Assembly (NCBI GenBank): GCA_902543245.1
Contig: CACBXQ010000001.1
Location: 62,001 to 126,000 of the forward strand
Reading direction: 5' to 3'
Source: an uncultured Pelagibacteraceae bacterium
GTDB lineage: Bacteria; Pseudomonadota; Alphaproteobacteria; Pelagibacterales; Pelagibacteraceae
DNA: 64,000 nt
The notes under the pieces were generated by a model. It was not told the DNA's origin, did not search any database, and saw only the letters and a list, made by a program, of their open reading frames with translations. Every line of letters starts with the position of its first letter. Position 1 is the first letter of the stretch. A program made the position numbers and the translations under genes. Shown here one piece after another: positions 1 through 64,000 of this stretch.

Positions 1-1048
1 TGCACTATCATATGAAGCAAAAACTGCTTTAGCTAGAGGAGCTACTATGGCTGGATCTGCTACATGCTCTGGTGAAGGAGGAATGATACCTGACGAAAGA
101 AGATATTCTGAAAAATGGTTTTATCAATGTATTCAATCAAGATATGGATTTAATCCACATCACGCACAACTAGCAGATGGTATAGAAGTATTTATAGGAC
201 AAGGGCAAAAAGTTGGGATGGGTGGCCATCTGATGGGTCAAAAAGTAACTGATCAAGTGGCAGAGATGAGATCGTTACCAGCTGGTATAGATCAAAGATC
301 GCCTGCAAGACATCCTGATTGGTTAGGTCCAGATGATTTAGCTTTAAAAGTTCAAGAATTAAGAGAGTTAACTAAGAATAAAGTTCCAATTCAATTAAAA
401 TTAGGTGCTGCAAAAGTTTACGATGATGTTCGTATGGCTGCAAAATGTGATCCCGACTCTATTTACTTAGATGGAATGGAAGGATCTACAGGAGCTGGTC
501 CACACATAGCTGCCGCAAATACAGGAATTCCAGGTATCGCAGCAATAAGAGAAGCAAGAAGAGCAATAGATGATGTTGGTAAAACTGGAAAAGTAACTCT
601 TATATATGCTGGTGGAGTTAGAGATGGAGCTGATATGGCGAAGGCACTAGCTTTAGGAGCTGATGCAATTGCAATTGGAACAGGTGCAATGGTCGCATTA
701 AACTGTAATAAAGAAATTCCAGAATCTGATTTTGAAAAAGAAATGGGTGTTCCAGCAGGTCACTGTTATCACTGTCACACAGGCAGATGTCCAGTGGGTG
801 TTGCAACTCAGGATCCAAAATTAAGAAAAAGACTTAATCCAGATGCTGCAGCTTTAAGAGTTTATAATTATTTACATGCAATGACTCTAGAAGCGCAGTT
901 GCTTGCTAGGGCATGTGGAAAAACAAATATACATTCTCTAGAGCCCGAGGATATGGCAGCATTAACAATGGAAGCTTCTGCATTAGCAAAAGTACCTTTG
1001 TCTGGAACAAATCATACTGTGGGAGTTGATGATTTTCATAAAATCTAA
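1..1048 (+). CDS. FMN-binding glutamate synthase-like protein, 5'-truncated by the window edge
   Basis: The reading frame is open to base 2 (ALSYEAKTALARGAT precedes the track's ATG at 47), so the track start is internal and the N-terminus lies outside the window. It is the FMN-binding TIM-barrel domain of the glutamate synthase large-subunit family. The phosphate-binding region reads AGGVRDGADMAKALALGADA. It is followed by CYHCHTGRCPVGVATQ, a Cys cluster (CxxCx4C) placed like the Fe-S motif of GltB. It is closely similar to the complete paralogue at 5015-6337, which lacks these cysteines. In methylotrophs a stand-alone protein of this type is MgsC of N-methylglutamate synthase, so this copy could be the end of a further mgs-like operon upstream. 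Family call is firm; the exact substrate is inferred. Confidence 0.85.
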   Translation, partial: ALSYEAKTALARGATMAGSATCSGEGGMIPDERRYSEKWFYQCIQSRYGFNPHHAQLADGIEVFIGQGQKVGMGGHLMGQKVTDQVAEMRSLPAGIDQRSPARHPDWLGPDDLALKVQELRELTKNKVPIQLKLGAAKVYDDVRMAAKCDPDSIYLDGMEGSTGAGPHIAAANTGIPGIAAIREARRAIDDVGKTGKVTLIYAGGVRDGADMAKALALGADAIAIGTGAMVALNCNKEIPESDFEKEMGVPAGHCYHCHTGRCPVGVATQDPKLRKRLNPDAAALRVYNYLHAMTLEAQLLARACGKTNIHSLEPEDMAALTMEASALAKVPLSGTNHTVGVDDFHKI

Positions 1049-1056
1049 GATTTATA

Positions 1057-1458
1057 ATGGCAAAAAAGAAAAAAAATAAGAATAAAAAAACAAAAGGTCA
1101 GTTAGGCAAAAAAAAAGAAACTGCCAGAGAAAAAATGATAGGTCAATCTATTGGATATAGATATGACGTAAATTTACTTCCTGACTATAGTAGAATTACT
1201 CCTTTTTTAAAAAAATACGTTGAGGCAATGGGTTGGGATGATTTAAATTGGTTGGAAGATGTTCATATGGGATATGAAGATGATAGACCTGCAGTTTTTG
1301 ATAGAAACGCAAATGGCTGGGTGACAATTCCAAAAAAAATAAAATTACCAAATAATCAACAAGATAGAGATATGATTGCTAGAGAATTATTAGTAAAATT
1401 TCAGATGTCTCCTAATCATCCATTAGTTGATTTAAAGAAAGCCTATCTAAAATTTTAG
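1057..1458 (+). CDS. Conserved-looking hypothetical protein, Lys-rich N-terminus
   Basis: 133 aa, starting 8 bp after the FMN glutamate-synthase-like gene and probably cotranscribed with it. The first ~25 residues are almost all Lys, Asn and Gln (MAKKKKNKNKKTKGQ). The rest is a soluble, mixed-charge domain rich in Trp, Asp and Tyr (GWDDLNWLEDVHMGYEDD). There is no signal peptide or membrane segment. I do not recognise the family. The position between a glutamate-synthase-like gene and amt suggests a link to nitrogen metabolism, by context only. Confidence 0.6.
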   Translation: MAKKKKNKNKKTKGQLGKKKETAREKMIGQSIGYRYDVNLLPDYSRITPFLKKYVEAMGWDDLNWLEDVHMGYEDDRPAVFDRNANGWVTIPKKIKLPNNQQDRDMIARELLVKFQMSPNHPLVDLKKAYLKF

Positions 1459-1531
1459 ACTCAACAAAAATTTCATCTACTACAGGTTGTTTAAATTTAT
1501 AAATTCCTTGATAGGTAATGCTTATTTATCA

Positions 1532-1559
1532 TTGTACTCATTTACAGTTTTAATATGAT
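1532..1559 (+). promoter_or_regulatory. Possible sigma-70-type promoter of amt
   Basis: TTGTAC and TATGAT are separated by 16 bp in the 134-bp gap upstream of amt. The -10 matches consensus at 5 of 6 positions, the -35 only at TTG. The gap also carries TTGTTTAAA twice (near 1488 and 1568). Weak, because AT-rich sequence gives many such matches. Confidence 0.3.
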
Positions 1560-1567
1560 TGTAGAGC

Positions 1568-1585
1568 TTGTTTAAACAAATGGAG
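1568..1585 (+). promoter_or_regulatory. 12-bp palindrome next to the amt Shine-Dalgarno site
   Basis: TTGTTTAAACAA is a perfect palindrome immediately followed by ATGGAGG, whose GGAGG lies 7 bp before the amt ATG. A strong SD is uncommon in this window. The core GTTTAAAC recurs at the same position before the potD-like gene (27289-27298). It could be an operator, an mRNA stability element or chance. Confidence 0.3.
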
Positions 1586-1592
1586 GTTAGAT

Positions 1593-2996
1593 ATGACTGA
1601 CGAAATAAGTGCATTGACAACCATATTTACGGAATTTTACTACTGGATAACTGTAGTATTAATGTTTTTAATCCACGTGGGATTCTGTATGTATGAAGTA
1701 GGAGCCTCAAGATATAAACATCATCAACACACATTAATGAAGAATACGATGCTAATACCATTAGTGACCGTAACTTGGTTTTTGTTTGGGTGGTGGATTT
1801 ATTTTGCATTTCCTACAGGACCTGGCATTGCACCTTCGATTATGAACGGAAGTACTGCTCTAATTACTGATGACTCAGCATTTAGTGCAGCATTTTTTAC
1901 ACCAACTAGTGATATCATGGCGGTGAACTTGAATGACCATATAACTGGAGTATTCTGGGCAGCGTTTTTACTATTCTCATGGACAGCAGCTTCAATTGTT
2001 TCAGGTGCAGTAATAGAGAGAATTACTACTTTTGCATTTGGAATATTGGCTATCGCAATAGGATCTGTTTTTTGGTCCATTGATGCTGCGTGGGGATGGC
2101 ATTTTGATGGTTGGATGTTAAAAATATTAGGATATCATGATGCTTACGCATCAGGTGTAATTCACGCAATTGCTGGTGGATTTGCTCTTGGAGTCCTTGC
2201 AGTATTAGGACCAAGAATTGGCAAATTTTCATCATCAGGTGAACCTAGAAATATAGGGCCAAGAAATCCATGGCTAGTTACAATTGGATTATTTCTAATT
2301 TATACTGGTTTTTGGGGTTTCTATGCAGCTTGCAACATACCAATATATGACGTTGGTGGCGAGGGAGACTTTGCATTAGGCAAAGTTTATCTTACAGCTA
2401 CAACTATTTACGTAACACCGACAACTCTTGGAGGTATCACAATGAACTTTTTGATGTCTCTATCTGGAGGACTGTTAGCTGGTTATGTAATCGCTAAAGG
2501 TGATCCTTTTTGGACATACTCTAGTGGTCTCGCAGGTATAATTTGTGCATCTGCTGGAAATGACCTATATCATCCAATACAATCATTAATCATAGGTATG
2601 ATTGGTGTTGTTATAGCTTACAAAATGCATTACTGGGTTGAGCGAAAGTTCAAAATTGATGATGCTGTTGGCGCTGTAGCGGTGCATGGTTATGCCGGAT
2701 TTGTTGGTTTAATAATTTGTGGTTTTGTCTTAAATGGTTATCCATCATCTGGTTACAGTGTTGGTGCTATGTTTGACGGATCAACTTATGCAACAATAAA
2801 TCCATTAGGTCAATTTTTAGGAGCATTAATAATGTTCTTTGTTTTAGGAATGTTCCCGGGATATGTCATTGCTAAAGTTCTTCATGGTATGGGTAAATTA
2901 AGAATACCTCGTGAAGTAGAGTTGGCTGGACTTGATTATGAAACAATGGAAGCTGCTAAAGAAGACGAAAAAGCAGTAGCTTCATCTAGTAGGTAA
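1593..2996 (+). CDS. amt: Ammonium/methylammonium transporter (Amt family)
   Basis: 467-aa polytopic inner-membrane protein with about 11 membrane segments. The two pore histidines of the Amt/Mep/Rh family are visible: His191 in ASGVIHAIAGG and His365 in DDAVGAVAVHGYAG. There is no cleavable signal peptide. It starts at ATG 1593 behind GGAGG. It is divergent from textbook AmtB, with a long first periplasmic loop (about residues 70-115) and an acidic C-terminal tail. A 73-residue one-span protein follows 9 bp downstream and a terminator closes the pair. Amt proteins conduct ammonium and often methylammonium. The methylamine-assimilation genes just downstream make methylammonium a plausible natural substrate; this is inference. 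Confidence 0.93.
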   Translation: MTDEISALTTIFTEFYYWITVVLMFLIHVGFCMYEVGASRYKHHQHTLMKNTMLIPLVTVTWFLFGWWIYFAFPTGPGIAPSIMNGSTALITDDSAFSAAFFTPTSDIMAVNLNDHITGVFWAAFLLFSWTAASIVSGAVIERITTFAFGILAIAIGSVFWSIDAAWGWHFDGWMLKILGYHDAYASGVIHAIAGGFALGVLAVLGPRIGKFSSSGEPRNIGPRNPWLVTIGLFLIYTGFWGFYAACNIPIYDVGGEGDFALGKVYLTATTIYVTPTTLGGITMNFLMSLSGGLLAGYVIAKGDPFWTYSSGLAGIICASAGNDLYHPIQSLIIGMIGVVIAYKMHYWVERKFKIDDAVGAVAVHGYAGFVGLIICGFVLNGYPSSGYSVGAMFDGSTYATINPLGQFLGALIMFFVLGMFPGYVIAKVLHGMGKLRIPREVELAGLDYETMEAAKEDEKAVASSSR

Positions 2997-3005
2997 AGGA
3001 GGAAT

Positions 3006-3227
3006 ATGGCTACAGTAACAAATTGGATTGAGCATCTAAGTGCTGATGAACCAGCGGGTGCTGTATATCCAGGAGTAGGATCTGAAGGAATTTTAGTTCT
3101 TGTCCTTGTTGTTATTTGGATAGGTTGGACTGTAATTTCGGCTAAGCAGGAAAGTGATAAGCTGCAGAAACTTGCTAGAAGAAGACCTGGTCCAAACGAC
3201 TGGAAGAATAATGTTACGGACGGTTAA
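3006..3227 (+). CDS. Small single-span membrane protein downstream of amt
   Basis: 73 aa with SD-like AGGAGG just before the ATG. A short N-terminal part ends in PGVGSEG, then comes one hydrophobic span (ILVLVLVVIWIGWTVISA, about residues 29-47) and a basic cytoplasmic tail (KLARRRPGPNDW). It is in the same transcript as amt, ahead of the terminator at 3241. I do not know a named family. The position suggests an accessory subunit or regulator of this Amt, which would be an alternative to the usual GlnK partner (none is seen in the window). Confidence 0.75.
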   Translation: MATVTNWIEHLSADEPAGAVYPGVGSEGILVLVLVVIWIGWTVISAKQESDKLQKLARRRPGPNDWKNNVTDG

Positions 3228-3240
3228 CTAATAAAATTAA

Positions 3241-3271
3241 AGGGCGTACTTCAATAGTGCGCCCTTTTTTT
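3241..3271 (+). terminator. Rho-independent terminator of the amt operon
   Basis: AGGGCGTAC / GTGCGCCCT form a 9-bp stem with one T-G wobble and a 7-base loop (TTCAATA), followed by seven Ts. It lies 14 bp after the stop of the small membrane protein. The track start GTG 3257 of the next ORF is inside the right arm, which argues against that start. Confidence 0.9.
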
Positions 3272-3274
3272 CGA

Positions 3275-3439
3275 ATGGAAAAAAAAAAATCAGAAACTCA
3301 AGAAAATAAAACACCTAGTAAAATGGCTAGAATTGCATGGCCAAAATCAATTTACGGTGTAATTGCCGCAATCATCATAATTGTGTTAGGTAATATTATT
3401 TACTATAAAGATTTTTTATTATCTTTAATAGGAAACTAA
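3275..3439 (+). CDS. Small single-span membrane protein upstream of mgsA
   Basis: The track starts this ORF at GTG 3257, but that codon is in the terminator hairpin. ATG 3275 is more likely and gives 54 aa (MEKKKSETQENKTPSK...). A charged N-terminus is followed by one hydrophobic span (YGVIAAIIIIVLGNIIYY) and a short tail. It ends 4 bp before the mgsA-like gene. No family recognised. It could be a real small protein of the mgs operon or a short translated leader. Confidence 0.5.
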   Translation: MEKKKSETQENKTPSKMARIAWPKSIYGVIAAIIIIVLGNIIYYKDFLLSLIGN

Positions 3440-3443
3440 TATT

Positions 3444-4328
3444 ATGTGTGGCATTGTTGGAATTTATTTAAAAACAAAAAAATTTGAAAAGTCTTTAGGA
3501 AAATTTCTTTCTGAAATGCTTAATAATATGTCATCAAGAGGTCCAGATAGTGCTGGATTTGCAATTTATAATGATGAAAAAAATAACAAATACAAATATT
3601 CCTTATGTTTAAATAATCAAGATTTTAATGCTTTTAAAAAGCAGATAAAAAAAATAATAAAAGATGCAAAAATAGTTAAAATTTCAGACCATGTAATTTT
3701 AAAAACTAAAGAAAAACCTTCAAAATTATTAGATATTATGGGCAAAAATTTTAATGAAATATCCATAGTTGGCTATGGAAAATCAATTGAAATTTTTAAA
3801 CAAGTTGGAAATCCAAAAGATGTGGTTGAAAGGTTTAATTTAAAGAAATTAAGTGGCTCACATGGAATTGGCCACACAAGAATGGCAACAGAGAGTGCAA
3901 TAACAACAGATGGCTCACATCCCTACTCTACTGGTGAAGATGAATGTCTAGTCCATAATGGATCTTTATCAAATCATAATAATCTTAGAAGAGACCTTGT
4001 AAAAAAAGGAAATTTATTTAAATCTGAAAATGATACAGAAGTAGCCGCAGGTTATATTTCAAGAAACCTATTAAATAAAAAAAGTTTAAAAGAAACTTTA
4101 ACAGATGGACTTAACGATTTAGATGGATTTTATACTTTCATAACAGGAACAAAAAATGGTTTTGCAATCGTTAGAGATGAGATAGCTTGTAAACCAGCGG
4201 TAGTTGCTGAAACTAAAGATTATGTTGCCATAGCATCTGAATTTCAAGCAATGGCTCATTTACCAAAAGTAAATAGTGCTAAAATTTTTGAGCCTGAACC
4301 TGGTGTAGTTTATTCTTGGGGTAATTAA
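3444..4328 (+). CDS. mgsA: Class II glutamine amidotransferase, N-methylglutamate synthase subunit A-like
   Basis: 294 aa beginning MCGIVGIY, with the N-terminal catalytic Cys2 of Ntn-type class II amidotransferases. Further family motifs are SRGPDSAGFAI, GHTRMATESA and VHNGSLSNHNNLRRDL. It has only the glutaminase domain and no synthase domain. It overlaps the next gene by one base (TAATG). The order amidotransferase, GXGXG protein, FMN glutamate synthase, type III glutamine synthetase is that of mgsABC-gmaS in bacteria that use methylamine by the N-methylglutamate pathway. There MgsABC converts methylamine or gamma-glutamylmethylamide to N-methylglutamate. Domain call is firm; pathway assignment comes from gene order. 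Confidence 0.85.
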   Translation: MCGIVGIYLKTKKFEKSLGKFLSEMLNNMSSRGPDSAGFAIYNDEKNNKYKYSLCLNNQDFNAFKKQIKKIIKDAKIVKISDHVILKTKEKPSKLLDIMGKNFNEISIVGYGKSIEIFKQVGNPKDVVERFNLKKLSGSHGIGHTRMATESAITTDGSHPYSTGEDECLVHNGSLSNHNNLRRDLVKKGNLFKSENDTEVAAGYISRNLLNKKSLKETLTDGLNDLDGFYTFITGTKNGFAIVRDEIACKPAVVAETKDYVAIASEFQAMAHLPKVNSAKIFEPEPGVVYSWGN

Positions 4329-5011
4329 TGAAATTAGATTTAAAAAAATTAAAACTGCGGGAAATTAATAACAAACTGCAAAATATTGATAAAAAAATTA
4401 ATAAAAGAGATTTTGAAATTATCAATCCAGAAGGAAATCATGCTGTGTGCGCTGGTTTAAAAGATGAAATGAGTGTAATGATAAAGGGACATGTTGGTTA
4501 TTATTGTGGTGGTATGAATCAAAATGCATCAATTACCATTGATGGAAATGTTGGAACAGGAGTTGGTGAAAATATGATGTCAGGTAAAATTCATGTAAAA
4601 GGAAATGCTTCGCAATCTGCAGGTGCAACAGCTCATGGTGGTTTATTAGTAATAGAAGGTGATGCTAGTTCAAGATGTGGTATTTCAATGAAAGGAATTG
4701 ATATAATAGTAAAAGGTTCAGTTGGTCATATGTCAGCTTTTATGGCTCAATCTGGTACTCTAATTGTTTGTGGGAATGCAGGTGAAGCGCTAGGTGATAG
4801 TTTGTATGAGACTGAAATTTATGTAAAAGGTTCGGTTAAGTCTCTTGGTGCTGATTGTGTAGAAAAAAAGATGGAAAAAAAACATATAGATCATCTCACA
4901 AAATTACTTAAAAAAGCAAATATTAAAAATTTAAAAGCAAATAGCTTCAAAAGATATGGATCTGCTAGAAAGTTATATAATTTTAATATAGACAATGTTT
5001 CAAATTATTAA
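4328..5011 (+). CDS. mgsB: GXGXG-domain protein, N-methylglutamate synthase subunit B-like
   Basis: 227 aa made mainly of the right-handed beta-helix GXGXG repeat found at the C-terminus of glutamate synthase (GNVGTGVGENMMSG, GHVGYYCGGMNQNAS, GNAGEALGDSLYETE). The N-terminal ~40 residues (DLKKLKLREINNKLQNIDKKI) match the lead-in of MgsB/GltB3-type proteins. It is translationally coupled to mgsA and 3 bp from the FMN subunit gene. In glutamate synthase this domain is structural and connects the glutaminase and FMN domains; as a separate subunit it probably organises the MgsABC complex. Confidence 0.85.
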   Translation: MKLDLKKLKLREINNKLQNIDKKINKRDFEIINPEGNHAVCAGLKDEMSVMIKGHVGYYCGGMNQNASITIDGNVGTGVGENMMSGKIHVKGNASQSAGATAHGGLLVIEGDASSRCGISMKGIDIIVKGSVGHMSAFMAQSGTLIVCGNAGEALGDSLYETEIYVKGSVKSLGADCVEKKMEKKHIDHLTKLLKKANIKNLKANSFKRYGSARKLYNFNIDNVSNY

Positions 5012-5014
5012 ATA

Positions 5015-6337
5015 ATGAAAAAAAGATCAAAAACATCACCGAGAATATCTTGGACATTTGATGAATATACAAATTCAGAAATTCGTAGAGCTGCTGAAAC
5101 TGGAATTTATGATATAAGAGGAGGAGGATCAAAAAGAAAACTTCCCCATTTTGATGATTTGCTTTTCTTAGGTGCATCTATGTCAAGATATCCATTAGAG
5201 GGATATAGAGAAACTTGTAATACAAAAGTTATTTTAGGCACTAGATATGCAAAAAACCCATTAAAACTTGATATTCCAATCACAATAGCAGGTATGAGTT
5301 TTGGCGCTTTGTCAGGACCAGCCAAAGAAGCGTTGGGCAGAGGAGCTAGTGCTGCCGGTACTTCTACTACAACTGGTGATGGGGGAATGACCCGAGAGGA
5401 AAGAGGTCAATCAAAAAATTTAATATATCAATTACTCCCGTCAAGATATGGAATGAATCCAAATGATTTAAGAAAAGCAGATGCTATAGAAGTTGTAATT
5501 GGACAGGGTGCAAAACCAGGTGGAGGTGGAATGCTCTTGGGACAAAAAATAAGTGATAGAGTAGCTGAAATGAGGACACTGCCTAAAGGTGTTGATCAGA
5601 GATCAGCTTGCAGACATCCTGATTGGACTGGACCAGACGATCTAAAAATAAAAATCTTAGAATTAAGAGAAATTACAAATTGGAAAGTACCAATTTTTAT
5701 TAAAATTGCAGGAGCAAGACCATATTATGATACAGCTCTTGCAGTAAAGGCGGGAGCTGATGTAGTTGTATTAGATGGTATGCAAGGTGGTACAGCCGCA
5801 ACCCAAGAGGTGTTTATTGAAAATGTTGGTCAGCCAACTTTAGCTTGTATCAGACCTGCTGTTGATGCATTGCAAGATTTAAATATGTATCGAAAAGTTC
5901 AATTAGTTATTTCTGGTGGCGTAAGAAATGGCGCTGATGTTGCAAAAGCAATGGCTCTAGGAGCTGATGCAGTTTCTATTGGATCAGCAGCTATGATTGC
6001 TATTGGTGATAATGATCCAAAATGGGAAAGCGAATATCAAAAACTTGGAACAAAAGCTGGTGCTTATGATGACTGGCATGAAGGAATGGATCCTGCTGGT
6101 ATTTCAACACAAGATCCAGAATTAATGAAAAGACTAGATCCAATAATTGCAGGAAAAAAATTAAAAAATTATTTAAAAGTAATGACACTTGAGGCTCAAA
6201 CAATCGCAAGAGCATGTGGAAAAAATGACCTTCATAATCTTGAGCCTGAAGATTTGTGTGCGCTTACAGTGGAAGCCGCAGCAATGGCAAGAGTACCTTT
6301 GGCAGGTACAAATTGGATACCTGGTAATAAGTATTAA
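5015..6337 (+). CDS. mgsC: FMN-binding glutamate synthase domain protein, N-methylglutamate synthase subunit C-like
   Basis: 440 aa. The N-terminal ~70 residues lead into the FMN TIM barrel (PITIAGMSFGALSGPAKEAL, then SGGVRNGADVAKAMALGADA near residue 310). It is the complete paralogue of the edge gene at 1-1048. Where that protein has CYHCHTGRCPVGVATQ, this one reads GAYDDWHEGMDPAGISTQ, so the Fe-S cysteines are absent. It ends 54 bp before the type III glutamine synthetase gene. By family and order it is the synthase subunit for N-methylglutamate, but the missing Cys motif means its electron route may differ from GltB. Confidence 0.8.
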   Translation: MKKRSKTSPRISWTFDEYTNSEIRRAAETGIYDIRGGGSKRKLPHFDDLLFLGASMSRYPLEGYRETCNTKVILGTRYAKNPLKLDIPITIAGMSFGALSGPAKEALGRGASAAGTSTTTGDGGMTREERGQSKNLIYQLLPSRYGMNPNDLRKADAIEVVIGQGAKPGGGGMLLGQKISDRVAEMRTLPKGVDQRSACRHPDWTGPDDLKIKILELREITNWKVPIFIKIAGARPYYDTALAVKAGADVVVLDGMQGGTAATQEVFIENVGQPTLACIRPAVDALQDLNMYRKVQLVISGGVRNGADVAKAMALGADAVSIGSAAMIAIGDNDPKWESEYQKLGTKAGAYDDWHEGMDPAGISTQDPELMKRLDPIIAGKKLKNYLKVMTLEAQTIARACGKNDLHNLEPEDLCALTVEAAAMARVPLAGTNWIPGNKY

Positions 6338-6391
6338 TTAATATAGATAAATAATTATTGATACAATTCTTATAAAGTCATAGGATACATT

Positions 6392-7717
6392 ATGCCAAAA
6401 AACCTATCAAAAATTGCTAAATCTAAAAAAATTAAATATTTTTTAATTAGTTTTGTAGACCTATTTGGAGTCTTGCGTTCAAAATTAGTGCCAGCACAAG
6501 CGATTGATGAAATGCAAAAAAATGGTGCGGGTTTTGCTGGATTTGCTACTTGGCTAGATATGTCACCTGCTGACTCTGATATGTTTGCAATTCCAGATCC
6601 TGAAAGTTTAATACAACTACCATGGAATAAAGAAGTAGGATGGCTTGCTTCAGACCTTTGGATGAATGGCAAACCAGTGAAGGCTTCTCCAAGAATTATG
6701 TTGAAAGATCAAATTGCAAAACTAAATCTGTTGAACTTAAAGATGAAGTCTGGAGTAGAGTGCGAATATTTTCTTATAAGTGAAGATGGAGAAAGGATTG
6801 CTGATGCTAGAGATATACAATCTAAACCTTGTTACGATCAATCTGCTTTAATGAGAAGATACGAATTAATAAAGGAAATATGCGACAGTATGATTGAATT
6901 AGGTTGGAATCCTTATCAAAATGACCATGAAGATGCTAATGGGCAATTTGAAATGAATTGGGATTATTCAGATTGCTTAGTTACAGCTGATAGACAAACT
7001 TTTTTTAAATTTATGGTTAAAAGTCTAGCTGAAAAGCATGGTTTAAGAGCAACATTTATGCCAAAACCTTTCTCAAATCTGACTGGAAATGGATGTCATG
7101 CTCATGTCTCACTTTGGGACGGAAAAGTAAATAAATTTTTAGACAAAGGTGATAGATATGGCCTTAGTAAAATAGCCTATAATTTTGTAGGTGGCTTAAT
7201 TAAAAATGCATCATCATTATCAGCTTTTTTTAATCCAACAATAAATAGTTATAGAAGAATAAATGCGCCACCAACATTATCTGGAGCAACATGGTCGCCA
7301 TCAACAATTTCATATACAGGAAATAATAGAACTCATATGATAAGAATACCTGATGAAGGTCGTTTTGAATTAAGATTAATGGATGGATCTGCAAATCCAT
7401 ATTTAATACAAGCAGGAATTTTAGCATCTGGGTTATTTGGTATGAAAAATAAATCTGATCCAGGCGAACCTTTAACATGTAACATGTATACTGATTACAA
7501 AAACTACCCAAATCTACCAAAGCTTCCAGATATACTTGAAGATGCTTTGGAAAAAATGGATCATAATAAAGATATTAGAGAGTCTTTTGGAAATGATGTA
7601 ATAGATAGTTACTTAAAATTGAAAAGAGAAGAAATTAAAAACTTTTCCAGAGAAGAAACATTCCAAAAAAATAAATCGATCACTGACTGGGAAAAGAAAA
7701 ATACTTTAGATTGCTAA
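6392..7717 (+). CDS. gmaS: Type III glutamine synthetase, probable gamma-glutamylmethylamide synthetase
   Basis: 441 aa. Glutamine synthetase catalytic motifs are present: VECEYFLI (metal Glu), GQFEMNWD, GNGCHAHVSLWDG (intact HxH), GNNRTHMIRIP and FELRLMDGSANPYL. The ammonium-site Asp lies in FVDLFGVLRSK. It is the GlnT/GSIII-like type that includes GmaS, which ligates methylamine to glutamate with ATP. It follows mgsABC directly, which is the main reason for GmaS rather than ordinary GlnA. N-methylglutamate dehydrogenase (mgdABCD) and the trimethylamine enzymes Tmm/Tdm are not in the window. A second, more divergent paralogue is at 51459. Confidence 0.8.
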   Translation: MPKNLSKIAKSKKIKYFLISFVDLFGVLRSKLVPAQAIDEMQKNGAGFAGFATWLDMSPADSDMFAIPDPESLIQLPWNKEVGWLASDLWMNGKPVKASPRIMLKDQIAKLNLLNLKMKSGVECEYFLISEDGERIADARDIQSKPCYDQSALMRRYELIKEICDSMIELGWNPYQNDHEDANGQFEMNWDYSDCLVTADRQTFFKFMVKSLAEKHGLRATFMPKPFSNLTGNGCHAHVSLWDGKVNKFLDKGDRYGLSKIAYNFVGGLIKNASSLSAFFNPTINSYRRINAPPTLSGATWSPSTISYTGNNRTHMIRIPDEGRFELRLMDGSANPYLIQAGILASGLFGMKNKSDPGEPLTCNMYTDYKNYPNLPKLPDILEDALEKMDHNKDIRESFGNDVIDSYLKLKREEIKNFSREETFQKNKSITDWEKKNTLDC

Positions 7718-7723
7718 TATTCT

Positions 7724-8863
7724 ATGAATTCTAAAATGAATAGATGGAGATCATCTAGTTTCTTAATTAACAAAAGATTTAATTTTAGTAGGAAAGAAGT
7801 TTTAAAATATCTTTCAAAAAAAACTATAGACTCAGCATATAATAAAATTTCATCATGGAAAAATTATAAACCGACTCCATTATTAAATTTAAATAAACTT
7901 AATAAAAAATTAAAACTAGGTAACATATTTTATAAAGATGAATCCAAAAGATTTCATTTAAAATCATTTAAAGCTTTAGGAGGAGCATATGCAGTTGAAA
8001 AAGTTTCTAAGGGTAAAAAAAATATTACTATTTCATCTGCCACAGCTGGAAACCATGGTAGGTCTGTAGCATGGGGGGCTCAAAGACTAGGTCTAAAATG
8101 TAAAATATTTATCAGTCAATATGTAAGTAAAGCTAGGGAAATTGAAATTAAAAAATTTGGCGCTGATGTTATTAGAGTAAAAGGAGATTATGAATCTTCA
8201 CTAAAAGAATGCAAAAAACTTACCAAAAAAAATGGATGGCAAATTGTTCAAGACGTATCTGATAAAAATTACAAATTAGTCCCAAGACTTACAATGGCTG
8301 GCTACTCAATAATGATAAAAGAAATTTCAAATCAAACAAATAAATATATTACACACGTTTTTCTCCAAGCAGGAGTAGGTGGTATGGCAGCTGGATCTGT
8401 TGCGGGAATTGCAAGATATTTTAAAAGAATACCTAAAATTATAGTAGTTGAACCAACAAATGCAGCTTGTGTTCTTAAAAGCATTGAAAAAGGTAAAATG
8501 ACTAAAATAAAGATCAAAAAAGAGAGCATTATGGGAGGAATGTCATGTAATGAAATGTCATTAATTCCATGGCATATTTTGAAAAAAGCTACAAACTTTT
8601 GTGTCTCAATAGATGATAATCAAGTTGCCAACACTGTGGGGATGCTAGCTTCAAAATCTTTTAGCACCAATAAAATTATTGGTGGAGAATGTTCTACACC
8701 AGGCATCATAAGTCTAATAAGTTTATGCAATAATAAAAAATTAAAGAATATTTTAAATTTAGATGAAAAATCTAATATTCTAATTTTTGGATGTGAAGGT
8801 GACGCAGATAAAGATTTGTATAAAAAGTTATTGTTAAAAAGTAAAAAATTAAATGACAATTAA
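7724..8863 (+). CDS. PLP-dependent lyase, diaminopropionate ammonia-lyase-like
   Basis: 379 aa, fold-type II PLP enzyme. The N-terminal YKPTPLLNLNKLNKKL plus FYKDESKRFHLKSFKALGGAYA is the DpaL (YgeX) pattern with the Schiff-base Lys in SFKALGG. Also seen are the Asn-containing TAGNHGRSVAWGA and a glycine loop QAGVGGMAAGSVAG. DpaL converts 2,3-diaminopropionate to pyruvate and ammonia; close relatives include threonine/serine dehydratases and EutB-type dehydratases. It starts 6 bp after gmaS and could share its transcript, but the functional link is unclear. The first ~20 residues are poorly placed (ATG at 7724 or 7736). Confidence 0.7.
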   Translation: MNSKMNRWRSSSFLINKRFNFSRKEVLKYLSKKTIDSAYNKISSWKNYKPTPLLNLNKLNKKLKLGNIFYKDESKRFHLKSFKALGGAYAVEKVSKGKKNITISSATAGNHGRSVAWGAQRLGLKCKIFISQYVSKAREIEIKKFGADVIRVKGDYESSLKECKKLTKKNGWQIVQDVSDKNYKLVPRLTMAGYSIMIKEISNQTNKYITHVFLQAGVGGMAAGSVAGIARYFKRIPKIIVVEPTNAACVLKSIEKGKMTKIKIKKESIMGGMSCNEMSLIPWHILKKATNFCVSIDDNQVANTVGMLASKSFSTNKIIGGECSTPGIISLISLCNNKKLKNILNLDEKSNILIFGCEGDADKDLYKKLLLKSKKLNDN

Positions 8864-10274
8864 AGCGTTAGTTTGGATTCGTGATGATTTAAGAATTGAG
8901 TACAATAGTGCCCTATCATTTGCTACGAATAATTTTGAGCAAGTAACTGCTTTATATATATATGATAAAGAAAAATTTGATAATAAACGTGAGGCTCAAA
9001 AATGGTGGTTATCTAAATCGTTAGAAAGTTTTAAAAATGATTTATTTAAATTTAATATAAATCTTGAATTAGTACAAGATAAAGAATTGGATACATTGAC
9101 TAAAATAAAGTCAAAAGATGAAATATCTGTATATTGGAATAAAATATATGAACCAAGTGAGCTTAAAAAAGATGAATATCTTATTAAATATTTCCAAAAC
9201 AATAAAATTAATTTTCGTATCTTTAAAGGTAATAATCTTCTTGAATTTCAAAAGGTTGTAAAAAACGATGGTACTCCATTCAAAGTTTTTACACCATTTT
9301 GGAAAAACGCTGAGCAAAAATATCTAGATCAAGTACCTAGAAATGTTTCTAAAATAAGAAAACTAAATAAAGTATATAAACTTTTTAATAATCAGATTAA
9401 CATTAAACAAATATTACCCGAAAAAAAATGGCATAAAAAATTTGAAAATTATTGGAACCCATCAGAATCAGAGGCAAAGAAATATGTTATTGATATGATA
9501 AAAAATAAAATTCAGAGTTATGGTGTTAATAGAGATTATCCAGGTATAAATGGAACTTCAAAAATTTCACCTTTTTTAAGACATGGGCAAATCAATGTTG
9601 AAAATTTATGGAAAAGTTGTCAGAAAGTAAAAGTAAAATCAGATGGGTTTAGAAAATATATTAATGAATTAGGATGGAGGGAGTTTTCTCATTCACTTAT
9701 TAATAATTTTCCTGAAATGTTAAAGGGTAATCTAAGAAAGGAATTTGATAAATTTCCTTGGGTAAATAATAAAGTTTTTTTGTCAGCTTGGAAGGAAGGT
9801 CAGACTGGATATCCAATTGTTGATGCTGGAATGAGGGAGTTGTACGAAACCGGTTGGATGCATAATAGAATAAGAATGGTTGTTGGTTCCTTTCTGGTAA
9901 AACATTTAAGGATAAACTGGAAAGAAGGTGAAAAATATTTTAGGAATTGTTTGTTTGATTTTAATGAAGCTAACAATGTTGCTCAATGGCAGTGGGTAGC
10001 AGGTTGTGGAGCAGATGCAGCACCATATTTTAGAATATTTAATCCAATTTTGCAGGGAGAAAAATTTGATAAGGAAGGCTTATATGTAAAGAAATGGGTT
10101 CCTGAACTAAGCAAGGTGCCTAATAAATTCATTCATAAACCATGGGAAATGGAGCTTAAACATCAAGAAGCTATTAAGACTATAATTGGCAAAGATTATC
10201 CTAAACCTATTGTGATACACGAAAAAGCTAGAGCTTCAGCATTAGAAGCATTCCAAAGTCTAAAAAAAAAATAA
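8853..10274 (+). CDS. phrB: Deoxyribodipyrimidine photolyase
   Basis: 473 aa. The N-terminal photolyase alpha/beta domain starts VWIRDDLRIEYNSALSFA. The C-terminal FAD domain has GYPIVDAGMRELYETGWMHN, NRIRMVVGSFLVKHL and NNVAQWQWVAGCGADAAPYF. This is the class I CPD photolyase pattern, including the Trp-rich electron path. It uses blue light to split UV-induced pyrimidine dimers, which fits a surface-water organism. It overlaps the end of the PLP lyase gene by 11 bp. Confidence 0.92.
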   Translation: MTIKALVWIRDDLRIEYNSALSFATNNFEQVTALYIYDKEKFDNKREAQKWWLSKSLESFKNDLFKFNINLELVQDKELDTLTKIKSKDEISVYWNKIYEPSELKKDEYLIKYFQNNKINFRIFKGNNLLEFQKVVKNDGTPFKVFTPFWKNAEQKYLDQVPRNVSKIRKLNKVYKLFNNQINIKQILPEKKWHKKFENYWNPSESEAKKYVIDMIKNKIQSYGVNRDYPGINGTSKISPFLRHGQINVENLWKSCQKVKVKSDGFRKYINELGWREFSHSLINNFPEMLKGNLRKEFDKFPWVNNKVFLSAWKEGQTGYPIVDAGMRELYETGWMHNRIRMVVGSFLVKHLRINWKEGEKYFRNCLFDFNEANNVAQWQWVAGCGADAAPYFRIFNPILQGEKFDKEGLYVKKWVPELSKVPNKFIHKPWEMELKHQEAIKTIIGKDYPKPIVIHEKARASALEAFQSLKKK

Positions 10275-10314
10275 AAACATCTTTCTCTTAAAAATAGTGA
10301 TTTTTTTAATTTTT

Positions 10315-10737
10315 TTAAATTTCACCAATAAAATGGTGAATAATTGTTCTATTTTGTGGTTCTAAACGATGTTCGAATAAATACAAACCCTGCCAAGTTC
10401 CAAGCAATAATTCACTGTCTTTAATGCTCAAAGAGATTTGATTGTTAGTTAGTGAAGATTTTATGTGGGCTGGCATATCATCTTTCCCTTCTGTTGTATG
10501 AATATAAAGATTATTATTCATAGGAACTAATTTATCAAAATATTTAATTAAATCAGTCTGCACATCTGGATCTGCATTTTCCTGAACCAACAAAGATGCA
10601 CTTGTATGCTGAACCGTTAAATTTAATATACCTTTTTTAAAATTATTTTTTTTTATCCAATTAATAGTTTCATCTGTAAATTCATATAATTTTTGACCAT
10701 TAGTTTTAATTTTAAAATTATAAAACTCTTGTTTCAT
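10315..10737 (-). CDS. yjbQ: YjbQ/UPF0047 family protein
   Basis: 140 aa covering the whole single-domain family. The conserved core LTVQHTSASLLVQENADPDV, then DDMPAHIKSSL and GTWQGLYLFEHR identify it, with the clustered His residues that bind metal in this fold. Some members show thiamine-phosphate synthase side activity; the physiological role is unsettled. Its start codon overlaps the end of the upstream cupin-like gene (ATGA type), so the two are probably cotranscribed. Convergent with the photolyase gene, separated by 40 bp of A/T-rich sequence holding only a weak hairpin (AAAAATAGTGATTTTT). Confidence 0.88.
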   Translation of the reverse strand: MKQEFYNFKIKTNGQKLYEFTDETINWIKKNNFKKGILNLTVQHTSASLLVQENADPDVQTDLIKYFDKLVPMNNNLYIHTTEGKDDMPAHIKSSLTNNQISLSIKDSELLLGTWQGLYLFEHRLEPQNRTIIHHFIGEI

Positions 10738-11165
10738 TTAATTTTAGTTTTAAAATCTATGCCATAATTAGATCTAGGACCCTTTCGCAAACCATACGGT
10801 CCTGAAATAAATATTGTCATTGGTTTTGTTCCTTTTTTCAAATCAACTCTATGAAAATTGTTTGCTGATCTAAATCCTATGTAACCAGGTGGTCTCCAAT
10901 ATTTACCCGATTTTAATGTTTCCCAATAACCTCCTCTTAAAATAATTGTTATATATGGAAACAAATGATTGTGAACGCCATCACCATGATCATCATCTAA
11001 CATCTCATGAATTAAAATATTAAAAGGAAACCACTTTGGCCTATGTCTGAATAAAACATAATATCTATTCATCCAGGGTTTGGCTTTATTATATTCTGGG
11101 TGAGATGGGCCCCTATCTAATACAACCTTCTTTCTACCAAAATACTCAAGAAATTTTAATATCAT
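10734..11165 (-). CDS. Cupin-like hypothetical protein
   Basis: 143 aa, soluble, no signal peptide. The spacing of HEMLDDDHGDGVHNHLFPYITIILRGGYWE followed by PGYIGFRSANNFHRVDL resembles the two metal-binding motifs of a cupin barrel (clustered His/Asp/Glu, Gly, then a late His). No catalytic family can be named. It overlaps yjbQ by four bases and its upstream end abuts bamB, so it sits in a minus-strand run from acnA to yjbQ. Confidence 0.65.
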   Translation of the reverse strand: MILKFLEYFGRKKVVLDRGPSHPEYNKAKPWMNRYYVLFRHRPKWFPFNILIHEMLDDDHGDGVHNHLFPYITIILRGGYWETLKSGKYWRPPGYIGFRSANNFHRVDLKKGTKPMTIFISGPYGLRKGPRSNYGIDFKTKIK

Positions 11166-12472
11166 TAATTAAATTTAATTATACTATTAGATTTCAAAAT
11201 ATATAAATTATTAACTGATACATATGGTCTTAAAATTTTACCACCAGCAATTTTAATTACAGAATTTGATTTACCAGACATGGTATTTATTTTGATCAAA
11301 TATCCTTTATTTGTAGAAAGATAAATATCATTTACGCCAACTATAAATCCAGTTGGTTTTAAATTTTTTAATTTTTTCTTTTTTACTAAATCAAAAATAT
11401 AAGTACTTCTGATCACTTTCCCAGTACTCAATTCTAACATAACAAGAAAACCATCTGAAGTGACTGTAAATATCAAATTGTCAATAATTGTGGGTCTTAT
11501 ACTCGAATTTATACTTGTCTTCCAATTAACAAATCCATTTTCTTGACTGATTGAAAAAAACTCATTTCTATTGTTGGATAAGAATATTTGCCCATTATTC
11601 AAAACAATATCAGAAGTTTCTAATAAAAAAGAATCTTCATAAACACTGCTTTTTTGTGTTGGGGTTTGCCATAAAATTTCTCCAGTATTAATATCTACAG
11701 AAGTAATATCACCTATATAATTATTAAAAAAAATTTTATCATTTGATAAAGCAATAGATAATTTTTTCTTAGATTTTATAAAAGAATTTTCAGTTTGAAT
11801 ATTCCATAACTCATCGCCTGAATTTATATCAAAGCACCTTAAAATATTCTGATAATCAACAATATAAAATTTATCATTTAGAATTTTTATTTGAGAATTA
11901 ATTGGTGAAGAATTTCTTCTTTCCCATATTAAATTTCCAGAAATTACATCTATTGCGTAATATTTAGCTAAATTATCTGCTACAATTAAAATATCATCTC
12001 TCAAAGACATTGATAATATTGGGCCTAATTTTTTTTCTGATTTAGTGTAAAAATTTTTTTTCCAATCCAATTTAGATTTGTCATTAAATTTTAATAAATT
12101 CCCTTTATTATCAAAAAAAATAACACTTTCATTATGAACTATTATCTCGCTTTCAGCTTTATCAAAATTTTTAATATCTGAAAATTTATATTTACTTAAG
12201 CTTTTTAAGTTTCCATTATAATTTAAACGTCCATTATTATTATTCAAATTATTTGCAAAACTCTTATTTAACGATTTTGAGGTAATCTTAATTTTAAGAT
12301 CTGAATTTATTTCTTTAATTAATTTTTCTTCGTCCTTAAAAATTATTTTTATATTTTGATTTTCTATTATTGATTTTTCATTTTTCCATAAACCGGTTTT
12401 ATTGTCAAAAGAACAATTATATAAAAATAAGAATAAAATTACTAATATGAAATTATTTTTCACTAAACTCAT
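11165..12472 (-). CDS. bamB: Outer-membrane assembly lipoprotein BamB-like (PQQ-type beta-propeller)
   Basis: 435 aa. The N-terminal LVILFLFLYNCSF is a lipoprotein signal with Cys ~20. Beta-propeller blades recur with the PQQ-repeat core: YAIDVISGNLIWERRN, RCFDINSGDELWNIQT, TSVDINTGEILWQTPT, FSISQENGFVNWKT. BamB is the scaffold lipoprotein of the BAM complex that inserts outer-membrane proteins. The YfgM-like gene just upstream overlaps it by 20 bp, the usual bamB neighbour. The GTPase gene der, often next, is not here. Confidence 0.88.
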   Translation of the reverse strand: MSLVKNNFILVILFLFLYNCSFDNKTGLWKNEKSIIENQNIKIIFKDEEKLIKEINSDLKIKITSKSLNKSFANNLNNNNGRLNYNGNLKSLSKYKFSDIKNFDKAESEIIVHNESVIFFDNKGNLLKFNDKSKLDWKKNFYTKSEKKLGPILSMSLRDDILIVADNLAKYYAIDVISGNLIWERRNSSPINSQIKILNDKFYIVDYQNILRCFDINSGDELWNIQTENSFIKSKKKLSIALSNDKIFFNNYIGDITSVDINTGEILWQTPTQKSSVYEDSFLLETSDIVLNNGQIFLSNNRNEFFSISQENGFVNWKTSINSSIRPTIIDNLIFTVTSDGFLVMLELSTGKVIRSTYIFDLVKKKKLKNLKPTGFIVGVNDIYLSTNKGYLIKINTMSGKSNSVIKIAGGKILRPYVSVNNLYILKSNSIIKFN

Positions 12473-13100
12473 TCTGAATTCTTTTTTCTGCGAGTGCCTT
12501 AATTTTAATATTACTTTTGTCTAAAGTCAAAATTGTCTCATAAAATTCTTTAGCTTTTTGTTTTTCATTTTTTGAAAAAAAATACTCTCCTAAGAGAAAC
12601 AAACTATGAGATTTCCAAATACTTTTCGAATTGATTACTGGAGACAAAATATCAATTAACTCACTTTCATTTACAAAATCTGAGTTATATAAAGCTTTTT
12701 TATAGATGATTAAAAATTTAATTTCTTCCTCCAAGTCTAAGTTATTAATTATTTTGTCATAATTTTCGTTTATTAAATCAGTAGATTTAATCAATTCTTT
12801 ATCAATTAAAAAATAAAGAGCTAGTGGAGAGTATGTTGCATCCTCTTTTAAAATGATCAAATTTAATATTTGTTTTGCTTTGCTCTTATCTCCATTTTCA
12901 AAGGCTGCTGTTGCTTCATAATATTGATTTGATAATTTAATTTTATTTCTATCTTCTGCTTCCTTAAATATGAAAATTGCAAAAATTATTATTATAATAA
13001 TTAATATAGATATTAATATTTTTTTTTTATTTGATACTAAGTAATTTTTTATCTTTTCAGTTCTGGTATTTGAATTTATAATTGAAATTTCTTCATCCAT
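12453..13100 (-). CDS. YfgM-like membrane-anchored TPR-type protein
   Basis: 215 aa. A cytoplasmic N-terminus of about 25 residues is followed by one hydrophobic span (ILISILIIIIIIFAIFIF). The periplasmic part is all-helical and TPR-like (EKQKAKEFYETILTLDKS; AFENGDKSKAKQILNLII). This is the YfgM/DUF2659-type layout found directly upstream of bamB in proteobacteria, where it is linked to the Sec translocon and periplasmic chaperones. Sequence is highly A/T-driven (many I, N, K), so domain boundaries are approximate. Confidence 0.75.
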   Translation of the reverse strand: MDEEISIINSNTRTEKIKNYLVSNKKKILISILIIIIIIFAIFIFKEAEDRNKIKLSNQYYEATAAFENGDKSKAKQILNLIILKEDATYSPLALYFLIDKELIKSTDLINENYDKIINNLDLEEEIKFLIIYKKALYNSDFVNESELIDILSPVINSKSIWKSHSLFLLGEYFFSKNEKQKAKEFYETILTLDKSNIKIKALAEKRIQNEFSEK

Positions 13101-13104
13101 AACA

Positions 13105-15759
13105 CTATATCATGTTTCTTAATACAAATTGTAAAATACCACCATTTTTATAATATTCTAATTCATTTTTAGTATCTATTCTGCATAACGTTTTAATTTT
13201 TTTTATTGTTGCATTAGCATATTTTATTTCTACTTCTATATCTGATGAAGGATCAAAGCCCTGTTCAATATTCATAACACTAAATAATTCTGAACCAATG
13301 AGATTTAAGTTTGTTCTATTCATATCTTCCTTAAATTGTAAAGGAAGTATTCCCATACCAATTAAGTTGGATCTGTGAATTCTTTCAAAACTTTCTGCTA
13401 GCACCATTTTTATACCAAGCAATTTAGTGCCTTTTGCGGCCCAATCTCTTGACGAACCGGTTCCATATTCTTTTCCACCAATAACTACTAAATCTGTACC
13501 TCTTTTCTTGTATTCAACTACTGCATCATAGATTGGCATAACTTTTTCCTCAGGGTATAATTTAGTAAACCCTCCTTCTGTATCTTTCGCCATCTCATTT
13601 TTAATTCTAATATTTGCAAATGTGCCTCTCATCATTACTTCATGATTTCCTCTCCTAGAACCGTATGAATTAAAATCTTTTTGTTGAATTTGATGTTTCA
13701 TAAAATATTCACCTGTTGGACTTTCCTTCTGTATGGATCCAGCAGGTGAAATATGATCAGTTGTAATCATATCCCCTAATATTAATAATGGTCTTGCATC
13801 TTCAATTTTTTTAAATCCTTCTGGTTTATCTGATAAATTATCAAAAAAAGGTGGTTTTTTAACATAAGTAGATCCTTCGTCCCAATTATAAATGCTGCTT
13901 TTTTCTGTTTTTATATTTTGCCATTGTTTTGGTCCTTCCGAAATATTCGAATATCTATTTATAAACATTTTTGGAGTAAGAGACTTATTTAGTACCTCCT
14001 CAATTTCTTTATTAGATGGCCAAATATCTTTAAGGAAAATATTTTTATCAAAAGAATCTTTATATAAGTCAAAGCCCATATGACCTGCAAGAGCATAAGC
14101 GACAACTAAAGGTGGAGATGCTAAATAATTTGCTTTAATTAAAGGTGATATTCTTCCCTCAAAATTTCTGTTTCCTGACAAAACAGAAACTGCAAATATG
14201 TCATTTTTTTTAACAGCTTCTGAAATATTTTCTGGCAAAGGACCAGAGTTTCCAATGCATGTAGTACAACCATATCCAACTAAATTAAAACCTAATTTAT
14301 CTAAATAAACATTTAATCCAGCTTTCTCTAAGTAATCAGTCACAACTTGAGAACCAGGTGCTAGAGATGTCTTTACCCATGGTTTGACATCTAGACCTAA
14401 TTCTACTGCTTTTTTTGCAAGCAAACCTGCTCCTATCAGAACATTAGGATTTGATGTATTTGTACAAGATGTTATTGCTGCAATTAAAATTGATCCATCA
14501 TTAATTTCATATTTTTCATTATTTACTTTTGAAATATTATATTTTTCTCTACCTGTTAATTTTTTGTGTACCTCTTTAAAATTATTTGATGCTTCAGTTA
14601 AAATAACTTTATCTTGAGGTCTTTTTGGTCCTGAAATAGTTGGTGCAATAGTTGACATATCTAATGAAAGTGTATCAGAAAAACAAATATCATTAGAGCT
14701 CCACAAACCTTGCTCTTTTGCATACATCTCTACTATATTAACTTCATTTTCAGTCCTTCCTGAAAACTTTAAATACTTTAATGTTTCTTCATCAATGGGA
14801 AAAAAACCACAAGTAGCTCCATACTCTGGAGCCATATTCGCAATAGTTGCTCTATCAGCTAATGTTAAATTTTTTAAACCATCTCCATAAAACTCTACAA
14901 ATTTACCAACAACTCCTTTATCTCTCAACATTTTTACTACAGTTAATACTAGATCAGTAGCAGTAGTTCCCTCTGGCATTTTGTTTTTTACCTCAAATCC
15001 AATTACTTCGGGTATTAACATTGATATAGGTTGTCCAAGCATACCTGCTTCAGCCTCTATTCCTCCAACACCCCAACCCAGTACAGATAACCCATTCACC
15101 ATCGTAGTATGACTATCTGTACCAACTAAAGTGTCAGGAAATAAATAATCTTTATTTTCAAATTTTTCAGACCATACCACTTTTGATAAATACTCTAAGT
15201 TAACTTGATGACAAATACCAGTTCCTGGCGGAACAATTCTAAAATTATTAAATGCTTCTTGCCCCCATTTTAAAAACGAATATCTTTCGCCATTTCTCTT
15301 AAATTCTATGTCAACATTTTCATCCAAGGATTTTTTATTTGCATAATTATCAACTTGAACTGAGTGATCAATTACTAAATCAACTTGAGAAAGTGGATTT
15401 ATTTTTTCTGGATTTTTATTCTTTTCTTTAACAGCCTCTCTCATTGCTGCTAAATCAGCAACAGCAGGAATGCCTGTATAATCTTGCAGAAGAACTCTAG
15501 CAGGCCTGTAAGCAATTTCAGTATCAGATTTTTTTTCTTTAAGCCAATTCTTAATATCCTCTATTTGTTTTTTTGAGACAGTAACATCGTCTTCATATCT
15601 TAATAAATTTTCTAATAAAACCTTAATTGATTTAGGAAGTTTTGATATTCCTGTTAAGCCATTTTTTTCTGCTTCTATTAATGAGTAATAATAATAATCC
15701 TTACCATTAATATTTATTTTTTTTAGTGAATTAAAAGAATTTTTATGTCCAGGTTTCAT
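13105..15759 (-). CDS. acnA: Aconitate hydratase A
   Basis: 884 aa, normal length for AcnA. The [4Fe-4S] cysteines are in AITSCTNTSNPNVL and GYGCTTCIGNSG. Substrate-site regions include LVGTDSHTTMVNGLSVLGWG, the swivel-domain GGKEYGTGSSRDWAAKG and the ESFERIHRSNLIGMGILPL stretch. It interconverts citrate and isocitrate in the TCA cycle and glyoxylate shunt. It is followed 4 bp downstream by the YfgM-like gene. The LysE gene lies 3 bp upstream, so it is probably in a longer minus-strand operon. Confidence 0.97.
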   Translation of the reverse strand: MKPGHKNSFNSLKKININGKDYYYYSLIEAEKNGLTGISKLPKSIKVLLENLLRYEDDVTVSKKQIEDIKNWLKEKKSDTEIAYRPARVLLQDYTGIPAVADLAAMREAVKEKNKNPEKINPLSQVDLVIDHSVQVDNYANKKSLDENVDIEFKRNGERYSFLKWGQEAFNNFRIVPPGTGICHQVNLEYLSKVVWSEKFENKDYLFPDTLVGTDSHTTMVNGLSVLGWGVGGIEAEAGMLGQPISMLIPEVIGFEVKNKMPEGTTATDLVLTVVKMLRDKGVVGKFVEFYGDGLKNLTLADRATIANMAPEYGATCGFFPIDEETLKYLKFSGRTENEVNIVEMYAKEQGLWSSNDICFSDTLSLDMSTIAPTISGPKRPQDKVILTEASNNFKEVHKKLTGREKYNISKVNNEKYEINDGSILIAAITSCTNTSNPNVLIGAGLLAKKAVELGLDVKPWVKTSLAPGSQVVTDYLEKAGLNVYLDKLGFNLVGYGCTTCIGNSGPLPENISEAVKKNDIFAVSVLSGNRNFEGRISPLIKANYLASPPLVVAYALAGHMGFDLYKDSFDKNIFLKDIWPSNKEIEEVLNKSLTPKMFINRYSNISEGPKQWQNIKTEKSSIYNWDEGSTYVKKPPFFDNLSDKPEGFKKIEDARPLLILGDMITTDHISPAGSIQKESPTGEYFMKHQIQQKDFNSYGSRRGNHEVMMRGTFANIRIKNEMAKDTEGGFTKLYPEEKVMPIYDAVVEYKKRGTDLVVIGGKEYGTGSSRDWAAKGTKLLGIKMVLAESFERIHRSNLIGMGILPLQFKEDMNRTNLNLIGSELFSVMNIEQGFDPSSDIEVEIKYANATIKKIKTLCRIDTKNELEYYKNGGILQFVLRNMI

Positions 15760-15762
15760 TTT

Positions 15763-16353
15763 TTAGTAATAAAAAGTTGCAATACAAGATATTAAGAGCA
15801 ATGACATAACATAATTGAACAACTTAATAAATTTCTCATTTGTCGCGAATTTCCTTAAAAATTTACCTACTAACGTCCAAAAAGTTATACTAATTAAAGC
15901 GCACAAAAACGAAATACTAATTACCCAAAATGAATAATTTAAAAAATTATCTCCACTTTCAACATAAGTTGATACTAAAATAATACCAACGATTACACCT
16001 TTTGGATTAAAAAATTGAAATAAAAAAGTATCAATAAACTTAACAGGGTTTTCTTTTCTCTTTTCATCTGATTTTAATGCAAATGCTATTTTATAAGCCA
16101 AGTAAATTAAAAATACACTTCCTGTAATTTTAAGAATTTCTTGAATAATAGGATAAATTTTAAATATATTTATCAACCCAAAATTAACTACACATACCAT
16201 TGTAGTGAACCCAATAATTACTCCAAGCATATGGGGAAAGGTTTTAATTATTCCAAAATTAAAACTTGAATATGATGCAACTATATTATTTGGACCAGGA
16301 GAGCAGCTTGTGCCAAGCATAAAAAGAAATAAAGATAATATTTCAGGGTGCAT
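15763..16353 (-). CDS. LysE/RhtB family amino-acid exporter
   Basis: 196 aa with about six membrane spans. The N-terminal GTSCSPGPNNIVASYSSFNFG is the LysE/RhtB signature (usually GPGPxxxxxxxxxxxxG). The mid-protein FLFQFFNPKGVIVGIILVS is the family's second conserved block. These proteins export amino acids such as lysine, threonine, homoserine or cysteine; the substrate cannot be read from sequence. It lies 6 bp downstream of csaA. Confidence 0.85.
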   Translation of the reverse strand: MHPEILSLFLFMLGTSCSPGPNNIVASYSSFNFGIIKTFPHMLGVIIGFTTMVCVVNFGLINIFKIYPIIQEILKITGSVFLIYLAYKIAFALKSDEKRKENPVKFIDTFLFQFFNPKGVIVGIILVSTYVESGDNFLNYSFWVISISFLCALISITFWTLVGKFLRKFATNEKFIKLFNYVMSLLLISCIATFYY

Positions 16354-16359
16354 TTAAAA

Positions 16360-16701
16360 TTATGCTATTTTAAGACCATTCTTAGTTTTTTGTGAAGGAT
16401 TTAATAAAACCACTTTTCCATCTTCTTCTATAGCTCCTAAAATAAGAACTTGAGATTTTATTCCTGCAATATTTTTTTCTGGAAAATTGCAAACTCCTAT
16501 AACCTGTTTTCCTATTAAATTTTCCTGATTGTAATAATGGGTGATTTGTGCTGATGATTTTCTGACTCCTATCTCTTCTCCAAAATCAACTTCTAAAACC
16601 AGAGATGGTTTTCTGGCTTTTTCATTTTTATTTATAGATAATATGGTTCCTATCCTTATATCTATTTTGTCAAAATCATTATAGGTTATTTCTTCTTTCA
16701 T
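16360..16701 (-). CDS. csaA: CsaA-like tRNA-binding domain protein
   Basis: 113 aa, a single OB-fold tRNA-binding domain like the C-terminus of MetRS and EMAP-II. Conserved stretches are DIRIGTILSINKNEKARKPS, RKSSAQITHYYN and IGVCNFPEKNIAGIKSQVL, ending with LNPSQKTKNGLKI. CsaA has been described as an export-related chaperone in Bacillus, but the fold binds tRNA. Divergent from the ArgE-like gene with only a 25-bp A/T spacer. Confidence 0.88.
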   Translation of the reverse strand: MKEEITYNDFDKIDIRIGTILSINKNEKARKPSLVLEVDFGEEIGVRKSSAQITHYYNQENLIGKQVIGVCNFPEKNIAGIKSQVLILGAIEEDGKVVLLNPSQKTKNGLKIA

Positions 16702-16726
16702 AAATTTAATATATAATAATATTTAA

Positions 16727-17902
16727 ATGAGTACAGAAATTATTAATAAAGTTTATCCAGAAACTATTAAAATTTTATCAGACTTAATTGGTTTTAAAAC
16801 AATTTCAGGAGAGGATAATAATGAGTTAATAAATTACTGTGATGATAAACTCAAAAAAATTGGTGCTGTATCTTTTAAAACTTCCGATGATAAAAAAAAG
16901 AGAACTAATCTTTTTGCTTCATTAAAATCAAAAAATGGATCAAATAAAAAAAGTATAATATTTTCAGGACATACAGATGTAGTTCCAGTATCTAAAAATT
17001 GGAAAACTGATCCATTTGTTGCAACCTTAATAGATGATAAAATTTACGGTAGAGGTTCATGTGATATGAAAGGATTTATCGCATGTACTTTAGCAATGGC
17101 GCCTATTCTATCTAACATGAAACTGGATAGAGATATTCATTTTTCCTATACTTTTGATGAAGAAACAGCCTGTCAAGGTGCACCTTTATTAATTGAAGAA
17201 CTAAAAAAAAGAAACTTTAATAATTCATTATGTATAGTTGGTGAGCCAACTAACATGAAGATTATCGATGCACATAAAGGATGTTATGAGTACACAACAT
17301 ACTTTGAAGGCTTGGCAGGACATGGTTCCTCTCCAGATAAAGGAGTAAATGCAGTAGAATTTGCCACGAAATATATAAATAAATTACTTCATTTAAGAGA
17401 AATTCTAAAAGAAAAATCTCCTAAGAACTCAATTTTTGATCCTCCATATACGACATTACAAATTGGAGGTATTTCTGGTGGTATTGCAAGAAATGTTATT
17501 GCAGATAAATGTAAAGTTGATTGGGAGTTAAGACCTATAGTAAAATCTGATGGTGTTTTTGTTAATAATGAAATGGACAAATTTGTTAATGAAGAATTGC
17601 TTCCTGAAATGAAAAAAATACACCCAAATTCTAAAATTGAAAAAGAAGTAATTGGTGAAATTATTGGCTTTGAAAGAGAAAGTGATTCTGAGGCTTGCGA
17701 ACTTGTTGCAAAAATTACAGGTGACAATTCAAGAGACTCGGTATCTTTTGGAACTGAAGCAGGTTTATTTCAAGAAATTGGTATTAGCACTGTAGTTTGT
17801 GGACCAGGATCAATAGAACAAGCTCACAAAGTAAACGAATATGTTTCTGTAGAACAAATAAAAAAGTGTTTAGGCTTTATTAATGAGATTAGGAATTATT
17901 AA
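16727..17902 (+). CDS. argE: Acetylornithine deacetylase-like M20 metallohydrolase
   Basis: 391 aa, full-length M20A peptidase-family protein. Zinc ligands and catalytic residues are visible: FSGHTDVVPV (His, Asp), GRGSCDMKGF (bridging Asp), FDEETACQGAP (catalytic Glu plus ligand) and VGEPTN. The lid domain insertion includes AGHGSSPDKGVNAVE. ArgE removes the acetyl group from N-acetylornithine in arginine synthesis. An isolated member could also deacylate other N-acyl amino acids. Its stop overlaps the convergent aldehyde dehydrogenase gene by 4 bp. Confidence 0.85.
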   Translation: MSTEIINKVYPETIKILSDLIGFKTISGEDNNELINYCDDKLKKIGAVSFKTSDDKKKRTNLFASLKSKNGSNKKSIIFSGHTDVVPVSKNWKTDPFVATLIDDKIYGRGSCDMKGFIACTLAMAPILSNMKLDRDIHFSYTFDEETACQGAPLLIEELKKRNFNNSLCIVGEPTNMKIIDAHKGCYEYTTYFEGLAGHGSSPDKGVNAVEFATKYINKLLHLREILKEKSPKNSIFDPPYTTLQIGGISGGIARNVIADKCKVDWELRPIVKSDGVFVNNEMDKFVNEELLPEMKKIHPNSKIEKEVIGEIIGFERESDSEACELVAKITGDNSRDSVSFGTEAGLFQEIGISTVVCGPGSIEQAHKVNEYVSVEQIKKCLGFINEIRNY

Positions 17903-19332
17903 TTCCAGCCACCTACTGATTTAACTTCTAAAAACTCAAGAAGTCCTTCTTTTCCTGCTTCTCTTCCAATTCCAGAATGCTTAAATCCTCCAAAAGGAGC
18001 ATCAACTGCAATGCCTGCTCCATTTACATCAACCATTCCAGATCTTAGCTTTCTTGCAACCCTTTGAACCTTTTCAGTATCTTGGGTTTGGATATAATTG
18101 GTAAGGCCATACTCTGTATCGTTAGCAATATTAATTGCCTCTTCTTCTGACTCAAATGGTATAACTGATAATACAGGTCCAAATATTTCTGTTTTTGCTA
18201 TCTCCATATTGTTATTTACATCAGCAAACACAGTTGGCTTAACATAATAACCATTATCAAATCCATTTGGCTTTCCTGGTCCACCAGAAATTAATTTAGC
18301 ACCTTCATCGATTCCTTTTTTTATTAATGTTTGAATTTTATTATATTGTATCTCTGAAATTACAGGGCCAATATGATCTCCTTCTTTGTTTGGATCATCA
18401 ACCTTAAACTCATCTGCATATTTTTTCAGTCTCTCAACAGCTTCTTCATACATTGATTTTTCAATTAACATTCTAGTTGGAGCATTACAAGACTGACCTG
18501 AGTTTCTAAAGCATCTAAGAGCCCCTCTTTCTATAGCTTCCGAATCTGCATCTTTAAATATAATATTTGCTCCTTTTCCTCCAAGTTCTAAACTTACTCT
18601 TTTAAAATCTTTGGCAGCATTTTGAGAAATTAATGCTCCTGCTCTTGTCGAGCCTGTAAAAGAAATCATATTTACATCTGGATGACTTGTAAGAGCATCT
18701 CCTGTTGTTGCACCATCTCCATTTACAAGATTAAAAACTCCTTTTGGAAATTTTGCTTCATCGATCAGTTCAGCAATAATCATTGCTGATAGAGGAGCAA
18801 GTTCTGAAGGTTTTAAAATCATCGTACAACCAGCGGCTAATGCAGGGATTACTTTTAATGTAACTTGATTAATTGGCCAATTCCATGGAGTAATTAATGC
18901 ACAAACACCTTTAGGCTCATACAAAATTCTTTGATTTTTTGCGTGTTCACCAAGTGGTTTTTCGAACTCAAATTCTTTTAGGTACCTTATAAATGATTTT
19001 GTATGACTTGCTCCAGTACCTGTTTGTAGTTTTGATGCAAAATCTTTTGGAGCTCCCATTTCTTGAATAATTGCCTCAGTAATATCATTCCATCTTTTCT
19101 TATATAAAGTATAAAATGTTTCCAATAATGAAATACGTTCTTCTTTAGTCGAAAAGCCCCAAGTTTTAAAAGCCTCTTTTGCAGCTATTACTGCTGAATG
19201 AATATCTTCTTTTCCACCTAAAGAAATAATCGCACAGCTTTTTTCTGTAGCAGGATTAATAACTTGGATATCATTTTGCTTACTTGGAGAAACCCATTTA
19301 CCATTAATATAAAAATTTCTTTTTTCTAACAT
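17899..19332 (-). CDS. NAD(P)-dependent aldehyde dehydrogenase, next to agmatinase
   Basis: 477 aa, complete. Catalytic Glu249 in VSLELGGKG and nucleophile Cys282 in NSGQSCNAPTRM are intact; the cofactor region reads ITPWNWPINQ and FTGSTRAG. It is about 20 bp downstream of the agmatinase gene on the same strand. That suggests oxidation of an aminoaldehyde from polyamine breakdown (for example 4-aminobutanal) in a shared operon. It is a close paralogue of the gene at 31475-32905 along the whole length. Confidence 0.88.
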   Translation of the reverse strand: MLEKRNFYINGKWVSPSKQNDIQVINPATEKSCAIISLGGKEDIHSAVIAAKEAFKTWGFSTKEERISLLETFYTLYKKRWNDITEAIIQEMGAPKDFASKLQTGTGASHTKSFIRYLKEFEFEKPLGEHAKNQRILYEPKGVCALITPWNWPINQVTLKVIPALAAGCTMILKPSELAPLSAMIIAELIDEAKFPKGVFNLVNGDGATTGDALTSHPDVNMISFTGSTRAGALISQNAAKDFKRVSLELGGKGANIIFKDADSEAIERGALRCFRNSGQSCNAPTRMLIEKSMYEEAVERLKKYADEFKVDDPNKEGDHIGPVISEIQYNKIQTLIKKGIDEGAKLISGGPGKPNGFDNGYYVKPTVFADVNNNMEIAKTEIFGPVLSVIPFESEEEAINIANDTEYGLTNYIQTQDTEKVQRVARKLRSGMVDVNGAGIAVDAPFGGFKHSGIGREAGKEGLLEFLEVKSVGGWN

Positions 19333-19352
19333 TTTAGCAAATTATCCTTTCT

Positions 19353-20312
19353 TTATGTTTTTGCAAATAAATTAGTCAATTCGTAAACAATTGTTGCCGC
19401 TGCTAATGAAGTTACTTCTGCATGATCATAGGCTGGCGAAACTTCAACCACATCAGCAGATATTAAATTTAAACCAGAAAGTCCTCTTAAAACATTCACC
19501 ATTTCCCTTGTTGTCATTCCAGCAATTTCTGGTGTACCAGTTCCTGGAGCAAAAGCAGGATCTAATACATCGATGTCTATAGATAAATATAAAGCATTAT
19601 CTCCAACTCTTTTTCTAATTCTTTCAGCTATTTTATCAGTGCCCTCTGTTTGAAATTCATCACAATGAATAATTTTAAAACCAAAGCTTTCATCATTTTT
19701 TATATCTTCTCTGCTATAAAGTGGGCCTCTAATTCCTACATGCATTGATGCATCATCTAAAAACAAACCTTCCTCTCTAGCTCTTCTAAAAGGAGTTCCA
19801 TGTGTATAAGGAGCTCCAAAATATGTATCCCAAGTGTCAAGATGAGCATCAAAGTGTACTAACGAAACTGGTCCATTATTTTTTTTATTAATAGCTCTTA
19901 ATAACGGAACTGCAATTGTGTGATCTCCTCCTAAACTAATAATACCTCCAACTTTATCAAGCAACTCTGTTGCACCAGTTTCGATTTGCTTTATAGCTTC
20001 ATCTATACTGAATGGATTACATGAGATATCACCAGCATCTGCAACTTGTTGAACTTTAAAAGGTTCAACATCATAACTAGGATGATAATTTGTTCTTAAG
20101 TGTCTTGACGCTTGTCTTATACTTTGTGGTCCAAATCTTGCTCCTGGCCTGTAACTGGTTCCTGCATCAAAAGGAATACCTACAATCGCGACATCGCAAC
20201 TTTCAACGTCTCTAAGTTCAGGCAATCTTGCAAAAGTGCTAGGGCCAGCAAATCTAGGTACTTTTGTTCCACTTACTGGTTGGATAGGGTTTTTATTTCT
20301 ATTTTTTTTCAT
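19353..20312 (-). CDS. speB: Agmatinase / ureohydrolase family
   Basis: 319 aa. All three manganese-binding signatures of the arginase/agmatinase fold are present: SLGGDHTIAVPLL, HFDAHLDTWD and SIDIDVLDPAFAPGTGTPE. SpeB hydrolyses agmatine to putrescine and urea. In Pelagibacter-like bacteria such enzymes may act on several guanidino compounds, so agmatine is likely but not proven. It is followed by an aldehyde dehydrogenase; a Pot-type transporter lies 4 kb away on the same strand. Confidence 0.93.
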   Translation of the reverse strand: MKKNRNKNPIQPVSGTKVPRFAGPSTFARLPELRDVESCDVAIVGIPFDAGTSYRPGARFGPQSIRQASRHLRTNYHPSYDVEPFKVQQVADAGDISCNPFSIDEAIKQIETGATELLDKVGGIISLGGDHTIAVPLLRAINKKNNGPVSLVHFDAHLDTWDTYFGAPYTHGTPFRRAREEGLFLDDASMHVGIRGPLYSREDIKNDESFGFKIIHCDEFQTEGTDKIAERIRKRVGDNALYLSIDIDVLDPAFAPGTGTPEIAGMTTREMVNVLRGLSGLNLISADVVEVSPAYDHAEVTSLAAATIVYELTNLFAKT

Positions 20313-20324
20313 TTATATTTAGAT

Positions 20325-21062
20325 ATGAAATTTTTAAAAATTGTTTTTTTTACTTTTATATTAATTTCATCATCTAATGCTAACACAATATTTTACCTAA
20401 TCAAAATACCAAACCTTGAAATTTATGATGACACTGCTCAAAATGGTCTAAAATATCTTAAAGCAATTAAACCTTTTCAAGTAGGAATAAGAGATAATAA
20501 TGTTTCATGTTCAAATCCTAAAAAAGAATTACTAGAAAAAAAATATATTATTATAAGAAAGAATTTGGATAGGTATTCTTATGATTTTTTAGAAAAAATA
20601 AATTTTAAGTATGTCGTTTTATGTAAAAATTTATCAGTTGGTGGTATTGAAGCTGTCGGATTTTCCAATCCAGAAATGAAAACTATCCTCATAAACATAG
20701 GTATAAATACTTATGATTTGGGGCGTATATCTCATCATGAATTATTTCATATTATTAATGAAAATTTTAAAAATATATTTAATGAAATTGATTGGAAAGA
20801 TATTAATGAGGATAGTTTTTTATACTCAGAATGTTCCACTTGCTCAGAAAATTTTGGATTAGATTTAATTGAAAATCAAAATGGTTTCTTAAGTGAATAC
20901 TCAAAGTCTACTCCTGCTGAGGATATGGCTGAAATTTTTTCTTTCTTAATGACGAGAAATAGTAAAATAGCTACTATTGCCTCTAGTGATAAAATCATTA
21001 GAAAAAAAATTAATTTTATTAAAGATAATATTTATAAAATTGATAAAAATTTCAAATTTTAA
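20325..21062 (+). CDS. Secreted putative zinc metallopeptidase
   Basis: The track begins at 20112, inside the agmatinase gene; ATG 20325 is the sensible start and gives 245 aa with a signal peptide (MKFLKIVFFTFILISSSNAN). The zinc motif HExxH reads SHHELFHIINENF near residue 142. About 60 residues later PAEDMAEIFSFLM could supply the third Glu ligand. This layout resembles small lethal-factor-like putative metallopeptidases. It has several Cys (CSTCSEN) that may form disulfides. Only 12 bp separate it from the divergent agmatinase start. Substrate unknown. Confidence 0.7.
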   Translation: MKFLKIVFFTFILISSSNANTIFYLIKIPNLEIYDDTAQNGLKYLKAIKPFQVGIRDNNVSCSNPKKELLEKKYIIIRKNLDRYSYDFLEKINFKYVVLCKNLSVGGIEAVGFSNPEMKTILINIGINTYDLGRISHHELFHIINENFKNIFNEIDWKDINEDSFLYSECSTCSENFGLDLIENQNGFLSEYSKSTPAEDMAEIFSFLMTRNSKIATIASSDKIIRKKINFIKDNIYKIDKNFKF

Positions 21063-21065
21063 ATT

Positions 21066-21713
21066 ATGATAAAAAAAATTAAACAAACAAAATCAGAAAA
21101 AATTTTAATTATTTTTATTTCTTTGTTAGCAATATTTTCTTTTATTTTTTTTTTTTCAATTAAAAATAAATGCTTATTTGTTAAAAATAATGACCCTAGC
21201 AAAATTATTTTTGAAAATCGCAATAATATTGCAATTTTAAATGCAGAATGTGGAAATGTGATTATCGAATTATATCCTGATATTTCACCTAATACTGTGA
21301 AAAGATTTAAAGAATTAATTAAAGAAAAAAAATATGATCATGTAGCATTTCATAGAGTAATAAAAAATACTTTAGTTCAAGGTGGTGATTTGGAATTTGG
21401 AAGAAAAAATAATTTAAACTACACCTATTTAGGGACTGGAAGTTCAGGACTTGGATTGTTAAATACAGAAATAAGTAGAACTTTTAATTTTACAAAAGGT
21501 ACCGTTGGATTTGCAAGAACTAATAAAAAAAATACTGAAGATAGTCAATTCTTTATACTTCTAGTAGATGCTCCATTATTTAATGAGGAATTCACTCCTG
21601 TTGGAAAAGTTTTATATGGTTTAGATGTTCTTAAAAAAATTAAGTATGATGAAAAATCAGAATATGTTTTGAGGCCAGACTTTATACTAAAATTTAAGAT
21701 GTTAGTTGACTAA
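21066..21713 (+). CDS. Membrane-anchored cyclophilin-type peptidyl-prolyl isomerase
   Basis: 215 aa. A basic N-terminus is followed by one hydrophobic segment (ILIIFISLLAIFSFIFFFSI), an uncleaved anchor, so the domain should face the periplasm. The cyclophilin core is clear: VAFHRVIKNTLVQGGDLEFG and EDSQFFILLVDAPLFNEEFTPVG. It catalyses proline isomerisation during folding of exported proteins. It lies 3 bp after the putative metallopeptidase gene, so the two are probably cotranscribed. Convergent overlap of 12 bp with the FadN-like gene. Confidence 0.88.
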   Translation: MIKKIKQTKSEKILIIFISLLAIFSFIFFFSIKNKCLFVKNNDPSKIIFENRNNIAILNAECGNVIIELYPDISPNTVKRFKELIKEKKYDHVAFHRVIKNTLVQGGDLEFGRKNNLNYTYLGTGSSGLGLLNTEISRTFNFTKGTVGFARTNKKNTEDSQFFILLVDAPLFNEEFTPVGKVLYGLDVLKKIKYDEKSEYVLRPDFILKFKMLVD

Positions 21714-23924
21714 CGGTTTTCCTGTTTTTAAAGTATGTTTAATTCTATCTTGAGTTTTGTTATTTTCTATTAGTCTCATAAATGACTCTAATTCTAGTTT
21801 ATACATGTCATCTTCTGATAGACTCTTATCAATAGTCGTATTACCTCCACTTAAAACATTTGCTAATTCTTTGCCAACTTCCATTCCGTGATCTAAAATT
21901 ATTTTTTCATTATATAATTTCTCTAAAGCAGATATCATTTTATCTTTTACTTCTTTTCCGGGTAAATTAAATTTTATTTCAGATGGAGCTTTAAATTCAT
22001 TATTGTCATCTAATATTTTTTTAGAAACCTCAAATAAACTATTTCTATTCATGATTTTTTTATCTTCTGGTCTTAAATATTTTAATGGTTCAGCTTCAAC
22101 TGGAGATGTAGCTGTTTTCGCATAACCAATAATATCAAATACTTTCAATGGTGCGAAATTTGGGTCTTTTTTGGCCTCTTCAGTATCAAGCCATCTTGCT
22201 AACATTTCCTTGCATCCTCCACCTGCTGGAACCAGACCAACCATTGTTTCTACTAATCCAATCACTATATTCGTATGAGATGCAACAAAATTACTTTGAA
22301 CTAAAACTTCAAAGCCGCCGCCCAAGGTTAAACCTGATGGAGCAGAGATCACAGGATAATTAGAATATTTAAGTTGTTTGCATGTATCCTGAAAATATTT
22401 TACAAATTTTTCGATTGATTTAAAATCACCTTTTTCAGCAAAGTTCATTGTATATGTAAGATTAACACCAGCTGAAAATTGCATACTTTCATTCATAATT
22501 ATTAAAGGTTTGTCAGTTGCTTTTTTTAAACAATCCATTGAATCATAATCTAGAGCATTTGCTTTTGTTGTAAATTCAACAATATTAAAATCTTTGAATC
22601 TATAAATTTCAGCAGAGTCATTTTTTTCTAGCTTTGTTGCTCTAGGTTTAATTTTTCCAAGCGTTTCTATGTTAGTGTAAAGTTGTCTTTCACCATAAAA
22701 GTTTTCATCTTTTGATTTAGATAAGTTTTCCAAAAATTTATTATTTTGAAAATTTTCTATTTTTGCAAAAAAATTATCAACACCAATTTCTTTTAACATT
22801 TCAAAAGGGCCTTTAACCCAGTTAAAACCTAATCTCATTGCTTCGTCTATATCATTAAATTTATCTGTAATTCCTGGAACCAGAGATGAAGCATATTTAA
22901 TTATTTTTGATATTACTGACCAAGCATATTCACCATATCTATCATTGCGATTTACTAAAGAAACTAAATCCACTTTATCAATTTTTAAGTCTATTTTTTT
23001 AGCTGTGGAATACTCCCCTGTTTCAAGATTTATAGCTTCAAGAACTTTTTTATTTTCAATTTTGTTCATTCTATAGAATCCACCTTTGCCTTTTCTTCCT
23101 GTGTATCCTGTTTCAATTAATTTTTTTACTAATGGTATTTCTTTTGCAACTATCTGAAATTCATCATTTTCTGGGAGTTCTTTGATAAAACTTTTTAATA
23201 CATCAGCCATTAAATCAATGCCTATAAGGTCATATAAACCAAAAACTCCTGTCTTTGGAATTCCCATAGGTCTACCAAAGATTGCATCAGCCTCCTCAAT
23301 GCTTAATTTCATTCTAAATGCTTCCGTCATTGCAACTTGCATTGCATAAACTCCAATTCTATTACCAAGAAAACCTGGAGTGTCATTGCATATTATTGCT
23401 CCTTTGCCTAAATCTTCTTCACAAAATTCTTTTAAATAGTTGATTTTGTCTAAATCATTATGTTTATTTTTAACTATTTCTAATAATCCCATGTATCTAA
23501 CGGGATTAAAAAAATGCGTTATACAAAAATCTTTTTTGTCATCATCAGATAATTTTTCAGCTAAAATATCTAAAGGTATTGATGAAGTATTTGAGGAAAC
23601 AATTGATCCATTTTTTCTATGTTTAAAGATTTTTTCATAAATATTGTGTTTGATGTCTATTCTTTCTACTACAGCTTCTACTATCCAGTCAGCATTTTTA
23701 ACTAAATCAAAGTTTTCATTTATGTTTCCAACGTTAATTTGATTTATCTTTGATTTATCTAATAATAAAGGTGGTCTGGATTTATGAATTCTCTCTCTTG
23801 CTTTTTCGCTTATTTCAGTGGTTAAATCTAACAATGTAACTGGAATATTTGCATTGCATAATTGAGCAGCAATTCCACTTCCCATTGTCCCCGAGCCAAT
23901 TACAACTACATTATTAATTTTCAT
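21702..23924 (-). CDS. 3-hydroxyacyl-CoA dehydrogenase / enoyl-CoA hydratase fusion, FadN-type
   Basis: 740 aa. The dehydrogenase half comes first: Rossmann VIGSGTMGSGIAAQL at residue 8, then ITHFFNPVRYMGLLEIV with the catalytic His and NDTPGFLGNRIG. The crotonase half is C-terminal (about residue 450 on), with SAPSGLTLGGGFEVLVQSN and VGLVPAGGGCKEML. This order is the reverse of E. coli FadB and matches the FadN (YusL) type. It performs the hydration and NAD-dependent oxidation steps of beta-oxidation. The minus-strand Pot genes upstream are 60 bp away. Confidence 0.9.
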   Translation of the reverse strand: MKINNVVVIGSGTMGSGIAAQLCNANIPVTLLDLTTEISEKARERIHKSRPPLLLDKSKINQINVGNINENFDLVKNADWIVEAVVERIDIKHNIYEKIFKHRKNGSIVSSNTSSIPLDILAEKLSDDDKKDFCITHFFNPVRYMGLLEIVKNKHNDLDKINYLKEFCEEDLGKGAIICNDTPGFLGNRIGVYAMQVAMTEAFRMKLSIEEADAIFGRPMGIPKTGVFGLYDLIGIDLMADVLKSFIKELPENDEFQIVAKEIPLVKKLIETGYTGRKGKGGFYRMNKIENKKVLEAINLETGEYSTAKKIDLKIDKVDLVSLVNRNDRYGEYAWSVISKIIKYASSLVPGITDKFNDIDEAMRLGFNWVKGPFEMLKEIGVDNFFAKIENFQNNKFLENLSKSKDENFYGERQLYTNIETLGKIKPRATKLEKNDSAEIYRFKDFNIVEFTTKANALDYDSMDCLKKATDKPLIIMNESMQFSAGVNLTYTMNFAEKGDFKSIEKFVKYFQDTCKQLKYSNYPVISAPSGLTLGGGFEVLVQSNFVASHTNIVIGLVETMVGLVPAGGGCKEMLARWLDTEEAKKDPNFAPLKVFDIIGYAKTATSPVEAEPLKYLRPEDKKIMNRNSLFEVSKKILDDNNEFKAPSEIKFNLPGKEVKDKMISALEKLYNEKIILDHGMEVGKELANVLSGGNTTIDKSLSEDDMYKLELESFMRLIENNKTQDRIKHTLKTGKPLVN

Positions 23925-23985
23925 GAAATAAACTAATAGATTTTTAAAATCGTATTGTCAATATGTTACAAAAGATAATAGATTG

Positions 23986-24840
23986 TTATCTGTTAATTCC
24001 TCTAATCCTTTCAGATCTTCTTCTTAATAGTTCGGCTGTTACTAAAATTAAAGTTGATAAAATAATTAAACAAGTTGCAACAGCTAAAATTGTTGGACTG
24101 AGTTGTTCTCTTAAGCCAGTCCACATTTGAACTGGAATTGTTGTGTTGTCTAATCCAGCTAAAAATAATACAACAACAACTTCATCAAATGATGTTACAA
24201 ACGCAAACAAACCTCCAGAGATTACTCCAGGTAAAATAAGAGGAAGAGTTATTTTCATAAAAGTATTTACAGGGGTGCTTCCTAAACTTGCAGCTGCTCT
24301 AGTTACACTATGATCAAATCCTGAAAGTGTAGCTGTAACAGTAATAACAACAAAAGGTGTACCTAGAACTATATGTGCTAAAATTATACCAGTATGAGTA
24401 GCTGCTAATCCGACCTTAGCCATAAAGAAAAAGATCGCAACACCTGAAATTATTAATGGAACAATCATTGGTGAAATCAAAGCTGCCATAATAATTCCTT
24501 TAAATGGCATATATCTACTACTCAGACCCAAGGCTGCAACTGTTCCAAGTAAAACAGAACCTAAAGTTGCAAAAATTGCAATTATAAAACTATTTTTTGC
24601 AGCAAGACCCCATGGGTTTTTTGTTCCATAAATCATATCTTGATACCATCTCAATGAAAAAGCATCTGGATCTAATCTTTTCATTCCATCTGAAAAAACT
24701 AAAAATTCTTCTGCATTAAAAGAAAGTGGAAAAATAACAAAGAGTGGTGCTATTAAAAAGAAAAATACAAATGTACAAATCGATAAATAAATATAATGCC
24801 AAATCCTATAACGTGTCTCTGTATACTTTGGTAAAGCCAT
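23986..24840 (-). CDS. potC: Pot-type ABC transporter permease (PotC-like)
   Basis: 284 aa with six membrane spans and the permease EAA-type loop ITRAAASLGSTPVNTFMKITLPL. A conserved cytoplasmic-side pattern SFDEVVVVLFLAGLDNTTIPVQMW is typical of PotC. It is 3 bp downstream of the PotB-like gene and is the last gene of the eutA-eutD-potA-potD-potB-potC run. Together with the other Pot proteins it should import a polyamine-like cation or related compound. Confidence 0.9.
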   Translation of the reverse strand: MALPKYTETRYRIWHYIYLSICTFVFFFLIAPLFVIFPLSFNAEEFLVFSDGMKRLDPDAFSLRWYQDMIYGTKNPWGLAAKNSFIIAIFATLGSVLLGTVAALGLSSRYMPFKGIIMAALISPMIVPLIISGVAIFFFMAKVGLAATHTGIILAHIVLGTPFVVITVTATLSGFDHSVTRAAASLGSTPVNTFMKITLPLILPGVISGGLFAFVTSFDEVVVVLFLAGLDNTTIPVQMWTGLREQLSPTILAVATCLIILSTLILVTAELLRRRSERIRGINR

Positions 24841-24843
24841 AAA

Positions 24844-26097
24844 TTATCCTAATTTAATATTATCAATTCCTACTAATTTATTATAAACCCAATAAACTGC
24901 TAAAACGCCAGCAAGTAACATTAGTCCCATAGCTGATGCAAAACTCCAATCTAAAGTACTCTTCATATGAAATGCAATTTGATTACTTATTAATGTACCT
25001 GAGGCACCACCAACTAGTGCTGGAGTAATATAATATCCAATAGCTAATATAAATACCAACAAACATCCTGCACCTATTCCAGGAATTGTTAAGGGAAAAT
25101 ATATTTTAAAAAATGTAACAAATGGTGTGCCACCAAGAGATTTACCTGCTCTCATTAAACTTGGGGAAATTGTTTTCATTACACTGTACAATGGCAAAAC
25201 CATGAAGGGTAATAAAATTTGTGTCATGGCTACGTAAGTTCCAGTTTTATTGTACATCATTTCGGGGCGGTTATCGTCTGCAACTAATCCTGTAAATACA
25301 AAAAAATCATTCACTATTCCTTGTTGTTGAAGGAGTATCATCCAACTCGCAGTTCTAACTAATAGTGAAGTCCAAAATGGCAATAATACACAAATCATCA
25401 ATAAATTGCTGTATTTCATTGGCAGTGTAGCAAGTAGATAGGCGATTGGATATGCCATTAAAAAACAAAAAACTGTTACAAAAAAAGCAACTTCAAGTGT
25501 TCTAGTCCATAAAATTCTATGAATTCTTCTATCTTCAGAAACTTGAACAATATTACCGTCTTCGTTTTCATACATGTCAATACCTTTTAGATATTTAGAA
25601 TATGAGTATTCAGGAGCTCGTCTCTTAATCGCTCTCCAATAATCAACATCTCTCCATCTTTTATGTACCGCCATAATTTGTTCTTTATAATTACCTTCTG
25701 TGAATTTTTTTTGTTTTCTAGCTAATTTTTTAAGAACACTTTTAAATCCATTTTTTTCATAATTAAGTTGCGTAGATAGTTTTCCAGCAGTTTTGTTTTC
25801 TACTAAAATCTTATAATCTAGATAAAATGCTTCAAAAACTTCCTCTGATGGAAGTTCTTTTCCGTCCCATTTTTCCATAGCAACGTATGTCTTGGGTAGC
25901 ATTTTAGATACCATGCGATCATCAATACTTCTAAACAACATTTCTCCAATTGGAAAAACATATGTAATAAGTAAAAAGAATAATAATGGTGCTACAAGTA
26001 AAAATGCTTTTATTTTATTTTTTCTTTCAGATTTTTTTAGACTTTCCTCTAGGGGAATCCCGTCTGTAGTAAGTATTTTTTTTGTCTCGGAGCTCAT
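24844..26097 (-). CDS. potB: Pot-type ABC transporter permease with large N-terminal insertion (PotB-like)
   Basis: 417 aa, about 130 longer than E. coli PotB. After the first span there is a charged, non-membrane insertion (about residues 55-200; for example KLARKQKKFTEGNYKEQIM). Then come the remaining five spans and the EAA loop MRAGKSLGGTPFVTFFKIYFPL. The same enlarged periplasmic region is known from some alphaproteobacterial Pot/opine-type permeases, so it is a family variant rather than a fusion. The start follows a terminator-like hairpin by only a few bases. Confidence 0.88.
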   Translation of the reverse strand: MSSETKKILTTDGIPLEESLKKSERKNKIKAFLLVAPLLFFLLITYVFPIGEMLFRSIDDRMVSKMLPKTYVAMEKWDGKELPSEEVFEAFYLDYKILVENKTAGKLSTQLNYEKNGFKSVLKKLARKQKKFTEGNYKEQIMAVHKRWRDVDYWRAIKRRAPEYSYSKYLKGIDMYENEDGNIVQVSEDRRIHRILWTRTLEVAFFVTVFCFLMAYPIAYLLATLPMKYSNLLMICVLLPFWTSLLVRTASWMILLQQQGIVNDFFVFTGLVADDNRPEMMYNKTGTYVAMTQILLPFMVLPLYSVMKTISPSLMRAGKSLGGTPFVTFFKIYFPLTIPGIGAGCLLVFILAIGYYITPALVGGASGTLISNQIAFHMKSTLDWSFASAMGLMLLAGVLAVYWVYNKLVGIDNIKLG

Positions 26098-26104
26098 AAA
26101 ATAA

Positions 26105-26128
26105 AAAGGGCGGTAAAAACCGCCCTTT
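26105..26128 (-). terminator. Intrinsic terminator/attenuator hairpin between potD and potB
   Basis: AAAGGGCGG / CCGCCCTTT form a perfect 9-bp stem with a 6-base loop. Read on the minus strand it is followed by TTTTTATTTT and then directly by the potB ATG. It lies within one operon, so it probably lets most transcripts end after the binding-protein gene and fewer continue into the permeases. Confidence 0.85.
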
Positions 26129-26164
26129 AATATTATAATATAATTTAGATATATAAAACCTAAA

Positions 26165-27280
26165 TTATAGACCTGCCTTCATTGCTTCCCATTTTTCACC
26201 TAGCTCTGTTCCGTTGTCAGCCCAGTATTCAGCGTTTACTAAGAAGTATGATTTTAAGTTAGCTGGCGCTGTTGGCATATGAGGTACCATGTTAGTTTTA
26301 CCATCTTTGTACCAAGGCTCTCCTGCTTCCATAACTGCAATTGAAGATTTTCTCCAAGGAGCATAAGCAATATATTTTGCACTTCCTGCTAACATTTCTG
26401 TACTAGTCATCATAGCAAGTGCTTTTTTAGCGTCTGCTTCGTTAGGTCCACCTTTAACTAATGCAAAATATTCATAGTCAAGACCTTGACCATCCCATAC
26501 TTGCACTATAGGAGCACCTTCTCCGATTGTAGCATTAAAAAATCTACCATTCCAACCTGTAGCCATTACTACTTCACCACTCATCAATAATTCTGGTGGT
26601 TGAGCACCTGCAGACCAAAATACACATCCGCCATTTGGATCAGTACAAAGCTCTTTAATTTTATTCATAGCTCTGTCTACTCCACCTTCAGCTTCAAGTT
26701 TATTGTAAATATTTTCTCCACCTTTTCCCATTTTTACACCATCTGCAGCTAATGCTATTTCTAAATTTGTCAAAGCACTTTTGTAGATAGCTCTTTTTCC
26801 TGGGAATTTTTTTGTGTTAAAGAAATCTTTTATAGTTTTTGGAGTTCCTTTAACATTTTCACTGTTGTATGCATAGTTCCAAGAATATAAAATATTTCCT
26901 ACAGCACATTTACTTGGCATGTCTGTAAAGAAGTCTTCACTAGCTGGCGTACCATCTGGTGCTGGTGGAAAATCTTTATCAAAATCAAATTCAACAAAAA
27001 TTCCTTCATCACATCCGTTGATAGTGTCGTATGCGAAAACATCCATGATGTCCCATGTAATAGCCCCTGCTTCTTTTTGAGCTTTAATCTCTGACAATCC
27101 GCCAGAATAATCAACCCAGTCAATTGGTACACCCAATTTTGCAGCAGTAGGATCTCCATAGCCTAACTTTTGACTTTCTGTATAAGCTCCACCCCAAGAT
27201 GCAACAACTACTGCAAATGCTGATGAAGTAATAGAAAGAGTAAAAGTAAGAGCTAATAATAGTTTACTTAATTTTTTCAT
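26165..27280 (-). CDS. potD: Pot-type ABC transporter periplasmic binding protein
   Basis: 371 aa with a signal peptide (KLLLALTFTLSITSSAFA). The mature start VVVASWGGAYTESQ is typical of PotD/PotF-type extracellular binding proteins. Further family stretches are DIMDVFAYDTINGCDEG and VMATGWNGRFFNATIGEG. It has several Cys that may pair in the periplasm. It is expressed from its own strong promoter and SD and followed by a terminator, which fits the usual excess of binding protein. Substrate is probably a polyamine, but the EutA/EutD-like genes upstream leave ectoine-like compounds possible. Confidence 0.88.
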   Translation of the reverse strand: MKKLSKLLLALTFTLSITSSAFAVVVASWGGAYTESQKLGYGDPTAAKLGVPIDWVDYSGGLSEIKAQKEAGAITWDIMDVFAYDTINGCDEGIFVEFDFDKDFPPAPDGTPASEDFFTDMPSKCAVGNILYSWNYAYNSENVKGTPKTIKDFFNTKKFPGKRAIYKSALTNLEIALAADGVKMGKGGENIYNKLEAEGGVDRAMNKIKELCTDPNGGCVFWSAGAQPPELLMSGEVVMATGWNGRFFNATIGEGAPIVQVWDGQGLDYEYFALVKGGPNEADAKKALAMMTSTEMLAGSAKYIAYAPWRKSSIAVMEAGEPWYKDGKTNMVPHMPTAPANLKSYFLVNAEYWADNGTELGEKWEAMKAGL

Positions 27281-27283
27281 TTA

Positions 27284-27298
27284 TCCTCCGTTTAAACG
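27284..27298 (-). promoter_or_regulatory. potD ribosome-binding site with adjoining palindrome
   Basis: On the minus strand CGTTTAAACG, a 10-bp palindrome, runs straight into GGAGGA, which is followed by TAA and the potD ATG. The GTTTAAAC core sits in the same place as before amt. The SD fixes the start codon. Confidence 0.5.
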
Positions 27299-27315
27299 TT
27301 TTTTTATAAAAAGTT

Positions 27316-27344
27316 ATTACAACAAGTATAAAAAATGGAGTCAA
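27316..27344 (-). promoter_or_regulatory. Sigma-70-type promoter of potD
   Basis: On the minus strand TTGACT and TGTAAT are separated by exactly 17 bp, each matching consensus at 5 of 6 positions. The site is in the 121-bp gap between potA and potD, giving a leader of about 30 nt. It would give the binding-protein gene its own promoter inside the longer operon. Confidence 0.65.
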
Positions 27345-27401
27345 TAGTTACTTTTTGTAATACTTGATTTGTAATGGTTCTAATATATTAATTTGAAGTG
27401 A

Positions 27402-28490
27402 TTATTTTGGGTCTAAAGCTCTACAATCATGACTATCCCATCCAATATTAATTTCGTTACCAAGTTTTATATCCATTCTTGCTGAACTATTTGGGACTTT
27501 TAATATAAATTCTGAATTTCCTAACATATTAACTCGAACTCTGGTGTGATCACCGTGATAAATAACTTCCTCAATCTTACCTTTATGTTTATTTTGCATA
27601 TTCTCTTTAGGATCTATAATCGCTCTCTCAGGTCTTAATGAAACAATTGTTTTTTCGCCTTTTGCTTTTACTCTAATTGGATTTGCTAAAATCTCTGTTC
27701 CGTTTCCTAATTTAACTTTACATTGATTTTTATTTATATCTGTCACTTCACCTGCAAAAGTATTATTCTCTCCTATAAACTCAGCAACAAAAGAATTAAC
27801 AGGTTCTTCATATAATTTGTCTGGACTCGATAATTGCTGAACTTTACCATCGTTAAATACTGCAATTCTATTTGACATAGTCAAAGCTTCACCTTGGTCA
27901 TGTGTAACATAAACAACTGTAACGCCAATACTTTCATGAATATGTTTTATTTCGTACTGCATACTTTCTCTTAAATTTTTATCTAATGCTCCTAATGGCT
28001 CATCCATTAATACAACTTTTGGATCAAAAACTAAGGCTCTAGCAACAGCAACTCTTTGTTGTTGTCCACCAGATAATTGTCCAGGCATTCTTTGTCCAAA
28101 TTCAGAAAGAGAAACCATTGCTAATGCTTTATCAACTTTTTTATCAATTTCATCTTTAGGGACTTTTCTAACTTTTAATGGGAAAGCTAAATTTTCGTAA
28201 ACTGTCATATGAGGGAATAGTGCATAATTTTGAAATACCATTCCTATCCCTCTTTTATGAGGAGGTATGTTTGATATAGGATTAGTTTCTAAAAAGATTT
28301 CCCCATTAGTAGGTGTTTCAAAACCAGCAAGCATCATTAAACATGTAGTTTTGCCTGAACCTGATGGACCAAGCATAGTTATGAATTCACCTTCAGCAAT
28401 ATCTAAATTTAAATCTTTTACAACTAAAACTTTACCGTCATAGCTTTTGTCTACTTTATCGAATCTGACGAATTGCTCATTCTTAGACAT
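27402..28490 (-). CDS. potA: Pot-type ABC transporter ATPase
   Basis: 362 aa. Walker A GPSGSGKTT, Q-loop VFQNYALFPHMTVYEN, signature LSGGQQQRVAVARAL, Walker B VVLMDEPLGALD and H-loop YVTHDQGEA are intact. The C-terminal ~120 residues form the TOBE regulatory domain. It energises the PotBC permease. It lies 40 bp downstream of the eutD-like gene and is separated from potD by a promoter-bearing gap. Confidence 0.93.
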   Translation of the reverse strand: MSKNEQFVRFDKVDKSYDGKVLVVKDLNLDIAEGEFITMLGPSGSGKTTCLMMLAGFETPTNGEIFLETNPISNIPPHKRGIGMVFQNYALFPHMTVYENLAFPLKVRKVPKDEIDKKVDKALAMVSLSEFGQRMPGQLSGGQQQRVAVARALVFDPKVVLMDEPLGALDKNLRESMQYEIKHIHESIGVTVVYVTHDQGEALTMSNRIAVFNDGKVQQLSSPDKLYEEPVNSFVAEFIGENNTFAGEVTDINKNQCKVKLGNGTEILANPIRVKAKGEKTIVSLRPERAIIDPKENMQNKHKGKIEEVIYHGDHTRVRVNMLGNSEFILKVPNSSARMDIKLGNEINIGWDSHDCRALDPK

Positions 28491-28530
28491 TGCGATTTAA
28501 AACATTTGTGAGATCGTTTTTCAAGCTCTT

Positions 28531-29697
28531 TTATTTTACATGAAGATTTCTCGAGTAATTACAGAATAATTCACTACCTTTATCTGTTACTCTAACTGAC
28601 TCTGAGGATTCAACACCCCAATCTCCAAATTGCATAACTGCTATCATATGAAAGCAAACATTTGGTTTTAATAAAGTTTTATCACCTTTGTAAATATTTA
28701 AAGTATGTTCCCCCCAATCCGGTGGATAACCAATACCTATAGAATAGCCAGTTCGAGACTCTTTTTTTATATTATATTTATCAAGAACTGCCCAAAATTT
28801 TTGGGCTACATCATCAGCTGTATTTCCAGGTTTTGTAGCTTCAATGCCAGCATCTAATGCTTCATTTGTTGCTTTCATAGCATCAATTTTTTTTTGATCT
28901 GGTTTGCCTAATAAAACTGTTCTAGCTACAGGAGCATGGTATCTTTTATAAACACCAGAAAGTTCTATTATTGTTGCTTCACCAGTTACAAATTTATCTT
29001 GGCTTGCAGTAAGGTGTGAAGCTGACGTACCTTTTCCTGTTGGTAACAATGTTGCAATACTTGCGTATTCTCCTCCAAATTCAGGCGTACCCATAAATAA
29101 AGTTTTTTGTATTTCAGCTACAGCATCACACTGTCTAACGCCTGGATTAATTATTTCCATTGCAGTTTTCATAGCTTTTTCAGAAATAATCGCTGCTGAT
29201 TTCATATATGATATTTCTTTGTCAGATTTTACTAATCTCACCCAGTTAACAAGCCTCTCTGAGTCTTTTATATTTGCATTCGGTAAACCAGATTTAATTT
29301 TCTCATAACAGAAAGCTGTAAAATAATGACTATCCATTTCAAGGCCTATATTTAATTTATCCCATTTTTTACCTTTAATTATATCTACAAGATAATCGTA
29401 AGGATGAGATGGCCAAGTATGAATATATTTTTCATCATATACAATTACATTTTCTCTTTTTAGATATGTTTTTATATAAGCACCTCCTGCATCTTGAGCT
29501 CTAACAAAACACAATGGTTCATCTGAATTTACATGAACGATTACACATTGAGCATAATAAAATGACCAAGCGTCATATCCAGTTAAATAATTCATATTAT
29601 TTGTATCTGCAGATATCAAAAGATCTATGCCTTTTTCTTGCATAGATTTTTGAACTTTTTTTAATCTCGATTGATATTCTTCTCTAGAGAATGTCAT
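28531..29697 (-). CDS. M24 peptidase-fold hydrolase, ectoine hydrolase (EutD/DoeA)-like
   Basis: 388 aa, creatinase-type N-terminal domain plus pita-bread C-terminal domain. The C-terminal pattern RTGYSIGIGYPPDWGEHTLN and PNVCFHMIAVMQFGDWGVESSES is characteristic of ectoine hydrolases DoeA/EutD. The M24 metal-ligand region reads ELSGVYKRYHAPVARTV, so the usual Asp pair is not conserved, as in that subgroup. EutD opens the ectoine ring to N-acetyl-diaminobutyrate. It is 2 bp from a EutA-like gene and 40 bp from potA. A general Xaa-Pro aminopeptidase annotation would be less specific. Confidence 0.7.
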   Translation of the reverse strand: MTFSREEYQSRLKKVQKSMQEKGIDLLISADTNNMNYLTGYDAWSFYYAQCVIVHVNSDEPLCFVRAQDAGGAYIKTYLKRENVIVYDEKYIHTWPSHPYDYLVDIIKGKKWDKLNIGLEMDSHYFTAFCYEKIKSGLPNANIKDSERLVNWVRLVKSDKEISYMKSAAIISEKAMKTAMEIINPGVRQCDAVAEIQKTLFMGTPEFGGEYASIATLLPTGKGTSASHLTASQDKFVTGEATIIELSGVYKRYHAPVARTVLLGKPDQKKIDAMKATNEALDAGIEATKPGNTADDVAQKFWAVLDKYNIKKESRTGYSIGIGYPPDWGEHTLNIYKGDKTLLKPNVCFHMIAVMQFGDWGVESSESVRVTDKGSELFCNYSRNLHVK

Positions 29698-29699
29698 AT

Positions 29700-30446
29700 C
29701 TATTTATTTTTAAATAATTTTCCAAAACCACTTATGTTTTCCTTTTTACCAATGCTTTGTAATGTGTCCCATATTAAAACTTGATTACTTGATAAAACAG
29801 TTTTTTCGAGTTTTTTTTCTAAATCATCAATCATAGATAAAACTGGTAGAGCCGTGCATGAAACAAATAATGCATCTGAATTTTTATGGTCCATGTTTAA
29901 TAGAACATCAAACAGATGTTTTTGATCTACTTTTCCTATTTCAATATCATCTGATATATCAAAATATAAATTATTGGTAATAGTGAAACCATTTTTTTCA
30001 AAGTATTTAATTACTTCATTATTTAAATCTTTTGGATAAGGAGTAAAAATAGATAATTTTTTTATATTCATTTTTTTTAAAGCATTTAAAGCAGCAGTAC
30101 TTGGTGTTGTAACTTTTGCTGAGGGTTTTGCTAAATTAATTTTATTTTTTATTGTTTCATAACCTGTAGCAATTGTTCCAGATGTACACCCATATACAAC
30201 ACAATCTAAAGATTCATTGGGTAAAATATCTTTTGACACATCGGTTACTGTATTAGACATTTTAATTAAATTTTCACTTGTTAGTGGAGAATAAGAATGA
30301 ATCCTATTAACAAAAAGATCAATATTCATGCCACTAATCACGTTATTAAAATCTTTCTCTATAGTGTAATCAGATGCTAATGTTATCAATCCAATCTTGG
30401 AGTTTAATTCTTTACTAAATTTTGGCTCTATTTTTGATGAATACAT
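29700..30446 (-). CDS. Asp/Glu racemase-fold protein, EutA-like
   Basis: 248 aa. The two active-site Cys of the Asp/Glu racemase superfamily are in VYGCTSGTIATG (about residue 85) and FVSCTALPVLSM (about residue 195). The YGCTSGT form groups it with maleate isomerase, arylmalonate decarboxylase and EutA proteins. In ectoine-degrading bacteria eutA lies beside eutD, as here. First gene of the run eutA-eutD-potA-potD-potB-potC. Whether it acts on ectoine cannot be decided from sequence. Confidence 0.7.
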   Translation of the reverse strand: MYSSKIEPKFSKELNSKIGLITLASDYTIEKDFNNVISGMNIDLFVNRIHSYSPLTSENLIKMSNTVTDVSKDILPNESLDCVVYGCTSGTIATGYETIKNKINLAKPSAKVTTPSTAALNALKKMNIKKLSIFTPYPKDLNNEVIKYFEKNGFTITNNLYFDISDDIEIGKVDQKHLFDVLLNMDHKNSDALFVSCTALPVLSMIDDLEKKLEKTVLSSNQVLIWDTLQSIGKKENISGFGKLFKNK

Positions 30447-30504
30447 TTTTTAAAAAAAAATATATCATACAAACTAAATTATTCACTAAAATTAAGAGGA
30501 CATA

Positions 30505-31446
30505 ATGAAAATAGGCTTTATAGGACTTGGAAATGTAGGTGCAAAACTTGCTAATAGTTTGTTAAGAAATAAATTTGAATTAACTGTATTAGATATTGAT
30601 AATAACATTTTGGATCAGTTTAAAAAAAATGGTGCAAAAATTGCAATTAGCCCTGAAGATTTAACTAAAAATGTAGATTTAATTATAACTTCTTTACCCT
30701 CACCTAAAATTAGTGCTGAAATTATGGAGGGTAAAAATGGAATATTAAAAGGTTTATCAAAAGATAAAATTTGGTTGGAAATGAGCACCACAGATGAAAA
30801 AGAAATTAAGAGATTGGGTAATTTAGTTTTAAAAAGAGGTGCAATTCCACTAGATGGTCCTGTGAGCGGTGGTTGTCATAGAGCTGCAACTGGAAATATT
30901 GCAATATTTGTAGGTGGTGATAGAGATGCATTTGAAAAAATTCTTCCTGCATTAACAGTCATGGGAAGAAAGATTCTTCATACAGGAAAACTAGGATCAG
31001 CTTCAATTCTCAAGGTCATCACAAATTATTTGGCCTCAGTTCACTTAGCTGCTCTTGGGGAGGCATGGACAGTTGCCAAAAAATCTAATTTAGATTTAAA
31101 AAAAACATACCAAGGAATTGCTGTATCTTCTGGAAACTCATTTGTCCATGAAACTGAAAGCCAGGTTATTTTAAATGGATCATACAATATAAATTTTACG
31201 ATGGATTTGGTTGTAAAAGATACCAGTTTATTTGACAATCTATCAAAAAAACTCAATTCAAACTTAGAGTTGTCTCCAATCATATCAGATATATTTAAGG
31301 ATGGTGAAAAAAAGTATGGCAAAAGAGCCTGGTCATCAATGATAGTAAAAAGAATGGAAGATAAAAATAATATAGAGTTTAGAGCTAAAGGTTTTCCTGC
31401 TGAACTTACTGATAATGAACCTGAAGAAAAAGGATTTGAAATTTAA
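30505..31446 (+). CDS. 3-hydroxyisobutyrate dehydrogenase-like beta-hydroxyacid dehydrogenase
   Basis: 313 aa. NAD(P) site GFIGLGNVGAKLANSLL at the N-terminus, substrate loop DGPVSGGCHRAATGN near residue 115 and the catalytic Lys in GSASILKVITNYLAS near residue 170. Family members oxidise 3-hydroxyisobutyrate, tartronate semialdehyde or related beta-hydroxyacids. It has SD-like AAGAGGA before the ATG, is divergent from eutA by 58 bp and is followed 28 bp later by an aldehyde dehydrogenase, a likely pathway partner. Confidence 0.85.
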   Translation: MKIGFIGLGNVGAKLANSLLRNKFELTVLDIDNNILDQFKKNGAKIAISPEDLTKNVDLIITSLPSPKISAEIMEGKNGILKGLSKDKIWLEMSTTDEKEIKRLGNLVLKRGAIPLDGPVSGGCHRAATGNIAIFVGGDRDAFEKILPALTVMGRKILHTGKLGSASILKVITNYLASVHLAALGEAWTVAKKSNLDLKKTYQGIAVSSGNSFVHETESQVILNGSYNINFTMDLVVKDTSLFDNLSKKLNSNLELSPIISDIFKDGEKKYGKRAWSSMIVKRMEDKNNIEFRAKGFPAELTDNEPEEKGFEI

Positions 31447-31474
31447 CTCATATTAGTATTTATTATAATTTCAT

Positions 31475-32905
31475 ATGCTTGATAAAACAAAATTTTATAT
31501 AAATGGAGAATGGGTTAATCCATCAAAAAAAAATGACTTTGATGTTATAAATCCATCAAATGAAGAAGTTTGTGCAAAGATAACTTTAGGAAGTTCAGAA
31601 GATACAGACAAAGCAATTCAATCAGCAAAAAAAGCTTTTGAAACTTGGAAAGAAACCTCAAAGCAAGAAAGAGTCGCATTGCTTGAAAAATTGTTAAAAA
31701 TTTATAACGAACGATATGATGAAATGACTGACGCTATAACAACTGAATTAGGTTGTCCAAGAGATTGGTGTAGTGCAAATCAAACCTCATCAGGCGCTTC
31801 TCATATTGAGGATTTTATCAAAAGATTAAAAGAGTTTAATTTTGAACCAGGCTTTGATAAAGGGTCAAAAAATCAAATACTTTATGAACCCATTGGAGTT
31901 TGTGGATTAATTACACCTTGGAATTGGCCGATAAATCAAATTGCTTTAAAAGTTGTACCTGCTTTAGCAACAGGATGTACTATGATTTTAAAACCATCAG
32001 AGATTGCACCTTTGTCAGGAATGTTATTTGCTGAAATGATACATGAGGCAGGCTTTCCATCAGGTGTATTTAATTTAGTAAATGGTGATGGTGCAGGAGT
32101 TGGAACTATACTGTCAGGTCATAAAGATGTTGATATGGTTTCTTTTACAGGATCTACAAGAGCAGGAAGGCTAATTACAAAAAATGCTGCTGACACAATT
32201 AAAAGAGTTTGTCTTGAACTTGGAGGAAAAGGAGGAAACATTGTATTTGCTGACTCATACCCTGATGCCGTAAGAGATGGTATTAGAAATGTAATGAGTA
32301 ACTCTGGTCAATCTTGTGATGCTCCGACAAGAATGTTAGTTGAAAGATCAATTTATGAAAGAGCAGTAAAAGAAGCTGCAGATGAAGCAAATAAAATTAA
32401 AGTCGATCTAGCAAGTAAAGCTGGTGATCACATAGGTCCTGTAATATCTAAAATTCAATTTGATAAAATACAAAGTTTAATAAATAGTGGAATTGAAGAA
32501 GGTGCAAAACTAGTTGCAGGTGGACCAGATAGACCTGAAGATTTTAAGAAAGGTTACTTTATTAAACCTACAATATTTACAGATGTCGATAATAACATGA
32601 GAGTAGCTAAAGAGGAAATATTTGGGCCTGTATTATCTATAATTCCATTTGAAACTGAGGAAGAAGCAATTCAAATTACTAATGATACTGAATACGGTCT
32701 TGGAAATTATTTACAAACTAGCGATAAAGAAAAAGCAAAAAGAGTTTCCAGAAAACTAAGATCAGGAATAGTTTATGTAAATAATCAAGCAGCAGACTCT
32801 GGAACACCTTTCGGGGGCTATAGACAATCTGGAAATGGAAGAGAAGGTGGTAGTTGGGGACTTCACGAATATCTAGAAGTAAAAACTATTACGGAATGGC
32901 AATAA
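31475..32905 (+). CDS. NAD(P)-dependent aldehyde dehydrogenase, paralogue of 17899-19332
   Basis: 476 aa, complete. Catalytic Glu in VCLELGGKGGN and Cys in NSGQSCDAPTRM. It aligns without large gaps to the enzyme next to agmatinase (both begin with FYINGxWVxPSKxND and share ITPWNWPINQ). It follows the hydroxyacid dehydrogenase, so it may oxidise the semialdehyde that enzyme makes. Exact substrate unknown. Confidence 0.88.
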   Translation: MLDKTKFYINGEWVNPSKKNDFDVINPSNEEVCAKITLGSSEDTDKAIQSAKKAFETWKETSKQERVALLEKLLKIYNERYDEMTDAITTELGCPRDWCSANQTSSGASHIEDFIKRLKEFNFEPGFDKGSKNQILYEPIGVCGLITPWNWPINQIALKVVPALATGCTMILKPSEIAPLSGMLFAEMIHEAGFPSGVFNLVNGDGAGVGTILSGHKDVDMVSFTGSTRAGRLITKNAADTIKRVCLELGGKGGNIVFADSYPDAVRDGIRNVMSNSGQSCDAPTRMLVERSIYERAVKEAADEANKIKVDLASKAGDHIGPVISKIQFDKIQSLINSGIEEGAKLVAGGPDRPEDFKKGYFIKPTIFTDVDNNMRVAKEEIFGPVLSIIPFETEEEAIQITNDTEYGLGNYLQTSDKEKAKRVSRKLRSGIVYVNNQAADSGTPFGGYRQSGNGREGGSWGLHEYLEVKTITEWQ

Positions 32906-32926
32906 TATAAATTTTTCTAAATTAAA

Positions 32927-33571
32927 GTGGGTCATTTACTTATTCATAGGGGTCTTGCTAAAAATACTTTTAAAGAAAATACTTTAAAATCATTTAAATA
33001 TTGTTTTCAAAAAAATTTTGGAATTGAGACTGATTTACACGTTACTAAAGATAATAAAATTATTTGCTTCCATGATTTTAATTTAAAAAAACAATTTAAA
33101 ATCAATAAATATATAAATAAAAGTAATTATAAAGATTTGGTGAGTATTAGTATAAAAAATAAAAAACCAATTCCTCTTTTGTCAGATCTTATTAAAGCAT
33201 CAAATAATAAAAATTTTTTGATGCTTGAAATTAAACCTGTTTTACAAAAAGATAAAATTAATCTTTTGTTAAAGGAAGTTAATAAATTGAAAAATTTTTC
33301 AATAACTTCCTTTAAGGAAAAAAATATTATTAATTTATATAATTTACGAAAAAAATTGAATCTTGGACTTTTAATACCTTCTACATTCAATTTTGATATG
33401 ATTGTCTCTAAAAGTAAAAAAAAATATGTTAAATTCCTTGTCCTGGAAAAGAAATTTCTGAGAGAAAAACGAATAGATAAAATAAAAAAAAAAATTTATT
33501 TCTATACTATTAAAAAAAGTTCTGATTTTAAAAAATATAAAAATTTTAATTTAATTTTCGAAAATTTATAA
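32927..33571 (+). CDS. Glycerophosphodiester phosphodiesterase
   Basis: 214 aa from a GTG start. The GDPD motif set is present at the N-terminus: HRGLAKNTFKENTL, then GIETDLHVTKDNKIICFHD, with the catalytic His pair and the metal-binding Glu/Asp. The C-terminal half is very Lys-rich and short for the family, so the barrel may be minimal. It releases glycerol-3-phosphate and an alcohol such as choline from phospholipid head groups, which fits the nearby quaternary-amine genes. It overlaps the convergent dioxygenase gene by 6 bp. Confidence 0.85.
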   Translation: MGHLLIHRGLAKNTFKENTLKSFKYCFQKNFGIETDLHVTKDNKIICFHDFNLKKQFKINKYINKSNYKDLVSISIKNKKPIPLLSDLIKASNNKNFLMLEIKPVLQKDKINLLLKEVNKLKNFSITSFKEKNIINLYNLRKKLNLGLLIPSTFNFDMIVSKSKKKYVKFLVLEKKFLREKRIDKIKKKIYFYTIKKSSDFKKYKNFNLIFENL

Positions 33572-34696
33572 AGTTTTTTTTAAATAATTTAATCTTCCAA
33601 TTATTTCATCACGATCCATGTAATATCCTTGCAAATGTCTATGTCCAGAATTTGGATCAAATTCTGTTCTGCCATGAAGCACTCTTCTATTATTAAAAGA
33701 ATAAATATCACCTGCTTCTAAACGAAATTTTATTTGAAATTTATCATCATGTAATAAATTTCCAAATCTATGATGAGCTTTATAAACTTTTTCCATCTGG
33801 TCTGGATGGCAATCAAGAACATCCATTGTTGCAACACTAAATCTTATGTCGTGATAATCGCCATCTTTGGTCAAACTTAATGCAGGGGCATGAAATCCAC
33901 GATGGGACTCTTGAGTATAGTCCATGTCTCTAAATTTAAGTGGTACACTTACTAAAGTTTCAAATATTTCATTTTCATTATTCTTTAAATATTCTGCAAC
34001 AGCAAAACCATCAACTGCAGAAGAATCTCCTCCTTTTGCAGAATTAATTAAACAATGTAAAAATTGATAACCAGGTGGTAATTCGAACCAAGGTAAATCC
34101 ATATGATTTCTAAGAGCATGCGCTGTGTAAGCTGAATTATTTGGTTTTGGAATATTAATTACTTCAAAAGGTGTTTTAAAAAAAGTTTCCCTAATATGAC
34201 TTATTCTATTTAAAATAGGAAAAGCAGATTTTTTTTCAACTGGTGCATTTTTTACTATAGCAATTCCAGTATGATGTAATAATTCAAGCCATTTAATTAA
34301 ACCTTCTTTTGAATTTAAAATTTCATCATGCTCAATGCAAATTGAATTAAAGTTTTTTTTTAGATTGTTATCCCAAAGTTTATAAGGTGATACATATTTT
34401 GTTTTACTTTTTAATGTGTAGCAATTTTCTCTAAGCCATTTAGGATCATAATAACTAGTATGGTCCCCTTCACTCCATTGGATTTGTAACAATCCCAATT
34501 TATTAATCTCGAAATTTTCTACTTTGATATCCTGTGATACATTTAAAATATTAAACATTCTATGTCGTGAATCTTTATCATGGGCAGTTGGGCAATTGTC
34601 TCTTAACCACATATAATTAAATTTGCTCTCTTTCCCGTCGCTCCATTTAATTTTAAGATCAGATTTATCTTTTTCTATTTTTTGAATTTGTACCAT
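33566..34696 (-). CDS. Gamma-butyrobetaine hydroxylase-like 2-oxoglutarate dioxygenase
   Basis: 376 aa. The N-terminal DUF971-type domain (KWSDGKESKFNYMWLRDNCPT) precedes a TauD-type domain. The iron facial triad is in LRNHMDLPWFELPPG (His, Asp) and the distal His in NNRRVLHGRTEFDP. This is the BBOX/TMLH architecture; BBOX makes L-carnitine from gamma-butyrobetaine. The zinc motif is degenerate: CPTAHDKDSRHR instead of the usual CPCxxC-like run. Carnitine degradation genes lie 3 kb away, which supports the call. The start codon sits in a small hairpin (ACCAT-CGAAAA-ATGGT). Confidence 0.8.
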   Translation of the reverse strand: MVQIQKIEKDKSDLKIKWSDGKESKFNYMWLRDNCPTAHDKDSRHRMFNILNVSQDIKVENFEINKLGLLQIQWSEGDHTSYYDPKWLRENCYTLKSKTKYVSPYKLWDNNLKKNFNSICIEHDEILNSKEGLIKWLELLHHTGIAIVKNAPVEKKSAFPILNRISHIRETFFKTPFEVINIPKPNNSAYTAHALRNHMDLPWFELPPGYQFLHCLINSAKGGDSSAVDGFAVAEYLKNNENEIFETLVSVPLKFRDMDYTQESHRGFHAPALSLTKDGDYHDIRFSVATMDVLDCHPDQMEKVYKAHHRFGNLLHDDKFQIKFRLEAGDIYSFNNRRVLHGRTEFDPNSGHRHLQGYYMDRDEIIGRLNYLKKTL

Positions 34697-34802
34697 TTTT
34701 CGATGGTTATTTAACGATTTTAAAATGTCAATGCAATTTATGCTTGAAATATACTTTTCTTACTTTTAAGTTTTAATTTGTCCTGCTAGAACTAATAAAA
34801 AA

Positions 34803-35828
34803 ATGTCTAAAATTGAAATAAATAACGTTTATAAAATATTTGGCCCACGTGACAAAAGTATTTTACCAATGGTCAAAGATGGTCAAACTAAAGATGAAAT
34901 ACTCGAAAAAACTGGGCATACAGTTGGTTTAGATAATGTGTCACTTAAAATAGAGGAAGGTGAAACATTTGTTTGCATGGGATTATCGGGATCAGGCAAA
35001 TCTACTTTGATAAGACATCTAAATCGACTTATAGATCCAACTGCAGGGGAAATTTTAATTGAAGGTACTAATGTAATGAACCTGGATAAAGAAAAATTAA
35101 TTGAATTTAGAAGACATAAAATGAGCATGGTTTTTCAAAGATTTGGTTTGTTTCCTCATAAAACCGTAATTCAAAATGTTGGATATGGGTTAGAAATGCA
35201 GGGAAAAGATGAAGCTTCTAGAAATAAAGTTGCGATGGAAAAAATTGAGGCGGTTGGTCTATCAGGTTTTGAAAATCAATATCCAAATCAACTTTCAGGT
35301 GGAATGCAGCAAAGAGTTGGTTTAGCTAGAGCCCTTGCGACTGATACAGATATAATGTTAATGGATGAAGCGTTTTCTGCATTAGACCCATTAATCAGAA
35401 GTGATATGCAAAAACAATTGATGGATTTACAATCTGAGTTAAAAAAAACGATTGTTTTTATCACCCATGATCTAGATGAGTCTTTAAGACTAGGAGATCA
35501 CATTGGAATTTTAAATGCTGGAAAGTTAGTTCAAGTTGGAACTCCTGTAGACATAATAATGAACCCTGCTGATGATTATGTTTCTGCATTTGTAAAAGAT
35601 GTAAATAGAACAAAGGTAATTAAAGCAAAAGTCATTATGAAACCAAAGGATCAGTCTGATAACATCGATAAGACTAATTTAATTAAAGTAAATGAGGATC
35701 AATTTATAGAGGAATTTTTACCTGAAGTAGTTTGTAACAATTCAAATTGTGAAATTGTTGACAAACAGGGTAATACTAAAGGATATATATCAAATAAAGA
35801 ACTGCAGAATACTCTTTCTAAGTCATAA
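34803..35828 (+). CDS. proV: Glycine betaine/proline-type ABC transporter ATPase
   Basis: 341 aa. It has the ProV/OpuAA N-terminal lead (KIFGPRDKSIL...), Walker A GLSGSGKST, signature LSGGMQQRVGLARAL and Walker B IMLMDEAFSALDPLIRSDMQ. The C-terminal region after residue ~265 is short and poorly CBS-like compared with the ~400-aa E. coli ProV. No permease (proW) or binding protein (proX) follows; the next gene, 2 bp on, is an SDR. It must work with a permease encoded elsewhere. Substrate is probably glycine betaine, carnitine or a related quaternary amine. Confidence 0.85.
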   Translation: MSKIEINNVYKIFGPRDKSILPMVKDGQTKDEILEKTGHTVGLDNVSLKIEEGETFVCMGLSGSGKSTLIRHLNRLIDPTAGEILIEGTNVMNLDKEKLIEFRRHKMSMVFQRFGLFPHKTVIQNVGYGLEMQGKDEASRNKVAMEKIEAVGLSGFENQYPNQLSGGMQQRVGLARALATDTDIMLMDEAFSALDPLIRSDMQKQLMDLQSELKKTIVFITHDLDESLRLGDHIGILNAGKLVQVGTPVDIIMNPADDYVSAFVKDVNRTKVIKAKVIMKPKDQSDNIDKTNLIKVNEDQFIEEFLPEVVCNNSNCEIVDKQGNTKGYISNKELQNTLSKS

Positions 35829-35830
35829 TA

Positions 35831-36619
35831 ATGGCTGATAAAACTCTAAAAAATAAAAAAATTATAATTTCAGCTGGAGCTTCTGGCATTGGATGGGCAA
35901 CAGCAAAGGTTTGTTTATCTAAAGGTGCCTCCGTATTTATATGTGATGTTAATAAAAAATATCTAGCAAAAGTCAAAAAACACCCTATGAACAAAAAAAA
36001 GCTGTTTATATATGAGTGTGATGCGTCTAAGGAACATGAGGTAAAAGAATTATTTAAATTAATTTCAAAGAAAACAAAAAAAATAGATTGTCTTATTAAT
36101 AACGTTGGAATTTCAGGTCCAACAGGTACAATTGAAAAACTTAATTCAGAAGATTGGGAAAATACTCTAAAAACTAATGTAATTAGTCATTTTTATTTTA
36201 CAAAACTAGTAATACCAATGCTAAAAAAAAATAAAGGTGGTTCAATAATAAATATGTCTTCAACTGCTGGTATAGCAGGTTTTCCACTTCGTTCTCCTTA
36301 TGCAGCAAGTAAATGGGCAATTATTGGAGTTACAAAAACACTCGCAATGGAACTTGGTAAGTTTAATATAAGAGTTAATGCGATCTGTCCTGGTTTAATA
36401 AAAGGAGATCGTATGGCTAGGGTCATTAGAGATAAATCAAAATTCTTAAAACTTTCAAATAAATCAATTGAAAAAGATTTTGTATCAATGTCTTCTTTAA
36501 ATAATTGGATACTTGAAGAAGACATTGGAAAAACTTGTTGTTTTCTTATATCAGATGACTCCTTAAGAGTTTCCGGACAGGTTATTTCTGTAGATGGAAA
36601 TACTGAAAGAATGAATTAA
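35831..36619 (+). CDS. Short-chain dehydrogenase/reductase
   Basis: 262 aa classical SDR. Cofactor motif ISAGASGIGWATAK (Ser replaces the usual first Thr), NNVG in the core, catalytic Ser in NMSSTAGIAG and YxxxK in SPYAASKWAII. The C-terminus ends with SGQVISVDGNTERMN. It oxidises or reduces a small alcohol or carbonyl with NAD(P). Two bases from proV and therefore likely in its transcript; the substrate may belong to the carnitine/betaine theme. Confidence 0.88.
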   Translation: MADKTLKNKKIIISAGASGIGWATAKVCLSKGASVFICDVNKKYLAKVKKHPMNKKKLFIYECDASKEHEVKELFKLISKKTKKIDCLINNVGISGPTGTIEKLNSEDWENTLKTNVISHFYFTKLVIPMLKKNKGGSIINMSSTAGIAGFPLRSPYAASKWAIIGVTKTLAMELGKFNIRVNAICPGLIKGDRMARVIRDKSKFLKLSNKSIEKDFVSMSSLNNWILEEDIGKTCCFLISDDSLRVSGQVISVDGNTERMN

Positions 36620-37041
36620 AGTTGACTGATTAAATCAGGTGCCAATTTCTTAGACTTTGACGAATACCTAATTTTTTTTATATTTTCTATGTTAGATTTA
36701 TCATCACCAACAACTACAAAGCCTATCATTCCCATGTTTTTATGAGGTGTACACCAATAAGCATAAATGCCTGGTATTGTAAATTTATATTCAACATCAA
36801 CATTATACTTAGTCTTAAATTTATCTACACCTTCAGGCACTCCACCTCTAATAAATTCAACGTTATGTCCTTTGTCAGTTGATTTCCAAAACACTGTGTC
36901 CCCCACATTCACTCTAACAATTTTTTGAGAGTAAACCATGCTTTCCTTACCTTGTTTGTTCAACATTTCAATTGTTTGATCAGCAGCAAAAACATTAAAC
37001 GGCAGAATAAATAAGAGTGTAATAAATAATATTTTCTTCAT
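36616..37041 (-). CDS. Pseudoazurin-type blue copper protein
   Basis: 141 aa with a signal peptide (MKKILFITLLFILPFNVFAAD), so periplasmic. Type I copper ligands are visible: His in DKGHNVEFI and Cys, His, Met in YWCTPHKNMGMIGFV with exact pseudoazurin spacing. It carries electrons between periplasmic redox partners. No nitrite reductase or methylamine dehydrogenase is in the window, so its partner is unknown. It is 60 bp downstream of the carnitine dehydrogenase gene and overlaps the convergent SDR gene by 4 bp. Confidence 0.9.
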   Translation of the reverse strand: MKKILFITLLFILPFNVFAADQTIEMLNKQGKESMVYSQKIVRVNVGDTVFWKSTDKGHNVEFIRGGVPEGVDKFKTKYNVDVEYKFTIPGIYAYWCTPHKNMGMIGFVVVGDDKSNIENIKKIRYSSKSKKLAPDLISQL

Positions 37042-37101
37042 GAATGTGATATAAGTTTTAATTTTTAATCTTCAACTAAATTTATAGCGCAAGTTGACAC
37101 A

Positions 37102-38043
37102 CTATCTTAGTTTCTTTTCAAATTTTTTTCTTAGTTTTTGCAAGGCTACAAGGTATTCATCTCTTATGTCAGATATTTTGCTAACTGATTTGCCTCTCGA
37201 TTGAACTCTTGTACCTTCTATAACTCTATTGGATAATTTTGATGTTAATTTTGGTGCCTTTAACTTTGTCCAAGGTAATTTAAGAGCAGGTCCAAATTGT
37301 TCTAACATATGTTTCATCCCAGCTTTTCCACCAGCAAGATGAAAAGTTAAAAAAACTCCCATTAGTGACCATCTTAATCCTGGTCCATCTTCAATAGATC
37401 TATCAAGGTCTTTTGTAGTTGCATAACCATCATTAACTATGTGGAGAGCTTCTCTCCATAATGCTTCTTGAAGTCTATCTGATAAATATCCTGGAAGTTC
37501 TTTTTTCAACATAATTGGATTCATTGCAATCGACTTATAAAATTTATTTGCCCTATTCATAAAATTTTTGCCAGTTTTTTTACCAGGTACTATTTCTACA
37601 GCAGGAAGCAAATAGACTGGATTAAAAGGATGTCCAATCAAACATCTTTGTGAATTTTTACACCTAGAATATATTTTTGTTGGCAATAATCCTGAAGAAC
37701 TGGAAGATATAATTGCATTAGATTTTGAAAATTTTCCTATTATATTCATAAGTTTAATTTTTAATGGGTAATTCTCTGGTGCACATTCCTGAATTAAATC
37801 TGCATTTTCAACTGCATCTTTAATTGAAGTAAAATATTTAAAATTTTGTAAATTTAATTTTTTTTTATTAAATAATTTTTTTACATAAGGCCATGTGCGT
37901 TTAATTTCTTGAATTAATTTTTTTTCAAGTTTTTTGTCCTTATCATACGCGTAAACTATTTTATCATGAGCTAGAAATCTTATTATCCATCCAGCACCAA
38001 TTACTCCAGTGCCGATGACTGCAACTTTTTTTATGTTTGACAT
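37102..38043 (-). CDS. cdhA: L-carnitine 3-dehydrogenase
   Basis: 313 aa, 3-hydroxyacyl-CoA dehydrogenase fold. NAD site VIGTGVIGAGWIIRFLA, catalytic region LIGHPFNPVYLLPAVEIV and a C-terminal domain with DGPGLRWSLMGVFLTFHLAGG and LEQFGPALKLPWTKL, which is diagnostic for carnitine dehydrogenases. It oxidises L-carnitine to 3-dehydrocarnitine. It starts one base into the end of the BKACE gene, the enzyme for the next step. The thioesterase that some homologues carry as a fusion is separate here (40591). Confidence 0.9.
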   Translation of the reverse strand: MSNIKKVAVIGTGVIGAGWIIRFLAHDKIVYAYDKDKKLEKKLIQEIKRTWPYVKKLFNKKKLNLQNFKYFTSIKDAVENADLIQECAPENYPLKIKLMNIIGKFSKSNAIISSSSSGLLPTKIYSRCKNSQRCLIGHPFNPVYLLPAVEIVPGKKTGKNFMNRANKFYKSIAMNPIMLKKELPGYLSDRLQEALWREALHIVNDGYATTKDLDRSIEDGPGLRWSLMGVFLTFHLAGGKAGMKHMLEQFGPALKLPWTKLKAPKLTSKLSNRVIEGTRVQSRGKSVSKISDIRDEYLVALQKLRKKFEKKLR

Positions 38044-38930
38044 TACTTATGCTTTGTAAGCTTAAGTTTTTCTCTTGTTTCAGCTGGTGTCATTGTTGTT
38101 GCACCAAGATCATTAATAATTCTAACTGCTTTTTCTACTAATTGTGCATTTGTTGCCAATTTACCTTTTGATAAGTACAAATTATCTTCTAAACCTACTC
38201 TTGGGTTTCCACCCATCACAACTGTTTGTGCAACAAAAGGCATTTCATTTCTTGAAATTGCAAATCCAGACCAAACACCCTCTTTTGGCATAATGTCCTT
38301 CATAGCTTGCATTGCTAAAGGTGTTGCAGGTGCTCCCCAAGGGATTCCTAAACACATTTGAAACATTGGAGGATCATCAAGTAATCCCTCTTTATAAAGC
38401 TGTGCTCCAAACCACATATTACCTAAATCAAAAGCTTCTATTTCTGGTTTTACTTTTATGTCTTTTAATTTTTTTGCTGCTTTTCTTAAGTCATTTGGAG
38501 TGTTAACAGTTATTACTGAACTATCTCCAAAATTTAGTGTTCCAGCATCTAGTGTACATATCTCAGGTAAAAATTGTTCAGCATTAGCAATTCTCTCCAT
38601 CACATTAGCCATGTCTGTCATTGGACCAAAATCAAGTGGATTGTCCCCTTGCCCAATATCTAAATCTCCACCCATGCCTGTGGTTAAATTTAATATCACA
38701 TCAGTTCCACTTGATCTAATTCTATCAACTACCTCTTTATATAATTCTAATCTCCTACTTGGAGTACCGTCTTCTTCTCTAACATGTATATGTGCTATTG
38801 CTGCCCCAGCTTTTGCAGCTTCTATTGAAGCTTTAGCAATTTGTTCTGGTGTTTTTGGTAAATCTGGATGTTTGCTAGCAGTATCACCAGATCCAGTAAC
38901 TGCACAAGATACAAAAACTTTATTGTTCAT
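38043..38930 (-). CDS. Beta-keto acid cleavage enzyme (BKACE), dehydrocarnitine type
   Basis: 295 aa, DUF849 family. Metal-site His residues lie in AIAHIHVREEDGTPSRR, and conserved blocks are LTTGMGGDLDIGQGDNPLDF and MGGNPRVGLEDNLYLSKG. BKACEs condense a beta-keto acid with acetyl-CoA. With 3-dehydrocarnitine they yield acetoacetate and betainyl-CoA. Coupling to the carnitine dehydrogenase gene makes this substrate very likely. Divergent from the class II aldolase gene with a 35-bp spacer. Confidence 0.9.
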   Translation of the reverse strand: MNNKVFVSCAVTGSGDTASKHPDLPKTPEQIAKASIEAAKAGAAIAHIHVREEDGTPSRRLELYKEVVDRIRSSGTDVILNLTTGMGGDLDIGQGDNPLDFGPMTDMANVMERIANAEQFLPEICTLDAGTLNFGDSSVITVNTPNDLRKAAKKLKDIKVKPEIEAFDLGNMWFGAQLYKEGLLDDPPMFQMCLGIPWGAPATPLAMQAMKDIMPKEGVWSGFAISRNEMPFVAQTVVMGGNPRVGLEDNLYLSKGKLATNAQLVEKAVRIINDLGATTMTPAETREKLKLTKHK

Positions 38931-38965
38931 AATTTATATTTCAAATATACTTTAAAATTAGAAAA

Positions 38966-39691
38966 ATGGAAATAACAGAGTTACAAAAAGACTTAGCTGC
39001 TACCTTTAGATGGACAGCAAGACTTAACATGCACGAAGCTGTTGCAAATCATTTCAGTGCATGTGTTCCTGAATCTTCTAATTTTTATGTTAATAAGGCA
39101 GGTATTCATTTTAGCAGAATGAAAGCTAGTGATTTAATCTTGGTAACTAAAGAAAATAAAGAAGAATTAAAAAATAGTCCACATATTGTTGATCCAACTG
39201 CTATAAATATCCACGGAGCCATACATGATAGAGTTCCACATGCTAGATGTATTTTTCATGCACATCCAAAATATGCAACTGCGCTTTCTGCACTTAAAGA
39301 TCCTACGTTAAAACCAATCGATCAAAATACTATGATTTTTTATAATAAAGTTTCTATCTATAACGAATATGGAGGCTTTGGATTTGAGGAGGAGTCTATT
39401 AAAATGGCAAATGCTCTTGGAAATAAACAACATATGTTATTAGCAAATCACGGCATCCTCACTACAGGTGAAACTGTTGCTGATGGCTTTAATTATCTTT
39501 ATTATTTTGAAAAAGCTGCTGAAACATATCTTACTGCTCTTTCAACAAACCAGGAACTGAATGTGGTAAATCATGAAGTTGCAGAAAAAACTGCAGAAGA
39601 GGCAGCAAATTTTCCAACTGATTTTGCAAAAATGTTTTTAACTCAAATAAGATTAATCCTAGACAAGGAAGAACCTGATTACAAAGATTAA
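38966..39691 (+). CDS. Class II aldolase/adducin family protein
   Basis: 241 aa. Zinc-site His residues of the family appear in ARCIFHAHPKYATALSAL and LLANHGILTTGETVADG. The family includes fuculose-phosphate aldolase and various decarboxylases and dehydratases, so the reaction is not defined. It leads the plus-strand group aldolase, HpcH-like, thioesterase. The divergent position against carnitine genes suggests coordinated expression. Confidence 0.85.
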   Translation: MEITELQKDLAATFRWTARLNMHEAVANHFSACVPESSNFYVNKAGIHFSRMKASDLILVTKENKEELKNSPHIVDPTAINIHGAIHDRVPHARCIFHAHPKYATALSALKDPTLKPIDQNTMIFYNKVSIYNEYGGFGFEEESIKMANALGNKQHMLLANHGILTTGETVADGFNYLYYFEKAAETYLTALSTNQELNVVNHEVAEKTAEEAANFPTDFAKMFLTQIRLILDKEEPDYKD

Positions 39692-39727
39692 TCTGGGTTT
39701 TTTAGAATTATAGGATAAAATAATTAA

Positions 39728-40588
39728 ATGGATTTAGATAAATTAAAAGTTAGAAGAAGCTTTATTTTTACACCGGGTCTCAGACCTGAAATGTTTCCAA
39801 AAGCCCTTGTATCGGGTGCAGATATGGTTTGTATTGAACTTGAGGATGGAATAGCCATCAATGACAAAGATGAGGCACGAAAAAATACGATAGAGGCTCT
39901 AAAGACTCTTGAAGTTCAAAATGATGTAGAGTTAGTTGTTAGAGTAAATAATCAAAGAACCAAGTTTGGTCTTTTAGATTTAGAAGCCTTCGTTTCAAGC
40001 AAATTAAAAGTTAAAGCTTTAATGTTGCCAAAGGTTAAAACACCAGATGAAATTACTTTTATAGACGATCTATTGACTGATTGTAATTTAGATACTGATC
40101 TTCATGTTATAATGGAGACAAATGAGGCGCTTGAAAATATTTATGATATTGCACATTCAAGTAAAAGAATTGTTGCGCTATATTTTGGTGGAGTTGATAT
40201 GGCCGCTGAACTTAGAGTTGATAATAAATGGGAAAACCTTGTTTATGCAAGATCAAAATTAGTTCATGCAGGTGCTAGCGCTGGAATTGATGTTATAGAT
40301 GTACCTTATTTAGATTTAGAAAATATGGAGGGGATGAAAAAAGAGGCAGAGCTTGTTAGAAACCTTGGATTTACAGGCAAAGGATCTATTCACCCAAAAC
40401 AAATTAAAATTTTAAATGAAGTTTTTACACCTCCACAAGATGAAATTGCCAAAGCTAAAAAAATTTTGGAACAGTTTAATAATTCAAATACAGGTTTAGT
40501 TGTGATAGATGGTAAACTCATTGAAAAACCTGTCCTAAGAGAAATGAAAAGAAAAATTTTAATAGCAGATAAAATTAACAAAAGTTAA
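39728..40588 (+). CDS. HpcH/HpaI-type lyase, CitE/malyl-CoA lyase-like
   Basis: 286 aa. The CitE-like core shows FTPGLRPEMFPKALVSGAD, CIELEDGIAINDKDEARKN and GFTGKGSIHPKQIKILNEVF, with the conserved Arg, Glu and Asp for Mg and the CoA ester. Members cleave citramalyl-CoA, malyl-CoA or similar. It is 2 bp from the thioesterase gene, so the two may handle a CoA ester in sequence, or the thioesterase may serve the carnitine path alone. Confidence 0.88.
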   Translation: MDLDKLKVRRSFIFTPGLRPEMFPKALVSGADMVCIELEDGIAINDKDEARKNTIEALKTLEVQNDVELVVRVNNQRTKFGLLDLEAFVSSKLKVKALMLPKVKTPDEITFIDDLLTDCNLDTDLHVIMETNEALENIYDIAHSSKRIVALYFGGVDMAAELRVDNKWENLVYARSKLVHAGASAGIDVIDVPYLDLENMEGMKKEAELVRNLGFTGKGSIHPKQIKILNEVFTPPQDEIAKAKKILEQFNNSNTGLVVIDGKLIEKPVLREMKRKILIADKINKS

Positions 40589-40590
40589 AA

Positions 40591-41061
40591 ATGGCAGTTT
40601 ATCTAACCACAAAAAAAATTATAAAAGATTGGACTGATTATAATGGACATATGAATGTTGCCTATTATGTTTTAATTTTTGATCAATATGGTTCTGAAGT
40701 TTTATTAACTAGATTTGACATGGGTGAACACTCAGCAAAAACTACGAAGAAAAGTACTATGGTTGTTGAGTCTCATATTACATACAATCAAGAGGTAAAA
40801 GAAGGTGAGGAAGTTGATGTTAACCTTGTTTACTGTAATCATGACAAGAAAAGAATTCTTTACAAATTAGAGATGATACATAAAGAAAAAAAATACTTAG
40901 CTGCAACCTTGGAAGCTTTATCATTATATGTTGATTTAGGTCAAAGAAAAGTTGCTGAATTTGAAGACGAAAAAATAAAATTAATGGATAATTTTATATC
41001 TGAGAATAAGAATGGTTTTAAGAGTGACGATTTAAAATTTTTAACAAAATTAAAAAAATAA
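40591..41061 (+). CDS. Hotdog thioesterase, probable betainyl-CoA thioesterase
   Basis: 156 aa. The 4HBT-type motif DWTDYNGHMNVAYYVLIFDQYG at residues 15-36 is the one seen in thioesterases next to or fused with carnitine dehydrogenase. It would hydrolyse betainyl-CoA to glycine betaine and CoA, completing carnitine to glycine betaine. Assignment combines the motif with the cdh/BKACE genes 1.7 kb away on the opposite strand. Confidence 0.82.
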   Translation: MAVYLTTKKIIKDWTDYNGHMNVAYYVLIFDQYGSEVLLTRFDMGEHSAKTTKKSTMVVESHITYNQEVKEGEEVDVNLVYCNHDKKRILYKLEMIHKEKKYLAATLEALSLYVDLGQRKVAEFEDEKIKLMDNFISENKNGFKSDDLKFLTKLKK

Positions 41062-41062
41062 T

Positions 41063-41398
41063 TTACTTTGCATCATGCATCGTATTTACAATTATAACAC
41101 CAATTACAATCATAGTTAGACCTATTATGGTAGGTATATTTGGTATTTCCTTATATTTAAATATCCCCACTAAAGATAATGCAACAATTCCAACTGCTGA
41201 CCAAGTTGCGTAAGTAATCCCTATTGGTAATATTTGCATAACATGAGCCATTAAAAACATGCAGACACTAATGGCTATTACAGAAATTGCGGCAGGTGCC
41301 AGTTTTGTAAATCCATCAGTAGCTTTTAACGACCCAGTTGCAACAACCTCACATAAGATCGCAGCAATTAATAATATATATGCTTGGGTCAATGTCAT
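41063..41398 (-). CDS. Small multidrug resistance (SMR/EmrE-type) transporter
   Basis: 111 aa, four membrane spans. The essential membrane Glu is in LLIAAILCEVVATGSLKATDGF and the dimer-packing region in GITYATWSAVGIVALSLVG is typical of EmrE rather than SugE. These antiporters export quaternary cations in exchange for protons; E. coli EmrE is reported to move betaine and choline. In this neighbourhood a role in quaternary amine balance is more likely than drug resistance. It converges with the thioesterase gene at 1 bp. Confidence 0.9.
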   Translation of the reverse strand: MTLTQAYILLIAAILCEVVATGSLKATDGFTKLAPAAISVIAISVCMFLMAHVMQILPIGITYATWSAVGIVALSLVGIFKYKEIPNIPTIIGLTMIVIGVIIVNTMHDAK

Positions 41399-41449
41399 GA
41401 GATCCTTATATATAGTGACAAATTAAAATTCTAGATATAAAATAATATA

Positions 41450-42277
41450 ATGGAAATTAATTTATTATCAGGTGCTCTAGGAGCAGAAGTTAAGGGAATT
41501 GATTTAAAAGACTCATCAATAGAAAATTGGAATAAGATTAATAGCTTATTACTCGAACACAAAGTATTATTTTTTAGGGATCAAAAAATATCAGCAGAAG
41601 AACAACTAAACTTAGCAAAACGATTTGGTCCATTAGAAAAGCATATTTACGTAAAGGGTAGAAAAGAATACCCTGAAATAATTAGAATTATTAAAGAACC
41701 TGATGAAAAAAGACAATGGGGAGAAACATGGCATACTGATGTCAGCTATAATCCAAAACCAACAAAAGTGATCATACTTAAATCTGTCGAAGTTCCTCCA
41801 GTGGGAGGAGATACAATGTTTTCAAATATGGAATTGGCTTATGAATCATTAGATGAGAAGATTAAAGATAAAATCAAAGATAAAAAAGCTGTACATTCTT
41901 CTTTAGGAGCAGCAGCTTTTACTGAGTCATACAAAGCAATGGAAGGAAATGGAAATTTGGATGAATATTCAAATGCTCATCCAATTGTTAGGACTCATCC
42001 AGAAACTGGAAAAAAAATATTATTTGTTAATTCGATGTACACAAAAAGAATTGTAGGATTAGATAAAGAAGAAAGTGATGAAATTTTAAATGAGATTTTT
42101 AGACATCAAGAAAGATTAGATTTTACTTGTAGATTTAAATGGACGGAAAATGCTGTTGCAATTTGGGATAACAGAAGCACACATCACCAAGGTTTAACAG
42201 ATTTCTTTCCTGGACGTGGACTTGGACATAGAAGAGTAATGGATAGAATTGCAATTGAGGGTGACAACCCAAATTGA
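41450..42277 (+). CDS. TauD/TfdA-family 2-oxoglutarate dioxygenase
   Basis: 275 aa. Iron and 2-oxoglutarate residues: WHTDVSYNPKPTKV (HxD), the distal His in NRSTHHQGLTDF and Arg in GHRRVMDRIAIEGD. Length and motifs fit taurine dioxygenase and relatives, which hydroxylate carbon next to sulfonate, sulfate or ether groups. The real substrate is not readable. It is followed directly by a secreted SHOCT protein gene. Confidence 0.88.
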   Translation: MEINLLSGALGAEVKGIDLKDSSIENWNKINSLLLEHKVLFFRDQKISAEEQLNLAKRFGPLEKHIYVKGRKEYPEIIRIIKEPDEKRQWGETWHTDVSYNPKPTKVIILKSVEVPPVGGDTMFSNMELAYESLDEKIKDKIKDKKAVHSSLGAAAFTESYKAMEGNGNLDEYSNAHPIVRTHPETGKKILFVNSMYTKRIVGLDKEESDEILNEIFRHQERLDFTCRFKWTENAVAIWDNRSTHHQGLTDFFPGRGLGHRRVMDRIAIEGDNPN

Positions 42278-42282
42278 AAATT

Positions 42283-43200
42283 ATGAAAAAAATAATCTTA
42301 GTATTATTTTTTTTTTTGATTGTAACATCATCAAAATCAGAAAATTATATATCTGGACAAATTATTGAAAATAATTTCAAAATTAGTCATGGTGTTACAT
42401 TTGAATTACCAAAAGGAAAATTTATACTTTTTGACAAATGGAAATGGTTCTATGGAAACGTCACTATTAGAGATTATGGTTTAATTAAAGTAGAAAATAA
42501 TATTGTTTCAGATATTATATATATTGCAGAATTAAATACTGGGGCTCAGTACATTGGTTCTTTATCACAATGGGTAGAGGAAATTTTTTTTAAAGACAAA
42601 TATGATGGCTGCTATGAAAGACCAGAATACTATTTAGTAAAATACTATAAAAAAGGAATGTCATACAATTGTATGGTAGTTAGACATTTGGATTCAAATA
42701 AAGAACTGTATAGTCCTGATGACCCACATACTTTAGGTCCAGTAAAATTAAGGAATTGGTTAATAGATAATCCAAGTATTACTTTTTCTGATACTTTTTT
42801 AACAACATATCATGATTACTATTCTGCAAGAGCATCTGGTATAGCATATTCATTTACTCATTCTATTAATCCTGAATTCTATGGTGGTCCTATTACTAAT
42901 TTTTCGGATGAGAAACAAAGTGAATATCACAAAAATAATATTAATAATTATCCAGAAGTTAAAAACTTTATGGATAAATGGGTGGCTATTTCATCATTAG
43001 AACACAAAGTCTTTGAAGAGAATGTAAGGTCTAGAAAAGAACATCAGCTCGAGTTTAGGAATATATCTAATGCCACATTTGATAATCAAAATAATGATGA
43101 TAATTTAATTGATAAAATTTTAGAATTAAAAAAACTTTTAGATGAGGGTATTATTACAAATGAAGAGTTTACTAAAATGAAAAAAAGAATATTAAATTAA
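42283..43200 (+). CDS. Secreted hypothetical protein with C-terminal SHOCT motif
   Basis: The track starts at TTG 42274 (overlapping the tauD stop); ATG 42283 is more likely and gives 305 aa with a signal peptide (KKIILVLFFFLIVTSSKSE). The body is rich in Tyr and Trp with no known catalytic motif. The last ~28 residues, DKILELKKLLDEGIITNEEF, are a SHOCT helix pair, usually an oligomerisation tail. A secreted protein here, between an oxygenase and a GMC oxidoreductase, is unexpected. Function unknown. Confidence 0.65.
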   Translation: MKKIILVLFFFLIVTSSKSENYISGQIIENNFKISHGVTFELPKGKFILFDKWKWFYGNVTIRDYGLIKVENNIVSDIIYIAELNTGAQYIGSLSQWVEEIFFKDKYDGCYERPEYYLVKYYKKGMSYNCMVVRHLDSNKELYSPDDPHTLGPVKLRNWLIDNPSITFSDTFLTTYHDYYSARASGIAYSFTHSINPEFYGGPITNFSDEKQSEYHKNNINNYPEVKNFMDKWVAISSLEHKVFEENVRSRKEHQLEFRNISNATFDNQNNDDNLIDKILELKKLLDEGIITNEEFTKMKKRILN

Positions 43201-43204
43201 AAAA

Positions 43205-44794
43205 ATGAATTTTGACTATGTAATTGTAGGTGCTGGATCTGCTGGCTGTGTGCTTGCAAACAGATTATCTGAAAATGAGAATAATAAAGTTGCAATTATA
43301 GAGGCTGGAGATTCAAGTGATATTTGGAAGGTAAAGATGCCTCTTGCTCTTTTATACACGATGCATGATCCAAAATTTAATTGGAAATATTACTCAGAGC
43401 CAGAGCCCTATTTAAATAATCGTAGAGTATTTTGTCCAAGAGGTAAAATGATTGGGGGATGTTCCTCACATAATGGCATGGTATTTGTAAGAGGAAACAA
43501 AGATGATTACTCTAGATGGGAAGATTTTGGATTAAAAAACTGGTCTTATGAGAAAGTTTTACCTTACTTTAAAAAACTTGAGACATGGTCTGAAGGTGAA
43601 AGTCAATATAGAGGCTCATTAGGACCAATGCCAATAAATCAGTCTAAGAATTCTAATCCATTATTTAAAGCTTTTATTGATGCGGCTGGTCAAGCTGGAC
43701 ACAGAACTAATATTGATATGAATGGAGAAGAACAAGAAGGATTTGGAATGTTTGATACAACTATGCATGAAGGGGAAAGAGCCGGTGTTGCAAAATACTA
43801 TTTGAACCCAGTTTTAAAAAGAAAAAACCTTACAGTGTTTAAAAATTCATTTGTTGAAAAAATTTTATTTGAAGGAAAAAAAGCTATCGGTTTTAAAGTG
43901 AAAATTAATGGTAAGTTAGAAAAAATTTATGCAAGTAAAGAAGTAATTTTAAGTGGTGGATCAATAAATTCTCCACAACTCTTAATGTTATCTGGAATAG
44001 GTGACGCAAATCACTTAAAAGATAAAGGAATTGAAATTGTTAATGATGTAAAAGGTGTTGGAAAAAATTTACATGACCACCTGGAAACTTATATACAACA
44101 AGAATGTAAAACACCTAATACATTATATACTTATACTAAATTAATACCAAAAGTCTTTGCTGGTATACAATGGTTTTTGTTTAAGTCTGGCCCTTGTTCT
44201 AAATCATTCTTAGAAGCTGGCGGTTTTGCAAAATCTTCGCCACAAAGAAAAGTTGCAAATATTCAATTTCATTTTTTTCCATCTTTTGTAATAAATCATG
44301 GTCTTGAAGATCCTAAAACACACGGTTATCAATTGCATGCAAGTCCAAACCACCCAAAAAGTAGAGGTAATATAACCCTTAATTCATCTGATCCATATGA
44401 TTATCCAAGAATTTTATTTAACTATCTAAAAGAAGAAGAAGATTTAATACAAACTAGAGAATGTATTCACGTTGCAAGAAAAATTTTATCGCAACCAGCT
44501 TTAGTAGAACATGCGGGTAATGAAGTAGGACCCGGTTCTAATGCACAATCAGATGATGAATTAGATGATTATATAAGATCAAAGGCAGATACTGCGTATC
44601 ACCCATGTGGCACCTGTAAAATGGGTGTAGATGAAATGGCAGTAGTTGATGAGAGTTTAAAAGTAAAAGGGATACAAAACCTAAGAGTTGTAGATGCTTC
44701 AATAATACCAGAAATTCCAAGTGCAAATCTAAATGCACCTGTGATTATGATAGCAGAAAAGGCCTCTGATATAATTTTAAATTCGTATAATTAA
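43205..44794 (+). CDS. GMC-family oxidoreductase, choline dehydrogenase-like
   Basis: 529 aa. FAD site FDYVIVGAGSAGCVLANRL at the N-terminus, GMC signature 1 PRGKMIGGCSSHNGMVFVRG and signature 2 GSINSPQLLMLSGIG. The active-site His is in DTAYHPCGTCKMG and the final block is VDASIIPEIPSANLNAPVIM. Choline dehydrogenase BetA is the best-known relative and would suit the betaine theme, but many alcohols are oxidised by this family and no betB is adjacent. Confidence 0.88.
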   Translation: MNFDYVIVGAGSAGCVLANRLSENENNKVAIIEAGDSSDIWKVKMPLALLYTMHDPKFNWKYYSEPEPYLNNRRVFCPRGKMIGGCSSHNGMVFVRGNKDDYSRWEDFGLKNWSYEKVLPYFKKLETWSEGESQYRGSLGPMPINQSKNSNPLFKAFIDAAGQAGHRTNIDMNGEEQEGFGMFDTTMHEGERAGVAKYYLNPVLKRKNLTVFKNSFVEKILFEGKKAIGFKVKINGKLEKIYASKEVILSGGSINSPQLLMLSGIGDANHLKDKGIEIVNDVKGVGKNLHDHLETYIQQECKTPNTLYTYTKLIPKVFAGIQWFLFKSGPCSKSFLEAGGFAKSSPQRKVANIQFHFFPSFVINHGLEDPKTHGYQLHASPNHPKSRGNITLNSSDPYDYPRILFNYLKEEEDLIQTRECIHVARKILSQPALVEHAGNEVGPGSNAQSDDELDDYIRSKADTAYHPCGTCKMGVDEMAVVDESLKVKGIQNLRVVDASIIPEIPSANLNAPVIMIAEKASDIILNSYN

Positions 44795-44820
44795 TTTATT
44801 TTTTTTGATATATCAGCGGT

Positions 44821-45771
44821 ATGAATGTCAGAAATAATAACACTAAGGGTATTTTTTTTATACTTGGTGGTATGGCACTCTTTTCAGTTCAAGACTCACT
44901 AATAAAATTTATATATGAAGATGTTGCGCTATATGAATTGTATTTTGGAAGAACAGTCGTTGCGGCCATTTTATTATCATGTTTTTTAATTTTATCTAAA
45001 AAAAAAATTGTTTTTAAAACTCATTATCCAATTTTAACTACAATAAGAGTAACACTTTTTTTTGGAGGATTTAGTTTTTTTTATATATCGTTAACATTTA
45101 TGTCATTAGCAATGGCAAATGCATTATTTTTTTCATGTCCATTTTTTATGTCTATATTTGCAAAATTTTTTTTAAAAGAACAAATAGGGATTAGGAGATG
45201 GTCAGCAATTGTAGTTGGGTTTATTGGGGTGTATATAATATTAAATCCAGACTTTAATAATTTTAATTACTTTAAGTTGGCGCCTGTAGCGTGTGCTTTA
45301 TGTTACGCAACATCAATGACAATTACAAAAATAACATCTGAAAAAGATAATATTTATACCCAAATGATATGGCTATACATATTCGCAATATTATTAAGTA
45401 TTATAATTTATTTTATAACTGGTGATGGAAAATTTAATACGTTCTCTGATCCAACTATGAAGTTTATATTTAGAGAATGGTTTTCAAACACTACCGTGTC
45501 ATTGCCATATATTATTTTTATGGGGATTATTGCATCAGTGTCTTTTTATTGTGTTTTTTCGGCTTATAGCGTTGCATCGCCTTCTGTAGTTTCATTATTT
45601 GAGTATTCTTTAATAATTTGGGCGATGTTAGCTGGATACATACTATTTGAAACAATACCTGAGCCAAGAACTTTTGCTGGTGCAGCTTTAATAATTGCAG
45701 CAGGTGTATATATTTATATTAGAGAGAAAAAACGAGATCAAATGATTGCAACTGATACACCAAACAGATGA
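44821..45771 (+). CDS. EamA/DMT-superfamily transporter
   Basis: 316 aa, about ten membrane spans in two EamA repeats (first ends near residue 145; second ends IPEPRTFAGAALIIAAGVYIY). Members export metabolites or import small organics; direction is unknown. The stop overlaps the start of the IPNS-like oxygenase gene (ATGA), so the two are translationally coupled, suggesting a transporter for that enzyme's product or substrate. Confidence 0.88.
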   Translation: MNVRNNNTKGIFFILGGMALFSVQDSLIKFIYEDVALYELYFGRTVVAAILLSCFLILSKKKIVFKTHYPILTTIRVTLFFGGFSFFYISLTFMSLAMANALFFSCPFFMSIFAKFFLKEQIGIRRWSAIVVGFIGVYIILNPDFNNFNYFKLAPVACALCYATSMTITKITSEKDNIYTQMIWLYIFAILLSIIIYFITGDGKFNTFSDPTMKFIFREWFSNTTVSLPYIIFMGIIASVSFYCVFSAYSVASPSVVSLFEYSLIIWAMLAGYILFETIPEPRTFAGAALIIAAGVYIYIREKKRDQMIATDTPNR

Positions 45772-46727
45772 AAAAAAATTATATACCCATAATAAATATA
45801 TCTTCAATTTTAAATAATAACTTCACATCTAATACATCATATAAGATAATAAAAAAAATTGAGAAAGCTTCAATTGAAGTAGGTTTCTTTCAAATCATAG
45901 GTCATAAATTAGATGTAAAAAGAATTTGTAATATAGGAAAAAAATTTTTTAATTCTTCAAGGAGTAATAAAATAAAACTAGCTCCAAATAAATGGAATAA
46001 AAAAAATAAACATACTTATAGAGGGTATTTTCCAAATGATGTTAATGGTAAAGAAGGTTTAGATATTGGTGATTTAAAAGTTTCAGAAAGATATTCAAAA
46101 AAATTAAATAATCAATATATAGAATATTTAAATCTTAATAAATCGATTGATAAACAATCTATTAAAGATTTATCGGATTATTTTGAAAAAGTTTTTTTGT
46201 TAGGAGATACGTTGTTTAAATGTATTTTATCAATATACGGAAATGATATAAATAATTCAAAAAAAGTTTTTTCAAGAAAGAAAACTTTAAGTACACTGAG
46301 ATTTAATTACTACCCAAACCAAAAAAAACCTGTTGAAATTTCTAAACAAGATGGTGTGGCTCTTGGATGTGAAACTCATGTGGATAGCGGAATATTCACT
46401 ATTTTATATCAAGACAAAAAAGGTGGTCTCCAAGTTCAAGACAGAATAAGTAAAAAATGGTATAATGTTCCTTTTAATAAAAAAGCATTAGTGGTAAATA
46501 CAGGAAGAGCATTAGAATTTTTAACTAAAAAAAAATTTAAAGCAACAAATCATAGAGTTTTATGGAACAAAAAAAAAAGAATGTCAGTGCCTTTCTTTTT
46601 TGAGCCTTCCTATGATTTCAAAATGCATCAATCGTTTTTAAAACAAAAAAAAACAAAAAATCATGGAATTAATTATGATAAATTTTTAAATAACTCTTTA
46701 AAAAAATTTATTGAATATCAAAGGTAA
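45768..46727 (+). CDS. Isopenicillin-N-synthase-like 2OG-Fe(II) oxygenase
   Basis: 319 aa. N-terminal DIOX_N-like region (PIINISSILNN...GFFQIIGHKL), then the jelly-roll core with HxD in CETHVDSGIFTILYQ, the distal His in KATNHRVLWNKKKRMSVPFFFEP and the RxS motif for 2-oxoglutarate. This group includes plant-type hydroxylases and ethylene-forming enzyme relatives. Substrate unknown. It is followed 2 bp later by an ABM-domain gene. Confidence 0.85.
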   Translation: MKKNYIPIINISSILNNNFTSNTSYKIIKKIEKASIEVGFFQIIGHKLDVKRICNIGKKFFNSSRSNKIKLAPNKWNKKNKHTYRGYFPNDVNGKEGLDIGDLKVSERYSKKLNNQYIEYLNLNKSIDKQSIKDLSDYFEKVFLLGDTLFKCILSIYGNDINNSKKVFSRKKTLSTLRFNYYPNQKKPVEISKQDGVALGCETHVDSGIFTILYQDKKGGLQVQDRISKKWYNVPFNKKALVVNTGRALEFLTKKKFKATNHRVLWNKKKRMSVPFFFEPSYDFKMHQSFLKQKKTKNHGINYDKFLNNSLKKFIEYQR

Positions 46728-46729
46728 AA

Positions 46730-47038
46730 ATGGATCAAGTTATTATACTGGCAAGCTTTTACCCAAAACAAGACAAAATTAATGAAGCTAAAAATATTAT
46801 ATTTTCTATGATTGAACCCTCAAGATCTGAGGAAGGAAATAAAGTCTATAATTTTTATGAGGAGAAAGATGAAAAGAATAATAAAATTATTTTTCATTTG
46901 TTTGAAGTATATAATCATGCAAAAGCTTTAGATTTTCACAGAAATACAAATTATTATAAAGACTATAGGTTAAAAATAGTTGATCTATTAGAAAAACCTA
47001 TAGAAGTTAAAATTTTAAATTCCTTAAACTCAATTTAA
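46730..47038 (+). CDS. ABM (antibiotic biosynthesis monooxygenase)-like small protein
   Basis: 102 aa dimeric alpha/beta-barrel type. VIILASFYPKQDKINEAKNI starts the fold, FYEEKDEKNNKIIFHLFEVYNHAKALDFH is the conserved middle with the C-terminal His. YgiN-like members act on quinones or heme-like compounds. Here it is the last gene of the EamA, oxygenase, ABM trio. A weak 6-bp inverted repeat (TTTAGG/CCTAAA at 47041-47059) lies between it and the convergent dehydrogenase. Confidence 0.75.
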   Translation: MDQVIILASFYPKQDKINEAKNIIFSMIEPSRSEEGNKVYNFYEEKDEKNNKIIFHLFEVYNHAKALDFHRNTNYYKDYRLKIVDLLEKPIEVKILNSLNSI

Positions 47039-47046
47039 AATTTAGG

Positions 47047-48072
47047 CTAATAACCTAAATCTTTATCTATTTGATTAAGTAATTTTTTATTTTCAATAAA
47101 AAGTTTTAAATTTTTTACAAATAAATCTAATGTCATTTTTACGTAATTTCCATCATCATCAGATGAAACGTGTGGTGTAATTACTAAATTTGGTGTTTTC
47201 CAAAGTCTTGAGCTTTTATCTATAGGTTCAGGTTTAAATACATCTAAAATGGCACCTGCAATTTCTTTACTTTCAAGTTTATCGCATAATACATCGTAAT
47301 CTAAAGCAGATTGTCTGCCAATATTTATTATTCCACAAGATGGCTTTAGTAAATCTAATCTTCTTTTATCAATCAAATTTTTAGTCTCTGGTGTCTCAGG
47401 TAGTGCAAGATATAAAATATCTGCTTTTGGTAGTACCGAATCTATTTTATCTACTGTAATAACATCAGAACAACCTTCAACTTTTTTTCCTTTTTTATTG
47501 ACTCCAATTATATTGGCTCCAAGTGGTGCCACAAGTTTAGCCATAGAAGAACCTAATGAACCCGTTCCTACAACGATAACATTTTTTCCAGCTATAGGAT
47601 TTCCAAAAGTAGATACAAATTCTTTATTCTTCTGATTTGTAATAATTTTAGGTAAATGGTTTTGAAGCATCAAAACACTCATTAAACCAAATTCTCCAGC
47701 TTTCTTAGCATGAACACCACTGCTATTTGTGATTTGTAATCCATCAAAGGTCCAATTAAAAGGGAACAAATGCTCCACTCCTGCAGCGGTACAATGAATC
47801 CATTTTAAATTTGGAGCAAGACTCTTTAGGTTTTTTGTAGGAAAATCATAGGTAAGTAAAATTTCTGAATTTAAAATTGATGAATTAAAATTATCTTCAT
47901 CCCAATCAATAAAAAATTCTACCTGATCTTTAATTTTGGGTTCTTTTTCAAAAGCTTTTTCAATATGTTCCTTTGTAATTGTAAAATTTTTTTCACCTTC
48001 TAAATCACATGGAAAAGTGCCAGGTCGACCATGATTATTTTTAACATGTATTTTTAATTTCTTATTTTTCAA
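47047..48072 (-). CDS. D-2-hydroxyacid dehydrogenase
   Basis: 341 aa. Rossmann motif VVGTGSLGSSMAKLVAPLGA near residue 165, catalytic Arg in NIGRQSALDYDVL, Glu in LDVFKPEPID and His in VITPHVSSDDDG. This is the GyaR/SerA-like superfamily, reducing 2-keto acids or oxidising D-2-hydroxyacids. It overlaps the end of the Rieske oxygenase gene by 4 bp, so its substrate may derive from that oxygenase. Confidence 0.88.
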   Translation of the reverse strand: MKNKKLKIHVKNNHGRPGTFPCDLEGEKNFTITKEHIEKAFEKEPKIKDQVEFFIDWDEDNFNSSILNSEILLTYDFPTKNLKSLAPNLKWIHCTAAGVEHLFPFNWTFDGLQITNSSGVHAKKAGEFGLMSVLMLQNHLPKIITNQKNKEFVSTFGNPIAGKNVIVVGTGSLGSSMAKLVAPLGANIIGVNKKGKKVEGCSDVITVDKIDSVLPKADILYLALPETPETKNLIDKRRLDLLKPSCGIINIGRQSALDYDVLCDKLESKEIAGAILDVFKPEPIDKSSRLWKTPNLVITPHVSSDDDGNYVKMTLDLFVKNLKLFIENKKLLNQIDKDLGY

Positions 48073-49415
48073 AATATTCCCTTTTTTTCTATTTCTGATA
48101 ATTTTTCAAATATAACTTGATCTCTATCTTTCATAGACATATTTTCTGTTTCAAACTGTAATTTCATTATATGTGATCCTATTGATTTCAGTAATTTTTT
48201 ATCATCAATATTTCTTTTTGGAGCTTTTAGAACTGTATCTTGTCCATATGTTTTAATTGTATCTACATATTTTTTTGGTTGTTCTGGTTCCTTTCCCTCT
48301 TTTAATTCTGTTATAGATTTTTTAATGTGTCTTCTGTAAGCCATGATACCTTGATCAGTAGGCATTAAATGTTCAGATTTATGTGCACTTATAGTTCCCA
48401 TACTTTCAACGGCTTCCGTATCTCCAGGGCTTTTTTGTTTTTCTTCTGGACTTCTGTTAGAAATTTCACCAGCTTCAATTTTTTCATATCCTTCATTATT
48501 ATCATATTCTATGGGATCTCCCCTATCTCCAAAATTTGCCCAAGCAATTGCTACACAACTGTGATCATCAGTCGGAACTACCCACCTCGTAAACGAACTT
48601 CTTCCAAAATATTTAGTTTTTGTCCCGTCGGCAGCAAATGCAGACCCGGCTTGTGTAAAATTAGGTAAAATTAATTCATTAATTCTAATCCAAACATTTT
48701 CTTCAACTCTTCTAATGTTTGCGCCAAGATATTGAATACCTTTTTCATAAAATTGAATTTCTCCTAGTTGAGCAAAGCCTTCTGAAAACTGAATTCCTGA
48801 ACTTTGTCCATGTAGAAATGAAGTATGGACAGGGTCCATTATAGCATCTAATACTTGTATCCAATTACAATTATATTTTACTAAGTAAGGACTTCTTTTT
48901 TCATAAGAAATTTCATAACTATCGTAATGTGGAAACTCAGGTATTTTATCCATTGGTCCTAAGTAGGCAAAAATTATTCCATTAAATTCTTTTACTGGAT
49001 ACGCGCCAAGTCTAAATTTATCTCTAATTAATTTTGCTTGTTTTGAATCGGATTCCTCTCCAGGAGTTTCTAATATTTCCCCATCGATAGAAAAAAGCCA
49101 ACCATGATAACAACACCTAATTCCATTATTCTCAGTTTTTCCAAATGCAAGAGATGCTCTTCTATGTGTACAATATTTGTGCACTAATCCTATTTGATGA
49201 TTTTTTGTTCTAAATATTACTAATTCTTCACCAAGTATTTTAATTTCTAAAGGTATATTGCTTACTTTAGACGATAATGATACTGGGTGCCAAAATCTTC
49301 TTAAATATTCACCCCCAGGGGTTCCTTGACCTGTGTGAGCAAGCAACTTATCGTAATCATATTTAATAGGTTGATCATAACCTGTGTATTTTTTTGTAAT
49401 GAAACTCAACAGCAA
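48069..49415 (-). CDS. Rieske-type ring-hydroxylating oxygenase, phthalate-dioxygenase-like
   Basis: 448 aa. Rieske [2Fe-2S] ligands CTHRRASLAFG...CCYHGW (CxH, then CxxH) near residues 82-104. The mononuclear iron region reads LDAIMDPVHTSFLHG (Asp, His, His). The long C-terminal part with LMPTDQGIMAYRRHIKK matches homomeric oxygenases of the phthalate dioxygenase or vanillate demethylase kind. It hydroxylates aromatics or removes O- or N-alkyl groups using a separate reductase; no reductase gene is seen in the window. Confidence 0.87.
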   Translation of the reverse strand: MLLSFITKKYTGYDQPIKYDYDKLLAHTGQGTPGGEYLRRFWHPVSLSSKVSNIPLEIKILGEELVIFRTKNHQIGLVHKYCTHRRASLAFGKTENNGIRCCYHGWLFSIDGEILETPGEESDSKQAKLIRDKFRLGAYPVKEFNGIIFAYLGPMDKIPEFPHYDSYEISYEKRSPYLVKYNCNWIQVLDAIMDPVHTSFLHGQSSGIQFSEGFAQLGEIQFYEKGIQYLGANIRRVEENVWIRINELILPNFTQAGSAFAADGTKTKYFGRSSFTRWVVPTDDHSCVAIAWANFGDRGDPIEYDNNEGYEKIEAGEISNRSPEEKQKSPGDTEAVESMGTISAHKSEHLMPTDQGIMAYRRHIKKSITELKEGKEPEQPKKYVDTIKTYGQDTVLKAPKRNIDDKKLLKSIGSHIMKLQFETENMSMKDRDQVIFEKLSEIEKKGIF

Positions 49416-49504
49416 TCTCCTTTAAAAACCTTAAATCCAAAGAATCTATTTTATTGAAATCTGGATAATTCGCAAATAAATTCGTTTTATAATTAAAGTT
49501 TAGT

Positions 49505-50617
49505 ATGCCAATAAATCAAAAAAATAAAAATACAATCTTAGGATTGCCCTCTGAATATTATAATAATAAAACTTTTTGGAAAAAAGAGTGTGATACAGTT
49601 TTATCAAATAATTGGCTATTTGTAGCATTTGCTCATGATTTAAAAAATCCAGGTGATGCTTATCCAGTATCAATTGCTGGAAAACCAATTTTAATAATAA
49701 AAGATCAAAAAAGTAAAATATCTGCATTTCATAATGTTTGTAGTCATAGATGTTTAAAGTTAGTAAATCAAAAAAAAAATTTGGGAAAAATAATTATATG
49801 TCCTTATCACTCTTGGACATATGATCTAGAAGGTAATTTAAAAGCTGCTCCACATATAGGTGGACCAAATAAACATAAACCTAAAGGATTTAATTTTAAA
49901 AAACATGGACTTAAACCAGTAAGAATTCATATTTGGAATGATTGGATTTTTATAAATATAAATGGTAAAGCAAAAAAATTTAGTGATTATGCTAAACCTT
50001 TATTTTCAAAACTTAAAAATATAGATTTTAAAAAGCTAAAGTATATTACAACATTAGATTTTGGAAAAATAAATACCAATTGGAAATTTTTAATTGAAAA
50101 TTTTATTGAGCCTTATCACGTTCAATTTGTTCATAAAAAAACAACTAATCAACCCTTAAAGGATCATTATACTATTGTTGATGGTCTTTGCTATGGAAGT
50201 GGTGTTGATGTAAATCAGGAAGATAATCATAACAGAAGTGCTTTATCGGTTTCTTCAAAATATTTATCTCTGTTTCCTAATTTTATAATAGGTACTTATT
50301 ACCCTAATCAAATTGGAGTTTACCTAAATATCCCAATAAATGCTGAATCGACTACTCAAAAGAGAGTAATATATACAATAGATGGAAAAAGCATGTCTAA
50401 AGAAGAGATTGATATTACTAAAAAGATATGGTGGAGTGTACATAAAGAAGATCATGAAATTTGTGAAAGACTTCAAGAAGGCAGAGCTTCACCAGCATCG
50501 GGCAAAGGTGGTTTGCTATCCCCACACTGGGAAAAGGGAGTTAAAGCATTTCAAAAATTAATTATGAAAGATACTTTAAAAAATAAAAAATTAATGAAAG
50601 GAAAAAAAAATGTCTAA
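49505..50617 (+). CDS. Rieske oxygenase, choline/carnitine-monooxygenase-like size class
   Basis: 370 aa. Rieske ligands NVCSHRCLKLVNQ and CPYHSWTYDLEG near residues 77-100. Mononuclear iron His pair in ENFIEPYHVQFVHK. Shorter and of a different subgroup from the minus-strand Rieske gene 90 bp away. Enzymes of this size include choline monooxygenase, carnitine monooxygenase and stachydrine demethylase, which fits the quaternary-amine setting, but aromatic substrates are not excluded. First gene of the plus-strand array; its end overlaps the glyoxalase gene by 8 bp. No ferredoxin reductase gene is present. Confidence 0.85.
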   Translation: MPINQKNKNTILGLPSEYYNNKTFWKKECDTVLSNNWLFVAFAHDLKNPGDAYPVSIAGKPILIIKDQKSKISAFHNVCSHRCLKLVNQKKNLGKIIICPYHSWTYDLEGNLKAAPHIGGPNKHKPKGFNFKKHGLKPVRIHIWNDWIFININGKAKKFSDYAKPLFSKLKNIDFKKLKYITTLDFGKINTNWKFLIENFIEPYHVQFVHKKTTNQPLKDHYTIVDGLCYGSGVDVNQEDNHNRSALSVSSKYLSLFPNFIIGTYYPNQIGVYLNIPINAESTTQKRVIYTIDGKSMSKEEIDITKKIWWSVHKEDHEICERLQEGRASPASGKGGLLSPHWEKGVKAFQKLIMKDTLKNKKLMKGKKNV

Positions 50618-51026
50618 AGATGCAAACAATGTTTATAGACTTGCTCATACTATGATTAGAGTGAAAGATCTTGAAAGTTCATTTAATTTTTATTGTAAAA
50701 CATTGGGTATGAAAATATTGAGAAAAACAGATTATCCTGATGGAAAATTTACCAATGCCTTTATAGGTTATGGAAAGGAAACAGAGTCTCCTTGTCTTGA
50801 ATTAACTCATAATTGGGACCAAAAAGATGATTATGATAAAGGAAATGGATGGGGACATATATGTATAGAAACACCTGATGTTTATAAAGCTTGTGAAGAC
50901 CTAGAAAAACTTGGCGTAAATATAACTAGAAAGCCAGGTCCGATGAAACATGGAACAAGAGTAATAGCATTTTGTGAAGATCCTGATGGTTATAAAGTTG
51001 AATTAAATGAACCGATAAAAACATAA
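50610..51026 (+). CDS. gloA: Glyoxalase I-like (VOC family) protein
   Basis: 138 aa, two betaalphabetabetabeta units. Metal ligands fit GloA: His in LAHTMIRVKDLESSF, Glu in CLELTHNWDQ, His in GWGHICIETPD and Glu at the C-terminus (YKVELNEPI). GloA isomerises the methylglyoxal-glutathione adduct to lactoylglutathione. In this array it may detoxify a reactive aldehyde, or act as another VOC enzyme. Overlaps the Rieske gene. Confidence 0.85.
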   Translation: MSKDANNVYRLAHTMIRVKDLESSFNFYCKTLGMKILRKTDYPDGKFTNAFIGYGKETESPCLELTHNWDQKDDYDKGNGWGHICIETPDVYKACEDLEKLGVNITRKPGPMKHGTRVIAFCEDPDGYKVELNEPIKT

Positions 51027-51042
51027 AAAAGAAAGGTATAAA

Positions 51043-51438
51043 ATGTCAAAAAAACCTCAACTATATAAGTTTAAAGATATCGAACATCGTCTTCAAACTT
51101 TAGAGCCAGGCAAAAGTTATATAAAACCATTTGTTACCAGTAAAGTAAGTGACACTATGTGTGGTGGGCTAAATTTTTTAAATAAAGTTTCTGTACCATG
51201 GGATTTGACTTGTGATGAAATTATTTATTGTATGGAAGGATCTTTTCGTTTGACTTGTGATGGTGAGTCTTATGTCTGCAATCCAGGTGATGTACTTTAT
51301 GTGCCTAAAGATAATCATATAGCATATGAATGTGATGAAAAATGTGTAATATTTTATGCTGCCTATCCTCATGATTGGAAGCAAAAAGCAGGAATTACAT
51401 TTGTCCCTGGTATTGATCCTGAGGATATGCCAAAATAA
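51043..51438 (+). CDS. EutQ-like cupin protein
   Basis: 131 aa, one cupin barrel. DEIIYCMEGSFRLTCDGESY and NPGDVLYVPKDNHIAYECDE are the two cupin motifs, and the ending YAAYPHDW is the EutQ pattern. Classical EutQ belongs to ethanolamine microcompartments, but no shell proteins are here. Position between a Rieske oxygenase and a glutamine synthetase suggests an accessory or catalytic cupin for an amine pathway. Confidence 0.78.
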   Translation: MSKKPQLYKFKDIEHRLQTLEPGKSYIKPFVTSKVSDTMCGGLNFLNKVSVPWDLTCDEIIYCMEGSFRLTCDGESYVCNPGDVLYVPKDNHIAYECDEKCVIFYAAYPHDWKQKAGITFVPGIDPEDMPK

Positions 51439-51458
51439 AAAAGTTTAAGGAGATTTTA

Positions 51459-52880
51459 ATGAGCAAAAATGAAAAAATTTATTATGAAAACTTCAAAGAT
51501 GCTGTTGAACGTAATAGAAAACAAATTCCAGCGGTTCATAAAAAATTAAAAAATGCTGGCGTAAAATATGTTCTTTCAAGCTGGATTGATCTCCATGGAA
51601 TCCCAAAATCAAAACCTGTTCCAATGAGTGATTTTGAACAATTATGTTTAGGTAAAGGACCTCAATTTGCAGTGCACTCTATCTCTTTTGTTCCAGAGCT
51701 CACGCCTGCTGATTCAGATCAAGTAATGTTACCAGACTTAAACTCTGTATACATTTGCCCCTGGGATAAAACTACCGCAATAATATTTGCTGATCTTTTT
51801 TGGGAAGAAAAACCATACAACGTTTGCCCACGACAAGCATTAAAAAGAGCCATGCAGAAAGCACAGGATTCAGGCTACGTAGGTATGGCTGGTATTGAGC
51901 CAGAATTCATCGCGATGAAGTATGATGAAAATGGCAAGCCTGTTAAAGCAATTGATAATGATCCGGCTAAAGGAATAAGACCTAGAAGGCAAGCTTTTGG
52001 CTATGATGTTGAACATACGTTAGACTCAATGCATTTTTTAAAAGAATTGATGGACATTTTAAATGATCTTGGTTGGATGTTGCATGATGTTGTTGCTGAA
52101 GGTGCCTATTCTCAATTTGAATTAGATTTTCATTACACAAATCTATTGGAGATGGCTGATAGATTAGTTTTCCTCCGAATTCTTTTAAAAGAAATAGCTA
52201 AAAAAAATAATATGTTTGTTACTTTTATGCCAAAACCAACAATAGGTGACTGGAGATCTGGAGCTCACATAAACTTTTCAATGCATGATAAAAGTGGAAA
52301 AAATATTTTTAAGGAAAAAAATAATTGGTCTAAACATTCTATGTATGCCGTTGGAGGATTGATGAAACATGCTGAAGCTTTAACATCTATCACATGTTCA
52401 ACAGTCAATTCGTATAATGGATTAGTGCCAAGAGTTGGAGGATTTGAAGGTGGAACCGTTACTTGGGCGCCAACAAATATTACTTATGGACACAACAACA
52501 GATCTGCACAATTTCGATTACCACAAAATAGATATTGTATTGAAAATAGAGCTGCAGATATGACTATGAATGTTTATTTGGCTCTTGCTATAACAATGGC
52601 AGCAGCTGTTGAAGGTATTGAAAAAAAAATAAATCCAGGTGATCCTACAGATCAAGATTTATATGATATGTCTGAAAGCGAATTTAAAAGACTAGGAATT
52701 AAGAGACTACCAAGAAACTTATTAATGGCATTAGATGCATTTAAAAAAGATAAATTAATTGATGATGTTTTGGGGGCAGTAATGAAAAAATCATTACTTG
52801 CGTATAAAAATGATGAATGGGAAAGATACCATCAAGCAGTTACCGACTGGGAAGTTAAAGAATATTTAAGACTTTATTAA
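51459..52880 (+). CDS. Divergent type III glutamine synthetase-like ligase
   Basis: 473 aa, SD AAGGAG 6 bp before the ATG. Glutamine synthetase fold motifs: GIEPEFIAM (metal Glu), GAYSQFELDFH, GAHINFSMHD, GHNNRSAQFRLP and ENRAADMTMNVYLA. Compared with gmaS at 6392 the HxH motif is HIN (second His replaced by Asn), and the usual DxxANPYL reads DMTMNVYL. The core metal and Arg residues are kept, so it is probably active on a different amine. Relatives ligate glutamate to methylamine, ethanolamine, polyamines or aniline. Context: Rieske oxygenase and cupin upstream, hydrolase 3 bp downstream. Confidence 0.82.
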   Translation: MSKNEKIYYENFKDAVERNRKQIPAVHKKLKNAGVKYVLSSWIDLHGIPKSKPVPMSDFEQLCLGKGPQFAVHSISFVPELTPADSDQVMLPDLNSVYICPWDKTTAIIFADLFWEEKPYNVCPRQALKRAMQKAQDSGYVGMAGIEPEFIAMKYDENGKPVKAIDNDPAKGIRPRRQAFGYDVEHTLDSMHFLKELMDILNDLGWMLHDVVAEGAYSQFELDFHYTNLLEMADRLVFLRILLKEIAKKNNMFVTFMPKPTIGDWRSGAHINFSMHDKSGKNIFKEKNNWSKHSMYAVGGLMKHAEALTSITCSTVNSYNGLVPRVGGFEGGTVTWAPTNITYGHNNRSAQFRLPQNRYCIENRAADMTMNVYLALAITMAAAVEGIEKKINPGDPTDQDLYDMSESEFKRLGIKRLPRNLLMALDAFKKDKLIDDVLGAVMKKSLLAYKNDEWERYHQAVTDWEVKEYLRLY

Positions 52881-52883
52881 TTA

Positions 52884-53894
52884 ATGAAAGATTTTAATAA
52901 GTTTGAATTGGGTAATATCAAACTTTTATCCGGTAAAATCTTAAAGTCAGCAAAATTAGTTTACAAAACATACGGTACACTAAATAAAAAAAAATCAAAT
53001 GTAGTGATACTTCCAACTTTTTACACCGGGACTCATATTAGAAATGAGGGCTTCATTGGAAAAAACAGAGCATTAAATCCTAATAAATATTTTATTATTT
53101 CAATAAATATGTTTGGAAACGGATTATCATCTTCTCCAAGTAATTCAAAAAAAAATCAACAAGGATCAAAATTTCCAACAGTTACACTTTGGGATAATGT
53201 TAATTGTCAGCATAAATTAATTACAGAGAAATTAAAAATTAAAAAAATAGCTCTAGTTACTGGATGGTCGATGGCAGGATGTCAGTCATATCAATGGGCT
53301 GCTCAATACCCTAACATGGTAAAATCAATTTTACCATTTTGTGCATCATCAAAGACCTCAATTCATAATCATGTTTTTTTAGAAGGCGTAAAATCAGCTT
53401 TAACTTCAGATAAAAATTGGAATGGTGGTAATTACAAAAAACAACCAATAGCTGGTTTAAAAGCTTTTGGTCGTGTTTATGCTGGTTGGGCATTTTCACA
53501 AGATTTCTACAGAGAAAAACTTTACAAAAAAATTGGATACAAAGATGTAGAGAGTTTACTTAAAGATTGGGAAAATGATCATGCTAAAAATTGGGATGCA
53601 AATGATTTGCTTCTCAAACTTAAAACATGGCAATTAAACGATATTAGCAAAGGACCAATTTACAAAAGTAATTATGTTAAAGCTCTTAGATCAATTAGAG
53701 CAAAAACAATTTTGATGCCTTGTAATCAAGATCTTTACTTTAGAACTGAGGATAATCTTATAGAACATCAATATATTTCTAGATCAAAGATTAAACCGAT
53801 AGACTCAAGTTTTGGGCATTGTGCTGCAAATCCTGGTAATGATAAAAACTTTCAAGATAAACTTGATAAAAATATCAAGGATTTATTAAATTGA
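52884..53894 (+). CDS. MetX-like alpha/beta hydrolase
   Basis: 336 aa. Homoserine O-acetyltransferase-type fold with nucleophile Ser in VTGWSMAGCQSYQWAAQYP, Asp in MPCNQDLYFRTEDN and His in SSFGHCAANPG. The early block NVVILPTFYTGTHIRNEGFIG differs from true MetX, so hydrolysis of an ester or amide, such as a glutamyl-linked intermediate, is as plausible as acyl transfer. Last gene before the 134-bp gap. Confidence 0.75.
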   Translation: MKDFNKFELGNIKLLSGKILKSAKLVYKTYGTLNKKKSNVVILPTFYTGTHIRNEGFIGKNRALNPNKYFIISINMFGNGLSSSPSNSKKNQQGSKFPTVTLWDNVNCQHKLITEKLKIKKIALVTGWSMAGCQSYQWAAQYPNMVKSILPFCASSKTSIHNHVFLEGVKSALTSDKNWNGGNYKKQPIAGLKAFGRVYAGWAFSQDFYREKLYKKIGYKDVESLLKDWENDHAKNWDANDLLLKLKTWQLNDISKGPIYKSNYVKALRSIRAKTILMPCNQDLYFRTEDNLIEHQYISRSKIKPIDSSFGHCAANPGNDKNFQDKLDKNIKDLLN

Positions 53895-53905
53895 TTTGAT
53901 AAATA

Positions 53906-53934
53906 TTGAAAATATTACAAATTTAAGATATTGT
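53906..53934 (+). promoter_or_regulatory. Possible promoter of the LLM monooxygenase operon
   Basis: TTGAAA and TATTGT separated by exactly 17 bp. Matches are 5/6 for the -35 and 4/6 for the -10. It lies at the start of the 134-bp gap and would give a leader of about 85-90 nt that includes the GC-rich element at 53945-54006. Confidence 0.4.
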
Positions 53935-53944
53935 AGAAATATAA

Positions 53945-54006
53945 AGCGATACATAACTCGTCGTTACATCTTTTACGGAAGTGGGATCAGGTCGACTTTT
54001 TTAAAT
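53945..54006 (+). ncRNA. Candidate structured 5' leader upstream of the LLM monooxygenase gene
   Basis: Within an otherwise A/T gap the stretch AACTCGTCGTTACATC...GGAAGTGGGATCAGGTCGAC is unusually GC-rich and ends in seven Ts. A short hairpin TCGT/ACGG and a long-range GTCG/CGAC pairing can be drawn, but no long stem is evident. I do not recognise a known riboswitch class (it does not look like SAM-II, SAM-V or glycine aptamers). It could be a pseudoknotted aptamer, an attenuator for the preceding genes or a protein-binding site. Confidence 0.35.
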
Positions 54007-54016
54007 TTTAATATTT

Positions 54017-54023
54017 AAAGGAG
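54017..54023 (+). promoter_or_regulatory. Strong Shine-Dalgarno site of the LLM gene
   Basis: AAAGGAG lies 5 bp before ATG 54029, one of the best ribosome-binding sites in the window. It fixes the start and suggests high expression once the leader is passed. Confidence 0.7.
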
Positions 54024-54028
54024 AAAAG

Positions 54029-55198
54029 ATGAAATTTGGATATTTTTGCAACACTACTAATTGGACAAAAAAACCCTACGATAAGCTTCTTGATGAAACA
54101 AAAGAAATTACTGAATACTGTGATCAAAATAACTGGGACTCAATCTGGTATACTGAACATCATTTTAATCATGAGGGAATGGAAGCTTGTACAAACCCGT
54201 TAATGATGGGAGTTGATGCTGCCGCTAGAACAAAAAACATCAGAATAGGACAAGCGTGTAATGTAATTACTTTTCACAATCCTATAAAAATGGCAGAAGA
54301 TATTGCTTTATTAGATCAAATTTCAAAAGGAAGAGTAGAGGTAGGTGTTGGAAGAGGAATTTATGGAAGAGAAGCTATAAATTTAAATGTTGAAGCTGAC
54401 ATGAAAGATCAAGCAAAAAATTTTAGATTATTTTCAGAAACATTAGACATATTAAAAAAAGCATGGTCAGAAGAGTTCTTTAGTCATAAAGGTGAATTTT
54501 ATACTTATCCTGCTCCAGATTATGTATGGCAACATGATATGAGTCCACCTAGCGAAAAATTTATGAATATGGAAAATAATACAATGAAAAAAATTAGTGT
54601 TGTTCCAAAACCATATCAAAGACCCTTCCCACCAATTCATCAAGTTGTTGACGGTATAAGATCTATTGAATGGGCAGCACAACAAGGGATTAATATAATT
54701 ATGTGGATACCAACTGTAAAAGCTTTAAAAATTAAATTTGAAGCATATAAAAATGCAAGGTCAGAAGCTGAAAAAAGAAATGTTCCTATGGGTGAAGGGA
54801 TTAGTCTTGTAAGAGATATGTTTGTTGCAGATACGATGGAAGAAGCTAAAGAAAAAGCAGGTGAGCACATGGTTAATTACATGAGGTGGGTTTGTCACTG
54901 GAGAGGACTTGGAAACCACATGGATCCAGGAGAAGAATTACCACAAACAAAAGGTAAATTAGATTTGTTGAATTATGAATTTTTGCATAAAAGAAACATG
55001 CTTTTTGGAACGCCAGAATATGTAACTGAAAAAATTCATGAGCTTAAATCAGAGTTAAATCTTCAAAATCTTCAAGTATGGTCAAATTTTCCCGGTATCA
55101 AACACGAGGATTGTATGAAGAGTATTAAACTTTTCACTGAAAAGGTAATGCCTAATTTTCAAGATGATTTAAATACTGAAGTTAAAAAAGTTTCGTGA
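54029..55198 (+). CDS. LLM-class (luciferase-like) flavin-dependent monooxygenase
   Basis: 389 aa. Bacterial-luciferase TIM barrel: KFGYFCNTTNW start, WYTEHHFNHEGM with the conserved His, IRIGQACNVITFHNP, DQISKGRVEVGVGRGIYGRE and FGTPEYVTEKIHEL. Such enzymes use reduced flavin and oxygen to open rings or cleave C-N or C-S bonds (RutA on uracil, PyrA-type on pyridine, SsuD on sulfonates). The partner flavin reductase is not in the window. The stop overlaps the GTG start of the TPP enzyme gene, so they are translationally coupled. Confidence 0.9.
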   Translation: MKFGYFCNTTNWTKKPYDKLLDETKEITEYCDQNNWDSIWYTEHHFNHEGMEACTNPLMMGVDAAARTKNIRIGQACNVITFHNPIKMAEDIALLDQISKGRVEVGVGRGIYGREAINLNVEADMKDQAKNFRLFSETLDILKKAWSEEFFSHKGEFYTYPAPDYVWQHDMSPPSEKFMNMENNTMKKISVVPKPYQRPFPPIHQVVDGIRSIEWAAQQGINIIMWIPTVKALKIKFEAYKNARSEAEKRNVPMGEGISLVRDMFVADTMEEAKEKAGEHMVNYMRWVCHWRGLGNHMDPGEELPQTKGKLDLLNYEFLHKRNMLFGTPEYVTEKIHELKSELNLQNLQVWSNFPGIKHEDCMKSIKLFTEKVMPNFQDDLNTEVKKVS

Positions 55199-56895
55199 TT
55201 CAAAAAAAAAGGCTCCTCACTGGAGGGCAAGCTGCAGTAAAATCTTTAAAAAAAGAAAAAGTAAAACATGTTTTTGGGTTAATTGGTTCTGCAACCATGG
55301 AAATGTTTGATGCCTTGTACCATGAAAAAAAAATAAAGTTTATAGGAGTAAGAGATGAAAGAACTGGTACTCATATGGCAGACGGATACGCAAGAGCCTC
55401 TAATCAGCCAGGAGTAATATTAGCAGGACAGAATGGTCCAGGCGCAACAAATCTTGTAACAGGTATTGCACAGGCAAAAGCTGCATTTTCACCAGTTATC
55501 TCTATAGCAGGTTCATATTCAACAAAAGATAAAATGGAAGATGCATTTCAGGGACTTGACCAACAATCACTATTTAATCCAATTACTAAAAAAACCTGGA
55601 CTGTAAAAAATACAAAGCTTATTCCTAAAGTATTTAGTGATGCTTTTAGATTGTCAATGTCACCTAGAAGAGGCCCTGTATGCATTAATTTACCAAGAAA
55701 TATTTTAGCAACTTCTGAAAAATTTAGAATAAATGAAATAGAAAAATCTTATGAAGAAAATATTAATCTTAAATCAAATAACAAATTATTAAAAAAGGTA
55801 GTAAATTTAATAAATGGATCAAAAAAAGTAGTAATTATTGTTGGTGCTGGAATTAAATACAATTCTAAATTTAAAAAAGTTACTCGATTAGCTGAATATT
55901 TAAATGTACCTATCGTTACTGCCGCAGGTCATGGTGATGCTGTACCATTTGATCATAAATTACATGCAGGACAAATGGGTCCTAGAGGTAATCCTGTTGC
56001 TTCCAAATTAGTAAAAGAAGCAGATATAATAATTGCACTTGGAACAAGACTTGGTTTTAATTCAACTTTTTATTCTTATGAAAATATAAATAAAAAAGCA
56101 AAAATCATTCAAGTAGAATTAGAAAAGAAAATGATCGGAAGATACTTTCCAGTTAAAATAGGTATATATGCCGATGCAGCGACATTTGCTGATCAATTAT
56201 ACAATGAAATTAAAAAAACAAAATTAACTACTAATTTAAAAGAGTGGACAACTATATATCTTAACGAAAGAAAAAATTTTTTAATCGATAGAGATAAAAT
56301 AAAATTTAAAAACTACCCAATACAACCAAAGGGCTTATTTAAACAACTCAGACAAGTTCTACCAAAAAATTCTGCAATTACATTAGATGCTGGAACACTT
56401 TGTTTGCAAGCAACTGATGCACTAGAATACTACAACCCACCTTCTCTTTTCACGCCATTAGATTTTGGATTGGTAGGGTTTTCTTTTGCGTGTGGATTAG
56501 GTGTAAAAGTAGCTAAACCAAATAAAAAAGTGATTAGTTTAATGGGTGATGGCGGATTTGGAATGACAATATCAGAACTTAGCACTGCAGTCGAATACGG
56601 AATTAATACTATTACAATTGTAATGAATAATAAAAGTTGGGGAGCGGAAAAAGCATATCAAAAAGATTTTTTTGGAAAAAGATATCTTGGAGCTGATATC
56701 TCTAGTCCACCTTTTGATAAAGTTGCAGAACTTTATGGAGCTAAAGGTTTTAAAGTAACTAAAACTTCTGAGATTAATCAAGCTGTTAAAGCAGCTTTGA
56801 AGATCAACAAACCAGTAGTGATAGATGTTGATGTGGACCCGAAAGCATTATACAGTTTTAGAAGAGATAGTTTCAAACATAGAATTAAAAAATGA
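55195..56895 (+). CDS. Thiamine-diphosphate enzyme, acetolactate synthase/Xsc-like
   Basis: 566 aa from a GTG start inside the LLM stop region. N-terminal pyrimidine-binding domain with VFGLIGSATMEMFDAL and the activating Glu in RDERTGTHMADGYARAS, then AGQNGPGATNLVTGIA. The central domain has VVIIVGAGIKYNSKF. The C-terminal TPP motif reads MGDGGFGMTISEL...MNNKSWGAEK. N- and C-terminal stretches (GLIGSA, RRDSFKHR) recall sulfoacetaldehyde acetyltransferase more than biosynthetic IlvB, and no IlvN or Pta gene follows. It may carboligate or cleave a 2-keto acid or aldehyde from this pathway. Confidence 0.82.
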   Translation: MIQKKRLLTGGQAAVKSLKKEKVKHVFGLIGSATMEMFDALYHEKKIKFIGVRDERTGTHMADGYARASNQPGVILAGQNGPGATNLVTGIAQAKAAFSPVISIAGSYSTKDKMEDAFQGLDQQSLFNPITKKTWTVKNTKLIPKVFSDAFRLSMSPRRGPVCINLPRNILATSEKFRINEIEKSYEENINLKSNNKLLKKVVNLINGSKKVVIIVGAGIKYNSKFKKVTRLAEYLNVPIVTAAGHGDAVPFDHKLHAGQMGPRGNPVASKLVKEADIIIALGTRLGFNSTFYSYENINKKAKIIQVELEKKMIGRYFPVKIGIYADAATFADQLYNEIKKTKLTTNLKEWTTIYLNERKNFLIDRDKIKFKNYPIQPKGLFKQLRQVLPKNSAITLDAGTLCLQATDALEYYNPPSLFTPLDFGLVGFSFACGLGVKVAKPNKKVISLMGDGGFGMTISELSTAVEYGINTITIVMNNKSWGAEKAYQKDFFGKRYLGADISSPPFDKVAELYGAKGFKVTKTSEINQAVKAALKINKPVVIDVDVDPKALYSFRRDSFKHRIKK

Positions 56896-57479
56896 AATTA
56901 GAATTAAGAAAATTTAATAAATTTGTAGATAAAACATTTATTGAAGGTGGAAAAGAGGCAAAAGAACCGGTTCTCTTAGTTTCTGTTGCGGCTGTTTTTA
57001 AAAACCCTTGGCACAACCAAGGTTTTGTGGAAGATTTAAAACCTGTAATTTTAGATTTAGCACCAAAACTTGGAGATATATTAGTTCCTGAATTGATAAA
57101 AGAAATAGGATCGCCAGAAAAAATTTTGGCTTACGGAAAAGCTGGAGTAGTTGGTTTAGATGGAGAAATTGAACATGCTTCAGCTTTTATTCATACACTA
57201 AGATTTGGAAATAAATTTAGAGATGCCGTAGGTGGTACATCATATTTAAGTTTTACAAATACAAGATCTCCTGCTGGCTCTAAAATATCTATACCTATGA
57301 TGCATAAAACAGATTCAGGGCTTCGACCATATTATTTGACTCACGAGTTTACAATTCATGATGCACCATTTGATAATGAAATAGTAATAGCCATAGGTGG
57401 ATCAACGAGTGGAAGAGCTCATGCCCGTACTGGTGATAGGTACCAAGATATGAAGGAAATGGGAATTGAACCTAAATAA
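56892..57479 (+). CDS. AA_synth (DUF1185) family protein
   Basis: 195 aa, full length for the family. Diagnostic stretches are LLVSVAAVFKNPWHNQGFVEDL, YGKAGVVGLDGEIEHASAFIHTLRFGN and IHDAPFDNEIVIAIGG, ending GRAHARTGDRYQDMKE. The family name amino acid synthesis protein is historical; biochemical function is not established. It overlaps the TPP gene by 4 bp. Such genes often sit beside LLM monooxygenases and hydrolases, as here. Confidence 0.87.
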   Translation: MKLELRKFNKFVDKTFIEGGKEAKEPVLLVSVAAVFKNPWHNQGFVEDLKPVILDLAPKLGDILVPELIKEIGSPEKILAYGKAGVVGLDGEIEHASAFIHTLRFGNKFRDAVGGTSYLSFTNTRSPAGSKISIPMMHKTDSGLRPYYLTHEFTIHDAPFDNEIVIAIGGSTSGRAHARTGDRYQDMKEMGIEPK

Positions 57480-57484
57480 AATAA

Positions 57485-58258
57485 ATGATCAGTGCTACAG
57501 ACACTAAAAATACTTTTTACATATTAAACAAAAAAGAAAAAACTCCAATTATATTTATACATGGTGTTGGTTTGAACCATACAATTTGGATTCCACAAAT
57601 AAATTTTTTTGATAATACTGTAGTTACGTATGATATTCTTGGACATGGAAAAACTCCATTAGTAAAAAATAACTTAAGTTTTAATGATTTTTCTATTCAA
57701 TTATTAAACTTAATAGATGAATTAGATATTGATAAAATTCATCTTGTTGGCTTTTCTATTGGGTCATTGATAGCAAGAGATTTTGCTGCTAAATATAATT
57801 CAAGGCTTAAAAGTTTAACATTGTTGTGTTCAATTTTTAATAGATCAGCAGAGCAACAAAGAATAGTTAATGATAGATTTGAATTATCAAAAAAAAATGG
57901 ATCTTTATCAAAACAGGCTCTTAAGAGATGGTTTACCGATGAATATCTGGAAAAATATCCTGATACATATCATAAAATTATATCAATTTTGAAATCTAAT
58001 AATATGCAAAATTTCCTAAAAGTTTATGAGTTATTTGTAAAACATAAAGATGAGGAAATTTTTGATAATATAAAAGTAAATACCCTAATTATGACGGGCG
58101 AAAATGATATTGGCTCAACTCCAGAAATGTCTAAAAATTTAAGTAAGCATATTGCAAATTCTCAAGTTAAAATCGTTCCTAAAGGAAAACATCTATGTAG
58201 TATTGAGTGTTCAGATGATGTAAATAACGCTATTAAAGATTTTATAAAAAATGAGTAA
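57485..58258 (+). CDS. Alpha/beta hydrolase, RutD/enol-lactonase-like
   Basis: 257 aa. Oxyanion region IFIHGVGLNHTIWIPQINFF, nucleophile elbow LVGFSIGSLIARDFAAKYN, Asp in MTGENDIGSTPEMS and His in VPKGKHLCSIECSDD. It resembles 3-oxoadipate enol-lactonase and RutD, which hydrolyse ring-opened lactones or carbamates. It follows the AA_synth gene by 5 bp and overlaps the aldehyde dehydrogenase gene by 8 bp. Confidence 0.87.
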   Translation: MISATDTKNTFYILNKKEKTPIIFIHGVGLNHTIWIPQINFFDNTVVTYDILGHGKTPLVKNNLSFNDFSIQLLNLIDELDIDKIHLVGFSIGSLIARDFAAKYNSRLKSLTLLCSIFNRSAEQQRIVNDRFELSKKNGSLSKQALKRWFTDEYLEKYPDTYHKIISILKSNNMQNFLKVYELFVKHKDEEIFDNIKVNTLIMTGENDIGSTPEMSKNLSKHIANSQVKIVPKGKHLCSIECSDDVNNAIKDFIKNE

Positions 58259-59732
58259 ATTAAAACAATACAAAATGTTTATTGGTGGAAACTGGGTTGA
58301 TTCTGAAACCAAAAAAATATTTGAAACTTTAAATCCAGAAAATAACAAACCATGGGCTTTGGTTCCTGAAGCAAGTTCAAAAGATGTTGATAATGCAGTC
58401 AAAGCTGCTCATAAAGCTTTTGAGGGAGAATGGCCAAAACTTTTACCTAGGGAGAGAGCAAAATTTCTAAGAGCAATTGGTCAAAAGTTAAGAGACAATG
58501 CTGAATTATTAGGCAAAGTAGAAACTATAGATACAGGTAAACTTTTTAGAGAAACAAATAAACAAGCAAATTACATTGCCGAATATTATGATTATTATGC
58601 TGGTCTAGCTGATAAGGTTGAGGGTACAGTTTTACCAATTGATAAACCAAATGTTCAAGCGGTAACTACTAGGATACCTATTGGAGTAATAGCAGCTATT
58701 GTGCCTTGGAATTCACAAATGTTTCTCACAGCAACTAAACTTGCTCCAGCATTAGCTATGGGCAATACTGTTGTTATCAAATCCTCTGAACTTGCACCAG
58801 CAGTCATGTTTGAATTTGCAAAATTAATTGAAGAAACAGGAATTCCTAAAGGAGTTGTTAATGTGATAACTGGTTTTGGCAATCCTTGTGGTAAAGCACT
58901 GACTGCACATAATTTAGTGGAAAAAGTTGCATTTACTGGTGGTCCAGAAACAGCAAGACATATAATTAGAAATTCTGCTGAAAATTTATCTGAAGTAAGT
59001 TTAGAACTTGGTGGAAAAAGTCCAGTTGCAGTTTTTGATGACGCTCATCAAGAAAATGCAATCAATGGTATTACTGCTGGTATTTTTGGAGCTAGCGGAC
59101 AAAGTTGTATTGCAGGATCTAGATTATATTTACAAAAAGGAATTTATAATGAGTTCTTAGAAAAGTTAATTAATAGAGCAAATAAAATTAAAATTGGTAC
59201 CCCAATGGATCCTGACACTGAAATGGGTCCTTTAAGTAATTTCAAACAATTAGAAGTTATTGAAAAAAATATTAAACTTACAAAAGAACAAGGTGGTACT
59301 ATAAAATGTGGTGGAGAAAGACACCCATTTTCAAATGAAGGTTATTACTTTCCACCTACTATTATAGAATGTGAAAACCATAATTTACCAACGGCAGAAA
59401 ATGAATTATTTGGACCTGTATTATCTGTAATGAAATTTGATACTGAAGATGAAGTAATTAAAAAAATGAATGATAATCAATATGGATTATCATCTGGTGT
59501 CTATACTAGTGATTTTTCCAGAGGATTAAGAGTTTCAAAAGCAATAAGAGCAGGAATCACATTTGTAAATACATATAGATTAATTTCACCCTCTGCACCT
59601 TTTGGAGGAATAAAAGATAGTGGTTATGGTAAAGAGGCAGGCATAGACTCTATAAAAGATTACACAAGGGTAAAAACAACTTGGTATTATACTTCTGACG
59701 AACCAACTCTTGATCCTTTTTCAATTAGATAG
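58251..59732 (+). CDS. Aldehyde dehydrogenase of the LLM operon
   Basis: 493 aa, complete. Catalytic Glu in VSLELGGKSPVAVFDD and Cys in GASGQSCIAGSRLYL; cofactor region IVPWNSQMFLTATKLAPAL. It is a different subgroup from the two 477-aa paralogues at 17899 and 31475, closer to hydroxymuconic or betaine-type enzymes. It should oxidise the aldehyde released after ring opening and hydrolysis. Its stop overlaps the GTG start of the transporter gene. Confidence 0.9.
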   Translation: MSKLKQYKMFIGGNWVDSETKKIFETLNPENNKPWALVPEASSKDVDNAVKAAHKAFEGEWPKLLPRERAKFLRAIGQKLRDNAELLGKVETIDTGKLFRETNKQANYIAEYYDYYAGLADKVEGTVLPIDKPNVQAVTTRIPIGVIAAIVPWNSQMFLTATKLAPALAMGNTVVIKSSELAPAVMFEFAKLIEETGIPKGVVNVITGFGNPCGKALTAHNLVEKVAFTGGPETARHIIRNSAENLSEVSLELGGKSPVAVFDDAHQENAINGITAGIFGASGQSCIAGSRLYLQKGIYNEFLEKLINRANKIKIGTPMDPDTEMGPLSNFKQLEVIEKNIKLTKEQGGTIKCGGERHPFSNEGYYFPPTIIECENHNLPTAENELFGPVLSVMKFDTEDEVIKKMNDNQYGLSSGVYTSDFSRGLRVSKAIRAGITFVNTYRLISPSAPFGGIKDSGYGKEAGIDSIKDYTRVKTTWYYTSDEPTLDPFSIR

Positions 59733-60589
59733 TGCCAATTAAACATATTTTAATTTTATTATTTATAATGGCTACCCATGGAAGCGCATTTCCACTAGCT
59801 AAACTAGTTCTAAATAATTCTGTTCCACCTATATTAATGGCCTCATTGAGAATGGGTTTAGTTCTATTAATACTTATTCCTTTTTGGAGATTTAAAATAC
59901 CGAATAGAAAATATATAAAACCATTGATATTTTTTTCAATTTCTATGGGTGTAATGGTTTATGTTTTCATGAATTTGTCTTTAAAAAACTCTAGTTTTAT
60001 TTCACCTATTATTATTGGAGCTCAACTTGCAATACCTTTTGGAGTTTTGGCAAGCAGTTTAATGCTAAATGAGAATATAAGTATGAAAAAATGGTTTTAT
60101 GTCTTTGCTTCTTTTGTTGGAATAGTAATTGTATTTTTTGATCCAGAACTTAAAAATAATATCCTAGGTTTATTTTTTGCTACCCTGATGGCGCTGTTTT
60201 TTGGTCTTGCTCAAGTTTACTCAAGAGAATTAAGAAATTTAGATATCTCATTAATAAATGCATTTACTGGATTGTTTGGCTTTATTATTTTAATGATAGC
60301 TTCATTTTTTTTTGAAGGAAATGTATTAAATAATACATTAAATATAAATTTAGAATCTTGGATATTAATATTATATCAAGCTTTCATAGTTTCGTTGTTT
60401 GCTCACATGTCAATGTTCTATCTTTATAAATTTTATACAGTAGGACAAATTTTTCCCTTCTATTCTTTGTTTCCAATATTTGGTATTCTTCTCACATATT
60501 TAATTTTTGGAGAAATTCCTTCAATGTTATTCTTTGTTGGAGCTATTATAGTAATTAGTTCAGTGATTTTACTTCAAAAAAAGGACTAA
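59732..60589 (+). CDS. EamA/DMT-superfamily transporter
   Basis: 285 aa from GTG 59732, overlapping the aldehyde dehydrogenase stop (TAGTG). About ten membrane spans; typical starts MATHGSAFPLAKLVLNNSVPP and second-repeat end FGEIPSMLFFVGAIIVISSVI. By coupling it probably moves a substrate or product of the array. Last coupled gene before the binding-protein gene. Confidence 0.85.
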   Translation: MPIKHILILLFIMATHGSAFPLAKLVLNNSVPPILMASLRMGLVLLILIPFWRFKIPNRKYIKPLIFFSISMGVMVYVFMNLSLKNSSFISPIIIGAQLAIPFGVLASSLMLNENISMKKWFYVFASFVGIVIVFFDPELKNNILGLFFATLMALFFGLAQVYSRELRNLDISLINAFTGLFGFIILMIASFFFEGNVLNNTLNINLESWILILYQAFIVSLFAHMSMFYLYKFYTVGQIFPFYSLFPIFGILLTYLIFGEIPSMLFFVGAIIVISSVILLQKKD

Positions 60590-60650
60590 CTTTCTTATTG
60601 ATATAATTAATAGATGATATTTAATTTAATTATATAAAAATTGATAACTA

Positions 60651-60656
60651 AAGGGG
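60651..60656 (+). promoter_or_regulatory. Shine-Dalgarno site that sets the binding-protein start
   Basis: AAGGGG lies 5 bp before ATG 60662. The track start TTG 60641 is upstream of this site and would put seven polar residues before the signal peptide, so it is rejected. Confidence 0.75.
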
Positions 60657-60661
60657 ATAAA

Positions 60662-61843
60662 ATGAAAAAAATATTAGTTGCTGCATTTATATTTGCTATG
60701 ACTTTATCGGCAAATTCTTTCGCAGACATTAAAATGGGAATTATTTTAGGATTTACTGGTCCGATTGAGTCTTTAACTCCAGCCATGAGAGATTCTGCAA
60801 GACTTGCTTTTCAAGAAGCATCTGACTCAGGCTCTTTACTAGAAGGAGAAAAAATATCTATACTAGAAGGTGACTCTACATGTGTAGATAGCGCTGCCGC
60901 GACTGCCGCTGCTGAAAAAATGATTTCTGACGGAGTTGCTGCTATTATGGGTGCAGATTGTTCAGGAGTAACTGGAGCAATTGCAACAAACGTAGCTGTA
61001 CCTAATGGTGTAGTAATGATATCGCCATCGGCAACATCACCTGGATTAACAGATTTAAATGATAATGGTTATTTTTTTAGAACTGCACCATCAGATGCTA
61101 GAGGTGGACAAGTTCTTGCAGATATAACTAAAGATAGAAAAATTAAAAGTGTTGCAATTACATACACAAATAACGACTACGGAAAAGGTTTGGCAGACGT
61201 TTATGCTGCTGCTGTAAAAGCACATGGTATTAAAGTTACAACTGTTGCAGCACACGAAGAAGGTAAAGGTGATTATACTGCTGAAGTTTCTACATTAGCT
61301 GCTGCAGGTGGTGACGCTGTTGCTGTGATTGGTTATTTAGATCAAGGTGGAAAAATGATAATTCAAGGATCATTAGATGCTGGTGCATTTGATACATTTA
61401 TACTTTCAGATGGTATGATTGGACAGTCTCTAGTTGATAATATTGGAGATGGTTTAAAAAAATCATTTGGTTCAATGCCTGGATCTACAGGTAAAGGTGC
61501 CGGAATTTTTGCTAGTGTTGCAAAATCAGGTGGAATAGACTCATCAGGACCTTACACAGGAGAATCTTATGACGCTGCAGCTTTAATAGTATTAGCTATG
61601 CAAGCTGGAAAATCAGCTGATAGAGCTTCAATTGCAAAAAATATAATGGGTGTAGCTAATGGGCCTGGAACAAAAATCTATCCTGGAGAACTTAAAAAAG
61701 GATTAGATCTTTTAGCTAAAGGCAAAGCGGTTGATTACGAAGGTGCTACTGGAGTAAATTTTACTGACGTTGGTGAAGCCTTTGGATCTTTCTTAGAGCA
61801 AGAAATAAAAGGTGGAAAGTTCAAAACAGCCAAACAAAGATAA
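60662..61843 (+). CDS. Branched-chain amino-acid-type ABC transporter binding protein (LivK-like)
   Basis: 393 aa from ATG 60662. Signal peptide KKILVAAFIFAMTLSANSFA; the mature start DIKMGIILGFTGPIESLTPAM is typical of Peripla_BP_6 proteins. Other family stretches: MGADCSGVTGAIATNVAVPNG and GESYDAAALIVLAMQAG. It binds an amino acid, amide or aromatic acid in the periplasm. No LivHMFG genes are adjacent, so the permease is elsewhere. Closed by a strong terminator. It may deliver the substrate of the upstream array. Confidence 0.9.
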   Translation: MKKILVAAFIFAMTLSANSFADIKMGIILGFTGPIESLTPAMRDSARLAFQEASDSGSLLEGEKISILEGDSTCVDSAAATAAAEKMISDGVAAIMGADCSGVTGAIATNVAVPNGVVMISPSATSPGLTDLNDNGYFFRTAPSDARGGQVLADITKDRKIKSVAITYTNNDYGKGLADVYAAAVKAHGIKVTTVAAHEEGKGDYTAEVSTLAAAGGDAVAVIGYLDQGGKMIIQGSLDAGAFDTFILSDGMIGQSLVDNIGDGLKKSFGSMPGSTGKGAGIFASVAKSGGIDSSGPYTGESYDAAALIVLAMQAGKSADRASIAKNIMGVANGPGTKIYPGELKKGLDLLAKGKAVDYEGATGVNFTDVGEAFGSFLEQEIKGGKFKTAKQR

Positions 61844-61853
61844 TTATCTAAAT

Positions 61854-63053
61854 TTAAACCCCAGTAGTACTTTTTCTACTGGGGTTTTTTTTGTCTCTTA
61901 GATCAGCATTTATTGTAGATGCAATAATTAAAAATAAAAAAGGTATACAAAATAAATTCAAGATTTTCCAACTAGCTAATGAAACTGCAATACCAGCAGA
62001 TAAACTTCCTAACGCCATAGTTGAGAATACAATTAAATCATTAAAGCCTTGAGCTTTAAATTTTTCCTCTGGTGTATACGTAGTTACAAGCAAACTTGTT
62101 CCTGTCACAAAAAGAAAATTCCATCCAATTCCAAGAAATATGAGCCCGATAAAATAACTTGTAAATGAAGGTTCAGGAAAGCTTACTAAAATTGTTAAAA
62201 TATAAAAAATAACTCCGAAATAAATCATTTTACTGTATCCAAATTTTTTTATCAAATTACCTGTAAATAAAGATGGAAGAAACATTGCCACAAGATGAAA
62301 TTGAAGAACTAATCCAGTATTTTGCAAACTGATGTTGTGAATTAAGTGCATGCTAATTGGTGTCGCAGTCATCAAAAAAGACATTATAGCATAGGCAAAT
62401 GCTGCTGATGTTAATGCTTGTAAAAACCTTGGACCCTTTATAAACTCCAAATAGCTTCTAGTTCTTCTTTCATCATTTTTAGAAAACTCTATTTCATTTT
62501 TATTTTTAAAAAAAAACAAAAATATAGCTGGAAGAAAAGTTAAAATTGATAATATTAAGTATGACCCAACATACATATGATCACTAAAAAAATTTTTTGT
62601 ATAATCGGCTAGACTTATACCTATAAATCCAGCAATTATACCTGACAATAATAAATACGAGATAGCTTTAGGTGCCTTATCTTTAGACACACTTTCGGCA
62701 GCAGCAAATCGATACTGATGAGTGAATGCACCACTTCCACCAAGTATTAAACAAGATATACAAAACAATATAAAATTTTCTTTAGAAATAGAATAAGCGC
62801 CAAGTAAACAAGCAACTGATCCAGCAATTGCTGCGAGAACAAACCCCCACCTTCGACCGATTAAACTCATTACTTTAGCAGCAACTATTGTTGATATTGC
62901 TATCCCAACTACATAAATTGATGGAGGTAAAGTTGATAATGTTTTTATTGGGCTCAAATCTGAACCAATAATTCCACTTAAAAAAACTGTTACTGTTGCA
63001 GCAGTAAATCCAAAGATTTGACTTAGAATTAATAATATAAGATTTTTGTTCAC
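61854..63053 (-). CDS. MFS transporter
   Basis: 399 aa with about 12 membrane spans. The MFS loop 2-3 motif appears as SLIGRRWGFVLAAIAGS. A central charged loop (KNKNEIEFSKNDERRTRS) separates the two halves. Substrate not inferable. Its C-terminal codons (SRKSTTGV and stop) are the terminator hairpin of the converging gene, so a few terminal residues are dictated by RNA structure. 56 bp downstream of the malonyl-CoA decarboxylase gene on the same strand. Confidence 0.88.
   Translation of the reverse strand: MNKNLILLILSQIFGFTAATVTVFLSGIIGSDLSPIKTLSTLPPSIYVVGIAISTIVAAKVMSLIGRRWGFVLAAIAGSVACLLGAYSISKENFILFCISCLILGGSGAFTHQYRFAAAESVSKDKAPKAISYLLLSGIIAGFIGISLADYTKNFFSDHMYVGSYLILSILTFLPAIFLFFFKNKNEIEFSKNDERRTRSYLEFIKGPRFLQALTSAAFAYAIMSFLMTATPISMHLIHNISLQNTGLVLQFHLVAMFLPSLFTGNLIKKFGYSKMIYFGVIFYILTILVSFPEPSFTSYFIGLIFLGIGWNFLFVTGTSLLVTTYTPEEKFKAQGFNDLIVFSTMALGSLSAGIAVSLASWKILNLFCIPFLFLIIASTINADLRDKKNPSRKSTTGV
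61856..61892. terminator. Strong terminator shared by converging genes
   Basis: AAACCCCAGTAG / CTACTGGGGTTT form a perfect 12-bp stem with an 8-base loop, followed on the plus strand by a run of eight Ts. It ends the binding-protein transcript. On the minus strand the same arms encode the last residues and stop of the MFS gene, with a weaker T tract. Confidence 0.92.
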
Positions 63054-63109
63054 TATATTTTATTTTTAAACTACTAAGTAATTGGTATCACCAATTAATA
63101 TGCTTGTCT

Positions 63110-64000
63110 TTAAAGATATTTTTTTAACTTATTTGAACAAATAACCTTTTGCGTATTCATATATTCTTCATGATTTTGCTCAATAGTTTTAAGCTCATAC
63201 AAATAGTTAACCATTGTACCGAAAGATCTTTTATACCCAACCTCTGAAATATTGGCATTTATAATTATATCATCAACAATTGCACCATTACCTAAATGAA
63301 ATCTGCTAACATCATTGATTGGAAGGCCTTTTTTATTTTTTTCCTTCATAATATAATGTGCTGCAAGTTTAATTATGGCTTCTTTCTGAGCAACAATTCT
63401 ATTATCGCCAACTTTTAGATTTTCATCTTTTAAAAAAGATAAATTTTGACTTGGTAAATTTCCAACAATTTCTTTTAACTTATTTTCATCTAAAAGCCTT
63501 ACCCATTTTGCAAAACCAGGCATTGGAGATAATGTTCCATAATTTTTTATATTGGGCAGTTCCTCTTGAAGTTCATACACAACTCTTTTTATTAAAAAAT
63601 TTCCAAGAGTTACTCTACTTAAGCCTTCTTGGCAGTTACTGATTGAATAAAAAGTTGCTGTGTCATAATTTTTTTCTTTATTCATTGCTGGTTTCATTAT
63701 TTCCTGAATTGATTTACCAAGCCCCTTGGTAAGCGCTACCTCAACAAAAATAATTGGCTCATCATCCAATGCAGGATGAAAATATGAAAAAAACTTTCTA
63801 TCTTCGCCAAGTCTTCTTTTTAAATCATTCATATCTTTCATTTGATGAACCTTTTCATACTCAATAATTTTTTCAAGAATCGCTGCTTTTGTATCCCATG
63901 TAATGGTTTTAAGTTTTAAGAAACCAGGATTAAACCAAGATCTAAAAAGATATCTTAGATCATTATCTAAAGATTCTAATTCAGAATTTTCATTTATAAA
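63110..64000 (-). CDS. Malonyl-CoA decarboxylase, 5'-truncated by the window edge
   Basis: The track gives 243 aa from ATG 63841, but the frame stays open for 53 more codons to base 64000 (…LFRSWFNPGFLKLKTITWDTKAA), so the start lies outside. The GNAT-like catalytic domain shows the family motifs LSPMPGFAKWV (Ser) and SRFHLGNGAIVDDI (His), then EQNHEEY. It converts malonyl-CoA to acetyl-CoA and CO2. The call is firm from these motifs. Confidence 0.93.
   Translation of the reverse strand, partial: FINENSELESLDNDLRYLFRSWFNPGFLKLKTITWDTKAAILEKIIEYEKVHQMKDMNDLKRRLGEDRKFFSYFHPALDDEPIIFVEVALTKGLGKSIQEIMKPAMNKEKNYDTATFYSISNCQEGLSRVTLGNFLIKRVVYELQEELPNIKNYGTLSPMPGFAKWVRLLDENKLKEIVGNLPSQNLSFLKDENLKVGDNRIVAQKEAIIKLAAHYIMKEKNKKGLPINDVSRFHLGNGAIVDDIIINANISEVGYKRSFGTMVNYLYELKTIEQNHEEYMNTQKVICSNKLKKYL

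Follow-up and report, generated by a model that had tools for sequence, protein, structure and literature searches.

Gene organization of the locus

The window, a 64,000-nucleotide stretch of DNA (30.5% GC) from an uncultured SAR11 bacterium of the Pelagibacteraceae whose ~1.0 Mb assembly is 80% complete, carries six closely packed ORFs that run from a luciferase-like monooxygenase (LLM) gene to an EamA-family transporter gene (Table 1). An earlier note, made from the sequence alone, had described six genes joined by overlaps or by gaps of at most 5 bp; the inter-ORF gaps are -4, -4, +5, -8, and -1 bp, and its coordinates and family assignments all match ours. An Rfam search found no RNA element near the operon.

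Table 1. Features at the locus, in window coordinates.
Feature	Position	Strand	Basis
LLM, proposed ring-opening oxygenase	54029..55198	+	PF00296, E=7e-43
ThDP (TPP) enzyme, Xsc-related but distinct subgroup, clade-specific accessory	55195..56895	+	PF02775/02776/00205
AA_synth, TgnF-like	56892..57479	+	PF06684/DUF1185
Alpha/beta hydrolase, proposed N-formyl/enamide hydrolase (TgnD-like role)	57485..58258	+	Family and motifs
Aldehyde dehydrogenase (ALDH), TgnC-like	58251..59732	+	GQSC and LELGG motifs
EamA-family transporter, site neighbor, not a conserved operon member	59732..60589	+	Neighborhood comparison
Periplasmic binding protein, branched-chain-amino-acid type, SAR11 core gene, fixed right flank	60662..61843	+	
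Terminator-like hairpin, 12-bp stem and T run, 3′ of the binding protein gene	61856..61887	+	Consensus match alone
Accessory island with the operon	30447..60661	.	Limits set by gene content, not base-exact

Two core genes frame the region, a EutA-like gene on the left (window 29700-30446) and the binding protein gene on the right (from 60662). At two loci (L209 and L210) these genes lie ~137 bp apart, an empty site which indicates that window 30.4-60.6 kb is an accessory island with the operon as its last cassette. Elsewhere the island has genes with matches to choline dehydrogenase, gamma-butyrobetaine dioxygenase, carnitine dehydrogenase, and a beta-keto acid cleavage enzyme, several of these matches falling short of the curated cut-offs; the presence of such carnitine-, gamma-butyrobetaine-, and choline-type genes was counted toward the Tgn-like reading discussed below. 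The upstream Rieske, cupin, glutamine synthetase, and MetX-like genes were rejected as operon parts, as they are not conserved beside the operon.

Conservation and distribution of the cassette

To define the conserved unit, we compared 94 SAR11 loci, of which 85 were informative, the other 9 being truncated by the end of their contig ahead of the ALDH gene. The order LLM-(TPP)(methyltransferase)-AA_synth-hydrolase-ALDH is intact in all 85, so the linkage of these genes is not due to chance. The conserved unit is a five-gene cassette of LLM, an optional TPP enzyme, AA_synth, hydrolase, and ALDH. The homologues thus travel together and are not scattered among unconserved neighbors, which supports the earlier note in treating them as a unit. 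The same note had counted the EamA gene as the operon's transporter. Of the 85 loci, however, just 23 have it next to the ALDH gene, and three others (L207, L208, and L211) have it at this site although they lack the operon; we therefore no longer treat it as an operon member. The downstream binding protein was likewise rejected as a dedicated transporter because it belongs to the core genes: 36 of 37 genomes have it, whether or not they carry the operon. No substrate-specific transporter was found linked to the operon, a point that was counted against the Tgn-like reading developed below.

We found the LLM in 100 of the 297 genomes sampled from the order, and in 49 of the 150 with a completeness of at least 90%. 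Almost all of its 80 closest named relatives belong to the Pelagibacteraceae, and in a phylum-wide sample of 399 genomes no match with E<1e-90 was found other than the window's own genome. A second family of the order has the same gene set in syntenic order, including the TPP enzyme, with an LLM that is 56-60% identical. Outside the order, an unrelated alphaproteobacterium (L105) has a syntenic set without the TPP enzyme (LLM 54%) in which a flavin reductase gene adjoins the LLM, making five genes: reductase, LLM, AA_synth, hydrolase, and ALDH. An actinomycetal MAG (L121) also has a syntenic set without the TPP enzyme. LLM, hydrolase, and ALDH are also present in a gammaproteobacterial MAG (L195), but AA_synth is absent there, which was counted against the Tgn-like reading. 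Freshwater SAR11 carry the operon as well, one from Lake Baikal (L122) and one whose lake origin is inferred from the sample name (L192), which gives a purely marine substrate no support and was counted against the Tgn-like reading. The oligotrophic host named in the earlier note is borne out, and we describe it as an oligotrophic aquatic host.

An oxygenase of the luciferase type

In both sequence and fold searches the nearest neighbors of the LLM are bacterial luciferase, RslO1, and 3,6-diketocamphane monooxygenase (3,6-DKCMO). It forms a separate clade that is luciferase/type-II Baeyer-Villiger-like. An EHHF motif places its His44 opposite LuxA His44 in a gapless alignment. In luciferase, His44 is catalytic. 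The scores to models of other LLM groups are low, with 29 bits for the NtaA/DmoA-type model (cut-off 280), 27 for SsuD, and 52 for SfnG. The earlier note had drawn an analogy to ring cleavage in the Rut pathway. This analogy does not hold at the level of the enzyme, as the LLM groups with luciferase, RslO1, and DKCMO and not with the NtaA/DmoA-type LLMs; RutA is absent from its 50 best fold matches, and by family models and fold matches the LLM is not of the RutA type. None of the characterized enzymes with which the LLM groups explains the operon.

TgnB of the trigonelline pathway is also an LLM (PMC11354265). The window LLM is 23-27% identical to the LLMs of trigonelline (Tgn)-type clusters, and in the tree a Tgn-type clade (support 0.996) stands apart from the window-type clade (0.92), so that it does not qualify as a TgnB orthologue.

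A chassis shared with Tgn-type clusters

AA_synth and ALDH have different affinities. On plasmids, their closest relatives lie in AA_synth-hydrolase-flavin reductase-LLM-ALDH clusters in Rhizobium, Sinorhizobium, Shinella, Leisingera, Thioclava, Gemmobacter, Chimaeribacter, and Acinetobacter. One such cluster on S. meliloti pSymA sits beside nodL/noeA/noeB. Mapping had assigned trigonelline genes to this part of the replicon, the symbiotic region of pSym (Goldmann 1991, as cited in PMC12489286), and for this reason we call these clusters Tgn-type, a label that denotes gene make-up and map position and not alignment to the Tgn sequences of Acinetobacter baylyi ADP1. Two related clusters also hold RidA, of the enamine/imine deaminase family.

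AA_synth is 52-57% identical to the AA_synth proteins of Tgn-type clusters (LLM/flavin reductase/ALDH), or 50-57% when allied clusters are included, and its tree, although less resolved, fits a shared family. The earlier note had said that AA_synth has no proven function, but there is a lead: its nearest relatives lie in clusters of the trigonelline type, in which this homologue goes by the name TgnF (an AA_synth relative; PMC7913881), and the operon therefore contains a TgnF-like AA_synth. A relation to cyanuric acid hydrolase or barbiturase was rejected, as DUF1185 structures were the sole matches in the fold search. The ALDH is 49-54% identical to ALDHs of Tgn-type and allied clusters versus 31-35% to other ALDHs, and is TgnC-like; in its tree the window, L105, and Tgn-type enzymes form one clade (0.95), within which the L105 enzyme, 62% identical to the S. 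meliloti Tgn-type ALDH, adjoins the Tgn-type enzymes (0.97). The hydrolase has a GFSIG nucleophile motif and candidate Asp and His residues in GENDIG and GKHL. It is 20-25% identical to the hydrolases of Tgn-type clusters, with which it shares its best NCBIfam models (the PcaD group).

A joint ALDH clade together with split LLM clades suggests that a common chassis has had its oxygenase exchanged, which is the simplest reading of these trees. Given the low identities of the LLM (23-27%) and the hydrolase (20-25%) to their Tgn-type counterparts, similar chemistry is not certain.

The LLM and hydrolase can also be read as parts of a Baeyer-Villiger-type route that oxidizes an acyclic or alicyclic carbonyl compound such as a carnitine-like keto acid, in which the LLM would make an ester or lactone, the hydrolase would open it, and the ALDH would oxidize the freed aldehyde. 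The kinship of the LLM to luciferase, RslO1, and 3,6-DKCMO in fold and sequence is consistent with this route, as are the best score of the hydrolase, to enol-lactonase PcaD models, and the LLM-hydrolase pairs that adjoin carnitine dehydrogenase and BKACE genes at four loci (L195, L202, L203, and SAR11 L215). However, the PcaD score is common to the hydrolases of Tgn-type clusters, AA_synth and ALDH point toward those clusters, and the closest fold among LLMs is no predictor of substrate. We regard this explanation as rather unlikely.

A distinct, clade-specific TPP enzyme

The TPP enzyme has the catalytic Glu and the GDG motifs, and its best NCBIfam model is Xsc (392 bits, cut-off 620; also 371 of 676), so that it stays well short of the Xsc cut-off. 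It is 50-53% identical to the enzyme of the second family, 39% to an enzyme of Ruegeria pomeroyi, and 31% to a pta-linked Xsc. The operon of the Ruegeria homologue also encodes an MttB-like methyltransferase, a class III aminotransferase, and two FAD oxidoreductases. The window operon contains no pta, the conserved neighbors being LLM, AA_synth, hydrolase, and ALDH. An ordinary Xsc or AHAS was rejected at identities of about 27-33%. The resemblance to Xsc and acetolactate synthase stated in the earlier note is supported, these being the nearest relatives, and by sequence the enzyme belongs to a distinct Xsc-related subgroup.

Among 26 genomes tested, a TPP orthologue was found inside this operon only. 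Of the LLM clades, two with good support have the enzyme and the rest lack it, which makes it an accessory member; one whole SAR11 clade lacks it while retaining the rest of the cassette.

The Xsc model score, and the presence of SsuD, SfnG, and DmoA among LLMs, are what could suggest C-S or sulfonate cleavage, with the LLM desulfonating its substrate or the TPP enzyme freeing sulfite from a sulfoacetaldehyde-like product. The earlier note had offered this as its alternative. The LLM lends it no positive evidence, since the scores to the SsuD and NtaA/DmoA-type models are negligible and that to SfnG is weak, and what sustains it is the Xsc-related TPP enzyme. That enzyme, however, is only 31% identical to a pta-linked Xsc and is absent from a SAR11 clade that keeps everything else, and the operon has neither pta nor a sulfite exporter. 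We consider C-S cleavage very improbable.

Flavin supply

The earlier note had reported no flavin reductase in the operon. We agree that it encodes no dedicated one of the kind that lies beside the LLM in L105. A search for PF01613 flavin reductases covered 17 genomes, namely the assembly that contains the window (80% complete) and 16 others of its genus, five single-contig LLM carriers among them, and found none. All ten genomes tested have PF03358 FMN reductases, whether they carry the LLM or not, which makes a shared reductase plausible, and a general FMN reductase probably serves the LLM.

Proposed pathway and substrate

We consider it on balance probable that the operon serves SAR11 as an accessory catabolic cassette, functioning in the manner of the Tgn pathway but with a different oxygenase and opening the ring of an N-heterocycle; Tgn-type ring opening is its likely mechanism. 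Oxidative opening of an N-heterocycle, as put forward in the earlier note, thus emerges as the best logic for these genes. The gene set, its conservation, the motifs, the relationships, and the absence of PF01613 reductases from the tested genomes of the genus are observed; every reaction and the substrate are inferred. In the inferred scheme the LLM, supplied with FMNH2 by a general reductase, would oxygenate and open an N-heteroaromatic ring to yield an N-formyl enamine bearing an aldehyde. The TgnC-like ALDH would turn the aldehyde into an acid and the TgnD-like hydrolase would take off the formyl group, after which the enamine would decay to methylamine or an N-methyl amino acid and a C4/C5 acid. 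AA_synth would assist, as proposed for TgnF. In one SAR11 clade and the second family, the TPP enzyme may add an extra C-C step on an aldehyde or 2-oxo acid product.

The substrate of the first step would most likely be an N-methylpyridinium betaine. Such a compound would fit the chassis, and homarine would be the best single candidate because it is abundant, being the most abundant metabolite measured in North Pacific particles, and because TgnAB has been argued to be sterically unable to take it (PMC8269262). Relatives in Parasedimentitalea, Aminobacter, and a gammaproteobacterium adjoin carnitine-type genes, so an acyclic betaine is possible.

A homABCDER operon has reportedly been found for homarine, SAR11 included. 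The cassette could be the SAR11 version of the homarine pathway published in 2026, in which case the mechanism would be the same and already described; this explanation, which overlaps with our own, is a serious possibility that falls somewhat short of probable. The five genes of L105 would fit the five enzymes homA-E, but Tgn-type clusters share the same five-gene make-up. As cited in PMC13390433, the homarine pathway is conserved and N-methylglutamate dehydrogenase takes part in it (Ferrer-Gonzalez 2026 Nat Microbiol). More speculatively, and we think this doubtful, the cassette with its Tgn-like chassis may carry a new type of oxygenase that opens an abundant N-heterocycle outside the described pathways, with a previously undescribed ThDP enzyme adding a C-C bond step by which some clades arrive at a different end product.

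Few marine heterotrophs are as numerous as SAR11, and a central question about them is which dissolved compounds they consume. With the cassette in about one third of the sampled genomes of the order, its substrate would represent a real carbon and nitrogen flux. The helper enzymes would be those of the trigonelline pathway and the first enzyme a different one, suggesting that the ALDH/AA_synth/hydrolase chassis is reused with unrelated oxygenases. This reuse would offer a way to approach both the unproven AA_synth family and a new subgroup of ThDP enzymes.

Comparison with known systems

The cassette shares features with several known systems. With the Rut pathway and the pyridine (Pyr) operon it has in common the ring-cleavage logic of an LLM plus a hydrolase, but its LLM lies outside the NtaA/DmoA-type group and the operon has no isochorismatase or RidA. 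The TPP enzyme resembles Xsc in its ThDP fold, best curated model, and conserved Glu and GDG motifs, but at 31% identity it scores far below the curated cut-off and is closer to the Ruegeria enzyme (39%). AA_synth has the same fold as the DUF1185/AA_synth structures BB2672 and SPO0826 (27-28% identity), whose function is unproven and whose genes adjoin genes of branched-chain amino acid metabolism or transport (PMC2954203). The homarine pathway (Ferrer-Gonzalez 2026) resembles our proposal in its environmental and marine bacterial hosts, its N-methylpyridine betaine substrate, and possibly a similar ring-opening logic.

The closest parallel is the Tgn system. As Perchat is said to have described it in 2018, it consists of a two-component LLM (TgnA/TgnB), the ALDH TgnC, the hydrolase TgnD, TgnE, and the AA_synth TgnF. 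The window operon differs in having an LLM of another clade, no flavin reductase, SSADH, or GntR regulator, an optional TPP enzyme, and another gene order. In both systems an LLM, an ALDH, an alpha/beta hydrolase, and an AA_synth stand together in one operon, and the locus is best described as a real, conserved, accessory SAR11 cassette that is a variant of the Tgn-type ring-opening system.

Genomic setting of the operon

The operon lies within an accessory island of catabolic cassettes that also carries carnitine-, gamma-butyrobetaine- and choline-type genes and Rieske oxygenases; in loci L209 and L210 of other genomes the same site is empty and the island is absent. The gene row upstream of the operon is a separate insertion, and these genes are not found beside the luciferase-like monooxygenase (LLM) gene in loci L212 and L213. 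To the right, the most likely start codon of the core periplasmic binding protein is ATG 60662, not TTG 60641; a signal peptide (MKKILVAAF...) is read from the ATG. We also observed a methyltransferase-like gene inside the operon in 3 of the 85 SAR11 loci long enough to show the full cassette.

Features of the island and of related loci
Feature	Location	Remark
Accessory island, catabolic cassettes	window 30447-60661	30 kb; flanked by two SAR11 core genes
Rieske oxygenase, VOC protein, EutQ-like cupin, type III glutamine-synthetase-like and MetX-like genes	window 49505-53894	consecutive; upstream of operon
SAM-dependent methyltransferase-like gene	L212:10585-11214; also L050	between TPP enzyme and AA_synth
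Second SAR11 LLM and alpha/beta hydrolase	L215:7488-9299; L216:7381-9192; L217:8380-10197; L218:6009-7820	
Related LLMs	L078:7911-11884; L079:7920-11609	plasmids; Sulfitobacter and Peribacillus
Ruegeria pomeroyi DSS-3 operon	L204:2351-11671	megaplasmid
Parasedimentitalea and Aminobacter clusters	L202:4911-15395; L203:6033-15525	

Related enzymes in other gene clusters

The second SAR11 LLM (344 aa), which has an alpha/beta hydrolase as its partner, differs from that of the window, with only 22-23% identity, and shares 26-30% with LLMs of trigonelline-type clusters; carnitine dehydrogenase and beta-keto acid cleavage enzyme (BKACE) genes adjoin the pair in L215 and L216. The plasmid-borne LLMs neighbor an MBL-fold protein and 3,4-dihydroxy-2-butanone-4-phosphate synthase, joined in L079 by riboflavin kinase, and these neighbors could be the LLMs' own flavin supply genes. 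The nearest TPP enzyme outside SAR11 is found in the Ruegeria operon together with an MttB-like methyltransferase, a class III aminotransferase and two FAD oxidoreductases, an operon whose substrate is perhaps a methylated amine or a taurine-like betaine. The Parasedimentitalea and Aminobacter clusters, which combine AA_synth, hydrolase, RidA, aldehyde dehydrogenase and LLM with crotonobetainyl-CoA hydratase-, carnitine dehydrogenase- and BKACE-like genes, may represent a third variant of the aldehyde dehydrogenase/AA_synth/hydrolase chassis that is apparently reused with unrelated oxygenases.
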